From the NCBI RefSeq assembly GCF_027942865.1, contig NC_134510.1, forward strand, positions 10,754,743-10,818,742: 64,000 nucleotides of DNA, written 5' to 3'. This stretch comes from Odontesthes bonariensis (taxonomy: Eukaryota; Chordata; Actinopteri; Atheriniformes; Atherinopsidae). Numbering within the stretch: the stretch's first letter is position 1; every line of letters starts with the position of its first letter. The notes under the pieces were generated by a model. It searched no databases and had not been told where the DNA came from. It worked only from the letters and a program-made list of their open reading frames with translations. Of this stretch, positions 1 to 64,000 are shown piece by piece. Position numbers and translations under genes: made by a program.

Positions 1-360
1 TTTCCCGTTTACTATGGTGTTAAGTGCAAACCAAGACCTTATAATCAACAATGTGCTTTTGCTAATGATTCTGTCCTGCCCAAAGCACTGTGGAAGGTTG
101 TGACAACACAGCTAGTTGAGCTGTGGTCAGAAGATTCTCATGCAACAAGTGTCTTGGCTGTTGTTTAACAGGGCTCCTGAGGCAAACAAAAAGTAGGCAT
201 AGCATTTGGAAGCAAGAACTGTTCGGAAGTAAAGCGGCCACAATAATCTTTAAACAAGATGATGCAGTGGCAGAATAGCAATACGACATGGTATTGCTAA
301 GCAAGGAGTAAACTTGGGTTGCCTTGCCAGTGAAAATGTTTCCCTAGGAGAAGTCTGCAA

Positions 361-443
361 TGTCAGAAGTGTGATTTGAACCCACGCCTCCAGGGGAGAC
401 TGCGACCTGAACGCATCGCCTTAGACCGCTCGGCCATCCTGAC
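361..443 (-). tRNA. tRNA-Leu (CAG), unit 1
   Basis: The 83-nt gene has the long variable arm of class II tRNA and reads as vertebrate tRNA-Leu-CAG; anticodon loop TTCAGGT. It would decode CUG. A substitution in the T stem and one in the anticodon stem break pairs, so function of this copy is doubtful. Confidence 0.85.
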
Positions 444-693
444 TGCTAAAAGGAATATTTGACGACACTGTCGGCGGGCCCAGGCATCATTCCAACGAAT
501 ATGTGGGTCTGCGTTGTGTTCGTGTTGAAGGGGAATATTGACGAGGCATGCAGCTTCATGGAAGACTCTCCTTCTGAGTGATGGGACTGTGATAGCAATT
601 TTCCTGCACCTTGAAACGGGACACCAAAATCTTATTTCACTCCTCGGCGATAGTTGTCTTTTCGTCTGACGACTGTGTCAGTCACACAGAAAT

Positions 694-765
694 TCCTAGT
701 TAGTATAATGGACAGTATCTCCGCCTGTCACGCGAAAGATCGGGGTTCGATTCCCCGACGGGGAG
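694..765 (+). tRNA. tRNA-Asp (GTC), unit 1
   Basis: The 72-nt gene matches vertebrate tRNA-Asp-GTC, with loop CTGTCAC and a standard T loop TTCGATT. Acceptor position 5 is A instead of C and cannot pair with G68. One further anticodon-stem pair is broken (GCGAA). A T4 terminator follows at 775-778. Confidence 0.85.
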
Positions 766-1257
766 AGCTAGGTCTTTTATCAGCTGCCTGCCACCAAGTG
801 ATGATTGCTTTGATACTCTCACCCATCTTCGGCCTAAATGTCAATAGCCCCCTTCAAATAGCCTAACATGAGGCCAGGTTGCTTCGGTCAAAAGTCCTTT
901 CCCGTTTACTATGGTGTTAAGTGCAAACCAAGACCTTATAATCAACAATGTGCTTTTGCTAATGATTCTGTCCTGCACAAAGCACTGTGGAAGGTTGTGA
1001 CAACACAGCTAGTTGAGCTGTGGTCAGAAGATTCTCATGCAACAAGTGTCTTGGCTGTTGTTTAACAGGGCTCCTGAGGCAAACAAAAAGTAGGCATAGC
1101 ATTTGGAAGCAAGAACTCTTCTGAGGTAAAGCGGCCACAATAATCTTTAAACTAGATGATGCAGTGGCAGAATAGCAATATGACATGGTATTGCTAAACA
1201 AGGAGTAAACTTGAGTGGCCTTGCCAGAGAAAATGGTTCTCTAGGAGAAGTCTGCAA

Positions 1258-1340
1258 TGTCAGAAGTGGGATTTGAACCCACGCCTCCAGGGGAGACTGC
1301 GACCTTAACGCAGCGCCTTAGACCGCTCGGCCATCCTGAC
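1258..1340 (-). tRNA. tRNA-Leu (AAG), unit 2
   Basis: The body is the tRNA-Leu-CAG body, but anticodon base 34 is A (loop TTAAGGT). This would be read as IAG after editing and decode CUU/CUC/CUA. Stems are intact. Confidence 0.9.
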
Positions 1341-1590
1341 TACGAAAAGGAATATTTGACGACACTGTCGGCGGGCCCAGGCATCATTCCAGCGAATATG
1401 TGGGTCTGCGTTGTGTTCGTGTTGAAGGGGAATATTGACGAGGCATGCAGCTTCATGGAAGACTCTCCTTCTGAGTGATGGGACTGTGATAGCAATTTTC
1501 CTGCACCTTGAAACGGGACACCAAAATCTTATTTCACTCCTTGGCGATAGTTATCTTTTCGTCTGACGACTGTATCAGTCACACAGAAGT

Positions 1591-1662
1591 TCCTCGTTAG
1601 TATAATGGACAGTATCTCCGCCTGTCACGCGGAAGATTGGGGTTCGATTCCCCGAAGGGGAG
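1591..1662 (+). tRNA. tRNA-Asp (GTC), unit 2
   Basis: Acceptor C5 is present as in the vertebrate consensus. The 3' acceptor strand has an A for C opposite G6, and T-stem base 49 gives a wobble pair. Probably weakened. Confidence 0.85.
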
Positions 1663-2154
1663 AAAATGAGCTTTTATCAGCTGCCTGCCACCAAGTGATG
1701 ATTGTTTTGATACTCTCACCCATCTTCGGCCTAAATGTCAATAGTCCCCTTCAAATAGCCTAACATGAGGCCAGGTTGATTCGGTCAAAAGCCCTTTCCC
1801 GTTTACTATGGTGTTAAGTGCAAACCAAGACCTTATAATCAACAATGTGCTTTTGCTAATGATTCTGTCCTGCCCAAAGCACTGTAGAAGGTTGTGACAA
1901 CACAGCTAGTTGAGCTGTGGTCAGAAGATTCTCATGCAACAAGTGTCTTGGCTGTTGTTTAACAGGGCTCCTGAGGCAAACAAAAAGTAGGCATAGCATT
2001 TGGAAGCAAGAATTGTTCGGAAGTAAAGCGGCCACAATAATCTTTAAACAAGATGATGCAGTGGCAGAATAGCAATACGACATGGTATTGCTAAGCAAGA
2101 AGTAAACTTGGGTTGCCTTGCCAGTGAAAATGTTTCTCTAGGAGAAGTCTGCAA

Positions 2155-2237
2155 TGTCAGAAGTGGGATTTGAACCCACGCCTCCAGGGGAGACTGCAAC
2201 CTGAACGCAGCGCCTTAGACCGCTCGGCCATCCTGAC
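2155..2237 (-). tRNA. tRNA-Leu (CAG), unit 3
   Basis: Full-length tRNA-Leu with anticodon CAG. One anticodon-stem or variable-arm base differs from most units (gcaacc for gcgacc on the + strand). Confidence 0.88.
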
Positions 2238-2487
2238 TACTAAAAGGAATATTTGACGACACTGTCGGCGGGCCCAGGCATCATTCCAGCGAATATGTGG
2301 GTCTGCGTTGTGTTCGTGTTGAAGGGGAATATTGACGAGGCATGCAGCTTCATGGAAGACTCTCCTTCTGAGTGATGGGACTGTGATAGCAATTTTCCTG
2401 CACCTTGAAACGGGACACCAAAATCTTATTTCACTCCTCGGCGATAGTTGTCTTTTCGTCTGACGACTGTGTCAGTCACACAGAAAT

Positions 2488-2559
2488 TCCTAGTTAGTAT
2501 AATGGACAGTATCTCCGCCTGTCACGCGGAAGATCGGGGTTCGATTCCCCGACGGGGAG
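2488..2559 (+). tRNA. tRNA-Asp (GTC), unit 3
   Basis: Consensus tRNA-Asp apart from the A5:G68 acceptor mismatch. A T4 run follows. Confidence 0.88.
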
Positions 2560-3051
2560 AGCTAGGTCTTTTATCAGCTGCCTGCCACCAAGTGATGATT
2601 GCTTTGATACTCTCACCCATCTTCGGCCTAAATGTCAATAGCCCCCTTCAAATAGCCTAACATGAGGCCAGGTTGCTTCGGTCAAAAGTCCTTTCCCGTT
2701 TACTATGGTGTTAAGTGCAAACCAAGACCTTATAATCAACAATGTGCTTTTGCTAATGATTCTGTCCTGCCCAAAGCACTGTGGAAGGTTGTGACAACAC
2801 AGCTAGTTGAGCTGTGGTCAGAAGATTCTCATGCAACAAGTGTCTTGGCTGTTGTTTAACAGGGCTCCTGAGGCAAACAAAAAGTAGGCATAGCATTTGG
2901 AAGCAAGAACTCTTCTGAGGTAAAGCGGCCACAATAATCTTTAAACTAGATGATGCAGTGGCAGAATAGCAATATGACATGGTATTGCTAAGCAAGGAGT
3001 AAACTTGAGTGGCCTTGCCAGAGAAAATGGTTCTCTAGGAGAAGTCTGCAA

Positions 3052-3134
3052 TGTCAGAAGTGGGATTTGAACCCACGCCTCCAGTGGAGACTGCGACCTG
3101 AACGCAGCGCCTTAGACCGCTCGGCCATCCTGAC
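3052..3134 (-). tRNA. tRNA-Leu (CAG), unit 4
   Basis: Full-length tRNA-Leu-CAG. The variable arm has a change (CCAGTGGAG on the + strand) that is shared only with unit 7. Confidence 0.9.
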
Positions 3135-3382
3135 TACTAAAAGGAATATTTGACGACACTGTCGGCGGGCCCAGGCATCATTCCAGCGAATATGTGGGTC
3201 TGCGTTGTGTTCGTGTTGAAGGGGAATATTGATGAGGCATGCAGCTTCATGGAAGACTCTCCTTCTGAGTGATGGGACTGTGATAGCAATTTTCCTGCAC
3301 CTTGAAACGGGACAACAAAATCTTATTTCACTCCTTGGCGATAGTTGTCTTTTCATCTGACGACTGTATCAGTCACAGAAAT

Positions 3383-3454
3383 TCCTAGTTAGTGTAATGG
3401 ACAGTATCTCCGCCTGTCACGCGGAAGATCGGGGTTCGATTCCCCGACGGGGAG
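3383..3454 (+). tRNA. tRNA-Asp (GTC), unit 4
   Basis: tRNA-Asp with the A5:G68 mismatch and a D-loop variant AGTGTAATGG shared with unit 7. A 2-bp deletion just upstream accounts for the short step of this unit. Confidence 0.87.
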
Positions 3455-3946
3455 AGCTTGGTCTTTTATCAGCTGCCTGCCACCAAGTGATGATTGCTTT
3501 GATACTCTCACCCATCTTCGGCCTAAATGTCAATAGCCCCCTTCAAATAGCCTAACATGAGGCCAGGTTGCTTCGGTCAAAAGTCCTTTCCCGTTTACTA
3601 TGGTGTTAAGTGCAAACCAAGACCTTATAATCAACAATGTGCTTTTGCTAATGATTCTGTCCTGCCCAAAGCACTGTGGAAGGTTGTGACAACACAGCTA
3701 GTTGAGCTGTGGTCAGAAGATTCTCATGCAACAAGTGTCTTGGCTGTTGTTTAACAGGGCTCCTGAGGCAAACAAAAAGTAGGCATAGCATTTGGAAGCA
3801 AGAACTCTTCGGAGGTAAAGCGGCCACAATAATCTTTAAACTAGATGATGCAGTGGCAGAATAGCAATACGACATGGTATTGCTAAGCAAGGAGTAAACT
3901 TGGGTTGCCTTGCCAGAGAAAATGGTTCTCTAGGAGAAGCTTGCAA

Positions 3947-4029
3947 TGTCAGAAGTGGGATTTGAACCCACGCCTCCAGGGGAGACTGCGACCTTAACGC
4001 AGCGCCTTAGACCGCTCGGCCATCCTGAC
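3947..4029 (-). tRNA. tRNA-Leu (AAG), unit 5
   Basis: Full-length and well paired, with anticodon AAG on the Leu-CAG body. Confidence 0.9.
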
Positions 4030-4279
4030 TACTAAAAGGTATATTTGACGACACTGTCGGCGGGCCCAGGCATCATTCCAGCGAATATGTGGGTCTGCGT
4101 TGTGTTCGTGTTGAAGGGGAATATTGACGAGGCATGCAGCTTCATGGAAGACTCTCCTTCTGAGTGATGGGACTGTGATAGCAATTTTCCTGCACCTTGA
4201 AACGGGACACCAAAATCTTATTTCACTCCTTGGCGATAGTTGTCTTTTCGTCTGACGACTGTGTAAGTCACACAGAAAT

Positions 4280-4351
4280 TCCTAGTTAGTATAATGGACA
4301 GTATCTCCGCCTGTCACGCGGAAGATCGGGGTTCGATTCCCTGACGGGGAG
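4280..4351 (+). tRNA. tRNA-Asp (GTC), unit 5
   Basis: A5:G68 mismatch, plus one T-stem C-to-T change that leaves a G:U pair. Confidence 0.86.
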
Positions 4352-4843
4352 AGCTAGGTCTTTTATCAGCTGCCTGCCACCAAGTGATGATTGCTTTGAT
4401 ACTCTCACCCATCTTCGGCCTAAATGTCAATAGCCCCCTTCAAATAGCCTAACATGAGGCCAGGTTGCTTCGGTCAAAAGTCCTTTCCCGTTTACTATGG
4501 TGTTAAGTGCAAACCAAGACCTTATAATCAACAATGTGCTTTTGCTAATGATTCTGTCCTGCCCAAAGCACTGTGGAAGGTTGTGACAACACAGCTAGTT
4601 GAGCTGTGGTCAGAAGATTCTCATGCAACAAGTGTCTTGGCTGTTGTTTAACAGGGCTCCTGAGGCAAACAAAAAGTAGGCATAGCATTTGGAAGCAAGA
4701 ACTCTTCTGAGGTAAAGCGGCCACAATAATCTTTAAACTAGATGATGCAGTGGCAGAATAGCAATATGACATGGTATTGCTAAACAAGGAGTAAACTTGA
4801 GTGGCCTTGCCAGAGAAAATGGTTCTCTAGGAGAAGTCTGCAA

Positions 4844-4926
4844 TGTCAGAAGTGGGATTTGAACCCACGCCTCCAGGGGAGACTGCGACCTTAACGCAGC
4901 GCCTTAGACCACTCGGCCATCCTGAC
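4844..4926 (-). tRNA. tRNA-Leu (AAG), unit 6
   Basis: Full-length with anticodon AAG. One D-arm base differs (CCACTCGG on the + strand). Confidence 0.9.
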
Positions 4927-5176
4927 TACTAAAAGGAATATTTGACGACACTGTCGGCGGGTCCAGGCATCATTCCAGCGAATATGTGGGTCTGCGTTGT
5001 GTTCGTGTTGAAGGGGAATATTGACGAGGCATGCAGCTTCATGGAAGACTCTCCTTCTGAGTGATGGGACTGTGATAGCAATTTTCCTGCACCTTGAAAC
5101 GGGACACCAAAATCTTATTTCACTCCTTGGCGATAGTTGTCTTTTCATCTGACGACTGTATCAGTCACACAGAAAT

Positions 5177-5248
5177 TCCTCGTTAGTATAATGGACAGTA
5201 TCTCCGCCTGTCACGCGGAAGATCGGGGTTCGATTCCCCGACGGGGAG
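5177..5248 (+). tRNA. tRNA-Asp (GTC), unit 6
   Basis: One of the two cleanest Asp copies (with unit 10): C5 pairs with G68, the anticodon loop is CTGTCAC, and the T arm is consensus. The tail after it (AAAATGCGC then T4) is shared with unit 9. Confidence 0.93.
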
Positions 5249-5740
5249 AAAATGCGCTTTTATCAGCTGCCTGCCACCAAGTGATGATTGTTTTGATACT
5301 CTCACCCATCTTCGGCCTAAATGTCAATAGCCCCCTTCAAATAGCCTAACATGAGGCCAGGTTGCTTCGGTCAAAAGCCCTTTCCCGTTTACTATGGTGT
5401 TAAGTGCAAACCAAGACCTTATAATCAACAATGTGCTTTTGCTAATGATTCTGTCCTGCCCAAAGCACTGTGGAAGGTTGTGACAACACAGCTAGTTGAG
5501 CTGTGGTCAGAAGATTCTCATGCAACAAGTGTCTTGGCTGTTGTTTAACAGGGCTCCTGAGGCAAACAAAAAGTAGGCATAGCATTTGGAAGCAAGAACT
5601 GTTCGGAAGTAAAGCGGCCACAATAATCTTTAAACAAGATGATGCAGTGGCAGAATAGCAATACGACATGGTATTGCTAAGCAAGGAGTAAACTTGGGTT
5701 GCCTTGCCAGAGAATATGTTTCTCTAGGAGAAGTCTGCAA

Positions 5741-5823
5741 TGTCAGAAGTGGGATTTGAACCCACGCCTCCAGTGGAGACTGCGACCTGAACGCAGCGCC
5801 TTAGACCGCTCGGCCATCCTGAC
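5741..5823 (-). tRNA. tRNA-Leu (CAG), unit 7
   Basis: Full-length tRNA-Leu-CAG with the same variable-arm change as unit 4. Confidence 0.9.
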
Positions 5824-6073
5824 TACTAAAAGGAATATTTGACGACACTGTCGGCGGGCCCAGGCATCATTCCAGCGAATATGTGGGTCTGCGTTGTGTT
5901 CGTGTTGAAGGGGAATATTGATGAGGCATGCAGCTTCATGGAAGACTCTCCTTCTGAGTGATGGGACTGTGATAGCAATTTTCCTGCACCTTGAAACGGG
6001 ACACCAAAATCTTATTTCACTCCTTGGCGATAGTTGTCTTTTCATCTGACGACTGTATCAGTCACACAGAAAT

Positions 6074-6145
6074 TCCTAGTTAGTGTAATGGACAGTATCT
6101 CCGCCTGTCACGCGGAAGATCGGGGTTCGATTCCCCGACGGGGAG
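6074..6145 (+). tRNA. tRNA-Asp (GTC), unit 7
   Basis: A5:G68 mismatch and the AGTGTAATGG D-loop variant of unit 4. Confidence 0.87.
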
Positions 6146-6637
6146 AGCTTGGTCTTTTATCAGCTGCCTGCCACCAAGTGATGATTGCTTTGATACTCTC
6201 ACCCATCTTCGGCCTAAATGTCAATAGCCCCCTTCAAATAGCCTAACATGAGGCCAGGTTGCTTCGGTCAAAAGTCCTTTCCCGTTTACTATGGTGTTAA
6301 GTGCAAACCAAGACCTTATAATCAACAATGTGCTTTTGCTAATGATTCTGTCCTGCCCAAAGCACTGTGGAAGGTTGTGACAACACAGCTAGTTGAGCTG
6401 TGGTCAGAAGATTCTCATGCAACAAGTGTCTTGGCTGTTGTTTAACAGGGCTCCTGAGGCAAACAAAAAGTAGGCATAGCATTTGGAAGCAAGAACTGTT
6501 CGGAAGTAAAGCGGCCACAATAATCTTTAAACAAGATGATGCAGTGGCAGAATAGCAATACGACATGGTATTGCTAAGCAAGAAGTAAACTTGGGTTGCC
6601 TTGCCAGTGAAAATGTTTCTCTAGGGGAAGTCTGCAA

Positions 6638-6720
6638 TGTCAGAAGTGGGATTTGAACCCACGCCTCCAGGGGAGACTGCGACCTGAACGCAGCACCTTA
6701 GACCGCTCGGCCATCCTGAC
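6638..6720 (-). tRNA. tRNA-Leu (CAG), unit 8
   Basis: tRNA-Leu-CAG with one D-arm change (GCAGCACC on the + strand) that recurs in units 10, 12-15 and 17. Confidence 0.9.
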
Positions 6721-6970
6721 TACTAAAAGGAATATTTGACGACACTGTCGGCGGGCCCAGGCATCATTCCAGCGAATATGTGGGTCTGCGTTGTGTTCGT
6801 GTTGAAGGAGAATATTGACGAGGCATGCAGCTTCATGGAAGACTCTCCTTCTGAGTGATGGTACTGTGATAGCAATTTTCCTGCACCTTGAAACGGGACA
6901 CCAAAATCTTATTTCACTCCTTGGCGATAGTTGTCTTTTCGTCTGACGACTGTGTCAGTCACACAGAAAT

Positions 6971-7042
6971 TCCTAGTTAGTATAATGGACAGTATCTCCG
7001 CCTGTCAAGCGGAAGATCGGGGTTCGATTCCCCGACGGGGAG
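6971..7042 (+). tRNA. tRNA-Asp (GTC), unit 8
   Basis: A5:G68 mismatch. Anticodon-loop base 38 is A instead of C. Confidence 0.83.
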
Positions 7043-7534
7043 AGCTAGGTCTTTTATCAGCTGCCTGCCACCAAGTGATGATTGTTTTGATACTCTCACG
7101 CATCTTCGGCCTAAATGTCAATAGCCCCCTTCAAATAGCCTAACATGAGGCCAGGTTGCTTCGGTCAAAAGCCCTTTCCCGTTTACTATGGTGTTAAGTG
7201 CAAACCAAGACCTTATAATCAACAATGTGCTTTTGCTAATGATTCTGTCCTGCCCAAAGCACTGTGGAAGGTTGTGACAACACAGCTAGTTGAGCTGTGG
7301 TCAGAAGATTCTCATGCAACAAGTGTCTTGGCTGTTGTTTAACAGGGCTCCTGAGGCAAACAAAAAGTAGGCATAGCATTTGGAAGCAAGAACTGTTCGG
7401 AAGTAAAGCGGCCACAATAATCTTTAAACAAAATGATGCAGTGGCAGAATAGCAATACGACATGGTATTGCTAAGCAAGGAGTAAACTTGGGTTGCCTTG
7501 CCAGAGAAAATGTTTCTCTAGGAGAAGTCTGGAA

Positions 7535-7617
7535 TGTCAGAAGTGTGATTTGAACCCACGCCTCCAGGGGAGACTGCGACCTTAACGCTGCGCCTTAGAC
7601 CGCTCGGCCATCCTGAC
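7535..7617 (-). tRNA. tRNA-Leu (AAG), unit 9
   Basis: Anticodon AAG. One anticodon-stem base and one T-stem base are changed, so this copy is probably weakened. Confidence 0.82.
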
Positions 7618-7867
7618 TACTAAAAGGAATATTTGACGACACTGTTGGCGGGTCCAGGCATCATTCCAGCGAATATGTGGGTCTGCGTTGTGTTCGTGTT
7701 GAAGGGGAATATTGACGAGGCATGCAGCTTCATGGAAGACTCTCCTTCTGAGTGATGGGACTGTGATAGCAATTTTCCTGCACCTTGAAACGGGACACCA
7801 AAATCTTATTTCACTCCTTGGCGATAGTTGTCTTTTCGTCTGACGACTGTATCAGTCACACAGAAAT

Positions 7868-7939
7868 TCCTCGTTAGTATAATGGACAGTATCTCCGCCT
7901 GTCACGCGGAAGATTGGGGTTCGATTCCCCGACGGGGAG
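7868..7939 (+). tRNA. tRNA-Asp (GTC), unit 9
   Basis: C5 form. T49 makes a wobble pair; otherwise consensus. Confidence 0.9.
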
Positions 7940-8431
7940 AAAATGCGCTTTTATCAGCTGCCTGCCACCAAGTGATGATTGCTTTGATACTCTCACCCAT
8001 CTTCGGCCTAAATGTCAATAGCCCCCTTCAAATAGCCTAACATGAGGCCAGGTTGCTTCGGTCAAAAGTCCTTTCCCGTTTACTATGGTGTTAAGTGCAA
8101 ACCAAGACCTTATAATCAACAATGTGCTTTTGCTAATGATTCTGTCCTGCCCAAAGCACTGTGGAAGGTTGTGACAACACAGCTAGTTGAGCTGTGGTCA
8201 GAAGATTCTCATGCAACAAGTGTCTTGGCTGTTGTTTAACAGGGCTCCTGAGGCAAACAAAAAGTAGGCATAGCATTTGGAAGCAAGAACTGTTCGGAAG
8301 TAAAGCGGCCACAATAATCTTTAAACAAGATGATGCAGTGGCAGAATAGCAATACGACATGGTATTGCTAAGCAAGGAGTAAACTTGGGTTGCCTTGCCA
8401 GTGAAAATGTTTCTCTAGGAGAAGTCTGCAA

Positions 8432-8514
8432 TGTCAGAAGTGGGATTTGAACCCACGCCTCCAGGGGAGACTGCGACCTGAACGCAGCACCTTAGACCGC
8501 TCGGCCATCCTGAC
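8432..8514 (-). tRNA. tRNA-Leu (CAG), unit 10
   Basis: tRNA-Leu-CAG with the GCAGCACC D-arm variant. Stems otherwise intact. Confidence 0.9.
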
Positions 8515-8764
8515 TACTAAAAGGAATATTTGACGACACTGTCGGCGGGCCCAGGCATCATTCCAGCGAATATGTGGGTCTGCGTTGTGTTCGTGTTGAA
8601 GGGGAATATTGACGAGGCATGCAGCTTCATGGAAGACTCTCCTTCTGAGTGATGGGACTGTGATAGCAATTTTCCTGCACCTTGAAACGGGACACCAAAA
8701 TCTTATTTCACTCCTTGGCGATAGTTGTCTTTTCGTCTGACGACTGTATCAGTCACACAGAAGT

Positions 8765-8836
8765 TCCTCGTTAGTATAATGGACAGTATCTCCGCCTGTC
8801 ACGCGGAAGATCGGGGTTCGATTCCCCGACGGGGAG
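8765..8836 (+). tRNA. tRNA-Asp (GTC), unit 10
   Basis: Consensus copy: C5:G68, loop CTGTCAC, T arm intact, T4 run after it. A good candidate for a functional gene. Confidence 0.93.
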
Positions 8837-9328
8837 AGCTAGGTCTTTTATCAGCTGCCTGCCACCAAGTGATGATTGTTTTGATACTCTCACGCATCTT
8901 CGGCCTAAATGTCAATAGCCCCCTTCAAATAGCCTAACATGAGGCCAGGTTGCTTCGGTCAAAAGCCCTTTCCCGTTTACTATGGTGTTAAGTGCAAACC
9001 AAGACCTTATAATCAACAATGTGCTTTTGCTAATGATTCTGTCCTGCCCAAAGCACTGTGGAAGGTTGTGACAACACAGCTAGTTGAGCTGTGGTCAGAA
9101 GATTCTCATGCAACAAGTGTCTTGGCTGTTGTTTAACAGGGCTCCTGAGGCAAACAAAAAGTAGGCATAGCATTTGGAAGCAAGAACTGTTCGGAAGTAA
9201 AGCGGCCACAATAATCTTTAAACAAGATGATGCAGTGGCAGAATAGCAATACGACATGGTATTGCTAAGCAAGGAGTAAACTTGGGTTGCCTTGCCAGTG
9301 AAAATGTTTCCCTAGGAGAAGTCTGCAA

Positions 9329-9411
9329 TGTCAGAAGTGTGATTTGAACCCACGCCTCCAGGGGAGACTGCGACCTGAACGCATCGCCTTAGACCGCTCG
9401 GCCATCCTGAC
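9329..9411 (-). tRNA. tRNA-Leu (CAG), unit 11
   Basis: Anticodon CAG. Shares the T-stem and anticodon-stem changes of unit 1. Confidence 0.85.
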
Positions 9412-9661
9412 TGCTAAAAGGAATATTTGACGACACTGTCGGCGGGCCCAGGCATCATTCCAACGAATATGTGGGTCTGCGTTGTGTTCGTGTTGAAGGG
9501 GAATATTGACGAGGCATGCAGCTTTATGGAAGACTCTCCTTCTGAGTGATGGGACTGTGATAGCAATTTTCCTGCACCTTGAAACGGGACACCAAAATCT
9601 TATTTCACTCCTTGGCGATAGTTGTCTTTTCGTCTGACGACTGTATCAGTCACACAGAAGT

Positions 9662-9733
9662 TCCTCGTTAGTATAATGGACAGTATCTCCGCCTGTCACG
9701 CGGAAGATAGGGGTTCGATTCCCCAACGGGGAG
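9662..9733 (+). tRNA. tRNA-Asp (GTC), unit 11
   Basis: C5 form. T-stem bases 49 and 65 are both A, which breaks the closing pair. Confidence 0.84.
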
Positions 9734-10225
9734 AGCTAGGTCTTTTATCAGCTGCCTGCCACCAAGTGATGATTGTTTTGATACTCTCACGCATCTTCGG
9801 CCTAAATGTCAATAGCCCCCTTCAAATAGCCTAACATGAGGCCAGGTTGCTTCGGTCAAAAGCCCTTTCCCGTTTACTATGGTGTTAAGTGCAAACCAAG
9901 ACCTTATAATCAACAATGTGCTTTTGCTAATGATTCTGTCCTGCCCAAAGCACTGTGGAAGGTTGTGACAACACAGCTAGTTGAGCTGTGGTCAGAAGAT
10001 TCTCATGCAACAAGTGTCTTGGCTGTTGTTTAACAGGGCTCCTGAGGCAAACAAAAAGTAGGCATAGCATTTGGAAGCAAGAACTGTTCGGAAGTAAAGC
10101 GGCCACAATAATCTTTAAACAAGATGATGCAGTGGCAGAATAGCAATACGACATGGTATTGCTAAGCAAGGAGTAAACTTGGGTTGCCTTGCCAGTGAAA
10201 ATGTTTCTCTAGGAGAAGTCTGCAA

Positions 10226-10308
10226 TGTCAGAAGTGGGATTTGAACCCACGCCTCCAGGGGAGACTGCGACCTGAACGCAGCACCTTAGACCGCTCGGCC
10301 ATCCTGAC
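10226..10308 (-). tRNA. tRNA-Leu (CAG), unit 12
   Basis: tRNA-Leu-CAG with the GCAGCACC D-arm variant. Confidence 0.9.
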
Positions 10309-10558
10309 TACTAAAAGGAATATTTGACGACACTGTCGGCGGGCCCAGGCATCATTCCAGCGAATATGTGGGTCTGCGTTGTGTTCGTGTTGAAGGGGAA
10401 TATTGACGAGGCATGCAGCTTCATGGAAGACTCTCCTTCTGAGTGATGGGACTGTGATAGCAATTTTCCTGCACCTTGAAACGGGACACCAAAATCTTAT
10501 TTCACTCCTTGGCGATAGTTGTCTTTTCGTATGACGACTGTATCAGTCACACAGAAGT

Positions 10559-10630
10559 TCCTCGTTAGTATAATGGACAGTATCTCCGCCTGTCACGCGG
10601 AAGATAGGGGTTCGATTCCCCGACGGGGAG
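10559..10630 (+). tRNA. tRNA-Asp (GTC), unit 12
   Basis: C5 form. A49 faces G65 in the T stem, one mismatch. Confidence 0.86.
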
Positions 10631-11122
10631 AGCTAGGTCTTTTATCAGCTGCCTGCCACCAAGTGATGATTGTTTTGATACTCTCACGCATCTTCGGCCT
10701 AAATGTCAATAGCCCCCTTCAAATAGCCTAACATGAGGCCAGGTTGCTTCGGTCAAAAGCCCTTTCCCGTTTACTATGGTGTTAAGTGCAAACCAAGACC
10801 TTATAATCAACAATGTGCTTTTGCTAATGATTCTGTCCTGCCCAAAGCACTGTGGAAGGTTGTGACAACACAGCTAGTTGAGCTGTGGTCAGAAGATTCT
10901 CATGCAACAAGTGTCTTGGCTGTTGTTTAACAGGGCTCCTGAGGCAAACAAAAAGTAGGCATAGCATTTGGAAGCAAGAACTGTTCGGAAGTAAAGCGGC
11001 CACAATAATCTTTAAACAAGATGATGCAGTGGCAGAATAGCAATACGACATGGTATTGCTAAGCAAGGAGTAAACTTGGGTTGCCTTGCCAGGGAAAATG
11101 TTTCTCTAGGAGAAGTCTGCAA

Positions 11123-11205
11123 TGTCAGAAGTGTGATTTGAACCCACGCCTCCAGGGGAGACTGCAACCTGAACGCAGCACCTTAGACCGCTCCGCCATC
11201 CTGAC
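11123..11205 (-). tRNA. tRNA-Leu (CAG), unit 13
   Basis: Anticodon CAG. T-stem change, plus a D-stem change (CTCCGCC on the + strand) shared with units 14 and 17. Confidence 0.82.
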
Positions 11206-11455
11206 TACTAAAAGGAATATTTGACGACACTGTCGGCGGGCCCAGGCATCATTCCAGCGAATATGTGGGTCTGCGTTGTGTTCGTGTTGAAGGGGAATAT
11301 TGACGAGGCATGCAGCTTCATGGAAGACTCTCCTTCTGAGTGATGGGACTGTGATAGCAATTTTCCTGCACCTTGAAACGGGACACCAAAATCTTATTTC
11401 ACTCCTTGGCGATAGTTGTCTTTTAATCTGACGACTGTATCAGTCACACAGAAAT

Positions 11456-11527
11456 TCCTCGTTAGTATAATGGACAGTATCTCCGCCTGTCACGCGGAAG
11501 ATAGGGGTTCGATTCCCCGACGGGGAG
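11456..11527 (+). tRNA. tRNA-Asp (GTC), unit 13
   Basis: C5 form with A49:G65 mismatch. The T4 terminator present after the other copies is here CATTTA, so termination may fail. Confidence 0.82.
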
Positions 11528-12019
11528 AGCTAGGTCATTTATCAGCTGCCTGCCACCAAGTGATGATTGTTTTGATACTCTCACGCATCTTCGGCCTAAA
11601 TGTCAATAGCCCCCTTCAAATAGCCTAACATGAGGCCAGGTTGCTTCGGTCAAAAGCCCTTTCCCGTTTACTATGGTGTTAAGTGCAAACCAAGACCTTA
11701 TAATCAACAATGTGCTTTTGCTAATGATTCTGTCCTGCCCAAAGCACTGTGGAAGGTTGTGACAACACAGCTAGTTGAGCTGTGGTCAGAAGATTCTCAT
11801 GCAACAAGTGTCTTGGCTGTTGTTTAACAGGGCTCCTGAGGCAAACAAAAAGTAGGCATAGCATTTGGAAGCAAGAACTGTTCGGAAGTAAAGCGGCCAC
11901 AATAATCTTTAAACAAGATGATGCAGTGGCAGAATAGCAATACGACATGGTATTGCTAAGCAAGGAGTAAACTTGGGTTGCCTTGCCAGTGAAAATGTTT
12001 CTCTAGGAGAAGTCTGCAA

Positions 12020-12102
12020 TGTCAGAAGTGTGATTTGAACCCACGCCTCCAGGGGAGACTGCGACCTGAACGCAGCACCTTAGACCGCTCCGCCATCCTG
12101 AC
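12020..12102 (-). tRNA. tRNA-Leu (CAG), unit 14
   Basis: Anticodon CAG, with the D-stem and T-stem changes of unit 13. Confidence 0.82.
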
Positions 12103-12352
12103 TACTAAAAGGAATATTTGACGACACTGTCGGCGGGCCCAGGCATCATTCCAGCGAATATGTGGGTCTGCGTTGTGTTCGTGTTGAAGGGGAATATTGA
12201 CGAGGCATGCAGCTTCATGGAAGACTCTCCTTCTGAGTGATGGGACTGTGATAGCAATTTTCCTGCACCTTGAAACGGGACACCAAAATCTTATTTCACT
12301 CCTTGGCGATAGTTGTCTTTTAATCTGACGACTGTATCAGTCACACAGAAAT

Positions 12353-12424
12353 TCCTCGTTAGTATAATGGACAGTATCTCCGCCTGTCACGCGGAAGATC
12401 GGGGTTCGATTCCCTGACGGGGAG
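12353..12424 (+). tRNA. tRNA-Asp (GTC), unit 14
   Basis: C5 form with one G:U pair in the T stem. Confidence 0.9.
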
Positions 12425-12916
12425 AGCTTGGTCTTTTATCAGCTGCCTGCCACCAAGTGATGATTGCTTTGATACTCTCACCCATCTTCGGCCTAAATGT
12501 CAATAGCCCCCTTCAAATAGCCTAACATGAGGCCAGGTTGCTTCGGTCAAAAGTCCTTTCCCGTTTACTATGGTGTTAAGTGCAAACCAAGACCTTATAA
12601 TCAACAATGTGCTTTTGCTAATGATTCTGTCCTGCCCAAAGCACTGTGGAAGGTTGTGACAACACAGCTAGTTGAGCTGTGGTCAGAAGATTCTCATGCA
12701 ACAAGTGTCTTGGCTGTTGTTTAACAGGGCTCCTGAGGCAAACAAAAAGTAGGCATAGCATTTGGAAGCAAGAACTGTTCGGAAGTAAAGCGGCCACAAT
12801 AATCTTTAAACAAGATGATGCAGTGGCAGAATAGCAATACGACATGGTATTGCTAAGCAAGGAGTAAACTTGGGTTGCCTTGCCAGTGAAAATGTTTCTC
12901 TAGGAGAAGTCTGCAA

Positions 12917-12998
12917 TGTCAGAAGTGGGATTTGAACCCACGCCTCCAGGGGAGACTGCGACCTGAACGCAGCACCTTAGACCGTCGGCCATCCTGAC
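12917..12998 (-). tRNA. tRNA-Leu (CAG), unit 15, one base short
   Basis: 82 nt: one G is missing from the D loop, near the conserved GG that docks with the T loop. Anticodon CAG. Possibly non-functional. Confidence 0.78.
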
Positions 12999-13248
12999 TA
13001 CTAAAAGGAATATTTGACGACACTGTCGGCGGGCCCAGGCATCATTCCAGCGAATATGTGGGTCTGCGTTGTGTTCGTGTTGAAGGGGAATATTGACGAG
13101 GCATGCAGCTTCATGGAAGACTCTCCTTCTGAGTGATGGGACTGTGATAGCAATTTTCCTGCACCTTGAAACGGGACACCAAAATCTTATTTCACTCCTT
13201 GGCGATAGTTGTCTTTTCGTCTGACGACTGTAACAGTCACACAGAAGT

Positions 13249-13320
13249 TCCTCGTTAGTATAATGGACAGTATCTCCGCCTGTCACGCGGAAGATCGGGG
13301 TTTGATTCCCCGACGGGGAG
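13249..13320 (+). tRNA. tRNA-Asp (GTC), unit 15
   Basis: C5 form. The T loop has T in place of invariant C56, which is also part of the B box, so both transcription and folding may suffer. Confidence 0.8.
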
Positions 13321-13812
13321 AGCTAGGTCTTTTATCAGCTGCCTGCCACCAAGTGATGATTGTTTTGATACTCTCACGCATCTTCGGCCTAAATGTCAAT
13401 AGCCCCCTTCAAATAGCCTAACATGAGGCCAGGTTGCTTCGGTCAAAAGCCCTTTCCCGTTTACTATGGTGTTAAGTGCAAACCAAGACCTTATAATCAA
13501 CAATGTGCTTTTGCTAATGATTCTGTCCTGCCCAAAGCACTGTGGAAGGTTGTGACAACACAGCTAGTTGAGCTGTGGTCAGAAGATTCTCATGCAACAA
13601 GTGTCTTGGCTGTTGTTTAACAGGGCTCCTGAGGCAAACAAAAAGTAGGCATAGCATTTGGAAGCAAGAACTGTTCGGAAGTAAAGTGGCCACAATAATC
13701 TTTAAACAAGATGATGCAGTGGCAGAATAGCAATACGACATGGTATTGCTAAGCAAGGAGTAAACTTGGGTTGCCTTGCCAGAGAAAATGTTTCTCTAGG
13801 AGAAGTCTGGAA

Positions 13813-13895
13813 TGTCAGAAGTGGGATTTGAACCCACGCCTCGAGGGGAGACTGCGACCTTAACGCATCGCCTTAGACCGCTCGGCCATCCTGAC
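13813..13895 (-). tRNA. tRNA-Leu (AAG), unit 16
   Basis: Anticodon AAG. One variable-arm change and one anticodon-stem change. Confidence 0.85.
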
Positions 13896-14145
13896 TGCTA
13901 AAAGGAATATTTGACGACACTGTCGGCGGGCCAAGGCATCATTCCAGCGAATATGTGGGTCTGCGTTGTGTTCGTGTTGAAGGGGAATATTGACGAGGCA
14001 TGCAGCTTCATGGAAGACTCTCCTTCTGAGTGATGGGACTGTGATAGCAATTTTCCTGCACCTTGAAACCGGACACCAAAATCTTATTTCACTCCTTGGC
14101 GATAGTTGTCTTTTCGTCTGACGACTGTGTCAGTCACACAGAAAT

Positions 14146-14217
14146 TCCTCGTTAGTATAATGGACAGTATCTCCGCCTGTCACGCGGAAGATAGGGGTTC
14201 GATTCCCTGACGGGGAG
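14146..14217 (+). tRNA. tRNA-Asp (GTC), unit 16
   Basis: C5 form with two T-stem changes (A49 and a G:U pair). Confidence 0.82.
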
Positions 14218-14709
14218 AGCTAGGTCTTTTATCAGCTGCCTGCCACCAAGTGATGATTGTTTTGATACTCTCACCCATCTTCGGCCTAAATGTCAATAGC
14301 CCCCTTCAAATAGCCTAACATGAGGCCAGGTTGCTTCAGTCAAAAGCCCTTTCCCGTTTACTATGGTGTTAAGTGCAAACCAAGACCTTATAATCAACAA
14401 TGTGCTTTTGCTAATGATTCTGTCCTGCCCAAAGCACTGTGGAAGGTTGTGACAACACAGCTAGTTGAGCTGTGGTCAGAAGATTCTCATGCAACAAGTG
14501 TCTTGGCTGTTGTTTAACAGGGCTCCTGAGGCAAACAAAAAGTAGGCATAGCATTTGGAAGCAAGAACTGTTCGGAAGTAAAGCGGCCACAATAATCTTT
14601 AAACAAGATGATGCAGTGGCAGAATAGCAATACGACATGGTATTGCTAAGCAAGGAGTAAACTTGGGTTGCCTTGCCAGTGAAAATGTTTCTCTAGGAGA
14701 AGTCTGCAA

Positions 14710-14792
14710 TGTCAGAAGTGTGATTTGAACCCACGCCTCCAGGGGAGACTGCGACCTGAACGCAGCACCTTAGACCGCTCCGCCATCCTGAC
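14710..14792 (-). tRNA. tRNA-Leu (CAG), unit 17
   Basis: Anticodon CAG, with the D-stem and T-stem changes of units 13 and 14. Confidence 0.82.
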
Positions 14793-15042
14793 TACTAAAA
14801 GGAATATTTGACGACACTGTCGGCGGGCCCAGGCATCATTCCAGCGAATATGTGGGTCTGCGTTGTGTTCGTGTTGAAGGGGAATATTGACGAGGCATGC
14901 AGCTTCATGGAAGACTCTCCCTCTGAGTGATGGGACTGTGATAGCAATTTTCCTGCACCTTGAAACGGGACACCAAAATCTTATTTCACTCCTTGGCGAT
15001 AGTTGTCTTTTCGTCTGACGACTGTATCAGTCACACAGAAGT

Positions 15043-15094
15043 TCCTCGTTAGTATAATGGACAGTATCTCCGCCTGTCACGCGGAAGATCGGGG
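15043..15094 (+). pseudogene. tRNA-Asp, unit 17, cut before the T arm
   Basis: The gene runs normally through the anticodon arm and stops at GATCGGGG, where segment A begins. It lacks the T arm, B box and 3' acceptor strand, so it cannot work. It marks the array breakpoint. Confidence 0.9.
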
Positions 15095-15212
15095 ACAGAC
15101 AATATTTATCCTAAACAGGTTAATCAGTTAGTCATTGGGAAGAAATGGCTGCTTTCTTGATGCTGTGCTGCTCCCAAAATAGGATCTAACCACAAACATT
15201 TCTGTCCTGCAG

Positions 15213-15262
15213 CAAAGAACAACACAGGAGGAGAAACTGCAGTGGAGCAGTTCGGCAATTAA
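15213..15262 (+). CDS. Putative last coding exon of an unrecognised gene (copy in A)
   Basis: A pyrimidine-rich acceptor TCTGTCCTGCAG ends at 15212 and is followed by 50 nt ending in TAA. Entered in the phase set by the upstream exon at 60364 in A', it reads KNNTGGETAVEQFGN and stop. Here the exon is orphaned because the tRNA array ends only about 120 bp upstream. The family is not recognised; a short polar tail with Asn and Gly could be a cytoplasmic end of a receptor, but that is a guess. Confidence 0.4.
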
Positions 15263-16252
15263 TGAACAATTAATTAACAATTAATCATGGTTTACTAAAA
15301 CTTCTCAAATTTTCCCAAAAATTCTGTGTGTGTTTTTGTCTTCTTTTGTTTTCTTCTTTCTTTTGTTCTGTGTTGTTTCTTTGATTTAATTTTTCTTTTC
15401 TTTTGTTTTTGTTTTGGTTTGGGGTCCATATGAAAAAATAAATAAATAAATGATGAATTGGGCATTAGGATTGAACCTTTCAAAGAGACATGCCCTAAGT
15501 ATAAAAATACAGTGCAAATGACATTTTGCACTACTGCGCTGCACGATTTCTTGTCCTTCTAATATTATTCCACAGATTCAGAACCACTACAGGACGTACG
15601 GCTGGAGGACTCATAAGCTTGAGTTCTGGGAGGCCTTGCCCATCATGCCAAGATGATGGTGGAAAAACCACACAACAAAATGATCCCAAAAGAAGATTAG
15701 TTAGGAAAAAGGGTGGTAAATACCCTTTATGGAGTGACGTACTGGTAACCTCTCCTTCCAAGATTAGTTCCGGATCAGAATGCTGAACGGACGTTTAGCC
15801 AACAGGAGAACCAAGCACCAAGCAGTGACAGGATTGGACCAGAAGAGACCACACGACTCGTCACATAGTCATCAGAAAAAATATATGTATCATTTTTGTT
15901 CATTTAAAAGAAATGTTAATCATAATTTCGCAACAGGTTCATATACTCATGGTATCATGCCCTGGTTAAATTTGTATTTCTGTTTTCATTTTTAAATCAT
16001 TTAGCGAATTCCTCTTAAATGTTGTTAATGAATCATTTTTAGTATGTCCATTGCCATTGGTGTGACTCAGCTGATCAGAGTGGGACCTTAGACATTGATT
16101 AATACTCCTGATATAGAAAGTTTAGCTAAAGCATTAGAATTATTTTTACTATTTCCACATGCCTGTGCAATGAAGACTTGCTTGCTGCTGTAATTGCAAA
16201 GAAGAACAGCTTACACATAAGCTTTCATAATGACACATGAAGTCACTTCAAA
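15263..16252. other. Intergenic part of segment A, no gene supported
   Basis: A stretch around 15300-15420 is rich in TTTTG and TTCTTT. An 86-codon open frame at 15526-15786 survives in both copies, but it has no recognisable domain, and the copies differ by amino-acid changes. No RNA gene is seen. Confidence 0.5.
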
Positions 16253-16298
16253 ATGGAGATGGCAGAAATCTCCTATCTGATTGTGCTACATCTTAAAG
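16253..16298 (+). CDS. Putative first exon with leader-like peptide (copy in A)
   Basis: ATG in good context (CAAAATGG) opens a 46-nt frame MEMAEISYLIVLHLK that ends at a strong donor AAAG/GTAAGTGG in phase 1. A short hydrophobic core and a phase-1 exit are typical of signal-peptide exons of secreted or Ig-superfamily genes; that is inference. An identical exon is present at 63834-63879 in A'. No following exon can be pointed to because an LTR and a Harbinger element begin 140 bp downstream. Confidence 0.4.
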
Positions 16299-16441
16299 GT
16301 AAGTGGCGTCTTGCAGCTTGGGGGGACTGCTAAAAAACTTGCTGCTGCTAAAACAGATGTGACACAATACAGAAGATTACATTCCTACCTCAGTTATTTG
16401 ACTGAATTGGTTGAAATGATAGAAATCACTTCAAAAGGAAT

Positions 16442-16569
16442 TGTTAAAATTGGCTTTGTTCTTAGACATTATAAATGAAATAAGTCTCAGTAGTTTTCCA
16501 TCCAGGAATGGGAAGACAAAACAATTGGAAAAGCCTGGGAAAGCAAGGGCAGATTCACACACACACATT
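16442..16569 (-). mobile_element. Fossil LTR fragment (TGTTA...TAACA family)
   Basis: Reverse complement of the 3' end of the LTRs at 45177-48112 and 60774-62792, starting at TGTTAAAATTGG. It ends at ATT, where a Harbinger element is inserted; the other half of the LTR is not found beyond that element. An old, incomplete LTR; internal retroelement genes are absent. Confidence 0.7.
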
Positions 16570-16736
16570 GGGCCTCATGCGAGAACCGTTCGTACGCACA
16601 GATTTGTTCTTAAACCGTGCGTACGAGTGATTTAAGAGAATTTGCGCATTCACCAATCTTTTCGTATTTTACTTTCAGGTTTTCTTTCAGGTACGAACAG
16701 AATTTACGAGTGATCCAGACCTGTCGTTAGCCTGGG

Positions 16737-17716
16737 AATTCCCATGCTGCTTTGCGCTCGATTTCATTCTCACTGCAAAGTCAGCCTGGAAACCACCGCC
16801 CTTATTTTTGCCAGAGTTTGGGAACCAATCACAGAACGGGAGGGGGGGGGGGGGGGGGGCAGCAAGACGATGACGACGTCTATGCGCTACACCGAAGCTT
16901 GTAGAGTGTTAATCCAACATGACAGCGGACACAACGTTACCGTTCGATGCAGCCTTAGAAAGTGTTTCGGAGTAGATTCACCCTAGGGTCATTTGAACCG
17001 TGATATCCAGCCAAGTAGCCCACCCGAAGTTTTTCCGATATTGGCTGAACATCAGCCGAGTTACTGAGTTATCCCGAATAGCTTAGTACAAGCGCTGACG
17101 GACCCTGGCAGTATCTCCAAAATGACCACACTAAAATCACATGCCATGACACCAAACTTCTACAGTAGCAAAAATATGGTCTGTACTCACAAAACGATGC
17201 ATTTGGAAGTTTGTACATAGTCCAGGAGTTTATTATTATCAACACAAGCCTGATAGCTTTTCTGCTGCTAAAGCTTCGTTGACGTCACTTCTGGGAGCTG
17301 GGAGCTTCAAAGTAAGATGAGGGTTGATCTACTACTGTAGACAACAAAGCAGGGCTGCTCAATTTCTCCATTATTAAAATAAATTCACAACTCTACAACA
17401 TAAAAATTCATGTAGAATATAGCATATAGGCCTACTTTGTTGTCAATTTAAGTAGCTTAGAGCGCAAGTTTACTTTTGTTTTACTTTTTTTTCTTCTTCC
17501 TCGTCGAATTTCTGTCGTCATCTGGTATAAGTGATACAATTGGCTATGAATTGCGCGCAAAGCAGCATGGGAAGAACCTGACGTCATTTGATAGACATTC
17601 GTAGCGCCCAATAAACGGCTCTAGGCATTCGTAAACCACGCCTCAAATACGAGAAAATGCACACCTAGTTCCCAGACCACCATCTCATCGAGATTGTGGA
17701 CGCGTCAGCCAGGCTA
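16737..17716. mobile_element. hAT-like MITE with 8-bp target duplication
   Basis: ACCTGTCG occurs at 16729-16736 and 17717-17724. The ends are TTAGCCTGG and CCAGGCTA, and inner repeats TTCCCATGCTGCTTTGC / GCAAAGCAGCATGGGAA lie near both sides. It encodes nothing. It contains a long G run (from about 16842) and a fragment of a TTAA element at 16967-17445. The 8-bp duplication fits hAT; the family is not certain. Confidence 0.75.
16967..17445 (-). mobile_element. Fragment of the TTAA-target element of 45225-47766
   Basis: Matches, in reverse order, both halves of the element at 45225-47766 without its Harbinger insert. At AAACTCCTGGACTATG on the reverse strand (around 17220) it shows the uninterrupted target site, so it proves that the Harbinger there is a later insertion with CTG target duplication. 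Confidence 0.8.
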
Positions 17717-17946
17717 ACCTGTCGTAGGAGATTCGTAAAATAATCCGCTGTTATTCAAATCAAGTTTGCTTGACTAATGGATTGTATATTTAATTACTTT
17801 GAAGCAAACATAAATAAATATATACATTATACCCCATAATTATGCTGACATTATTCTGTTTGACTTAAATTAAAGGTTAATCTGACTCTGTATCTAACAC
17901 GAACCAGCGGCTGACTTGCTACTTTTGGATACCTTAGTGCGTCAGG

Positions 17947-18365
17947 CTCTTGGAAGAGACCGTGTAGATATCCTGCGGAGACAGACGAATGGCTGACATC
18001 GCGATTAAGACTGCCAAGGACTGTGCTGCTGCAAATATGCAACTTGCTAGAGCCACAACTCCAGAGAGAAACACACTGATCTAACCCAATTCTACCACAC
18101 GCCCAGGTCCTCACCACCCTTGGATTTTTGGCCACTGGAACCTTTCAGAGCGAGATTGGAGATAGATCGGGGGTGTCCCAGTCCTCTGTGAGTCGTGCGC
18201 TCCCCTTGGTCATCAAAACTCTCATCAGGTTATCACCCACGGTACATCAAATTCCCATACACCGCTGTCCAACAAGTGCAAATTAAATGAGACTTTCATG
18301 TCGTGGCTGGACTGCCAATCATAATTGGAGCACGAGACACATATACGCATCAAAGCACCCGTGCC
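17947..18365 (+). pseudogene. HARBI1-like Harbinger transposase, broken
   Basis: The + strand between about 18103 and 18290 reads VLTTLGFLATGTFQSE then IGDRSGVSQSSVSRAL, the helix-turn-helix region of HARBI1-type DDE transposases. Upstream pieces (RRQTN..., about 17975) and downstream pieces (HIRIKAP, about 18340, next to the first catalytic Asp) lie in other frames. The family catalyses cut-and-paste transposition; this copy cannot. The C-terminal catalytic part is missing. Confidence 0.85.
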
Positions 18366-18541
18366 GTTGTGCAGAGCACTGAGCTGAAGGCCAGGTGAGT
18401 GCGTTTCGATACAGCGGGGGGCAAACTGCTCTATAGCCCAGAGAAGGCATGCCAGATTTGCGCAATATTTCCATGAAACACTTAAGCTGGCCCTGGAGTT
18501 CCAGCAGTGGCTGTGACAACGTCTTTTTTTAAAAGCTATTT

Positions 18542-18766
18542 TCATATTAAACCATTTCTTTTTTTTATTATTTCGGTGACAACTACAGGTGACACGAAAT
18601 TAACAGCACTCCTAATTGCTTCCCATTTCTTTGCTTTAGCAGGTCCCGTAATTCCACTGCTGACACTGCTAAAAATGACAGATTTTCCTTTTTGGATCTC
18701 TGAAAGCAGAACTTCAATCTCAGAGCCCCTAAAGTTGTTCTTTTTGCGCCTTGATGCCATTCTCAT
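18542..18766 (-). pseudogene. Harbinger Myb/SANT-like DNA-binding protein, partial
   Basis: Starts at ATG (18766) and reads SEIEVLLSEIQKGKSVIFSS then SGITGPAKAKKWEAIRSAVN, the N-terminal Myb-like trihelix of the second Harbinger protein (related to NAIF1/MSANTD). It opposes the transposase gene, as usual for the superfamily. The conserved KKW helix expected after it is not reached before the frame ends. Confidence 0.75.
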
Positions 18767-18969
18767 GACTCAACACTCAACACTTCCTTGCACAGGAGCG
18801 AGGGAGCGCAGCCTATTATGGTATAATCTTGGGCGTGGAGTATGCAAATCTACTATCCTCGTGCACGTGGATAGTAGATACGCACGAGTGGGATTCATCA
18901 TTTACGCAGGTCGTTTACACACTTTTTCCGAAGTTAAGAGCGTTTGTTGAATCTGACGTGGCGTGGAGT

Positions 18970-19500
18970 GTTTATCAAAATCCCTTCCTATAATTGTACA
19001 TTTTAGTTAATAGAGTCAAATAATCTGAGATGGAGACAGGATTCTAAATTGTTAGTGTTGCTGGGTTTCAGGGTGAGAAATGAATTACATGTTAAAGTGA
19101 AATGAGGGCTGAGTCTTTGTACTGACGAACAGAACTGGGAGTTCTATAGTTCACTTCCTGAAAAATACTAAAGAATAAACATGAAGATGGATCACTGAAG
19201 GTTTCTTTATACCTGTAATGGAAAACAAACACAGTTTTGTTGCTTCATATTTGTTTTAGCATCAATTTAACTAAAAAAAGAATTTGAATTTAGATTTTTT
19301 TTCTGTATTAGATACATAAAAAGGAAGAAACTGAAACATTTCCGCTCAAATTCATATAAACTATAAACTGTAAGTTATCGTCTGACTCTGTCTGAATATT
19401 ATTCATGTAAGAGAAGGAGTGGATCAAACCCTGTAAACAAATACAACAACACAATGTTAAAACATATTTTCAAGAGAGACAGTTGAGGAAATCTCATCTG
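18970..19500 (+). repeat. Flank block F of the 7SL locus, copy 1
   Basis: This ~530-bp block (from TTTATCAAAATCCC) recurs at 44668-45165 and, interrupted after 130 bp by a LINE, at 21572-21703. It lies upstream of 7SL copy 1 and downstream of copies 1 and 2. That order means 7SL genes once stood in tandem with F between them. Confidence 0.85.
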
Positions 19501-19707
19501 TTTCACTCATCGTGTAAAAAGTTCTATTATAAAATGATGAAGCTCAAAGGGAAACATGAAACTGTACAAATGGAACACAGAGATTCTCCTGTATGGATGC
19601 TGCTCCATTCATCAAGTTTCCAAAAACTGAGGTGGGATTTTCTGCAGGAATGAAAACGATCCAAACACTTGTCAGTCTTTGCTGCTCGATGCCGCTGTTG
19701 TGTTTGA

Positions 19708-19715
19708 TGACATCA
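19708..19715 (+). promoter_or_regulatory. CRE/ATF-like site upstream of 7SL copy 1
   Basis: TGACATCA lies 53-60 bp before the 7SL start. Vertebrate 7SL genes are known to need an upstream ATF/CRE site near -50 as well as internal promoter elements. Copy 3 keeps the same octamer; copy 2 has TGATATCA. Confidence 0.6.
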
Positions 19716-19767
19716 AAATGTCGTTTACTTCAACAAGCTGAAAGTCTGATAAACGTGAGAGTCTCTC

Positions 19768-20063
19768 GCCGGGTGCTGTGGCGCGCGCCTGTAATCCAAG
19801 CTACCGGGAGGCTGAGGCTGGTGGATCGCTTGAGCTCAGGAGCTCTGAGCTGCAGTGGACTATGCCGATCGGGTGTCCGCACTAAGCTCGGTACCGATAT
19901 GGTGCTCCTGGGGGAGCCCGGGACCACCAGGTTGTCTAAGGAGGGGAGGACCGGCCCAGGTCGGAAACGGAGCAGGTCAAAGCCCCCGTGCCGCTCAGTA
20001 GTGGGATCGCACCTGTGATTAGACGCTGCAGTGCAGCCTGAGTCATACAGCGGGACCCAGTCT
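19768..20063 (+). ncRNA. 7SL (SRP) RNA gene, copy 1
   Basis: The 296-nt gene aligns along its length with vertebrate 7SL RNA (about 299 nt). The 5' Alu domain opens GCCGGGTGCTGTGG and has the UGU-containing loops. The middle has GGTGTCCGCACTAAG. The S domain keeps helix 6 and helix 8 with GGAAACGGAGCAGGTCAA, the SRP54 contact. The 3' strand ends GACCCAGTCT followed by a T5 run, the Pol III terminator (20063-20067). The RNA is the scaffold of the signal recognition particle in cytosolic ER targeting. With the upstream CRE-like site and full length, this looks like a gene rather than an Alu-type retrocopy: it has no A tail. Confidence 0.93.
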
Positions 20064-20548
20064 TTTTACACTCTTTGTTCTCTCCAACAAAATACTGGGA
20101 CAACACACACGCTCCAACATCACCTCTTTACACGTTACAGCAGTTTCTCTATCTTCTCTTTTCCATTGAAAAGCACAGCTGTTTCTTGGACCTGCAGCGC
20201 CCCCACCTGGAGAAGACGAGCAACGACCATCAGCCACATCACTCACCGCTGCTTCACAGATACACTCTGCTCCATCACTCATTCAATCAAGCTGCTGCTG
20301 TCACATCACACACACTTTGAGACTTTTACTGCTTTGATTAATTGAATACGTCCACAGAGATTCTTTTGGGGTGACAATGAGACACACACAACATAAATAT
20401 GCAAACATTTTAGACTGTCTATCGTGTGACCTTCTCTACAGTTCTTGGATGTTTGTTAGATTGTAATATCAGCACTTGACATCTCCGAGTGTGTGCAACA
20501 CTCAGACTATAAGACAGTGATGCAGATGAACTGCAAGAATTCTTACTG
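20064..20548 (+). repeat. 3' flank of 7SL, shared with copy 2
   Basis: Matches 43816-44303 closely, and part of it matches 49998-50226 inverted. It contains no gene that can be supported. Duplicated flanks show that the 7SL copies spread by DNA duplication, not retrotransposition. Confidence 0.85.
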
Positions 20549-20552
20549 TTAA

Positions 20553-21207
20553 AGGATAAGACCGGTTTTTTGACATTGGGCCCTTGATTTCACATTATAA
20601 CATGATGTTCTACTCACCCCTGCTTGTTGTTTGTCATTTGGAGCTGTTCCGAAGATATTCGCGAGGCGTCTGGCTGCTCTCTTGAGATATTCGGCCATGA
20701 AACGGTTTCCTATGGGCAAGCTCATACAGGCACAAACTATGCTGTTTATAATTTATTAATTACTCTACACTAGCACTGATAACGTGGAGGTGCGTCGCTT
20801 ACTTAAAAAAATCCGGGTTATTGTAATTTTGATTTTTTTGTCGTAAAGTGGGTGTTACTGACGTCATCGTCGTGCTACTGCCACAGACAGCCCACAGACC
20901 TGCTGCCTATTTATTCATTCGGCTAAAATTCAAAATTAGTAACCCGGATTTTTTTAAGTAAGCGACGCACCTCCACGTTATCAGTGCTGGTGTAGAGTAA
21001 TTAATAAATTATAAACAGCATAGTTTGTACCTGTATAAGCTTGCCCATAGGAAACCGTTTCATGGCCGAATATCTCAAGAGAGCAGCCGGACGCCTCGCG
21101 AATATCTTCGGAACAGCTCCAAATGACCAACAACAAGCAGGGGTGAGTAGAACATCATGTTATAATGTGAAATCAAGGGCCCAATGTCAAAAAACCGGTC
21201 TTATCCT
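20553..21207. mobile_element. Palindromic TTAA-target MITE (piggyBac-like)
   Basis: The ends AGGATAAGACCGG / CCGGTCTTATCCT are perfect inverted repeats, and the arms stay complementary for about 260 bp around a ~120-bp centre. TTAA flanks both sides (20549-20552, 21208-21211). The matching place in 7SL copy 2 (44304-44307) has a single TTAA, so the element and its duplication are directly shown. It encodes nothing. Confidence 0.88.
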
Positions 21208-21211
21208 TTAA

Positions 21212-21703
21212 ACAGCAGAAGTGTAAAGTGAAACATGCTGTGTGTGTTACTGTGCTCATGAGTATTATTTCATGTCTTCTGCTGTGACAGAGGTCGTACT
21301 AATTCTGTGAATTACAACATTCGCTTTGCTCCAATCGTGCAGTTGTGTGGCATCATCACACTTACACTGATTTTTATTTGAAAATGTCTGACTGTTTCTG
21401 CAGAGGTGACATGTGGTTTTATCACAAGTGCTTCTACTTCTGCTCAGTTAACATGTTAAACATGATCTTTTTAAAACAACCTGATGTGTAATTTAAAGTG
21501 TGCGTTCTTTATCTCAACAGTTAGGTGTTAGAAATGAGCAGTTTCTCCTCTCTCAGGTAGATGTGGTATTTATCAAAATCCCTTCCTATAATTGTACATT
21601 TTAGTTAACAGAGTCAAATAATCTGAGATGGAGACAGGATTCTAAATTGTTAGTGTTGCTGGGTTTCAGGGTGAGAAATGAATTACACGTTAAAGTGAAA
21701 TGA
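21212..21703 (+). repeat. 7SL downstream flank and start of a second F block
   Basis: Continues the 7SL unit (matches 44308-44800) and at 21572 re-enters block F. F is cut at 21703 by the 3' end of a LINE. No gene seen. Confidence 0.8.
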
Positions 21704-22499
21704 TCAAATCAAATTTATTTGTATAGCACATTTCATGTACAAAACAATTCAAAGTGCTTTACATAAAATAAAAACATTGCAGCAGGGAAGAAGCATTAAA
21801 AAATACATAAAAGAATATAAAGAGAAACAAATAAAATCATTTAAATGAATTTAAAAACAAGCAACAGTCCAGATAAGTTCAAAGATATCGTGCAGATTAC
21901 ATGCATAGACACATGAGAACAGAAATGTTTTTAACCTGGATTTAAAAATGTCTACATTTGGTGAAAGTTTAATCTCCACTGGCAGTTTGTTCCACTTGTT
22001 TGCAGCATAACAGCTAAATGCTGCTTCTCCATGTTTAGTCTGGACTCTGGACTGGACCAGCTGACCTGAGTCCTTGGATCTAACAGCTCTGCTGGGTTTA
22101 TATTCTCTGAACATATCACAGATGTATTTTGGGCCTAAACCGTTCTGGGATTTGTAAACCATCAGCAGGCTTTTAAAATCTATTCTGTGACTGACTGGAA
22201 GCCAGAGTAAAGATTTTAAAACTGCTGTGATGTGTTCAGATCTCTCAGTCCGGGTTAAAACTCCAGCAGCAGCGTTCTGGATGAGCTGCAGATGTTTAAT
22301 GCTCTTTTTGGGAAGTCCAGTTAAAAGAGCGTTACAGTAATGGAGTCTACTGGAGATGAATGCATGGATGAGTTGCTCCTGGTGTTTTTGGGAGAGGAAA
22401 CCTTTAATTCTGTTGATGTTTCTGAGATGGTAAAAAGCTGCCTTGGTGACAGCTTTGATGTGGCTGCTGAAAGTCAGATCTGAGTCTATAGTCAGGTTC
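21704..22499 (-). mobile_element. CR1/L2/Rex1-like LINE, 3' part
   Basis: On the - strand, 21851 to about 22500 reads the C-terminal end of a non-LTR reverse transcriptase: FISSRLHYCNALLTGLP, then LIQNAAAGVLTRT, LLWLPVSHRIDFKSLLMVYK and NKWNKLPVEIKLSP. This is the thumb and C-terminal region shared by CR1/L2/Rex1-like fish LINEs. The 3' UTR ends AAAGCACTTTGAATTG and a TTTGAT-type tail at 21704 inside block F. The 5' part, including the endonuclease and the catalytic YADD, is absent (5' truncation), and a MITE takes over at 22499. One frame is open, so the copy is fairly young. Confidence 0.85.
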
Positions 22500-23206
22500 A
22501 CTGTGTACTTTTGTGGGAATTTTTTGGGGATTTGTTGACCTATATATTTTTGGAATCTGCAGACCTTGGGGATTCCAAAAACCAATGTTGCCACTTGAAC
22601 AGACACCTGTATGGCGGCCATTTTGGAATTTCAAAATGTGCGCCATAAAATACAGAATTTCAGCTACCTTGGCCTCTAAACAACCTAAAAACTTAATTTA
22701 ACATGCCAATCCTATGTTTTCTTGGTCAAGGAATCCAATGGTGACTTCAAAATTATGCTCAGAATCGTGCTGTGGTGCCCCCAAGGGGTGGGAAAGAAAA
22801 TCGCTACCCTTCTTACTGCCCCCTCAAGTAACATACATCCCTGATTCTTGAGAGTTGGGACAAAGCATGTCCCACATAGAAAAGTGAAATTTATATCAAA
22901 ATTCAAGCAGTTCATGAATCCCATTAAAATCAGGAAAAAACATGGTCTGTGATATCCCTGAGGACCTCTTTCCATTCCTCTGCCTGTGGTGAATGCAAGA
23001 ATACCACGCGCTTGTAAGTCAACCATTTTTAGCTATTTTGATATAAAATACAATAGTGGATTTAATTATAGAATTTTATTGAGATTATTAAGACAGTTGC
23101 TAGTTAGTAGCCTAACTGCCAAAATTAGCTGGCTGATTGCTGGAATGTTGGAACGATCAACAAATCCCCAAAAAATTCCCACAAAAGTACATTTTTGTAC
23201 ACAGTG
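22499..23206. mobile_element. MITE with ~45-bp terminal inverted repeats
   Basis: CACTGTGTAC and TTTTGTGGGAATTTTTTGGG at the left recur inverted at 23156-23206. The interior has no coding potential. The repeats extend a few bases outward with imperfect match (AGTCAGGTT / AACCTGACT), so the exact ends and target duplication are unclear. It lies at the broken 5' end of the LINE. Confidence 0.7.
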
Positions 23207-23324
23207 AACCTGACTACTATTAAACTTTCCCCTTTGCATTAGGTCAGTTGGTTGAGTGAGCGTGTTATGTTGTTACAAGTTATTATTAGTAGAGTTTATT
23301 TTTTCACTTTGTTCTCCTTTAAGT

Positions 23325-23480
23325 AAGTAAGTAAACTTTATTTTATATTGCACCTTTCACAGATAAAGATCACAAAGTGCTTTACAATCAAATACATAAA
23401 AACAATTATAAGAAAACGCCACCAATAAAACAAATGAGTAATTATAAAGTCATAAAAGACGAAAGAGACCATACAAAGAT
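23325..23480 (-). mobile_element. LINE 3' tail remnant
   Basis: Reading the - strand, CAAAGCACTTTGTGATC-like sequence and an AT-rich end with a GTAA-type simple tail (AAGTAAGTAAGTAAAC, + strand) resemble fish LINE 3' UTRs. It is followed at 23480-23496 by an AT dinucleotide run. Too short to name the family. Confidence 0.4.
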
Positions 23481-23764
23481 ATATATATATATATATGGGT
23501 TCATTGTCACATGCTCTTGATTGTTTTAAATTCTTTATCAATTATTTTCAGGTAAATAAAAACCCATTTCTGTCAGAAACACTTTCGTCAAAACGAGACG
23601 AGAACAGAGATGAATTTCAGAAGCTTAATCTGAATGCATACAATTTATGTTTGGCGGTATGGCTCTGTTCGGAGGAAGTTCCCGACTTTCCCATGAGCTC
23701 CATGGAAGCCAAGACAGGGAACAGCAGCATCCTCAGGTGGAGTGCCTTCCATTTGCTGTAAAGG

Positions 23765-23910
23765 CAACAAACCCCCCAAACAGACCATACTGAAACGCAG
23801 CCAGCCAATTGGATTGTTGGACCAGGGTGTCCTACAACCCCCCAAGTGACCATACCGGAATGCAGCCAGCCAATTGATAAGTTGGAACCAGGGTATCCTA
23901 CCCCCCCCAA
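23765..23910 (+). repeat. Two tandem units of ~64 bp
   Basis: CCCCCCAA, GACCATAC, GCAGCCAGCCAATTG and ACCAGGGT occur twice in the same order. A small local duplication; no function visible. Confidence 0.7.
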
Positions 23911-24134
23911 CGATTTATTAGCTACCAACGTGTGACACCATTATGATTAGTAGTAGTATATTACAAAATAATTATTAAACCGCGACTAAGCTTGACGTTA
24001 AAAAGGTGGAACTGCCGTAGGCTCACATTAACACAGACTGAAATGTGATGCGAGTATTTAATTGGGGCAAGCATTGAACTCAACCACTTAGGTACACCAT
24101 AAAAATATATTCAGTCTCCACAGCAGCGACAGCG

Positions 24135-24372
24135 CTTTGCGGCAGGGCAAAGCAGAGCAAGATCCAAGCAAAGCAGTAAGATCCAAGCAAGCAGAACAGG
24201 ATCCAAGCAAGCAGAGCAACATCCGAGCCAAGACAGCAAAACGAGAGCCAAGCAAGCAGAACAAGATCCAAGCAAGCAGAACAGGATCCAAGCAAGCAGA
24301 GCAACATCCAAGCAAGCAGAGCAAGATCCGATCCAAGACAGCAAAACGAGATCCAAGCAAAGCAGAGCCTTA
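24135..24372 (+). repeat. Minisatellite of ~20-22 bp units (GATCCAAGCAAGCAG)
   Basis: About eleven copies of GATCCAAGCAAGCAGARCA with small variation. All six frames are partly open because of the repeat, and the predicted peptides are simple repeats (AEQDPSK, ACLDLVL). I do not call a gene. Confidence 0.88.
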
Positions 24373-26589
24373 ACACACTTCACCTGACCACCTAGGAAGT
24401 TAAAGTCACCGTGAGCTTGCATATTTTCCTATCCACACAATTGAAAAGCCATAAAGCATGACACAATGACCTCTGTCATTGCTGTTCGTGCCATCAATTC
24501 CGGGAGCGGTTTTAATGATTTGACTTCATCCCAAATTTATTTGCGATCTTAATCAGCATCTTTCATGCAAAGTTAAGCCCTACCAGTGGCTCTTGTTTTA
24601 TTTAACAGAGGCACAGCTGCACGATTTTTTTTTTTTTTTATAAATACCAGTAGGCAGCTATTCTAAGTGGAAAAACCGTCAATGACCCATTGAAAACTAC
24701 CTTCCCAACGCACAAACTCCAGCTAGCTAAACATCAGCTTATAGCAGGTTTAAGTAAAAATATACTGAAAATCTAGCTGTGGCAAGATGACACGTAGCAT
24801 GGCAACTTGCATCAACAGGGCATCACAATGCTTAGTAAGCAGAGAACAGGATGCCATTTATTTCAACTTCCAAGAAGACCGGCAGCCTCCAAAATGACAA
24901 AATGAGAAGAGGCAAGTGCTTCCTAACACGAGCACATCACATGCATAAGTTGTATACAAATTCCCAGAGCAACACTCAGTATTTGCAAGCAAGAAACTAA
25001 AGGGAAGAAAGAAAAGCCTCCAGTGTTTCCTGCAACATGTTTCTCAGAGGTTCATCTTGCACCAGTACTTACTGGACAGATTGCTCTTTTATCAGTTCAC
25101 AGCTGAAATCAGCTTTTACAGGCTGCTTCTCACAGAAGGAAAAAGGACAACGCTCCTCCTGAAGGGATAAAGGCTCGTGTATACTTCGCAGCAGTGTATC
25201 GCAGTGAGCTTGTCGCAGACACGACGCAGTTTTTTTTGATTTATGCCTTGAAGCACTGTCTGCGCTATGTTAATCCCACGCCACAACGCAAGAGGGACAA
25301 TCACGAACAAGCTAGGATTGTGGGGTTACGGTTACGGAGGTCATTCAACAACAATGCGACTGGACGAACTGCTACAGATGTCAGATCCTTTAAATCAGAG
25401 TGCATCACTGATCTCAAGTGCCATCTTGTGTTTATGCTCAGCCTTTAAACACAAAACTGTTGGACGCATTGTGCCTGAAATTGTCCCCTAAATGGCCCCA
25501 AAGAAACGAGTGAGGACGGCAGGGATTGTTTGGACGGGAAGCACAAAGCCAGTTGCCAGTACTTATGATTCTCTTAGTATATGAGCATCGCAGCTCACAC
25601 AGCAGTGCTCAGGAGAGCAGTATGTATCCTTATGATATGGTGTTATTTGTAGCTTAGAGGACTGGCTTAGAGCATAAGACTAGCTATCTTATTGTCAGTT
25701 ATAGAGCGTTAAATAAAGGATTCCTGTTAGAGGCAATAGCTGTGTTTTACTGGACAAGTCTCTTTAAATCGCTCTATATGAGCGTCTGTAGAGACCTCCA
25801 CTGTTTAAAAATTTATAATTCCCAGAGCTCATTTACCAGTTGAATATTTATTCAAAGGTAGTTCAGTCAGCCAAGTACACTTAGGCTCCATTGTTTAACG
25901 ATTGCCTAGCTAATCAGCCTCTTACTGTTGCTTTTGTTAAGCATAAAATGCAGCTAAGTAGTGAAGTTTCACTGTAGGTCTCTGGAGGATGTTATACGAC
26001 GAAGTGCATTCCTATAGCAAACAGGGTAGCATCCTGACGTTCTTCTCTTCAGGATCAAACCTTTTCAGGGCCTATCAACGATGAGCCGAATTAATACAAG
26101 CAGAACATACATGAGCAATAATAATCACAGTGGATCTACATGAGAGCAATTCGACCACAGCCACAGTTGGGCTTCATTCACAAAATGCTTTTGTATCCAT
26201 CCATTCTTCATCCATTGAGCATGGGATTCAGTTCATGACACCGTGGTCATTTCAGCAGCAGAACAGCTCTGACTTTGCATTCTCCATGCACAGAATTGAT
26301 TCTCCCTCCACTGAGTTCACAGTGAAACCCTGAAAACTTGTCAATGAATCTCTGATTTTATTATAAAAGCACTCACTTCACTTTACCTGGCAGCTTGCAT
26401 TCAATACAGTGGGAAAAAATAAAAATAGACTTGCTTGCTAGTGGATAAACGAGCAATGCTGTAGCTAGCACTGGGAGGAGGAACTAGTCCAAACAATGAT
26501 TCCGACATTGACCGAGGAAAGGCAATAGTTGTTAATCCTCTGACTCACATCACCTCCCACTGTATCCACAGGCACAAGCACTCACACCC
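24373..26589. other. Anonymous DNA, nothing recognised
   Basis: No long frame, RNA gene or clear repeat is seen, apart from a T run near 24627-24639 and short AT-rich stretches. Small frames around 25200-25490 match nothing I know. Confidence 0.5.
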
Positions 26590-26960
26590 GACACGACAGG
26601 TGACGCCGCACCCATCAGACTGTAATGCAGACAATGCCGATCAACAGCGTGTAGCGCCAGAGGCGCGCGCTCCACCTTAGAGCATCACCGCGAGGATCCA
26701 CGGACCAATAGTCACGCAAAATCATGTGAATCGGTGTAAAATAAGCCGCGTGTCTAACCGCGGCAAGCCCTGCCACGTACAGGAGCCTGCCGCGGCCTAC
26801 CTTGACTCTGACCGCGGCACGCTGTGACAGCTCGCCCGGTGTCGCGTCTTGGCTCGGCTGAATGTCCTCCACGCGTCCATCTCAGCCGAATCTCAGCCGA
26901 ATCTCCGACTCCGCCGGCAGCGGGGATCCATGCAGGACGACAGGGTAAGCAGCACAATAA
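26590..26960. promoter_or_regulatory. CpG-rich stretch, possible promoter/first exon
   Basis: About 370 bp is much richer in CG dinucleotides (GCGCGCG, CCGCGG, CGCGTC) than the AT-rich surroundings, as in a fish CpG island. On the + strand an ATG at 26863 opens MSSTRPSQPNLSRIS... and the frame meets a donor-like GACAGG/GTAAGC near 26945. On the - strand a shorter frame reaches CAAG/GTAGGCC. Neither reading can be confirmed. Alternative: a decayed GC-rich repeat. Confidence 0.35.
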
Positions 26961-27809
26961 TAATACTAGCGTCGGCGCGTATGCTAATCGGAGTTACGTC
27001 TTGTAAGCAGAAGCAAAACTTTTTGCCCCTACGCGGGGAGCTGCTGTGGAAGGCTGCAAGCAGAGAGCAAAAAAAAGCAGTGACAGCAAACCAAGTTTAA
27101 ATGAAGTGCCCCAAATGCTAGCATCCAATTGCGAGCATCAGTTGATTACCCATTGAGCGCAGCTGGCCATAAGGATTGGGTCGGCGTCAGCCAATAGGCA
27201 AAGGAGAAACAAGCACATCACACATTGAATTTCATCCGAGCTGCTTCCTGGGTAAGTGTTAACTGAGCTATGTTTTGACCAGTTATCCTTAAACAGTCTG
27301 AGGAATCAGATGAGATCTGATTGTTATCATCCTGAAGATACCATTTTCTTTTTTTCCTTAACAGTGACAGTAAAATTAAGCAAGAACCAGTAAAGGGATA
27401 ATCAGATTTTTTATTTTTTATTTCCAACTTCTGTCACAGCAATGCTGTGTGAACATGAAATGTTTACAATGTATGCATTAACAGCAACCTTTGGTGCACA
27501 AGGTTCTTCCTGTTAAATTATGATAACTAAAGAAATTAGTTTTTATTTTTTATTGTTTTTTTTATTTTTTTTTGCCGATCGTTGAAGTGATCATTGTTGA
27601 AGTGGAAAGATAGTGAATTAGGGTGATGGAGGACAGGAAGAGGAGTGGGATGGAAAGATGGAGGAAAGGAAGAGAGATAGAGGGGGTTGAAGAGAAGGAG
27701 GAAAGGAAGAGAGGGGGAGACAGGAATGCGGAGATGGTGGAATGGGTGAGGTAGGTCGATGACAAGTAGAGGAGGAGTGGAGAGAATGTGATGTAGGTGT
27801 GTGACTCAG
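26961..27809. other. Anonymous and low-complexity DNA
   Basis: 27340-27580 is T-rich. 27600-27860 is purine-rich on the + strand (GGAGGAAAGGAAGAG type) and adjoins the partial coiled-coil gene copy. No other feature seen. Confidence 0.5.
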
Positions 27810-28290
27810 CAGGTAAGATGGGAGAGGTGAGGATCAAGATAGATGGAGGCCAGGTCAGATAGAAGCATCTGTTTTTTCTGTTCCTCCGCATATTTTGTCA
27901 TTTCCTCCTGAATTTCTTTCTTTTCCTTCTCCAAATCATTTTGAACTGCCTGCAGGCATTTGCTTCTCTCATCTAGATCTTTCTGTTGTTCTTGTAGATT
28001 TGTATTTTTTGGCCTAATTCTGTCCTCTCCTCTTGGAGTTCTTTCTTCTCCACCTCCAACTCTTTCTTTTCTGCTTCAAGTTTTAAGAATGCATCTTTTA
28101 ATTGTTTAGCTTCGTCCTCTTGATGGCTTTGGGCTGTCCGCAGGAGTTTCATTTCCTCATTGAGGTCTTTCTGTTGTTCTTCTCGTTGTTTCTGTATTTG
28201 AGCCAAGGCTCTCCTCTCCTTCTGCAGTTCTTTTTTTTCTATCCGTGTCCTTTTAATTTCTTCTTTGAGATTTATGTTGATATCTTTAAT
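27810..28290 (-). pseudogene. Partial downstream copy of the coiled-coil gene
   Basis: 28290 down to about 27896 repeats 29000-28613 of the gene upstream almost exactly (residues AQIQKQREEQQKDL to EKKEIQEE). One T is missing from a T run near 28008, so the frame of the parent is lost after LGQK. After the shared block the copy goes its own way (EEMTKYAEEQKKQMLLSDL..., then stop near 27811). It may be a failed duplication, or an alternative 3' exon if spliced past the shift. The block edges are sharp at 28285, next to ATTTATGTTG. Confidence 0.7.
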
Positions 28291-28321
28291 TTAAATGTGT
28301 CACTATTATGGTAGTAGCTGG

Positions 28322-29584
28322 TCAAGAAGCAGCTTCTTTGTGATCCTTTGTGCAGAGCCAGCTCAAGAATCCCCACCTTCTCTTCTTCTTTCCTTTCGCT
28401 GTCTTAACTTCATTGTCTTGCTGCTCTTCCCCTGCATCTGTCTTTTGTTTTTTACTCTTCTTTCTGTGCAACGTCCACCAGCGTCTCTCCTTGTTTTTCA
28501 ACTCACTCTTGTCCGACACTCTTTGCTTTTCCGCCTCCAGTCGTTGATTATCCTGAGGTGGCGTGTTCTTTTCTTTGTCCTGCTGCAGTTGTTTTGTCTC
28601 TTCGGCAATTTTCATCTTTTCCTCCTGAATTTCTTTCTTTTCCTTCTCCAAATCATTTTGAACTGCCTGCAGGCATTTGCTTCTCTCATCTAGATCTTTC
28701 TGTTGTTCTTGTAGATTTGTATTTTTTTGGCCTAATTCTGTCCTCTCCTCTTGGAGTTCTTTCTTCTGCACCTCCAACTCTTTCTTTTCTGCTTCCAGTT
28801 TTAAGAATGCATCTTTTAATTGTTTAGCTTCGTCCTCTTGATGGCTTTGGGCTGTCCGCAGGAGTTTCATTTCCTCATTGAGGTCTTTCTGTTGTTCTTC
28901 TCGTTGTTTCTGTATTTGAGCCAAGGCTCTCCTCTCCTCCTGCAGTTCTTTTTTTTCTATCCGTGTCCTTTTAATTTCTTCTTTGAGATTTATGTTGTCC
29001 TCCAACAGTACCTTCAAATGTGTGTTCTCTTTATGTAATTGCGTCTTTTCACTTTCTAATTGTTCCCTCTCATTGTCCAGTATTTTTTTAGACTCTTCCA
29101 TCTCGTTGTTTATGATTTTTTTTGCCAGTTCAATCTGTTTTTTTTCTTCCTCGAAATATTTTGCCAGTTCCTCCTTTTTCTTGTTCAGTTTTACAATCGC
29201 CTCCTCTGTTTTATTCCTCTCCTCACATGATTTTTCCTCCTCTTCCGGCTGTTTTTTAAAGAGCAAATTTATCTTTGCTCTTTCAAGTTGTTCCGTCTGC
29301 TCGGCTTCCATTTTCTTTTGCTGCAGTTTTTTGTTTTTTGCTTCCATTTGAGCTTTTAGCTTTTTTTCCTCCATCTGCAGTTTCCTATTGTCCTCGTTTT
29401 CTTTTTTAACGGACTCTTCAAATTTTTCCTTGGCCTCCTTGAAAGCTCTCTTTACTGCTTTTCTTTCCTCTTGCTGAGCGGACGTCTCACTCTCAATAGA
29501 GGTATTCTTGGTCTCACACTTTCTCGACTGGAGAAGGTTTTGCCTTTCTGCCACCAGCTGATCCACTCTCTGTCTAAAAGCCAT
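28322..29584 (-). CDS. Coiled-coil protein, 420 residues, unrecognised family
   Basis: A single long frame from ATG at 29584 (context CACCACGATGG, an excellent Kozak match) to TGA at 28322. The opening is MAFRQRVDQLVAERQNLLQ. From about residue 35 to 370 the protein is almost only Lys, Glu, Gln, Leu and Arg in heptads, a long coiled coil. The end is basic and aromatic: KKKRRWGFLSWLCTKDHKEA. No catalytic domain, signal peptide or membrane span is seen. The frame could be extended by 20 hydrophobic codons to 29644, but TTTTCTTCTGTACAG at about 29602-29616 looks like a splice acceptor, so those codons are probably intron. Function unknown; a scaffold, or a tail exon of a larger gene of GIMAP or golgin-like type, is possible. 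A low-complexity frame this long without stops supports selection or youth. Confidence 0.6.
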   Translation of the reverse strand: MAFRQRVDQLVAERQNLLQSRKCETKNTSIESETSAQQEERKAVKRAFKEAKEKFEESVKKENEDNRKLQMEEKKLKAQMEAKNKKLQQKKMEAEQTEQLERAKINLLFKKQPEEEEKSCEERNKTEEAIVKLNKKKEELAKYFEEEKKQIELAKKIINNEMEESKKILDNEREQLESEKTQLHKENTHLKVLLEDNINLKEEIKRTRIEKKELQEERRALAQIQKQREEQQKDLNEEMKLLRTAQSHQEDEAKQLKDAFLKLEAEKKELEVQKKELQEERTELGQKNTNLQEQQKDLDERSKCLQAVQNDLEKEKKEIQEEKMKIAEETKQLQQDKEKNTPPQDNQRLEAEKQRVSDKSELKNKERRWWTLHRKKSKKQKTDAGEEQQDNEVKTAKGKKKRRWGFLSWLCTKDHKEAAS

Positions 29585-29707
29585 CGTGGTGAGAAACAAA
29601 GACACTGTACAGAAGAAAATAATTATATTGATAATGATAACCACAATAATGATAATAATTATACTGGAAATTAACTTAATTCTTATGGTAGTATACTTGT
29701 GGGGAAG

Positions 29708-29778
29708 TCAAGATGATGTCATCTTGATGATGTCATAAGCACTTTGATGTACTATGATGTCATAGTACATCAAGGTGC
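29708..29778. promoter_or_regulatory. Two palindromes centred on TGATGTCA upstream of the coiled-coil gene
   Basis: 29708-29727 is a perfect 20-bp palindrome-like repeat (TCAAGATGA-TG-TCATCTTGA). 29739-29778 is a 19-bp stem with a TG loop and one mismatch. Each centre is TGATGTCA, one base from the CRE TGACGTCA, and a further TGATGTCA lies between them at about 29727-29734. They sit 125-195 bp upstream of the start codon. They could be ATF/CREB-family sites or the core of a tiny foldback repeat. Confidence 0.45.
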
Positions 29779-29834
29779 CTAAGCCCCTCCTCCAAAGAGT
29801 TGCTATGGAAACAAGTTTCTACACAAAAGTGCTC

Positions 29835-29890
29835 TGGAGAATTCAGTTCAATTCAATGATAATTTGTTAATCCCCAAAGGGAAATGATAT
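29835..29890 (-). mobile_element. LINE 3' tail remnant
   Basis: On the - strand it reads TTTCCCTTTGGGGATTAACA then an ATTGAATTGAA tail, the widespread fish LINE 3' terminus. Only the last few dozen bases are present. Confidence 0.5.
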
Positions 29891-30484
29891 TGCTGCAGTA
29901 TGAATTAATTACACTTAAAGAGATGCTATATAAAAATCAATAACAGCATTAAACATGGCAAACATGTTAAAAATGGAAGTGTAGGAAGGAGGAAGGAATG
30001 GTAGATATCTTCAGAGATGGCCATCAGTGGGATGGGCTGTTGTTTTTGAAGCTGATGAGTGCACATGCAGCACATTGGAAGGTAACACTGGTGAACTCTC
30101 TCAGTTGACCACATGGACAGGAACTCACAGCCAAAAGTTTAACATCTGGGGTAAAGAGACAGGTATCATTGGAAAACTCAGTAAGCTGCTCCAAAAAAAA
30201 AAAGCTCAGTAGAAAATCCCAAGACAGTATGTCCAGAACTACTGCATCAGGCTGCCTGCCTCTAAGGCAGCGGCATTCTGGAACCTCTAGAATGGAGTTG
30301 TGTGGGGACATTTAACTTCTTAAAAGGAACTGGCTATCAAAATTTGGATAGAATATTTTTGTTTCAGTCAACAAATCTAAAGTTTGTATATTTTTTATTC
30401 CTCCCAATGAATTTTCATATCATTTCTTGCTAGATTTAACAGCTTCAGGGATCCTTTTATGCTGGCTGCATGATGCTGAAGGTT
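29891..30484. other. Anonymous DNA
   Basis: A - strand frame of 95 codons at 30024-30311 has no known domain. An A11 run lies at about 30195. Nothing else seen. Confidence 0.45.
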
Positions 30485-30770
30485 TGTACTGCCACTTCAC
30501 GGCAAGAAGGTTGGTGGTTCAAATCTGAGCTGGAGCCTTTCCATGTGGAGTTTGCGTGTTCCCCCTGCGCATGTGTGGCTGCTCCCTGGACACTCCAGCG
30601 TCTTCCTACAGTCCAAACACTTGCATGTGAGCTTAATTGGTGATTCTAAATTGACCCTATGAGTGAGTGTGTGTGCATGGCTGTCTCATTTATTTCTGTG
30701 TTGGTCCTGGGATAGACTGGCTACCTGTCCAGGGTGTCACCTGCATCACGCTCAATGGCAGCTGGGATTG
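30485..30770 (+). mobile_element. Old copy of a common fish SINE/LINE-tail repeat
   Basis: Matches by eye a repeat frequent in teleosts: a tRNA-like B box GGTTCAAATC near 30515, then GTGGAGTTTGCGTGTTC, CTTAATTGGTGATTCTAAAT, and CTACCTGTCCAGGGTGTCAC. Many substitutions make it an old copy. The exact family name is uncertain. Confidence 0.6.
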
Positions 30771-31458
30771 ACGCCATGGAAGCTGCACTCTTTCATTTCA
30801 ATATCAGAGATATGAAAAAAGTGAAAATGGTTATTATAAAGGTAATGTCCACAAAAATGTACCAGTTTTCCAGAATAAAGTAGTTTGTAAAGTGGTGGAA
30901 AATGAAAAATAATGGATTTGTTATTTATTTGTCTATTCAATGATATTTGTTCTGTTATAATATCTATATGTTTATCCTAACTTTATTCATTATTTGCATC
31001 ATGTTATTCATAGCCAGGCCAATTCATTTCACTGGCACAGACATTTATTTAGTTACTTATCAATCTTTTTTTTGTTTGTTTGTTTTTTAACTTTTAACTA
31101 GAATGTATTCTCTAGAATAAATGTAACGTTCTCCAAAAAAAGAGCTCTAAAGTGACTGTGCTGAGAGAAACCAACGTGGCTTACAGTTATGTGGCTTCTT
31201 TAAAATACTGTCATTTTAGACATTTTTCTGAAATACAAGGACTTAGACTTTGTCAAAGGGCAAAAAGTTAGATCAGCGAGGTGATAGACAGTAAGTAATA
31301 GAGAGCCATAGTGGACTGCTGTGAATGTATCGCTTCAGCTTCAGAATACTTTTTTAAAAACTTCATTCGTACGAGATCACCTTCACTGTCATACTGCTCA
31401 GATTGTATTACGTTTAATTAGGAAGTATGTTTTATACATTTAAGTAAAAGTAACAACA
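30771..31458. other. Anonymous AT-rich DNA
   Basis: No gene or repeat recognised apart from homopolymer runs. Confidence 0.45.
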
Positions 31459-31977
31459 CAATTAGGGATGCACCGATACCACTTTTTTTCAAACCGATAC
31501 GATACCGATACTTGGATCTACCACAAAAAAATGTAATGAATTGGAAGACAGGTTTTGGTCTCACTAGCCCAGTGGTTCCCAAACTTTTTGTGCCAAAGGC
31601 ACACCAAAGGACAAGTAAAAATCTCAAGGCACACCTATTGTGCCAAATAGCCCTTATAACATGTGTTATCATTCATATCATGTAAAATATCTGTAAATGT
31701 GCATAATTATTTACTAATGCCAAATACAATGTGACAAGACAACTATTACTCATGAAATATTTATTAACAAAATATTTCAAAAATTAATTTGAAACTTTAT
31801 CAAATGAGGCTTCATCAAAGCAGCAACAGTCATTTAAACCAGAGAGTCACAAAATTAAAAATGAGGCAAAGGAAACTCAGCACGCAGAAATTTAGCATAG
31901 AGAACTGTCAATGCAAGGAAGCCACTTTGTCCATGGTCCTGAACTACAAATTATTATTGCAACATTTCAGCGATCAG
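31459..31977. mobile_element. hAT terminal fragments
   Basis: TAGGGATGCACCGATACC followed by ACCGATAC repeats at 31463-31510 is the terminus of a common fish hAT family. CAGTGGTTCCCAAACTTTTTG at about 31570 is the terminus of a second hAT (Charlie-like) family. Partners at the other ends are not found, so both are remnants. Confidence 0.55.
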
Positions 31978-32059
31978 CATGGATGGCTGAGTTGTCTAAG
32001 GCACTGCGTTCAGGTCGCAATCTTCCCTGGAGGCGTGGGTTCAAATCCCACTCCTGACA
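31978..32059 (+). pseudogene. tRNA-Leu (CAG), 5' acceptor strand damaged
   Basis: From GGATGGCTGA to CTCCTGACA it matches tRNA-Leu-CAG, but the 5' acceptor strand GTCAGGA is altered at the array edge and the D and anticodon stems carry changes. Confidence 0.75.
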
Positions 32060-32551
32060 TTGCAGACTTCTCCTAGAGAAATATTTTCTCTGGCAAGGCA
32101 ACTCAAGTTTACGCCTTTCTTAGCAATACCGTGTCGTATTGCTATTCTGCCACTGCATCATCTAGTTTAAAGATTATTGTGGCCGCTTTACCTCCGAAGA
32201 GTTCTTGCTTCCAAATGCTATGCCTACTATTTGTTTGCCTCAGGAGCCCTGTTAAACAACAGCCAAGACACTTGTTGCATGAGAATCTTCTGACCACAGC
32301 TCAACAAGCTGTGTTGTCACAACCTTCTACAGTGCTTTGGGCAGGACAGAATCATTAGCAAAAGCACATTGTTCATTGTAAGGTCTTGGATTGCACTTAA
32401 CACCATAGTAAACGGGAAAGGGCTTTTGACCGAAGAAACCTGGCCTGATGTTAGGCTATTTGAAGGGGGCTATTGACATTTAGGCCGAAGATGGGTGAGA
32501 GTATCAAAGCAATCATCACTTGGTGTCAGGCAGCTGATAAAAGACCGAGCT

Positions 32552-32623
32552 CGCCCCGTCAGGGAATCGAACCTCGATCTTCCGCGTGACAGGCGGAGAT
32601 ACTGTCCATTATACTAACGAGGA
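32552..32623 (-). tRNA. tRNA-Asp (GTC)
   Basis: C5 form with loop CTGTCAC. The acceptor 3' strand and T stem have substitutions (GACGGGGCG end, AGGTTCGATTCCCT arm), so it may be inactive. Confidence 0.78.
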
Positions 32624-32873
32624 ATTTCTGTGTGACTGACACAGTCGTCAGAAGAAAAGACAACTATCGCCAAGGAGTGAAATAAGATTTTCGTGTCCCG
32701 TTTCAAGGTGCAGGAAAATTGCTATCACAGTCCCATCACTCAGAAGGAGAGTCTTCCATGAAGCTGCATGCCTCGTCAATATTCCCCTTCAACACGAACA
32801 CAACGCAGACCCACATATTCGCTGGAATGATGCCTGGGCCCGCCGACAGTGTCGTCAAATATTCCTTTTAGTA

Positions 32874-32956
32874 GTCAGGATGGCCGAGCGGTCTAAGGCG
32901 CTGCGTTCAGGTCGCATTCTCCCCTGGAGGCGTGGGTTCAAATCCCACTTCTGACA
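32874..32956 (+). tRNA. tRNA-Leu (CAG)
   Basis: Full-length tRNA-Leu-CAG; one change after the anticodon stem (CGCATTCTC). Otherwise well paired. Confidence 0.87.
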
Positions 32957-33449
32957 TTGCAGACTACTCCTAGAGAACCATTTTCTCTGGCAAGGCAACT
33001 CAAGTTTACTCCTTGCTTAGCAATACCATGTCGTATTGCTATTCTGCCACTGCATCATCTAGTTTAAAGATTATTGTGGCCGCTTTACCTCCGAAGAGTT
33101 CTTGCTTCCAAATGCTATGCCTACTTTTTGTTTGCCTCAGGAGCCCTGTTAAACAACAGCCAAGACACTTGTTGCATGAGAATCTTCTGACCACAGCTCA
33201 ACAAGCTGTGTTGTCACAACCTTTTACAGTGCTTTGGGCAGGACAGAATCATTAGCAAAAGGCACATTGTTGATTATAAGGTCTTGGTTTGCACTTAACA
33301 CCACAGTAAACGGGCAAGGGCTTTTGACCGAAGCAACCTGGCCTCATGTTAGGCTATTTGAAGGGGGCTATTGACATTTAGGCCGAAGATGGGTGAGAGT
33401 ATCAAAACAATCATCACTTGGTGGCAGGCAGCTGATAAAAGACCTAGCT

Positions 33450-33521
33450 CTCCCCGTAGGGGAATCGAACCCCAATCTTCCACGTGACAAGCAGAGATAC
33501 TGTCCATTATACTAACGAGGA
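33450..33521 (-). tRNA. tRNA-Asp (GTC), weakened
   Basis: C5 form. The anticodon stem has two changes (CTGCTTGTCACGTGG), so pairing is poor. Confidence 0.75.
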
Positions 33522-33771
33522 ATTTCTGTGTGACTGACACAGTCGTCAGACGAAAAGACAACTATCGCCAAGGAGTGAAATAAGATTTTCGTGTCCCGTT
33601 TCAAGGTGCAGGAAAATTGCTATCACAGTCCCATCACTCAGAAGGAGAGTCTTCCATGAAGCTGCATGCCTCGTCAATATTCCCCTTCAACACGAACACA
33701 ACGCAGACCCACATAATAACTGGAATGATGCCTGGGCCCGCCGACAGTGTCGTCAAATATTCCTTTTAGCA

Positions 33772-33807
33772 GTCAGGATGGCCGAGCGATCTAAGGCGCT
33801 GCGTTAA
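33772..33807 (+). pseudogene. tRNA-Leu cut in the anticodon loop
   Basis: GTCAGGATGGCCGAGCG runs normally to CTGCGTTAA and then joins AGGCCTACAGAAAG, a piece of the hAT sequence of 35441-37294. The retained loop bases suggest the AAG type. Confidence 0.85.
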
Positions 33808-33822
33808 AGGCCTACAGAAAGC

Positions 33823-34035
33823 TGACACTACACTCAATACATAATGATAATACATACACAGAGGAACAATAATGATCATTGGACCCTACACCAAAACATT
33901 TCATAAACCCAGAAATTTGCCGCTTGGAAATCCTTCCTGGAATTCCAGACTGAGGGCGGGGCTTCCGTGTGACGTCACAGGTGCCATGGGTTTTCCTGGC
34001 TGCCGCCATTGTAGTATGTTTGTTGAGTGGTGAAG
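33823..34035. other. GC-rich promoter-like stretch with CRE
   Basis: TGACGTCA lies at 33970-33977, beside GGGGCTTCCG and GCCGCCATTGTAG, giving a promoter-like look. An ATG at 34009 (- strand, MAAARKTHGT...) opens 65 codons with no known domain. It could be the start of a decayed gene or of a repeat. Confidence 0.3.
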
Positions 34036-34860
34036 GCTAGTGGTGCAACGGATCATCATTGATCCGTGATCCGTTCGGATCAATTATTTCAGTTCGGCAC
34101 ACACATGATCCGCGGATTGATTTATGAAAAAAAAAATTGTGGGCTTGTTCAGTCCTCATACAGCCGTTACCATTCCGCTAGTTCCAGGGACAGAGCTACT
34201 TTCCATGCTCTGGGTAAAAGTCTGCAACAGTTCCCTCCTCAATAAGCAAACAGTCCTATGGCTCGATTGTGATTTATTGTCCTCAGCATAGAACATGTAG
34301 AACAGTGGGCATGGAAAATAAAAGTAGGCTAGACTTCGGTGACGATAACTGCTGCCTCTAGTGCTACGTCTGTTTCCATATACTCGCGCTGCCACACAAA
34401 CCTGTCGCCTAGGTTACCACACAGACATAACACGTAGCTGACATAGCGATAGCTAACATAAATAAAACCCCTAACCTGCAACACAGCGTGGTCATGGCGA
34501 GCGGAGGAACAGAGGAGCTTGAACGCCCCACGTCATTTAAATCCCCTGTTTGGGAGCATTTTGGCTTCCCTGTCAAATTTAATGAAGAAGGAAAGAGGTT
34601 GGTGGATAAAACCGTGACGGTGTGTAGGCACTGTGGTACAAGAAAGCCACACAACAGTGGAAACACATCGAGCATGGCCACGTATTCGCAGCGATATCAC
34701 CCCGGTGTTTCACTGACAGGAGTGAAACCGAAAGCGGCTCAACAACCGCTCATCACCGCGTTAAGCAGCCCCCTTCCTTCACAATCCGACCGGGCTAAAG
34801 CGATCACAAACGCTAGAGACTGGTAAGTCTGACAAGAAGCTATTAAAATTGTGACCCAGC
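34036..34860 (+). mobile_element. hAT element 5' part with BED-finger exon
   Basis: TAGTGGTGCAACGGATCA with GATCCGTGATCCG repeats at 34040-34090 is the terminus of a known fish hAT family. The first coding exon follows at 34494-34822. The rest of the transposase and the right end are missing. Confidence 0.75.
34494..34822 (+). CDS. ZBED1-like hAT transposase, first exon only
   Basis: ATG at 34494 (GTCATGGCGAG) opens MASGGTEELERPTSFKS. A BED zinc finger follows: SPVWEHFGFP with the aromatic pair, CRHCG as the CxxC, and RYHP as the last His; the expected first His (HL before QRYH) is changed to Tyr. The exon ends at a donor GACTG/GTAAGT at 34823. BED fingers bind the element's own ends; the catalytic and dimerisation exons are absent, so this is a relic. 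Confidence 0.7.
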
Positions 34861-35032
34861 ATTCCAGTCTGCACTCACTGACTCCGGCACTGTGTAAAAA
34901 GTGTGTTGACAGGCTGTCAGTGTCAGTTAGCTTCAGTTGTCAGTGCAGTGCTTATCCCTCTTGACAAAATTATTTATGCCTCATCAACATCGTCCAGACT
35001 CGTGGCCTAGACCAAACACAGTGTATGCTCAC

Positions 35033-35280
35033 CAATCGGCATTCTGAAGACGACCAAAATCACCATCATCGTCCCCACTGCTCTCGGACTCGGACTCTGA
35101 CCCACTGTCACTGGCAATGGCTGGCTCGAACCTGTATGGTTCTAGCCCCAATCCCTCCTCAGTTTCTTCTTCAGGCTCTTCATTGTCATCAACAATATTC
35201 GGATCAAAATTTGCCGTGAAGAAGCTGTCCAGGTCTGGCAAACTGCTGGCTTCGCTACTAGAACTACTAGTATCAGACAT
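35033..35280 (-). CDS. P2X7 C-terminal-like (Zn cluster) protein, first exon
   Basis: ATG at 35280 opens MSDTSSSSSEASSLPDLDSF, then an acidic, Ser/Glu-rich stretch with EPYRFEPAIASDS and ends RLQNADW at a donor GATTG/GTGAGC (35032). In fish and invertebrate proteins with a P2X7 C-terminal-like domain, PYxFEP and RLxNxxW occur just before the WCxCGxC zinc cluster, so the cluster should lie in a next exon, which is not in view. Many fish have dozens of such genes. A CRE sits 38 bp upstream. It could be an active first exon or an orphan piece left by rearrangement. Confidence 0.5.
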
Positions 35281-35317
35281 GTTGATTGTTGGGGGTTGTT
35301 CCAGCAGCTGGCACTCG

Positions 35318-35325
35318 TGACGTCA
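35318..35325. promoter_or_regulatory. CRE TGACGTCA before the P2X7-C-like exon
   Basis: A perfect cAMP response element 38 bp upstream of the start codon at 35280, in a CG-containing stretch with an ETS-like CTTCCGG at about 35344. Confidence 0.45.
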
Positions 35326-35404
35326 CGCACCTGTCGTCTGCTACTTCCGGTTTGCCAAATGGCGGGCTATTCGAGTCAAATGTGGTGATAGTTTATTGGG
35401 CCTA

Positions 35405-37552
35405 ATCAGGACTATCCAGGGGCCTAAAATTATTTTAAAATCACAAAAAAAATCCATGGTATATAAGGAATCGATCTGCTATTTCAGTTTTGTGCAAAAA
35501 ATCACCTTTCTGTAGGCCTTTAACAAGTGCATCGAAGTCAGGTTGAATGTCTGAGGTGGAGATGCGAAGCACAGCTGACAGATGGTCGTCAGTGAGAGAT
35601 GATCTATACCTGGACTTCGTAAACTTCATCATTGAAAATGTTTGTTCACATATGTAGGTAGAGCCAAAGAGAACCAACATCTTCTGAGCATGTCTCTTCA
35701 TGTTTGGAAAGTTCTCCTCCTTGAGAGAAGAGTAGAAATCCAGCAGACATCCTGATTTAAAGTGCTCTGCCAGTACTGCATCAGACTGCAGGTCAATGAG
35801 TTCCAGCTGAACATCACTGGGTGCATTATCCACACTGCAGGTAAAGGGAGAGGAAATCATGTGCATTTCATCCTCTATTGTTCTGAGATCTTCAAATCTC
35901 CTTAAAAACTCACAATGCAATGCTCCTAACATGGATGAGTACCTGTGGAGGTGATCAGCTGATGGTGTGACTTCTTTCAGGGTTTGCATGTGAGTGAGAT
36001 TGTTGCTCTCCACTTGGCTTGAAAGAAACAGCATCTTTCTCATGAAAGCCTTCACCAGGGTGTGCATTTCATGAACAAAAAGGCCCCTGCCTTGCAGTTT
36101 GGTGTTCAGTTCATTCATCAGTGCAGTCACATCAACAGCAAATGCAAAATCTGTCATACAGTCCTCATCTGAGAGCTCTGGGATGTCTTTGCCTTTCATC
36201 TGACAAAACTCTTGAATCTCTGTTTTCGGGTCCCAAACTCTTTTTAGCACTTTGCCCAGGCTGAGCCATCTGACAGCTGTGTGGTAGCCGATGTCACTAT
36301 GCTCAGACTCATGGTCCTCCAAAAGTGCGACAAACTGTCTGTGATTCAATGCCCGTGCCCTGATGAAGTTTACTATTTTAGTAACAACATCAATAACATG
36401 GTTCATTTTTAGCAGTGTCTTGCACAACACATGTTGGTGTATAATACAATGCAAAAATACCAATTTCTGATCTGTGTCGATTTCAGTCACTTTATCTTGC
36501 ATATGTTTTAAAAGTCCCATATTTTTCCCTGTAAGATTTGGACAACCGTCCGTTGTGACACCTGCCAGTCTGTCCCATTTCAGTCCCAGTGTGTCCATGC
36601 ACGCATTTACCTCCGTGAAGAGATCGCTCCCTGTAGTCGTCCCTTTCATCGACTGCATTGCTGCCAGCTCCTCCGTAATCTTGAAGTCCGGCGTTATCCC
36701 GCGGACAAATACAAGTAACTGGGCTGTGTCACGGACATCACAGCTTTCGTCCAAAGCCAAGGAGAAAAATTCAAAACTTGCCACTTCACGTTGCCGCTGA
36801 AGCTCCAGATTCCCTGATATGTCCTCGACCCTTCTCGTCACGATTCGCCTGGAGAGCGGGACTTTCTCAAATGCTTCTTTTTGTTCAGGGCATATTAGTG
36901 CTGCAGAGTCCACCAAGCACTCTTTGATAAACTCCTCCTCCGAGAATGGCTTACTGTTTTTAGCGATTTTGTGGGATATCACAAAGCTGGTCTTGGTTGC
37001 TGCATCCCTGGATGTGTGAAGCTTGGTAAAAAAGCCTTGCTGCTTTTGCAGTTTAGCTAGCAAAGCTTCCGATGTCCTCGCCCTTTCAGCATCAGTCACG
37101 TTCTTGAATTTCTCCGCATGTTTCGTCTCCTAATGCTGACTCAAATTGTAGTCCTTAAACACGGCGATCTGCTCCCCGCAAACTAAACACATGGCTTTAC
37201 CTTTGACTTCAGTAAATAAATACCTAGCAGTCCAATTTTTGTTGAAAACCCTGCATTCGGCATCTACCTTTCTTTTTTTAGCATGAGCAGACATTTCTGA
37301 GGGCTAAAGTCGTCTTGTGACTTGCTAGTGACAACGATCCAATCATGTGCATGTCTCGATATACGTTTTACATCATCATGTAAGTGAATAAAAAACAACT
37401 TCAAAATAAAAATAAAATGCAGCTTCAGTCCATGCATCAGGTAAAATAAGAAAATAGGTTTATTTTGTAATTTCCAATTAACCTTACACGGGCCGGTCAG
37501 AGTCAACCAAAGGGCCGTATGCGGCCCGGGGGCCGTACAATGCCCAGGTCTG
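35405..37552 (-). mobile_element. hAT-Charlie element (GTF2IRD2-like), left-arm copy
   Basis: The 5' terminal repeat CAGACCTGGGCATTGTACG with GGCCC palindromes ends at 37552, and the transposase gene follows. At the other side no matching terminal repeat is seen before the sequence changes at about 35404, so the 3' end is lost. Confidence 0.85.
35441..37294 (-). pseudogene. hAT transposase, GTF2IRD2/Charlie8 type, nearly whole
   Basis: From ATG at 37294 (MSAHAKKRKVDAECRVFNK) to the stop at 35441 there are 617 codons with one in-frame TAG at 37130-37132, inside the BED finger (CLVCGEQ ... SQH-stop-ETKH). After it 552 codons are open. DESCDVRDTAQL holds the first catalytic Asp region, TTDGCPNLTGKN follows, and FGSTYICEQTFSMMKFTKSR near the end is the conserved hAT C-terminal dimerisation motif. 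Domesticated relatives are the mammalian GTF2IRD2 tail. The same TAG is in the right-arm copy, so it predates the duplication. A start at a downstream Met (37099) would give a protein without the finger. Confidence 0.88.
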
Positions 37553-38329
37553 CACTAGACCATCAAGGACCCGAAAACAGTGCACACGGTACAGGTTGCA
37601 ACACTGTGGTAAACTCTTCCTAACTGGCAAATTAATTGGCATAGTGCATTGTACTGAAGTTGTGAACATTTTAGCCTTAGATGAAAGCAATTCTGCGCAT
37701 CTGGAGAATGAATCCAAGCAAGCACAAGTTTCACGCTTTAGACTTCTCTCTTATTTCAGGGAGAAATAGAAAGATTCCTGAGTAAGAGTGAGTGTGTCAT
37801 AGCCCTGCAAGAAAAACAGTTGATAGATGACTAAATAAATAAAACATTCCTGACCTACACCACGACAGTGAAAACACCAAATCCTAGCCAGCAGACCACC
37901 AGAGAGCCTTTGATTTTTGTGAACTATGGATGTTGCCTCTTGTGCCTCGTTGTCCATTTAGCAGCGGGCTATGTGTAGTCAAACGGACGAGGTATGTACA
38001 GACACCCTTTTAAAGAATGATCTTAGGTGAGCAATATAATGGATCGGATCAGTGATGGAAAAGGGAAATCTGATTTGAAGGAATTGGACGAAAGCATTTA
38101 AAACTCCCAAATAGCTTTTTATGCCTGCTGAAATTGTTGGGGCATGTCACGGCAGTAGTCTTACCTACGTAGCATTCTCGTTCCGTTGCGTCAGCTTCTT
38201 GAAATCTTTTTCAGTACTCTGTGAAACAAGAATTGTACACAGGGTAGTTTTTCCATTTACTGGCTTGTTTTATCTTGCAATGTCATTCCCCTACCTGTGT
38301 TATCTGTGGATATAAATGCAATGTCAGGA
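37553..38329. other. Arm DNA between hAT and L1 fragment, no gene supported
   Basis: Unique-looking sequence, with a - strand frame of 68 codons at 37751-37957 (GGLLARIWCFHCRGVG...) that is also present in the right arm. It may be the degraded 5' part of the L1-like LINE. Not recognised. Confidence 0.4.
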
Positions 38330-38969
38330 ATATAGGGTAGTTACCCTCAATGTAAAGGGCTTACACAATCCAATCAAGTGAGGCAAGGTTATTGCAAAGA
38401 TGAAGAGAGAGAAACTGCATGTAATATTCTGGCAGGAGACCCATCTCGACAGAATGAAAAGTTAAAAAAAATATGGTTTTAGAAATACATTCTACTCATG
38501 TTATAAGAAAGGGAGAAAAAGAGGGGGAGCAATAATGATTCGTAATAGAGTGAATTTCCAAGTGGTTTCTGAAATCTAGGGGTTCCTTAAACAGAAAGAG
38601 GTCACACTAGTTAATGTGTATGTACCACCTGGCAAGGATAATTCCTTTATTAGAGAAATTTTTGGTTTGATTGCTTCCGAAGCCACTGGGGTTTTAATAT
38701 GTGGAGGAGACTGGAATATGCAGCTACAATGTAAGCTAGACTCCTCTAACACATTAAAGAGATCTGCTCCCACACCAGAGTAACTGTGTCCTGCTGACAC
38801 ATGTTGACAGAGCTCGGGATGATTGATGTATGGAGGGAGCTCCACCCAACAGAAAGACGGTATACATTTTATTCAGCAAGTCATAGAGTGCACTCAAGAA
38901 TTGACTATTTCTTTACATATAACTCTGACAGACACAGACTTAAAGAGTGCAGTATAGGGATTCGAGATG
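38330..38969 (+). mobile_element. L1-like LINE, endonuclease fragment (left arm)
   Basis: + strand pieces read the AP endonuclease domain of L1/Tx1-type ORF2: KREKLHVIFWQETHLDRM, then VTLVNVYVPPGKDNSFI, VLICGGDWNMQLQ (the catalytic GDxN), and HRVHSRIDYFFTYNSDRHR with a changed SDH end. The pieces lie in several frames with stops, so it is dead. It stops where the RecQ-bearing element is inserted (TCATTCACC, 38970). No reverse transcriptase domain remains. Confidence 0.82.
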
Positions 38970-39151
38970 TCATTCACCTAGCCTGATTAACATAGACTTT
39001 CAAATCTCTTCGAGATTCTGGTCTAACCAAGACCATAACGAATACGATTCGAAATGGCCTGGTCAACCCGCCTCCCTTGGGTTGCTACTGGTTGTGGCCA
39101 GAAAAGGCTGTGCCTAAGCTTAAGCCAATCACACCACTCTTTCCTCTGACG

Positions 39152-41132
39152 CAGGGGCATCTGTAGCTTGAGCAAATATTCGGGGCTGTAGCCCAGACAT
39201 GAAAATAATTTTTAACGGGGGTCAGGGGGTTTTTTTCCCCGGGATTTTTTTTTAAAAAAAGGGGGTGTTAAAATGAAAATTTAACACAGTTCATGACCAG
39301 CTGCTTAACATGTTGAATGCCGAGCTGTGAATGTTGGCATTCATGTTTTGATAAAATGCCGAGATCCATATATCCAAATGCTGACATTGTGTCTTTGTTA
39401 GCCTAAACGGTGCGTTCACACCAAACGCGATGCGAATATTCGCACCGCCTTCATCGCGCGATCGTTGCTGCAGGTGTAAATTAAATTCCATCCCCTCAAA
39501 CGCCTCTTTCGCGCGAGTAAAAAACGAGTGAATAGCTCAAGGGGCTATCCATGGCTGATCGCGTCCTTGTACCTGCTGTGGCAGTCCGAGATTCGTCTGA
39601 AACGCACACGCCGTCGTGTCTGGGTCAGTGACATCATCCGGTGGTGCATTCAGCTCGGATAATTTCATCGCCTTCTCCAGGAGTTGCGTCTGGATGACGG
39701 CCGCCTCCAGTGGCACCCCAGGCCCACCAGGACCCAGCCCGACGACCCGCTTGGGAGGACCGGCGCCTTCAGCCGGCGTCCCGCCGAGAGATCACGGCAC
39801 CGATCCTCCCGAGCAGGCCACCAAACTGGGTCCCGGTGAGCCCGAAACACCGCTGGAAGCGGCCGCCACGGGAGGATCGGTGCCGTGATCTCTCGGCGGG
39901 ACGCCGGCTGCAGGCGCTCCGCAGCTGGGCCGAGAGATCGCGGCGCCGGTCCTCCATGAGTTCCGTCTGGATGACGGCCGCCTCCAGCGGCACCCCAGGC
40001 CCACCAGGACCCAGCCCGACGACCCGCTTGGGAGGACCGGCGCCTGCAGCCGGCGTCCCGCCGAGAGATCACGGCACCGATCCTCCCGAGCAGGCCACCA
40101 AACTGGGTCCCGGTGAGCCCGAAACACCGCTGGAAGCGGCCGCCACGGGAGGATCGGTGCCGTGATCTCTCGGCGGGACGCCGGCTGCAGGCGCTCCGCA
40201 GCTGGGCCGAGAGATCGCGGCGCCGGTCCTCCATGAGTTCCGTCTGGATGACGGCCGCCTCCAGCGGCACCCCAGGCCCACCAGGACCCAGCCCGACGAC
40301 CCGCTTGGGAGGACCGGCGCCTGCAGCCGGCGTCCCGCCGAGAGATCACGGCACCGATCCTCCCGAGCAGGCCACCAAACTGGGTCCCGGTGAGCCCGAA
40401 ACACCGCTGGAAGCGGCCGCCACGGGAGGATCGGTGCCGTGATCTCTCGGCGGGACGCCGGCTGCAGGCGCTCCGCAGCTGGGCCGCGGCTCCGTTTCAG
40501 CTGCGGGGCGCCTGTGGTTGGTGTCCTGCCGAGAGATCGCGGCGCCGGTCCTCCCGAGCGGGTCGTCGGGCTGGGTCCTGGTGGGCCTGGGGTGCCGCTG
40601 GAGGCGGCCGTCATCCAGACGGAACTCCTGGAGAAGGCGGTGATTTAATTTTTTTATTTTATTTAGTCAGGGACCATGTGCAAAGTACATTAATTACAAA
40701 GTAAAGAAATGACCTGCACCAGATTGTAGCTTAGAAGCTAATTTCCATGTGCAGTCCCATCTGCATGTCACAGACAGCGCCTGTCCATCTGTCTCCACGT
40801 CACTGTCGTCCAGAATCTCAACGCTGATAGGCTGTCTGGCGCGAATATTTCGCCAAAGTTGGATTTTTTGAACTCGCGCGAATCGCATATTTTCAATCGC
40901 GCGGCGGCCACCGCATCACCGCACTGCCTCACCGCGCCTCAGAATCCTGCGGAGCTGGTTACAAAGTTGCATGATGACAGCAGCGCCGCGGTAGTCTATC
41001 ACCGCTCAAAGTGTGGTCCCGTGACGGAGCTCTCCTTCTTTTTCTTCTTCTTCGTTCTTCTTATTATTATTATTATACATATTTTTCTTTATGTCAGTCC
41101 AGAGAGATTGACCAGGTCTCTCGACGCGCATG
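39152..41132. mobile_element. 1981-bp insertion with 8-bp target duplication (hAT-like)
   Basis: CTCTGACG occurs at 39144-39151 and 41133-41140, and the right arm at about 52915 has the site once, so this is a post-duplication insertion. It starts CAGGGGCATCTG; the other end read inverted starts CATGCGCGTC, so terminal repeats are poor. GGTGCGTTCACACC with GCGAATATTCGC (39408-39445) and GCGCGAATATTTCGCC (about 40838) resemble fish non-autonomous hAT ends. The middle is the palindromic minisatellite below. Confidence 0.7.
39681..40645. repeat. GC-rich minisatellite, 277-bp units that are themselves palindromic
   Basis: GAGTTSCGTCTGGATGACGG starts units at 39681, 39958 and 40235, exactly 277 bp apart. 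Within each unit GGCGTCCCGCCGAGAGATCA is repeated inverted about 120 bp later, and the final part (40546-40645) is the reverse complement of the unit start. Three full units and an inverted partial one. Because CG-rich repeats lack stops, long frames are open on both strands; they are not genes. Confidence 0.9.
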
Positions 41133-41140
41133 CTCTGACG

Positions 41141-41334
41141 TATGATTTAGCTACCAGCGGGGCTAACTGGTAGATTAAACTCTTACCAAAGCCAGTAGGG
41201 AGCAAGGCGAAAACGTCTTTCCTGTCAAGAAATGATTCAAGGGCTGTTCTTTGCTCGATTTTTAACGAGAATCTCCCGTCGAACACTTTCATTACAGCAT
41301 CTACAGCAGTGTCAAAAGCTTGACGCTGCTCCAT
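41141..41334 (-). pseudogene. RecQ-like helicase N-terminal exon, cut by an insertion (left arm)
   Basis: ATG at 41334 (CAACATGGAGC) reads MEQRQAFDTAVDAVMKVFDG, then LKIEQRTALESFLDRKD (RecQ motif 0 with its Gln) and LLPTGFGKSLIYQ (Walker A, binds ATP phosphates). The frame is left at 41140, where the 1981-bp insertion begins. The family unwinds DNA 3' to 5' with ATP; here only the first motif block exists. See 52721-52981 for the uninterrupted copy. Confidence 0.75.
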
Positions 41335-41712
41335 GTTGATATTGAATGAAGCGCTTCCGTGTACAATCCATGGGTTGAGTGGCAGTTCAACCACGTCACT
41401 ACCTTGAACACGCCTCTACCCTGGCCCGTTGGCGCTGCTCAAAGTTGATTGCTTCCCGACAAAGTGGATGGAGTTCCCATTTTTTCGGGAACTCGAATCC
41501 ACCTGAATGAGCAGTTTGCCTGAGTAAGTGTAGCAGAGCCGAAGGTGTTGCGTCACTGCGAGGGCGGAGCCTGGGTATCATTCACCTGTTTATCTGACCC
41601 TACACATAGACAATAAAAAGAAAAACACGTCTTGGCGACTTAATACAAGTATCTTAAATGATAACCAGTGTTGGGGTAGTTACTCAAAAAAGCCTCTGTG
41701 GGCTTCCTGCTG

Positions 41713-42058
41713 ATGGAAGGACCAGCGGATGACAAAGAAACAACAACTCTGACACCAACGGAGGACAAAGTGGAACACCTGAGCTACCGCAGGAAACGTA
41801 TTGTGCAAAACAGGTGAGTGGATGATTCCGTCTAACTAATGAATGAAATCTACAGAAATGAATGTGTGCTAGCTCACACATGTTGAGTACTTGTGCAGTT
41901 TTTCCTTCCTTTTCCTGCTGTGTTTTACCGAGGTGATCAGGGATGAGATGAGACTCGAGCGCAGGTCCGAAGGAGAGAGACTGTGGACCCGACATTGCCG
42001 CTATGCACCCAGGGTTTCCGTGACGACGAGGAGCTCCAAGCCGGATGAGAGAAGCTGA
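41713..42058 (+). CDS. Putative two-exon coding piece, unrecognised (left arm)
   Basis: Exon 41713-41813 begins ATGGAAGG, reads MEGPADDKETTTLTPTEDK and ends at a good donor CAG/GTGAGT. An acceptor GTGATCAG at 41940 opens an exon that joins in frame and runs DEMRLERRSEGERLWTRHC to a stop at 42056-42058, giving 72 codons. The same two exons are open in the right arm (52342-51997, -) with three amino-acid changes. A third acceptor TTCCTTGTAG (42281) and an AATAAA at 42650 follow. The real gene may start upstream. No known domain. Confidence 0.35.
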
Positions 42059-43519
42059 TGTTAAAAAAAAAGAAATAAAGGAGGACTTGGGGTAGGTCCT
42101 TTTTAGTGTCACAGAGCGTGATTAGTTAAAAGGCACATTATGTACTGCATTTAGATGATATTAGCTGATATTATAGAGAAAAGTAAGGAAACAAGCTGCT
42201 ATTTTAAAAAGAAAAGATGACAAAATTGTCACAAAGTTATGCTTAAGCTTAAATCATGACTTTCTTTCTGTCTTCCTTGTAGCACCTCACAGTGGACATG
42301 GACCATTCCCAGGAAGCTCCAGCAGCACAGCCGTCCCCTGAACACACTCCAGCACCAAATCTGCTCCCAGACACCGGACTGTTGATCGGCCCCAGCTGAA
42401 ACGATGAAAAGCATCCCACACCGAGCCGTACAGATGAAGCCGTCTCCGTGTGTGAAGCTCCTCACAGACACAGAGAAGATCTGCTCACCTACACCTGCAG
42501 AAATAACACAGTCCAGACAAGACGCAGACAATTGGGACTGAAAGACAACCAGTGGGACAGTGTTGTTCTTTAAAGACATTATTTGTAAATTATGTATTTA
42601 AAAAAATGGTTTGCATTTACATTTTACATGCTGCTTTGGTGCTGGAATCAATAAAAATGAACAGTTTTTACACTTACCCTCTCCTCTGTTAAATGAAACA
42701 CCAAACAATAACTTTGCCTCAGAGAACGAGCATCTTCTGATGCAACACTCTTAAAAGCAGACCCTACAAAGCTTTCTGCAGTCTGTCAGACACATAAGGA
42801 ATATTTTACTAATCTGAATTCTAAATGATCAGCTATAACATTTGATTTAGTCTTTCTTCTTTGACTAATAGCCTCATTCCACAGATATGACAGAACAAAC
42901 ATGGGAGGCAGTTTACAGTAGATATCATCCTGTTGGTAGAATGCCTTTAAAACTCAGAAGAAGCTTTTTTTTCTACTAAAGTGCATCAAATTAAATTGTA
43001 TCATCCAAGAGTCAGTAATTTAACAGGTTTTTCTTCAGGTTTCCTTAACAATGACATGACATCACAGCTCTTTCAGCTGCATCATGTGGAAATATTTCAG
43101 GTTTTTTTGCCAGAGGGCTGGCTCAGTCTAATGAATTTATCTGGAAACATGCATAGTACTGAGGAGGATGATGTTTAAAACTCCTTAAACCAGCCATATT
43201 CATTTCTGGATATTTGTTATAAAAATAATAATAATAAAAAACATTTAAAAAAGAAAGTAAATAAATGTAAAAGCTCTATTATAAAATGATGAAGCTCAAA
43301 GGGAAACATGAAACTGTACAAATGGAACACAGAGATTCTCCTGTATGGATGCTGCTCCATTCATCAAGTTTCCAAAAACTGAGCTGGGATTTTCTGCAGG
43401 AATGAAAACGATCCAAACACTTGTCAGTCTTTGCTGCTCGATGCCGCTGTTGTGTTTGATGATATCAAAATGTCGTTTACTTCAACAAGCTGAAAGTCTG
43501 ATAAACGTGAGAGTCTCTC
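42059..43519. other. Arm DNA between the putative exons and 7SL copy 2
   Basis: Contains the acceptor-like site at 42281, an AATAAA at 42650-42655 on the + strand, and AT-rich sequence. From about 43275 it is the 7SL upstream flank shared with copy 1. TGATATCA at about 43460 replaces the CRE-like octamer. Confidence 0.45.
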
Positions 43520-43815
43520 GCCGGGTGCTGTGGCGCGCGCCTGTAATCCAAGCTACCGGGAGGCTGAGGCTGGTGGATCGCTTGAGCTCAGGAGCTCTGA
43601 GCTGCAGTGGGCTATGCCGATCGGGTGTCCGCACTAAGCTCGATACCGATATGGTGGTCCTGGGGGAGCCTGGGACCACCAGGTCGTCTAAGGAGGGGAG
43701 AACCGGCCCAGGTTGGAAACGGAGCAGGTCAAAGCCCCCGTGCCGCTCAGTAGTGGGATCGCACCTGTGATTAGACGCTGCAGTGCAGCCTGAGTCATAC
43801 AGCGGGACCCAGTCT
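43520..43815 (+). ncRNA. 7SL (SRP) RNA gene, copy 2 (left arm)
   Basis: 296 nt with the same domains as copy 1: the Alu domain GCCGGGTGCTGTGG, the S-domain GGAAACGGAGCAGGTCAA, and a T5 run after GACCCAGTCT. It differs by several substitutions, some in helices (GGTGGTCCTGGGGGAGCC, CCAGGTTGG). The upstream octamer is TGATATCA, so promoter strength may be lower. Confidence 0.9.
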
Positions 43816-44667
43816 TTTTACACTCTTTGTTCTCTCCAACAAAATACTGGGACAACACACACGCTCCAACATCACCTCTTTACACGTTACAGCAGTTTCT
43901 CTATCTTCTTTTTTCCATTGAAAAGCACAGCTGTTTCTTGGACCTGCAGCGCCCCCACCTGGAGAAGACGAGCAACGACCATCAGCCACATCACTCACCG
44001 CTGCTTCACAGATACACTCTGCTCCATCACTCATTCAACCAAGCTGCTGCTGTCACATCACACACACTTTGAGGAGACTTTTACTGCTTTGATTAATTGA
44101 ATACGTCCACAGAGATTCTTTTGGGGTGACAATGAGACACACACAACATAAATATGCAAACATTTTAGACTGTCTATCGTGTGACCTTCTCTACAGTTCT
44201 TGGATGTTTGTTAGATTACAATATCAGCACTTGACATCTCCGAGTGTGTGCAACACTCAGACTATAAGACAGTGATGCAGATGAACTGCAAGAATTCTTA
44301 CTGTTAAACAGCAGAAGTGTAAAGTGAAACATGCTGTGTGTGTTACTGTGCTCATGAGTATTATTTCATGTCTTCTGCTGTGACAGAGGTCGTACTAATT
44401 CTGTGAATTACAACATTCGCTTTGCTCCAATCGTGCAGTTATGTGGCAACATCACACTTCCACTGATTTTTATTTGAAAATGTCTCTGACTGTTTCTGCA
44501 GAGGTGACATGTGGTTTTATCACAAGTGCTTCTACTTCTGCTCAGTTAACATGTTAAACATGATCTTTTTAAAACTACCTGATGTGTAATTTAAAGTGTG
44601 CGTTCTTTATCTCAACAGTTAGGTGTTAGAAATGAGCAGTTTCTCCTCTCTCAGGTAGATGTGGTAT
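43816..44667 (+). repeat. 7SL downstream flank, copy 2
   Basis: Matches 20064-21570 without the TTAA MITE; single TTAA at 44304-44307 is the empty site. From 44047 inward it is not part of the inverted duplication. Confidence 0.85.
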
Positions 44668-45165
44668 TTATCAAAATCCCTTCCTATAATTGTACATTTT
44701 AGTTAATAGAGTCAAATAATCTGAGATGGAGACAGGATTCTAAATTGTTAGTGTTGCTGGGTTTCAGGGTGAGAAATGAATTACATGTTAAAATGAAATA
44801 AGGGCTGAGTCTTTGTACTGATGAACAGAACTGGGAGTTCTATAGTTCACTTCCTGAAAAATACTAAAGAACAAACATGAAGATGGATCACTGAAGGTTT
44901 CTTTATACCTGTAATGTAAAACAAACACAGTTTTGTTGCTTCATATTTGTTTTAGCATCAATTTAACTCAAAGAGGAACTCTTTTTTTCTGTATAAGATA
45001 CATAAAAAGGAAGAAACTGACTCATTTCCACTCATATAGTTCATATCAACTCTAAACTGTAAGTTATCATCTGACTCTGTCTGAATATTATTCATGTAAG
45101 AGAAGGAGTGGATCAAACCCTGTAAACATATACAACATAACAATGTTAAAACCTATTTTCATAAA
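44668..45165 (+). repeat. Flank block F, copy 2
   Basis: Matches 18970-19480 with small differences. Here it lies downstream of 7SL copy 2, as F' does after copy 1. It is cut by an LTR at 45177. Confidence 0.85.
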
Positions 45166-45866
45166 ATGTTAGATCGATTCCTTCAATGGAAGCTCAAGAA
45201 CAAGCCGGAGGAATCTCAAGTTAAAGTGATACTCCGGAGTAGATTCAACCTGGGGTCATTTGAACCGTGATATCCAGCCAAGTAGCCCAAAGCAAGGCTG
45301 CTCAGTTTCTCCATTGATAAAATAACTTCACAACTCTACAACATAAAAATTCATAAAAAAACATGTAGAATATAGCATATACTTTGTTGTCTACAGTAGT
45401 AGATCAACCCTCATCTTACTTTGAAGCTCCCAGCTCTCTGAAGTGACGTCGACACAGCTTTAGCTGCAGAGAAGCTATCAGACTTGTGTTGATAATAATA
45501 AACTCCTGGGGCCTCATGTACAAAGCGTGCGTACGCACAAAATAGTGGCGTACGCACCTTTTCACGTCAACGATCAGATGTATCAAGAACGAAAAGACCG
45601 TGGAAATGTGCGGTGCCTCACGGCAGCTTCAGGGCTGGCGTACGCACGTTTCTGCAGCTGTTGATTCTTTGGCGACACCTAAGGTGATGTTGGGAAACTG
45701 TTATAATAAATACATGTGAAAACAATTTGTCGTCAGACAGTGATGTGCACATTTGAGACACATGAACAATTAATACTGATAAACAATTAATACACCCATG
45801 TGTCTCCATTTACACGAGTGGATATAAAAGCAGCGCAAAGTGGTGCAATGCATACCATTAAAAACA

Positions 45867-46495
45867 ATGGCTGCTTTAGCAGTATTAGAAGACTTTGCAA
45901 ATGGTGCAATTAGAAGAGAGCGTGTGTTCACTACAACAGAGAGGATTTGTGGCATATGATGGCGACTGGCTCATCAGCCGTTTTGAGGGAAATCCTCCTG
46001 GAACTGTGCGCAGAGCTGCGGCCGGCGTTGGAGCGCAACACAGCGAGGAGCCATGCGCTGCCTGTGCTCACAGGTGATGTGCACACTGGGGTTCCAACCG
46101 GAGCATTCCAGAGGGAGCTGGCCAACCGATTGGGACTGTGCCAGCCGAGCCATGCCAGCCGAGCCATGCCAGCCGTGTGGGACAGAATTATCCGCATCTG
46201 AGCCACGTATATCAAATTCCCAACAGGCCAACATTAAAGCTCAATTTGCAGCGAGAGCCGGTTTTGTAATCGGGGCTATCGACTGCGCACACATTGCTAT
46301 AAAAGCGCCATCACATGATGAATTTGTATGTTAACAGGAAACATTTTCATTCGATCGATGTACAGATCATATGTGATGCATAAATGCAATTAACCAACAT
46401 TGTGGCGAGGTGGCCTGGTTCAACGCACGATTCATACATTCTGAGTAACAGCATCGTTGGGAACAGACTACAGGGTGGCACTGTGCGTGATGGTT
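45867..46495 (+). pseudogene. HARBI1-like transposase, broken (Harbinger 2)
   Basis: ATG at 45867 reads MAALAVLEDFANGAIRRERV. Further pieces in other frames read LELCAELRPALERNTARSHA and ANRLGLCQPSHASRAMP (helix-turn-helix), then FAARAGFVIGAIDCAHIAIK, where D of IGAIDC is the first catalytic residue, followed by MQLTNIVARWPGSTH with an altered second catalytic region. Frames shift several times and a tandem CCAGCCGAGCCATG duplication is seen at 46140-46170. The last catalytic part is missing. Dead copy. Confidence 0.85.
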
Positions 46496-46899
46496 GGCTT
46501 CTTGGTGTGTAACTTCATTCTTGTAATGGTCCTAATATTATTCCCGTGACGCGCATTGAGTATGTGCGCCCCCAGTTTCTATCCCGTCTTCACAGCATCA
46601 TTATTAGGCTATATTATATATATTAGTCGGTGGTTAAAGTTAGTTTCTTGCTGTTTTTTGCTGGTTAAACTTCAGCTTAAGATCTTTCTAACAAGCCCCT
46701 GATCGTCTCTGTGGGCATATATCAATAACCCCGTGCGTAAAGTGTGAAATATCTCAATCAGCCTTTTCCCCGGCGCACTTCTGCACGTTACTGTATGAAC
46801 ACGTTGTTGTGAGTTACACAAAAACATCGGTATTTACCTTGGGGGTAATCAGAGTGACCCACATGAGCTCCCACCACCCCATGAGAGAGCAGTGTCACC

Positions 46900-47220
46900 C
46901 ATAGTTGCGCCGACTCTCTGTTCAAACCGGGTCGGTCACCCCCCCACCCGCCTGTTTTGGCCACACTGCAACGGTGGGCAGCCAGTCTCCGCTTCACCTC
47001 CACCTTAATGTGGGACCACTTCTTCTTCACCTCTGCTTGTGAGGCTTCTCAGACCCCCCAGCATTAACAGCCTCAGGCTCTCCCACCCACTCCTCTTGCG
47101 TTTGCTGCTTATGCCGGATGACAGCGTACCAAAGAGTACATTTTTGCGCGCCTCCACTTCGGACAGTAGCACTTCCAATTCACTTTCAGTGTAATTTTTC
47201 TTTTTTCCCGTCTTACTCAT
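46900..47220 (-). pseudogene. Harbinger Myb/SANT-like protein, partial (Harbinger 2)
   Basis: ATG at 47220 reads MSKTGKKKNYTESELEVLLS, then GTLSSGISSKRKRSGWESL. After a frame change the third helix reads VKKKWSHIKVEVKRRLAAHR. This is the trihelix DNA-binding partner that brings Harbinger transposase to the ends. Opposed to the transposase gene. Frame-shifted between helices. Confidence 0.8.
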
Positions 47221-48174
47221 GTTTTTTTTCTTTATTTTCTGATCGTACACAGAGGGGAATCGCAGGTGCAGGGCTCATTTAAATATGATTTGCGTATTTA
47301 AGTAGGGGCGTGGACAGGGAGGAGTTGGGTGCTCCGACATGTGCGCTCAATTCCACGTTGATTGGGATGTACAAACGAAATGTGCTTGGATACATGCGTG
47401 CGCACATATTCGTACATCCGACGTTGGAGGTCATTTTGGTTTGGCCGTACGCCATGTTTCAGTAGGAAATCCACGCAAGTCTTTGTACATGAGGCCCCTG
47501 GACTATTTTCAAACTTCCAAATGCATCGTTTGGTGAGTACAGACCATATTTGTACTACTGTAGAAGTTTGGTGTCATGGCATGTGATTTTAGTGTGGTAA
47601 TTTTGGAGATACGGACCAGGATCCATTAACCCTTGTACGAAGCTATTCGGGATAACTCAGTAACTCAGCTGATGTTCAGCCAATATCGAAAAAACTGCGG
47701 GTGGGCTACTTGGCTGGATATCACGGTTCAAATGACCCCAGGTTGAATCTACTCCGGAGTATCACTTTAAATAAAATGTTTATTGGTAGTCACACGTCAA
47801 TCATATCAGCGCTGGGCTCAGTGGAACAGAGCTCCTGCAGGAAATCCGTCAGACTGAGCCTCGATTTCCGGGTATCATTTGCATTTATAGCCTCATAGGT
47901 TGGACTCACACTCGACCGAGTATGATTGGACATGAGTAGGTTCAACATGCTTCCTCATATTCTCTGGATCAGCCAAAACAATGTGTGTGTGTGAATTTGC
48001 ACCTGCTTTCTCAATTGTTTTGTCTTCCCATTCCTGGATAACTTTAGGTCATTGTGGAAAAGTAAAGAGACTATTTCATTCATAATGTCTGAGAACAAAG
48101 CCAATTTTAACAAAATAACTGGCCTCTCTGTACCATAATCACTTACAGACGCTCATAAAAGTAGTGTTCATGTG

Positions 48175-48722
48175 GCCAGAAAGCTAAGAATCCTCTCACG
48201 GAACTGCAAACTTAACCTGAAAGTCCTGCAGCTGGGAATCATAGTTTAAGAGTAATTATTGAGCCTGAATATCACAGCACCTCTGAGCAAAGAAAGATAA
48301 AAAAAAAACTCATCTTATGAGACAGTGGGGCTGACCCCGTTGTTGGGCAGGACACCTGCTTTTCAAGACTGTGATAGCTGATCAAAGGAAAAACCCACAC
48401 AGTCACATGTGAAAGTGCTCCTAAATATGACAGATCTTAAGCTTTTACTTTGAAATAACTGGCCTCTCTGTACCATAATCACTTACAGACGCACATAAAA
48501 GTAGTGTCCATTTTACTTGTGGTCTTGTTCACATGTAAACACAACACATTAGGATGGAACTTTGTCACTTCCTGTTTAGGTTTAGCCAATAACGCAGGGT
48601 TGGGACTTTAAAAATCCAGACTTCTTAGCGAGGCTTAGGAAATGATCATGGTTAGGGGTCAAATGTAATCTTTTGACAGGGAGTTGGTACCTTATTTGGA
48701 TAAAGGACAGTCTTTGAGTTAG
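48175..48722 (+). repeat. Direct repeat R, copy 1
   Basis: From GCCAGAAAGCTAAG to GACAGTCTTTGAGTT, nearly identical to 49445-49995. A 60-bp piece of R (AAATAACTGGCCTCTCTG...) also stands just before it at 48113-48172. Ends are not TG/CA, so an LTR reading is weak. No gene. Confidence 0.8.
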
Positions 48723-49444
48723 GATTCAATTCAATTCAAACAAGAAAGAATGCCTTTCTAATCCCAAATTGAAAAAGATAACATTACAGTGATTGTTTTT
48801 CCACAATTGACATATTACCTTTACATGTGACTATGTGTCCCAGCAGGAAGCTGAGGACTTCTGTCCTGTGAATAGTTTTATCAGCTGTATAAATAAATAT
48901 ATATGATTTAATGTTCAACTCTACATACCAGTTTCTATGTGTAACTATAAAAAAGATTGATTCATTAAAAAAAAAGACCCTGTTCTACACTTAGTCCAAT
49001 TTGAGAAGAGCTAATGTTTGGATGCTGATTTTTCTTTTGAAACGAGTTTAAACCTGACTTCAGCATACTTTGCCTTTAAGCTGAAGGTGGGAAGTGTTTA
49101 TTTCAGAGGATTTTGGTCATTTGAATATGAGTGACTATGAACTTTTTCAAAATCTTCTCAGTGGAAACTTTAGAAAAGAGTGCAGACTTTGACATTTCTC
49201 AAACCTGATATTTTTCCTGTTGGAAGTATGTTGTTCCACTTTTCTGGGTTTCTGAGAGTGTTTTCTTCATGTTGGGATGCAACAAGTCCTCAGCAGAAGT
49301 TAGAATCTTCCACAACTGGTGGAGTGAAATGTGAAGAAAAAAAGTTGTGTAGACTGATGGTGTTTATGTTTGTTTTTAAATGATGCTGCGATGATGCTTC
49401 TGAGGAGGGAACCATGGCGATCATGGAATTCCTCTGGGCTGTTG
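48723..49444. other. DNA between the R repeats, no gene seen
   Basis: Begins with an AATTCAATTCAAA run and contains AT-rich sequence. Small frames only. Confidence 0.45.
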
Positions 49445-49995
49445 CCAGAAAGCTAAGAATCCTCTCACGGAACTGCAAACTTAACCTGAAAGTCCTGCAG
49501 CTCGGAATCATAGTTTAAGAGTAATTATTGAGCCTGAATATCACAGCACCTTTGAGCAAAGAAAGATAAAAAAAACTCATCTTATGAGGACGTGGGGTTG
49601 ACCCCGTTGTTGGGCAGGACACCTGCTTTTCAAGACTGTGATAGCTGATCAAAGGAAAAACCCACACAGTCACATGTGAAAGTGCTCCTAAATATGACAG
49701 ATCTTAAGCTTTTACTTTGAAATAACTGGCCTCTCTGTACCATAATCACTTACAGACGCACATAAAAGTAGTGTTCATTTTACTTGTGGTCTTGTTCACA
49801 TGTAAACACAACACATTAGGATGGAACTTTGTCACTTCCTGTTTAGGTTTAGCCAATAACGCAGGGTTGGGACTTTAAAAATCCAGACTTCTTAGCGAGG
49901 CTTAGGAAATGATCATGGTTAGGGGTCAAATGTAATCTTTTGACAGGGAGTTGGTACCTTATTTGGATAAAAGACAGTCTTTGAGTTGACAGCAG
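49445..49995 (+). repeat. Direct repeat R, copy 2
   Basis: Matches copy 1 along its length and ends at GAGTT, where the right arm of the inverted duplication begins. Confidence 0.8.
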
Positions 49996-50226
49996 CAGCT
50001 TGATTGAATGAGTGATGGAGCAGAGTGTATCTGTGAAGCAGCGGTGAGTGATGTGGCTGATGGTCGTTGCTCGTCTTCTCCAGGTGGGGGCGCTGCATGT
50101 CCAAGAAACAGGTGTGCTTTTCAATGGAAAAGAGAAGATAGAGAAACTGCTGTAACGTGTAAAGAGGTGATGTTGGAGCGTGTGTGTTGTCCCAGTATTT
50201 TGTTGGAGAGAACAAAGAGTGTAAAA

Positions 50227-50522
50227 AGACTGGGTCCCGCTGTATGACTCAGGCTGCACTGCAGCGTCTAATCACAGGTGCGATCCCACTACTGAGCAGC
50301 ACGGGGGCTTTGACCTGCTCCGTTTCCGACCTGGGCCGGTTCTCCCCTCCTTAGACGACCTGGTGGTCCCGGGCTCCCCCAGGAGCACCATATCGGTACC
50401 GAGCTTAGTGCGGACACCCGATCGGCATAGTCCACTGCAGCTCAGAGCTCCTGAGCTCAAGCGATCCACCAGCCTCAGCCTCCCGGTAGCTTGGATTACA
50501 GGCGCGCGCCACAGCACCCGGC
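50227..50522 (-). ncRNA. 7SL (SRP) RNA gene, copy 3 (right arm)
   Basis: 296 nt, - strand, with start GCCGGGTGCTGTGG at 50522 and T5 terminator at 50223-50227. Closer to copy 1 than to copy 2 at several sites (GGTACCGATATGGTGCTCC) and keeps the upstream TGACATCA (about 50575). A bulge change (GCTGCTCAG) lies in the 3' part of the S domain. Confidence 0.92.
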
Positions 50523-51996
50523 GAGAGACGCTCACGTTTATCAGACTTTCAGCTTGTTGAAGTAAACGACATTTTGATGTCATCAAACACTACAGCGGCA
50601 TCGAGCAGCAAAGACTGACAAGTGTTTGGATCGTTTTCATTCCTGCAGAAAATCCCAGCTCAGTTTTTGGAAACTTGATGAATGGAGCAGCATCCATACA
50701 GGAGAATCTCTGTGTTCCATTTGTACAGTTTCATGTTTCCCTTTGAGCTTCATCATTTTATAATAGAGCTTTTACATTTATTTACTTTCTTTTTTAAATG
50801 TTTTTTATTATTATTATTTTTATAACAAATATCCAGAAATGAATATGGCTGGTTTAAGGAGTTTAAACAACATCCTCCTCAGTACTATGCATGTTTCCAG
50901 ATAAATTCATTGGACTGAGCCAGCCCTCTGGCAAAAAAACCTGAAATATTTCCACATGATGCAGCTGAAAGAGCTGTGATGTCATGTCATTGTTAAGGAA
51001 ACCTGAAGAAAAACCTGTTAAATTACAGACTCATGGATAATACAATTTAATTTGATGCACTTTAGTAGAAATGAGTAGAAAAAAAGCTTCTTCTGAGTTT
51101 TAAAGGCATTCTACCAACAGGATAATATCTACTGTAAACTGCCTGCCATGTTTGTTCTGTCATATCTGTGGAATGAGGCTATTAGTCAAAGAAGAAAGAC
51201 TAAATCAAATGTTATAGCTGATCATTTAGAATTCGGATTAGTAAAATATTCCTTATGTGTCTGACAGACTGCAGAAAGCTTTGTAGGGTCTGCTTTTAAG
51301 AGTGTTGCATCAGAAGATGGTCGTTCTCTGAGGCAAAGTTATTGTTTGGTGTTTCATTTAACAGAAGAGAGGGTAAGTGTAAAAACTGTTCATTTTTATT
51401 GATTCCAGCACCAAAGCAGCATGTAAAATGTAAATGCAAACCATTTTTTTTAAATACATAATTTACAAATAATGTCTTTAAAGAACAACACTGTCCCACT
51501 GGTTGTCTTTCAGTCCCAATTGTCTGCGTCTTGTCTGGACTGTGTTATTTCTGCAGGTGTAGGTGAGCAGATCTTCTCTGTGTGTCTGTGAGGAGCTTCA
51601 CACACGGAGACGGCTTCATCTGTACGGCTCGGTGTGGGATGCTTTTCATCGTTTCAGCTGGGGCCGATCAACAGTCCGGTGTCTGGGAGCAGATTTGGTG
51701 CTGGAGTGTGTTCAGGGGACGGCTGTGCTGCTGGAGCTTCCTGGGAATGGTCCATGTCCACTGTGAGGTGCTACAAGGAAGACAGAAAGAAAGTCATGAT
51801 TTAAGCTTAAGCATAACTTTGTGACAATTTTGTCATCTTTTCTTTTTAAAATAGCAGCTTGTTTCCTTACTTTTTTCTATAATATCAGCTAATATCATCT
51901 AAATGCAGTATATAATGTGCCTTTTAACTAATCACGTTCTGTGACACTAAAAAGGACCTACCCCAAGTCCTCCTTTATTTCTTTTTTTTTTTAACA
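50523..51996. other. Right-arm DNA between 7SL and putative exons
   Basis: Mirror of 42059-43519 with small differences. AATAAA on the - strand (about 51398) matches the one at 42650. No additional feature. Confidence 0.45.
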
Positions 51997-52342
51997 TCAG
52001 CTTCTCTCATCCGACTGGGAGCTCCTCGTCGTCACGGAAACCCTGGGTGCATAGCGGCAATGTCGGGTCCACAGTCTTTCTCCTTCGGACCTGCGCTCGA
52101 GTCTTCTCTCATCCCTGATCACCTCGGTAAAACACAACAGGAAAAGGAAGGAAAAACTGCACAAGTACTCAACATGTGTGAGCTAGCACACATTCATTTC
52201 TGTAGATTTCATTCATTAGTTAGACGGAATCATGCACTCACCTGTTTTGCACAATACGTTACCTGCGGTAGCTCAGGTGTTCCACTTTGTCCTCCGTTGG
52301 TGTCAGAGTTGTTGTTTCTTTGTCATCCGCTGGTCCTTCCAT
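51997..52342 (-). CDS. Putative two-exon coding piece, unrecognised (right arm)
   Basis: Exon 52342-52242 (ATGGAAGG ... CAG/GTGAGT) and exon 52114-51997, joined in frame. The peptide matches the left-arm copy, with M to R and KP to QS changes. Both copies lack stops inside, which is weak evidence of selection given the short time since duplication. Confidence 0.35.
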
Positions 52343-52477
52343 CAGCAGGAAGCCCACAGAGGCTTGTTTCAGTAACTACCCCAACACTGGTTATCATTTA
52401 AGATACTTGTATTAAGTCGCCAAGACGTGTTTTTCTTTTTATTGTCTATGTGTAGGGTCAGATAAACAGGTGAATGA

Positions 52478-53087
52478 TACCCAGGCTCCGCCCTCGCAGT
52501 GACGCAACACCTTCGGCTCTGCTACTCTTACTCAGGCAAACTGCTCATTCAGGTGGATTCGAGTTCCCGAAAAAATGGGAACTCCACCCACTTTGTCGGG
52601 AAGCAATCAACTTTGAGCAGCGCCAACGGCCCAGGGTAGAGGCGTGTTCAAGGTAGTGACGTGGTTGAACTGCCACTCAACCCATGGATTGTACACGGAA
52701 GCGCTTCATTCAATATCAACATGGAGCAGCGTCAAGCTTTTGACACTGCTGTAGATGCTGTAATGAAAGTGTTCGACGGGAGATTCTCGTTAAAAATCGG
52801 GCAAAGAACAGCCCTTGAATCATTTCTTGACAGGAAAGACGTTTTCGCCTTGCTCCCTACTGGCTTTGGTAAGAGTTTAATCTACCAGTTAGCCCCGCTG
52901 GTAGCTAAATCATACGTCAGAGGAAAGAGTGGTGTGATTGGCTTAAGCTTAGGCACAGCCTTTTCTGGCCACAACCAGTAGCAACCCGAGGGAGGCGGGT
53001 TGACCAGGCCATTTCGAATCGTATTCGTTATGGTCTTGGTCAGACCAGAATCTCGAAGAGATTTGAAAGTCTATGTTAATCAGGCTA
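52478..53087 (+). mobile_element. 610-bp element carrying a RecQ-like exon (right arm)
   Basis: Uninterrupted version of 38979-41577, flanked by GGTGAATGA at 52469-52477 and 53088-53096. Starts TACCCAGGCTCC and ends GTTAATCAGGCTA. It inserted into the L1-like LINE before the arms were duplicated, because both arms share its edges. Confidence 0.65.
52721..52981 (+). CDS. RecQ-like DNA helicase, N-terminal exon only (right arm)
   Basis: ATG at 52721 gives MEQRQAFDTAVDAVMKVFDG, LKIGQRTALESFLDRKD (motif 0), LLPTGFGKSLIYQ (Walker A: G-F-G-K-S) and QLAPLVAKSYVRGKSG before an unrelated tail and stop at 52979-52981. Full RecQ proteins have about 400 more residues of helicase core (DEAH box, motifs III-VI) and an RQC domain; none is here. 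An upstream TATA-less, CG-containing stretch (52490-52520) looks promoter-like. Either a captured first exon or a 5' fragment of an autonomous element's helicase gene. Confidence 0.65.
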   Translation: MEQRQAFDTAVDAVMKVFDGRFSLKIGQRTALESFLDRKDVFALLPTGFGKSLIYQLAPLVAKSYVRGKSGVIGLSLGTAFSGHNQ

Positions 53088-53096
53088 GGTGAATGA

Positions 53097-53740
53097 CATC
53101 TCGAATCCCTATACTGCACTCTTTAAGTCTGTGTCTGTCAGAGTTATATGTAAAGAAATAGTCAATTCTTGAGTGCACTCTATGACTTGCTGAATAAAAT
53201 GTATACCGTCTTTCTGTTGGGGGGAGCTCCCTCCATACATCAATCATCCCGAGCTCTGTCAACATGTGTCAGCAGGACAGAGTTACTCTGGTGTGGGAGC
53301 AGATCTCTTTAATGTGTTAGAGGAGTCTAGCTTACATTGTAGCTGCATATTCCAGTCTCCTCCACATATTAAAACCCCAGTGGCTTCGGAAGCAATCAAA
53401 CCAAAAATTTCTCTAATAAAGGAATTATCCTTGCCAGGTGGTACATACACATTAACTAGTGTGACCTCTTTCTGTTTAAGGAACCCCTAGATTTCAGAAA
53501 CCACTTGGAAATTCACTCTATTACGAATCATTATTGCTCCCCCTCTTTTTCTCCCTTTCTTATAACATGAGTAGAATGTATTTCTAAAACCATATTTTTT
53601 TTAACTTTTCATTCTGTCGAGATGGGTCTCCTGCCAGAATATTACATGCAGTTTCTCTCTCTTCATCTTTGCAATAACCTTGCCTCACTTGATTGGATTG
53701 TGTAAGCCCTTTACATTGAGGGTAACTACCCTATATTCCT
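53097..53740 (-). mobile_element. L1-like LINE, endonuclease fragment (right arm)
   Basis: Mirror of 38330-38969, with the same frames broken. - strand reads VWRELPPTERRYTFYSASHR then VHSRIDYFFTYNSDRHR. Dead copy. Confidence 0.8.
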
Positions 53741-54551
53741 GACATTGCATTTATATCCACAGATAACACAGGTAGGGGAATGACATTGCAAGATAACACA
53801 AGCCAGTAAATGGAAAAACTACCCTGTGTACAACTCTTGTTTCACAGGGTACTGAAAAAGATTTCAGGAAGCTGACGCAACGGAACGAGAATGCTACGTA
53901 GGTAAATTGCTTGGCAAGAGGCTGTAGTATGCTCTCCACTTTAAGACTACTGCCGTGACATGCCCCAACAATTTCAGCAGGCATAAAAAGCTATTTGGGA
54001 GTTTTAAATGCTTTCGTCCAATTCCTTTAAATCAGATTTCCCTTTTCCATCACTGATCCGATCCATTATATTGCTCACCTAAGATCATTCTTTAAAAGGG
54101 TGTCTGTACATACCTCGTCCGTTTGACTACACATAGCCCGCTGCTAAATGGACAACGAGGCACAAGAGGCAACATCCATAGTTCACAAAAATCAAAGGCT
54201 CCCTGGTGGTCTGCGGGCTAGGATTTGGTGTTTTCACTGTCGTGGTGTAGGTCAGGAATGTTTTATTTATTTAGTCATCTATCAACTGTTTTTCTTGTAG
54301 GGCTATGACACACTCACTCTTACTCAGGAATCTTTCTATTTCTCCCTGAAATAAGAGAGAAGTCTAAAGCGTGAAACTTCTGCTTGCTTGGATTCATTCT
54401 CCAGATGCGCAGAATTGCTTTCATCTAAGGCTAAAATGTTCACAACTTCAGTACAATGCACTATGCCAATTAATTTGCCAGTTAGGAAGAGTTTACCACA
54501 GTGTTGCAACCTGTACCGTGTGCACTGCTTTCGGGTCCCTGATGGTCTAGT
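53741..54551. other. Right-arm DNA between L1 fragment and hAT
   Basis: Mirror of 37553-38329. A 25-30-bp stretch at about 53905-53938 (AAATTGCTTGGCAAGAGGC...) is present here but not in the left arm. Confidence 0.45.
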
Positions 54552-56702
54552 GCAGACCTGGGCATTGTACGGCCCCCGGGCCGCATACGGCCCTTTGGTT
54601 GACTCTGACCGGCCCGTGTAAGGTTAATTGGAAATTACAAAATAAACCTATTTTCTTATTTTACCTGATGCATGGACTGAAGCTGCATTTTATTTTTATT
54701 TTGAAGTTGTTTTTTATTCACGTACATGATGATGTAAAACGTATATCGAGACATGCACATGATTGGATCGTTGTCACTAGCAAGTCACAAGACGACTTTA
54801 GCCCTCAGAAATGTCTGCTCATGCTAAAAAAAGAAAGGTAGATGGCGAATGCAGGGTTTTCAACAAAAATTGGACTGCTAAGTATTTATTTACTGAAGTC
54901 AGAGGTAAAGCCGTGTGTTTAGTTTGCAGGGAGCAGATCGCCGTGTTTAAGGACTACAATTTGAGTCAGCATTAGGAGACGAAACAAGCGAAGAAATTCA
55001 AGAACGTGACTGATGCTGAAAGGGCGCGGACATCGGAAGCTTTGCTAGCTAAACTGCAAAAGCAGCAAGGCTTTTTTACCAAGCTTCACACATCCAGGGA
55101 TGCAGCAACCAAGACCAGCTTTGTGATATCCCACAAAATCGCTAAAAACAGTAAGCCATTCTCGGAGGAGGAGTTTATCAAAGAGTGCTTGGTGGACTCT
55201 GCAGCACTAATATGCCCTGAACAAAAAGAAGCATCTGAGAAAGTCCCGCTCTCCAGGCGAACCATGACGAGAAGGGTCGAGGACATATCGGGGAATCTGG
55301 AGCTTCAGCTGCAACGTGAAGTGGCAACTTTTGACTTTTTCTCCTTGCCTTTGGACGAAAGCTGTGATGTCCGTGACACAGCCCAGTTACTAGTATTTGT
55401 CCGCGGGATAACGCCGGACTTCAAGATTACAGAGGAGCTGGCAGCAATGCGGTCGATGAAAGGGACGACTACAGGGAGCGATCTCTTCACGGAGGTAAAT
55501 GCGTGCATGGACACACTGGGACTGAAATGGGACAGACTGGCAGGTGTCACAACGGACGGTTGTCCAAATCTTACAGGGAAAAATGTGGGACTTTTAAAAC
55601 GTATGCAAGATAAAGTGACTGAAATCGACACAGATCAGAAATAGGTATTTTTGCATTGTATTATACACCAACATGTGTTGTGCAAGTCACTGCTAAAAAT
55701 GAACCATGTTATTGATGTTGTTACTAAAATAGTAAACTTCACCAGGGCACGGGCATTGAATCACAGACAGTTTGTCGCACTTTTGGAGGACCATGAGTCT
55801 GAGCATAGTGACATCGGCTACCACACAGCTGTCAGATGGCTCAGCCTGGGCAAAGTGCTAAAAAGAGTTTGGGACCTGAAAACAGAGATTCAAGAGTTTT
55901 GTCAGATGAAAGGCAAAGACATCCCAGAGCTCTCAGATGAGGACTGTATGGCAGATTTTGCATTTGCTGTTGATGTGACTGCACTGATGAATGAACTGAA
56001 CACCAAACTGCAAGGCAGGGGCCTTTTTGTTCATGAAATGCACACCCTGGTGAAGGCTTTCATGAGAAAGATGCTGTTTCTTTCAAGCCAAGTGGAGAGC
56101 AACAATCTCACTCATATGCAAACCCTGAAAGAAGTCACACCATCAGCTGATCACCTCCACAGGTACTCATCCATGTTAGGAGCATTGCATTGTGAGTTTT
56201 TAAGGAGATTTGAAGATCTCAGAACAATCGAGGATGAAATGCACATGATTTCCTCTCCCTTTACCTGCAGTGTGGATAATGCACCCAGTGATGTTCAGCT
56301 GGAACTCATTGACCTGCAGTCTGATGCAGTACTGGCAGAGCACTTTAAATCAGGATGTCTGCTGGATTTCTACTCTTCTCTCAAGGAGGAGAACTTTCCA
56401 AACATGAAGAGACATGCTCAGAAGATGTTGGTTCTCTTTGGCTCTACCTACATATGTGAACAAACATTTTCAATGATGAAGTTTACGAAGTCCAGGTATA
56501 GATCATCTCTCACTGACGACCATCTGTCAGCTGTGCTTCGCATCTCCACCTCAGACATTCAACCTGACTTTGATGCACTCGTTAAAGGCCTACAGAAAGG
56601 TGATTTTTTGCACAAAACTGAAATAGCAGATCGATTCCTTATATACCATGGAATTTTTTTATGATTTTAAAATAAATTTAGGCCCCCGGATAGTCCTGAT
56701 TA
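54552..56702 (+). mobile_element. hAT-Charlie element (GTF2IRD2-like), right-arm copy
   Basis: Starts CAGACCTGGGCATTGTACG at 54552 and runs to the arm edge. The 3' terminal repeat is absent, as in the left arm. tRNA array 3 abuts it. Confidence 0.85.
54811..56664 (+). pseudogene. hAT transposase, GTF2IRD2/Charlie8 type (right arm)
   Basis: ATG at 54811 to stop at 56662-56664. It shares the TAG in the BED finger with the left copy (54973-54975) and has a second in-frame TAG at 55642-55644, where the left copy reads LVFLHC. The rest aligns codon for codon, including TTDGCPNLTGKN and FGSTYICEQTFSMMKFTKSR. So this copy decayed further after the duplication. Confidence 0.88.
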
Positions 56703-56943
56703 GCTGTGGTCAGAAGATTCTCATGCAACAAGTGTCTTGGCTGTTGTTTAACAGGGCTCCTGAGGCAAACAAATAGTACGCATGGCATTTGGAAGCACGA
56801 ACTCTTCGGAGGTAAAGCGGCCACAATAATCTTTAAACTAGATGATGCAGTGGCAGAATAGCAATAAGACATGGTATTGCTAAGCAATGAGTAAACTTGA
56901 GTTGCCTTGCCAGTGAAAATGGTCCTATAGGAGAACTCTGCAA

Positions 56944-57026
56944 TGTCAGAAGTGGGATTTGAACCCACGCCTCCAGGGGAGACTGCGCCCTTAACGCAGC
57001 ACCTTAGACCGCTCAGCCATCCTGAC
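56944..57026 (-). tRNA. tRNA-Leu (AAG), array 3
   Basis: Full-length with anticodon AAG. One anticodon-stem/variable change (GCGCCC on +) and one D-arm change. Confidence 0.84.
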
Positions 57027-57274
57027 TACTAAAAGTCATATTTGACGACACTGTCGGCGGGCCCGGGCATCATTCCAGCGAATATGTGGGTCTGCGTTGT
57101 GTTCGTGTTGAAGGGGAATATTGACGAGGCATGCAGCTTCATGGAAGACTCTCCTTCTGAGTGATGGGACTGTGATAGCAATTTTCCTGCACCTTGAAAC
57201 GGGACACGAAAATCTTATTTCACTCCTTGGCGATAGTTGTCTTTTCATCTGACGACTGAGTCAGTCACAGAAAT

Positions 57275-57346
57275 TCCTCGTTAGTATAATGGATAGTATC
57301 TCCGCCTGTCACGCGGAAGATTGGGGTTCGATTCCCCGACGGGGAG
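57275..57346 (+). tRNA. tRNA-Asp (GTC), array 3
   Basis: C5 form, loop CTGTCAC. D-loop ATGGATAG differs from array 1 copies (GGACAG); T49 wobble. T4 run follows. Confidence 0.9.
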
Positions 57347-57839
57347 AGCTAGGACTTTTATCAGCTGCCTGCCACCAAGTGATGATTGCTTTGATACTCT
57401 CACCCATCTTCGGCCTAAATGTCAATAGCCCCCTTCAAATAGCCCAACATGATGCCAGGTTTCTTCGGTCAAAAGCCCTTTCCCGTTTACTATGGTGTTA
57501 AGTGCAAACCAAGACCTTATAATCAACAATGTTCCTTTTGCTAATGATTCTGTCCTACCCAAAGCACTGTAGAAGGTTGTGACAACACAGCTTGTTGAGC
57601 TGTGGTCAGAAGATTCTCATGCAACAAGTGTCTTGGCTGTTGTTTAACAGGGCTCCTGAGGCAAACAAATAGTAGGCATAGCATTTGGAAGCAAGAACTC
57701 TTCGGAGGTTAAGCGGCCACAATAATCTTTAAACTAGATGATGCAGTGGCAGAATAGCAATACGACATGGTATTGCTAAGCAAGGAGTAATCTTGATTTG
57801 CCTTGCCAGTGAAAATGGTCCTCTAGGAGAACTCTGCAA

Positions 57840-57922
57840 TGTCAGAAGTGGGATTTGAACCCACGCCTCCAGGGGAGACTGCGACCTTAACGCAGCGCTT
57901 TAGACTGCTCGGCCATCCTGAC
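57840..57922 (-). tRNA. tRNA-Leu (AAG), array 3, second
   Basis: Full-length, anticodon AAG. Two D-arm changes (GCGCTTTAGACTGC on +). Confidence 0.86.
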
Positions 57923-57974
57923 TACTAAAAGGAATATTTGACGACACTGTCGGCGGGCCCAGAAATCATTCCAG

Positions 57975-58984
57975 TGGGGTGCCATGACCTAAACGTGTGG
58001 AAAGTTATAAATCATATCTGTCCATTTAGCCTTCTTACACTTGCTCTGACTTAAACTGCTACTGTGTCAATGCTAAATGATGAAAAAAAGTTCTAACTCA
58101 AAGGTCACAACAATAAGGATCAAAAGAAATGTGTGTCCCTGTACAGGTCGCTCACTGTGTAAGGAGAAACCGAGTCCTTTCAGGCACTAGATCTCAACGA
58201 AGAAAAGACTTGAGCCTGAAAAGTTGTCCACAAGACAAAATGTATAAAATATGAAGTATACTATTAATTTAAGATGGCTCTGTCAGAAGTCAGCCATGGT
58301 GCCTGAGAACTTTAAGCAATGGACCTGTATTTAATTTGGCCAAAGGTCATAGGTTCTATCCTTGCCCTTGTTTTAGCATGTGCATGTGCATGCCCTTGTT
58401 CCTGGATCAGGCTATGGTGTGAGGACGTACGGCCAGCATGCATAGCCTCTGTCCCCAAGCAGGACACCATTGAACTCTCCTGCAGAATAAGAGAAATGTT
58501 GGATGGATATACATGTGTTAAGACTTGGCAATTTAATGCAATATGTGCCTTATATGGCTATCTATAATAAAGTATGACGAGCACTTTAAATTCCTTAAGA
58601 TGACCTCTACACCTGACCTCTCATTACATTACCAAAATTCTGCCTATGCTACACCTTACTTCAAAAGTACACTCCTTCAGGTAAGTAAAATTCTTGCACC
58701 TTGTGCAAACCTCTGTGCCAGGATGCTCGGAAGATCCTAGAATCATGAACTGATCCTGGCCATTTAGCCTCAATGTTGGAAATGAAATGACCTCCATCAC
58801 AGATCATCTGTATGCTCGGAGGATAGGACTCAATGATGAGGTTTCACAGGGCATAAATGTAACATTGCTCAGCATTACTCAAAGGGGTTGATGTGGTGTT
58901 TTTCAAAATGAGAAATCCAGTTCAGAGTCTATGGACAATTATCCCCAAGTGTACCTGTACATTTAGCATATGGAAAAATGTTCG
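57975..58984. other. Anonymous DNA
   Basis: No gene, RNA or repeat recognised. A + frame at 58319-58567 begins with a hydrophobic stretch, LALVLACACACPCSW, but shows no known domain or splice context. Confidence 0.45.
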
Positions 58985-59245
58985 GTGTACATAGTCAGCC
59001 TCCACGGGTCCAGCAGGGGCCTGGACAATGTGACAATGTTTAAATCCAGACTGAAAGTTCTATTTAGATGTGCATATGACACCTGAAAGTATTTCATCTG
59101 CACTCTTCACTTTTAAATGAATTAATTAATGATATTTTTGTTTTTTGGAATGATTTTATTGCCGCCTTGTGATTTTATGTAGCTGTAAAGCACTTTGAAT
59201 TGCCTTGTGTATAAATTATGCTCTACAAATTGCCTTGCCTTGGAT
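58985..59245 (+). mobile_element. CR1/L2/Rex1-like LINE 3' end
   Basis: Reads the last codons of the reverse transcriptase ORF (FKSRLKVLFRCAYDT), then a 3' UTR ending AAAGCACTTTGAATTGCC and a TTGCC tail. Same broad family as 21704-22499. 5' truncated. Confidence 0.7.
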
Positions 59246-60230
59246 GCGTACATGGGTACAGTGTAGTGCACCGATAACATTGGGGATGCCTGAGGGAGAT
59301 GATGAACTTAATGCAAATACTTAATTCAGTAGGTTGTTTTACATTATCGGCTACTGTAAATGTGGAGCAGCAGCCTTAAAGGACAGAAATCTCGCCCTCC
59401 GACATTCGCAATACTGACACTCTCCCTCTGTTCAAGTCTTAACTCAAAACCCATCCGTTTAACTTTGCTTACCTCCATTTATTGCGCCGTTCTGTGTATT
59501 TTTAATATGGTAAGATTTTTTAATTCCTGCGTTTTATCTAATATCTTGTTTGTACAGTCCTTGACTGTTTTGAAAGGAGCTTTCAATAATTTGTATCATT
59601 AACATTATTACCTGTCCCCCATTTTTCTGAGTCTGGTCCTACGTGGGTGTAGATCGGATGTTTGTTAGGTATTGATTAGTTTTAATGAATACCATGTTCT
59701 CTGTCATTTAATTTAATGTTCAATACGTGTGTATAGTTGCGTTTTTTTAGTTGCACTGGCACCGACTGATTGATTTTTCGAGACAGTGAAAGTGGTGATA
59801 TGATAACCACAGTCGGTCGGACATTTTTTGAGTTGCAGCTAAGCTAAGCATCAACTTTAGCCTGCCCGGGACCAGGCTAGTTCAGCAGCATAAATTACCA
59901 TGGTTACTCAGCGGGCGTTCAAATAAGCCACCTTTATGGAATGGAAGTCTCGCTAAATTTAGCCAGAAGTAGCGAAATAAGCCAGGCTTTCCGCTAAGCC
60001 AGCTTCTAGGAATACCCCCCAGGTGGGTAAAGGATCTCTGGAAAATGGCAACAACCCACTTCAATTGCAATTTAATGAGAAACAAGATGGTATGGTTCAA
60101 TTCAATCTGTGCTCAGTCATAACATGTGGTTGAAAGAAAAAGGATATGAATTAGGATGAATAAAGAAATAAAATGAACCTATGTTTTTAATATCTGTATG
60201 GAAACATGTTATGGTATCATGTGATGTTAG
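59246..60230. other. Repeat remnants and anonymous DNA
   Basis: 59405-59600 resembles another LINE 3' end (CTGTTCAAGTCTTAACTC, then GAAAGGAGCTTTCAATAA). 59860-60025 has TTAGCCTG/CAGGCTA and GGTATTCC-type ends seen in fish MITEs. All assignments here are weak. Confidence 0.35.
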
Positions 60231-60364
60231 AAACAGCTCTGATGTCATACTGTTGGTACCACATGAGGGGTTTCTAATTCAATTAGAACCGGAAAAAAAC
60301 CAAAAACTTAATGCTGATCCTGAACTGTCTGTGGACGGCTCAGCATCCCGAAACACAGACACTG
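60231..60364 (+). CDS. Putative penultimate exon of the A' gene
   Basis: Possible acceptor TGATGTTAG at 60230. The exon reads NSSDVILLVPHEGFLIQLEP, then NADPELSVDGSASRNTDT, and ends at a donor CACTG/GTAAGA in phase 1. It joins in frame to the exon at 60580. No known domain; the composition suits an extracellular stalk or a cytoplasmic tail. The rest of the gene would lie to the left, but no further exon is recognised in this window. Confidence 0.35.
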
Positions 60365-60461
60365 GTAAGAATTAAACAACATTATTACTAACTAACAAGT
60401 GAGAATTAAGCAGATTATGCTGAAATTTTATTTTTAACGCTCTGACCTTAATTAAGAGAGG

Positions 60462-60735
60462 ACAGACAATATTTATCCTAAACAGGTTAATCAGTTAGTC
60501 ATTGGGAAGAAATGGCTGCTTTCTTGATGCTGTGCTGCTCCCAAAATGAGATCTAACCACAAACATTTCTGTCCTGCAGCAAAGAACAACACAGGAGGAG
60601 AAACTGCAGTGGAGCAGTTCGGCAATTAATGAACAATTAATTAACAATTAATCATGGTTTACTAAAACTTCTCAAATTTTCCCAAAAATTCTGTGTGTGT
60701 TTTTGTCTTCTTTTGTTTTCTTCTTTCTTTTGTTC
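60462..60735. repeat. Segment A', first part
   Basis: Copy of 15095-15370; it begins at ACAGACAATATTTATCC, exactly where array 1 was cut in copy A. Continues at about 62960 after an insertion that includes the LTR. Confidence 0.9.
60580..60629 (+). CDS. Putative last coding exon of the A' gene
   Basis: Acceptor TCTGTCCTGCAG ends at 60579; 50 nt then give KNNTGGETAVEQFGN and TAA (60627-60629) in the phase left by 60364. Identical in sequence to the exon at 15213-15262. Two matching splice signals in frame raise confidence that this is a real gene end. Confidence 0.45.
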
Positions 60736-61390
60736 TGTGTTGTGTTGTGTTGTGTCTCTGTGTTGATGTGTTCTGTTAGATTCGGTTCTTTTAGTAGGAA
60801 GCTCAAGAACGGACCGAAGTAATTCAAGTGAAAATGAAGTGTTTATTTGTAGTCACACGTCAAAGCATATCAGCGCTGGGCTCAGTGGGAAAGAGTCCCC
60901 GCAGGAAGTCTGTCAGACTGCGCGCTGATTTCCGGGTATCATGTTTATTTATAGTCTCATAGGTTGGACTCACATTCGACCGAGTATGATTGGACATGAG
61001 TAGGTTCAACATGCTTCGTCATATTTTCTGGATCAGCCCAAAACAATGGCCCTCATTTATCAAACTTGCGTAAGACGAAAAACGTGCGTAGGTCGTGTGT
61101 ACGTTCTTTTCTGCGCAAAGGTTGGCATTTATCAAATCCATCGTGAGCGCAGGAAAGATGAAATCGCCACGACAGGTCTGAGGCCGTGTACGCACTTTTC
61201 CATTTTGACTTGCGGTGACTGCAATACAGCAGCGTCACTAGTGCGTGCTCAGGAGTCGCAACAAATCCCTTGGTTAAAATTACAGACTCATCACTTTAAA
61301 GAAGGCCCATGTTTTATTTGACTTCAACATAAATATAAACATAAACGCAAATTAAATAAATTAAACAAGTACAACTCCGTAATTGGAAGA

Positions 61391-61716
61391 GTGATGGCTC
61401 ATTATTCAACCGTGCACCCTCACACCAAACAAGAGAGGCGCTTTAACACTGCGCATTCGCGCACGCGTGCCACTGTGGAGAGGTGTATAGGGCTCCTAAA
61501 GCTGGATCTGTCTCTCGGCTGCGGGGGGAACCCTATCCGCCCGAAAAGGTATGCAATATTATTATTGCATGCGGGGATCTCCATAACATTGCCCAAAAAA
61601 ATGGAGTGCCATTTCCAGATGTACATCCAGAGGACCCCGTACCCAGAGATCCCTACCACCAGCCTGCACAGCCAAGAGCGCTCAGGAGGAGAGAGGAACT
61701 TATTCAGCGATTCTGA
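61391..61716 (+). pseudogene. HARBI1-like transposase, C-terminal part (Harbinger 3)
   Basis: Reads QERRFNTAHSRTRATVERCI then GLLKLDLSLGCGG, and in the next frame EKVCNIIIACGDLHNIAQKN. HSRTR.T.ER holds the last catalytic Glu of the DDE triad; ACxxLHN is the family C-terminal signature. N-terminal and central parts are deleted, with one frame change at about 61515-61550. Confidence 0.85.
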
Positions 61717-62109
61717 CTTTCGGTAAGCATTCTGTTATTCAAGGAAAAAAGAAAGGAGAACAACGATTTCTTTCAGCATTTATTCTGTGACTTCAGTGTT
61801 TCATTTATGTCTTTCAATGTACTGTCGATAGATTGCATGGTGTGTGTTAAAGCCATCATCCACTTCACGATCTCTGTTTGTCTTTCTAGGACCTCTGTGG
61901 TTAACACGGCTGGCCGGTGTGACGCTGCAGACCGGGGGGCAGAGGCAGAGGCAGAGGCTTCGGATGTTGACGGGCCGCGTATTCGTTGCGCGGGTCAGGT
62001 TGCCTGGATGCCACTTCGGATTCATCTGTGAATGAAAAATATTAGTTTGATTAGGAACCTCATTTGTGTTGAAAATTAAAGCAACTGTTTTATTTAAACG
62101 TCTTGGGTG

Positions 62110-62287
62110 TGCAGTCATTCTTACCATTCTCGAGCTCTAGCATGGGCGCATCAGTGTCAAGTTTCCCTGCCCCCCCCCCCCGTTTGTGACATGCTGCGTT
62201 GGAGAGCTGCGACCTTCTTTTTTGGCCAATTTCATATCGGACCACTTCTTCCTGATCTACCTGGAGAAAAAGTAAAACATCGTTCAA
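62110..62287 (-). pseudogene. Harbinger Myb/SANT-like protein remnant (Harbinger 3)
   Basis: - strand reads KKWSDMKLAKK (third helix) and, after a frame change, AGKLDTDAPMLELENGKND. A C11 run near 62170 lies at the frame change. Only the end of the domain is left. Confidence 0.65.
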
Positions 62288-62959
62288 TTTTAGATTTTAT
62301 TTAATCTGGAGTTTATCACATTTTATTGACCATCACAGTAGGGGAAAATACATAACTCGTCCGGTCTGCGATTTACATCGCCAACGCTGTTGACAGCGTT
62401 TCTTTGCCGCCTTTCGTCAATCCATGTCGCAAACTCTAGAGGTGCGGCCTCTCAACCCCCTTTTGTAGAAGGCGTGGTTAGGATCATTACGATGGATTTC
62501 AGCCACCGGATTTATCAACAGCCGCTCGGTCTTACGATGGGATTGGTGTGGTACGCATGTTCTGTAAATCTCACTTGAGCCTCTGCGTACGACGAGTTCT
62601 CCGCTCATATCTACGATGCTTTCTACGACGGCTTGATAAATGAGGGCCAATGTGTGTGTGTGAATCTGCCCTTGCTTTCCCAGGCTTTCCTAATTGTTTT
62701 GTCTTTCTACTCCTTGATCACTTTAGGTCATAATGGAAAAGTACTGAGACTTATTTCATTCATAATGTCAAAGAACAAAGCCAATTTTAACAGTTCTCTA
62801 AATGATTTGAATTTTTTCCACAACAGAATAAGTTGATAATACAGAATTTCTCATGAATGCTGGACAGCAACTTGGTGAGAATTCTCGTATTGTCCTAAAA
62901 ACAAGGGTTATCCCAACTGGCCAGTTGTTTTGTTTTGGTTTATGTTTATTTTATGATTT

Positions 62960-64000
62960 CTTTGATTTCATTTTTCTTTTCTTTTGTTTTTGTTTTGGTT
63001 TGGGGTCCATATGAAAAAATAAATAAATAAATGATGAATTGGGCATTAGGATTGAACCTTTCAAAGAGACATGCCCTAAGTATAAAAATACAGTGCAAAT
63101 GACATTTTGCACTACTGCGCTTCCCGATTTCTTGTCCTTCTAATATTATTCCACAGATTCAGAACCACTACAGAACGTACAGCCGGAGGACTCATAAGCT
63201 TGAGTTCTGGGAGGCCTTGCCCATCATGCCAAGATGATGGTGGAAAAACCACACAACAAAATGATCCCAAAAGAAGATTAGTTAGGAAAAAGGGTGGTAA
63301 AGACCCTTTATGGAGGGACGTACTGGTAACCTCTCCTTCCAAGATTAGTTCCGGATCAGAATGCTGAACGGACGTTCAGCCAACAGGAGAACCAAGCACC
63401 AAGCAGTGACAGGATTGGACCAGAAGAGACCACACGACTCGTCACATGGTCATTAGAAAAAATATATGTATCATTTTTGTTCATTTAAAAGAAATGTTAA
63501 TCATAATTTCTCAACAGGTTCATATACTCATGGTATCATGCCCTGGTTAAATTCGTATTTCTGTTTTCATTTTTAAATCATTTAGCGAATTCCTCTTAAA
63601 TGTTGTTAATGAATCATTTTTAGTATGTCCATTGCCATTGGTGTGACTCAGCTGATCAGAGTGGGACCTTAGACATTGATTAATACTCCTGATATAGAAA
63701 GTTTAGCTAAAGCATTAGAATTATTTTTACTATTTCCACATGCCTGTGCAATGAAGACTTGCTTGCTGCTGTAATTGCAAAGAAGAACAGCTTACACATA
63801 AGCTTTCATAATGACACATGAAGTCACTTCAAAATGGAGATGGCAGAAATCTCCTATCTGATTGTGCTACATCTTAAAGGTAAGTGGCGTCTTGCAGCTT
63901 GGGGGGACTGCTAAAAAACTTGCTGCTGCTAAAACAGATGTGACACAATACAGAAGATTACATTCCTACCTCAGTTATTTGACTGAATTGGTTGAAATGA
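62960..64000. repeat. Segment A', second part
   Basis: Copy of 15376-16430, running to the window end. Sparse substitutions. Confidence 0.92.
63834..63879 (+). CDS. Putative first exon with leader-like peptide (copy in A')
   Basis: Same 46-nt ATG exon and donor AAAG/GTAAGTGG as 16253-16298. Here no LTR or Harbinger is seen up to the window end, so the following exons may lie just beyond 64000. Confidence 0.42.

Follow-up and report, generated by a model that had tools for sequence, protein, structure and literature searches.

A tandem array of divergent tRNA-Leu and tRNA-Asp genes in the fish Odontesthes bonariensis looks like a new case of high-copy repeat-encoded tRNA genes

In zebrafish, as far as the available parts of the sources cited here and below go, the tRNA isodecoders found in eggs are repeat-encoded and the late ones are scattered (PMC11417395), the repeat-encoded early or maternal isodecoders lying mostly on chromosome 4 (PMC11417395, PMC11574265). 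Asp-GTC is among the families that switch isodecoder, and two of its members, Asp-GTC-2 and Asp-GTC-1, were probed by northern blot, by which Asp-GTC-2 was detected (PMC11417395). High-copy tandem tRNA genes, probably methylated, also form the oocyte-type arrays of Xenopus (PMC11500080, PMC3565088), and tandem clusters are described from Arabidopsis, where the SYY cluster is expressed in the root cap (PMC12308677), and from Entamoeba (PMC2652664).

Here we analysed a window of 64,000 nucleotides from O. bonariensis, together with the genome around it (945 Mb, 187 contigs). The locus looks like a new case of this known kind, here with a divergent Leu/Asp unit. As in zebrafish, most copies lie on one chromosome, one isodecoder sits in repeats and another is dispersed, Asp-GTC is the family concerned and both 15-base zebrafish probes match genes here; unlike the zebrafish pairs, which in the available text are mostly K-N, K-S and R-T and nearly all parallel (PMC2888827), the unit is a head-to-head Leu/Asp pair. 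The unit's gene content and orientation also set it apart from the Xenopus arrays. It shares with the SYY cluster a tandem arrangement of genes for two amino acids, clustered variants distinct from the dispersed ones and decayed copies, although that cluster belongs to a plant and has its expression shown. With the Entamoeba arrays it has in common tandem units of tRNA genes, but those carry short tandem repeats between genes (PMC2652664) and Tandem Repeats Finder (TRF) found none within 1–15094, so that the array is not of the Entamoeba type. A search of titles and abstract openings in the open-licence literature, a weak test, returned no earlier description of a divergent Leu/Asp array.

The window holds 40 tRNA genes detected by ARAGORN, all 40 of which passed the Rfam tRNA gathering score. 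The sequence-only reading had described a head-to-tail tandem repeat of a divergent Leu/Asp pair, and ARAGORN bears this out: between 361 and 14792, 17 Leu genes on the minus strand alternate with 16 complete Asp genes on the plus strand in a unit of about 897 bp. The features of the array in the window are as follows.

1..15094, main tandem array, window part: 17 Leu, 16 complete Asp, 897-bp unit
361..1257, plus strand, repeat unit U01, starting at the low end of a Leu gene and stopping one base short of the following one
361..443, minus strand, tRNA-Leu(CAG), first of 17 (ARAGORN, Rfam)
1258, 2155, 3052, 3947, 4844, 5741, 6638, 7535, 8432, 9329, 10226, 11123, 12020, 12917, 13813 and 14710, minus strand, starts of the other 16 Leu genes
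1258, 3947, 4844, 7535 and 13813, minus strand, starts of the Leu genes with an AAG anticodon
693..766, plus strand, tRNA-Asp(GTC), first of 16 (Rfam match 694–765; ARAGORN one base longer at each end)
1590, 2487, 3382, 4279, 5176, 6073, 6970, 7867, 8764, 9661, 10558, 11455, 12352, 13248 and 14145, plus strand, starts of the other 15 complete Asp genes
444..692, divergent intergenic segment, 249 bp between the two 5′ ends, with no extra constraint seen
767..1257, long unit spacer, tail to tail, origin of a 39-base tag used in the genome search

Unit length was 897 bp in 14 of the 16 complete window units and 895 and 896 bp in the remaining two, with a mean pairwise identity of 97.9%. The pair geometry, said earlier to be fixed in all units, is nearly so: the Leu and Asp 5′ ends (ARAGORN) are 250 bp apart in 15 of the 16 main pairs and 248 bp apart in one. 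A 17th Asp gene is severed by the end of the array, where BLAST self-alignment stops at 15094, within the gene. The count of 17 units thus holds for the window but is set by its edge; the array runs 26 kb further upstream, and the full array (array 1; C6:10,728,558–10,769,836) covers 41.3 kb with 46 Leu positions and 45 complete units. The window holds the right-hand third of one among several long Leu/Asp arrays. The Arabidopsis SYY cluster has far fewer units. Large heterogeneous tRNA gene clusters of teleosts are defined by neighbours less than 1000 nt apart with different amino acids and by at least 50 members (PMC2888827, available in part); here the gaps between genes are about 250 and 491–493 bp, Leu lies next to Asp, and the 46 Leu positions are joined by Asp in 45 complete units. 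In array 1, a TTTT run stands at the usual downstream place in 43 Leu and 43 Asp genes out of 45 each, and the Asp anticodon GTC is kept in all 45 complete units. At least one stem pair is broken in 38 of the 82 readable genes (Leu 12/37, Asp 26/45), so gene count is not the same as functional copy number.

Genome-wide, the spacer tag occurred 861 times (reversed-pattern control, 0), and among the matches listed all but three fall within a single C6 domain that measures at least 1.8 Mb. The earlier estimate of tens of gene copies per locus thus fits a single array, but across the genome there are hundreds. A second array, sampled at C6:11.94–11.97 Mb, has a period of 898 bp. The arrays sit in this segmentally duplicated domain, which also holds many 7SL genes, and the two outlying arrays reported from the window were recovered by ARAGORN, one inverted with two Leu and two Asp genes, the other with two Leu and one Asp.

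31975..33807, minus strand, inverted short array, 2 Leu and 2 Asp, genes 31977–33522; the unit match ends within a Leu gene on both sides
56702..57974, plus strand, short array, 2 Leu (AAG) and 1 Asp, genes 56944–57922
19768..20066, plus strand, full-length 7SL (SRP) RNA gene copy, same duplicated domain
43520..43818, plus strand, full-length 7SL RNA gene copy
50224..50522, minus strand, full-length 7SL RNA gene copy

The right junction of the array at 56702..57974 recurs in four further short arrays that lie upstream of the window. Both outlying arrays represent truncated copies, and flanks in common with other islands mark them as parts of segmental duplications. A SINE, which would be a tRNA-like head on an unrelated body scattered by retroposition, was considered as an origin and rejected, since the units are head to tail, each with a pair of complete tRNA genes, one per strand, and form islands with shared duplicated flanks. 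In a Pfam search of nine window open reading frames, two gave hAT dimerisation matches and one a sub-threshold DDE match; no host protein gene was recognised among the nine. The best 47 scored of 27,704 first-look 5S rRNA candidates were all on C16, not on the array chromosome.

The Asp gene of the arrays is an isodecoder distinct from the dispersed canonical one, as judged from gene sequence. In the available text on zebrafish, a repeat isodecoder has many copies in a repetitive region and a different isodecoder lies in isolated dispersed genes (PMC11417395); here the array type has at least 639 copies at up to one mismatch in 41 bases (among 98 exact matches listed, 97 on C6 and 1 on C18), and the canonical type is found in at least one gene, on C21, with no other tRNA gene detected by ARAGORN in the readable part of 4 kb. 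The array Asp agrees with the zebrafish Asp-GTC-2 probe in 15 of 15 bases, an identity of 15 bases that assigns neither probe to an early or late stage. This probe had 18 matches in the window, one in the truncated Asp gene and the others in 17 of the 19 complete ones, and the 33 loci matched by the Asp-GTC-1 probe include the dispersed Asp gene and none in the window. Relative to the dispersed gene, the array Asp has both partners of one anticodon-stem pair changed, from C-G to T-A, and because this change is compensatory it points to past function.

From these comparisons we think it fairly probable that the locus belongs to a Pol III gene domain of maternal type, maintained by the turnover of units. 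It would be a relative of the egg-supply tRNA arrays of zebrafish and frog, because it has hundreds of paired copies and its Asp matches a zebrafish embryo tRNA probe; the domain would then be the counterpart of the zebrafish repeat-encoded maternal or early genes and of the Xenopus oocyte-type tandem genes. High dosage would allow rapid stocking of tRNA in the growing oocyte or early embryo, and somatic cells would be served by the dispersed canonical genes. Unequal crossing-over and block duplication would keep the average unit intact while single copies decay freely; block turnover is seen in 16 unit pairs with at most two differences, which lie at lags of 2 to 10, with none at larger lags. 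Germ-line Pol III activity on methylated DNA would leave a mutation footprint over genes and flanks. Counting against this reading, the best-scoring 5S genes lie off the array chromosome, and the available part of one zebrafish report describes tRNA genes in large clusters as almost fully CpG-methylated in embryos at 3 and 5.7 hpf, and most predicted tRNA genes as lacking open chromatin (PMC11574265). If the zebrafish rule (repeat-encoded, maternal; dispersed, somatic) holds here with a different unit, it can be read from the genome sequence by itself.

Variation among units bears on this reading. No purifying selection on single copies is visible, and stem-breaking variants in array 1 occur at the chance rate (Leu, 15 versus 14.5 expected; Asp, 11 versus 8.8). 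Variants are moderately in excess in genes and their flanks over spacer. In the main array, the 317 sites of genes plus 40 bp hold 24 singletons and the other 580 sites hold 12 (p = 1.2e-4); private variants of seven outlying units (40/317 versus 40/580, p = 0.005) and all variable sites of array 2 (37/317 versus 34/580, p = 0.003) lean the same way. In a circular-shift test, which respects clustering, the shifts out of 897 that reached the observed value numbered 28 for main-array singletons, 44 for all main-array variants, 38 for the outlying units, 56 for all array-2 variants, 124 for array-2 variants absent from array 1 and 21 for the union of private variants. CpG sites are more variable (26/62 versus 89/835 elsewhere, p = 2e-9) and C>T or G>A changes make up 20 of the 30 CpG variants, the pattern that germline methylation would be expected to give. 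CpG content is ruled out as the cause of the higher variation in genes, as the excess persists among non-CpG singletons of the main array (19/279 versus 9/556, p = 1.7e-4). Two outlying units taken alone lack a gene excess (6/314 gene versus 23/1160 other sites; flanks 11/320), and a footprint general to the Pol III genes of the domain is ruled out by its fourteen 7SL copies, which lack one (gene 29/299, flanks 6/80, distal 31/342). A conserved element in the 249-bp segment was likewise rejected, since the between-gene part (15/169 variable) shows no greater conservation than does the long spacer (34/411). Between window units and array 2 the consensus differs at 1 of 157 gene sites and at 9 of 580 spacer and between-segment sites; with both nearly unchanged, this comparison is no test of gene constraint. 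With 46 to hundreds of units, the array supplies natural replicates for the question of whether germ-line Pol III transcription is mutagenic to the genes transcribed.

Several other readings would produce parts of this picture. The excess in genes may stem from gene conversion between arrays and not from transcription-linked mutation, which would be compatible with any of the other readings; all four gametes are present in 10% to 34% of site pairs, depending on distance, which means that exchange between units is common, and both sampled arrays have a multi-base variant immediately 3′ of Asp. We hold conversion as the cause to be rather unlikely, as the excess persists when singletons or variants private to a unit are counted, and the single dispersed Asp gene that was read is flanked by unrelated sequence, so that it cannot donate flank variants. 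Assembly error we regard as very improbable. Near-identical unit blocks could be mis-stacked; yet the contig is 42.2 Mb long, the array is bounded by non-array flanks, the mean difference between its units is 20 bases, and the second array is distinct in period and variants.

A largely silent satellite is a more general alternative, in which an accidental divergent pair was spread by segmental duplication and unequal crossing-over and most copies are untranscribed and decay neutrally. The lack of visible purifying selection, the shared flanks as passive duplication, the CpG hypermutability that suggests methylation and the even evolution of 7SL copies and their surroundings all agree with it, as do the methylated and mostly closed clusters described in the available zebrafish text (PMC11574265). 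We consider it possible but doubtful, for it leaves unexplained why private variants are in excess in genes and flanks, an excess itself moderate by the shift test, and also a compensated, distinct Asp isodecoder matching the zebrafish one detected by northern blot. That hundreds of copies, most with terminators in array 1, supply all tissues with Leu and Asp tRNA constitutively and at high dosage seems decidedly improbable, given that in the available zebrafish sources repeat-encoded isodecoders are early-type (PMC11417395) and tRNA level does not track gene copy number (PMC11574265, PMC11417395), and that a canonical Asp gene is retained elsewhere.

Finally, the Leu anticodon is mixed: CAG in 12 and AAG in 5 genes of the main array in the window. 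Among otherwise exact Leu 43-mers genome-wide, AAG has already drawn level with CAG (166 versus 165; reversed controls, 0), which would suit a self-mutating tRNA reservoir, where germline Pol III transcription raises mutation over the genes, no copy is protected, turnover spreads anticodons and egg pools are partly miscoding. We judge such a reservoir improbable; five Asp genes with GTT are also altered in the T-loop/B-box and may be dead, and the moderate footprint statistics count against it as well. Along array 1, in which 39 of 46 Leu positions have a readable anticodon and 7 are partly unreadable, all 16 readable genes of the first 22 units have AAG, as do 7 of 23 in the last 24, and the array thus allows the change between CAG and AAG to be tracked along its length. 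Overall, the anticodons met were CAG, AAG and CAA for Leu and GTC for Asp, with GTT, ATC or GAC in a few Asp copies.

The tandem tRNA gene domain is real and very large. In the window, ARAGORN found 40 tRNA genes, all of which (40/40) passed the Rfam tRNA threshold, and 33 of these are the alternating Leu (−) and Asp (+) genes of 1–15094. Together with a unit length of 897 bp in 14 of the 16 complete window units, this bears out the main point of the sequence-only reading, which had proposed a tandem array of divergent Leu/Asp genes there. Mean identity among the window units is 97.9%, and in 15 of 16 main pairs the 5′ ends of the Leu and Asp genes lie 250 bp apart (ARAGORN). The window occupies C6:10754743–10818742. 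Read over 314 kb (the window extended by 200 kb on its upstream side and by 50 kb on its downstream side), the main array spans C6:10,728,558 to 10,769,836 and contains 46 Leu positions and 45 complete units. Seven shorter islands, each of ~1–3 units, occur in both orientations; one runs off the edge of the 314-kb stretch, and none lies in the 50 kb downstream of the window.

The genome comprises 945 Mb in 187 contigs. A 39-base spacer tag gave 861 matches with up to three mismatches (reversed control, 0), and those listed lie at C6 10.58 to 12.14 Mb, bar three on C2. Among the matches listed, exact Leu 43-mers lie at C6 10.51 to 12.35 Mb (CAG) and 10.73 to 12.15 Mb (AAG). The spacing of listed matches suggests several further arrays in both orientations; array 2 (C6:11.94–11.97 Mb), the one further array read, repeats every 898 bp and contains 32 complete units. 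Domains of this type are already known from zebrafish and Xenopus. No report of the divergent Leu/Asp unit was found among the titles and abstract openings listed by searches of open-licence papers.

One right-hand junction is common to five islands, the left-hand junction of the main array recurs in another, and island flank matches are 94.6–100% identical, which marks the islands as portions of segmentally duplicated DNA. Within the main array, no more than two bases separate the members of 16 unit pairs; these pairs are confined to lags of 2 to 10 units, with none at greater lags, which points to local duplication of unit blocks. Across the first 22 main-array units, every Leu gene that is readable (16) carries the AAG anticodon, and the last 24 Leu genes comprise 16 CAG, 7 AAG and 1 unread. 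AAG is an established form, because exact 43-mers number at least 166 genome-wide, versus at least 165 for CAG. In array 2, 5/32 Asp genes have the Asn-type anticodon GTT and 4/32 Leu genes have CAA. Single Asp-derived genes elsewhere carry ATC (L007:97–170) and GAC (L032:1930–2003). Another tRNA cluster (C2:38279501–38283500; Pro TGG, two Thr AGT, Asp GTC) surrounds a fragmented copy of the unit.

In the main array, genes with their 40-bp flanks (317 sites) hold 24 variants confined to a single unit, against 12 at the remaining 580 sites (p=1.2e-4), an excess that persists without CpG sites and recurs in the seven outlying units (p=0.005) and at all variable sites of array 2 (p=0.003). No gene excess was seen in an early count restricted to two outlying units. 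In a circular-shift test that preserves clustering, the observed value was reached in 28 of 897 shifts when main singletons were counted and in 44 with every main variant included. The outlying units gave 38, array 2 gave 56 with all its variants and 124 with those absent from array 1, and the union of private variants gave 21; support for the excess is moderate. For the 7SL genes of this domain, the fourteen copies compared lack such an excess (gene 29/299, flanks 6/80, distal 31/342). Elevated mutation in the flanks of tRNA genes is reported and attributed to transcription (PMC8113476, citing Thornlow 2018). CpG sites are variable at 26/62 versus 89/835 other sites (odds ratio 6), as expected of methylated DNA.

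All stem pairs are intact in 25 of 37 readable full-length array 1 Leu genes (omitting 7 incompletely read genes and 1 with a deletion), and all scored pairs, D-arm pairs left out, in 19 of 45 Asp genes. Among distinct variants of array 1 and the seven outlying units, pairs are broken by 15/31 in Leu (14.5 expected under random placement) and 11/28 in Asp (8.8 expected); at this rate, single gene copies are not visibly under selection. Window-unit and array 2 consensus genes differ at 1/157 sites, too few for a test, and the spacer and between-segment at 9/580.

A canonical tRNA-Asp pattern has at least one genome match with up to one mismatch, a dispersed gene on C21 that is followed by a long run of T; the array-type Asp has 639. 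Zebrafish northern probes Asp-GUC-1 and Asp-GUC-2 are complementary to GGTAAGTATCCCCGC and GGACAGTATCTCCGC, respectively (PMC11417395). GGTAAGTATCCCCGC is present at the dispersed gene's locus and absent from the other 32 loci searched and from the window. GGACAGTATCTCCGC has 18 window matches, each within an Asp gene (17 of 19 complete genes and the truncated one). In zebrafish, repetitive regions are reported to encode the isodecoders found in eggs and at early stages, and scattered genes the later ones, with some encoded in both; Asp-GTC switches from 5 hpf (PMC11417395). By this analogy, the array-type Asp is probably the early isodecoder, and a maternal role is inferred for the tRNA domain.

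The window also contains:
19768–20066, full-length 7SL RNA gene (Rfam)
43520–43818, full-length 7SL RNA gene (Rfam)
50224–50522, full-length 7SL RNA gene (Rfam)
28322–29707, −, 461-aa charged, coiled-coil-looking ORF
35441–37129, −, hAT-like ORF (Pfam hAT dimerisation match)
54976–56664, +, second, stop-split copy of the hAT-like ORF (Pfam hAT dimerisation match)
39675–40486, 277-bp tandem repeat (2.9 copies, 99% matches)

The hAT-like ORFs sit in an inverted duplication (35402–39151 / 52915–56703) and have relatives at several upstream loci. The 461-aa ORF has no Pfam match; longer copies occur at two other loci, L015 and L009. BLAST found 14 near-complete 7SL-bearing copies (~0.8–1 kb) in the 314 kb. 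Genome-wide, among 26 scored 7SL matches from a partly scored pool of 13,007 first-look candidates, 24 lie on C6 at 8.3–12.1 Mb and the two best-scoring on C29. Last, 47 scored 5S rRNA genes lie at C16:12.55–12.76 Mb, often ~1.7 kb apart and in both orientations.
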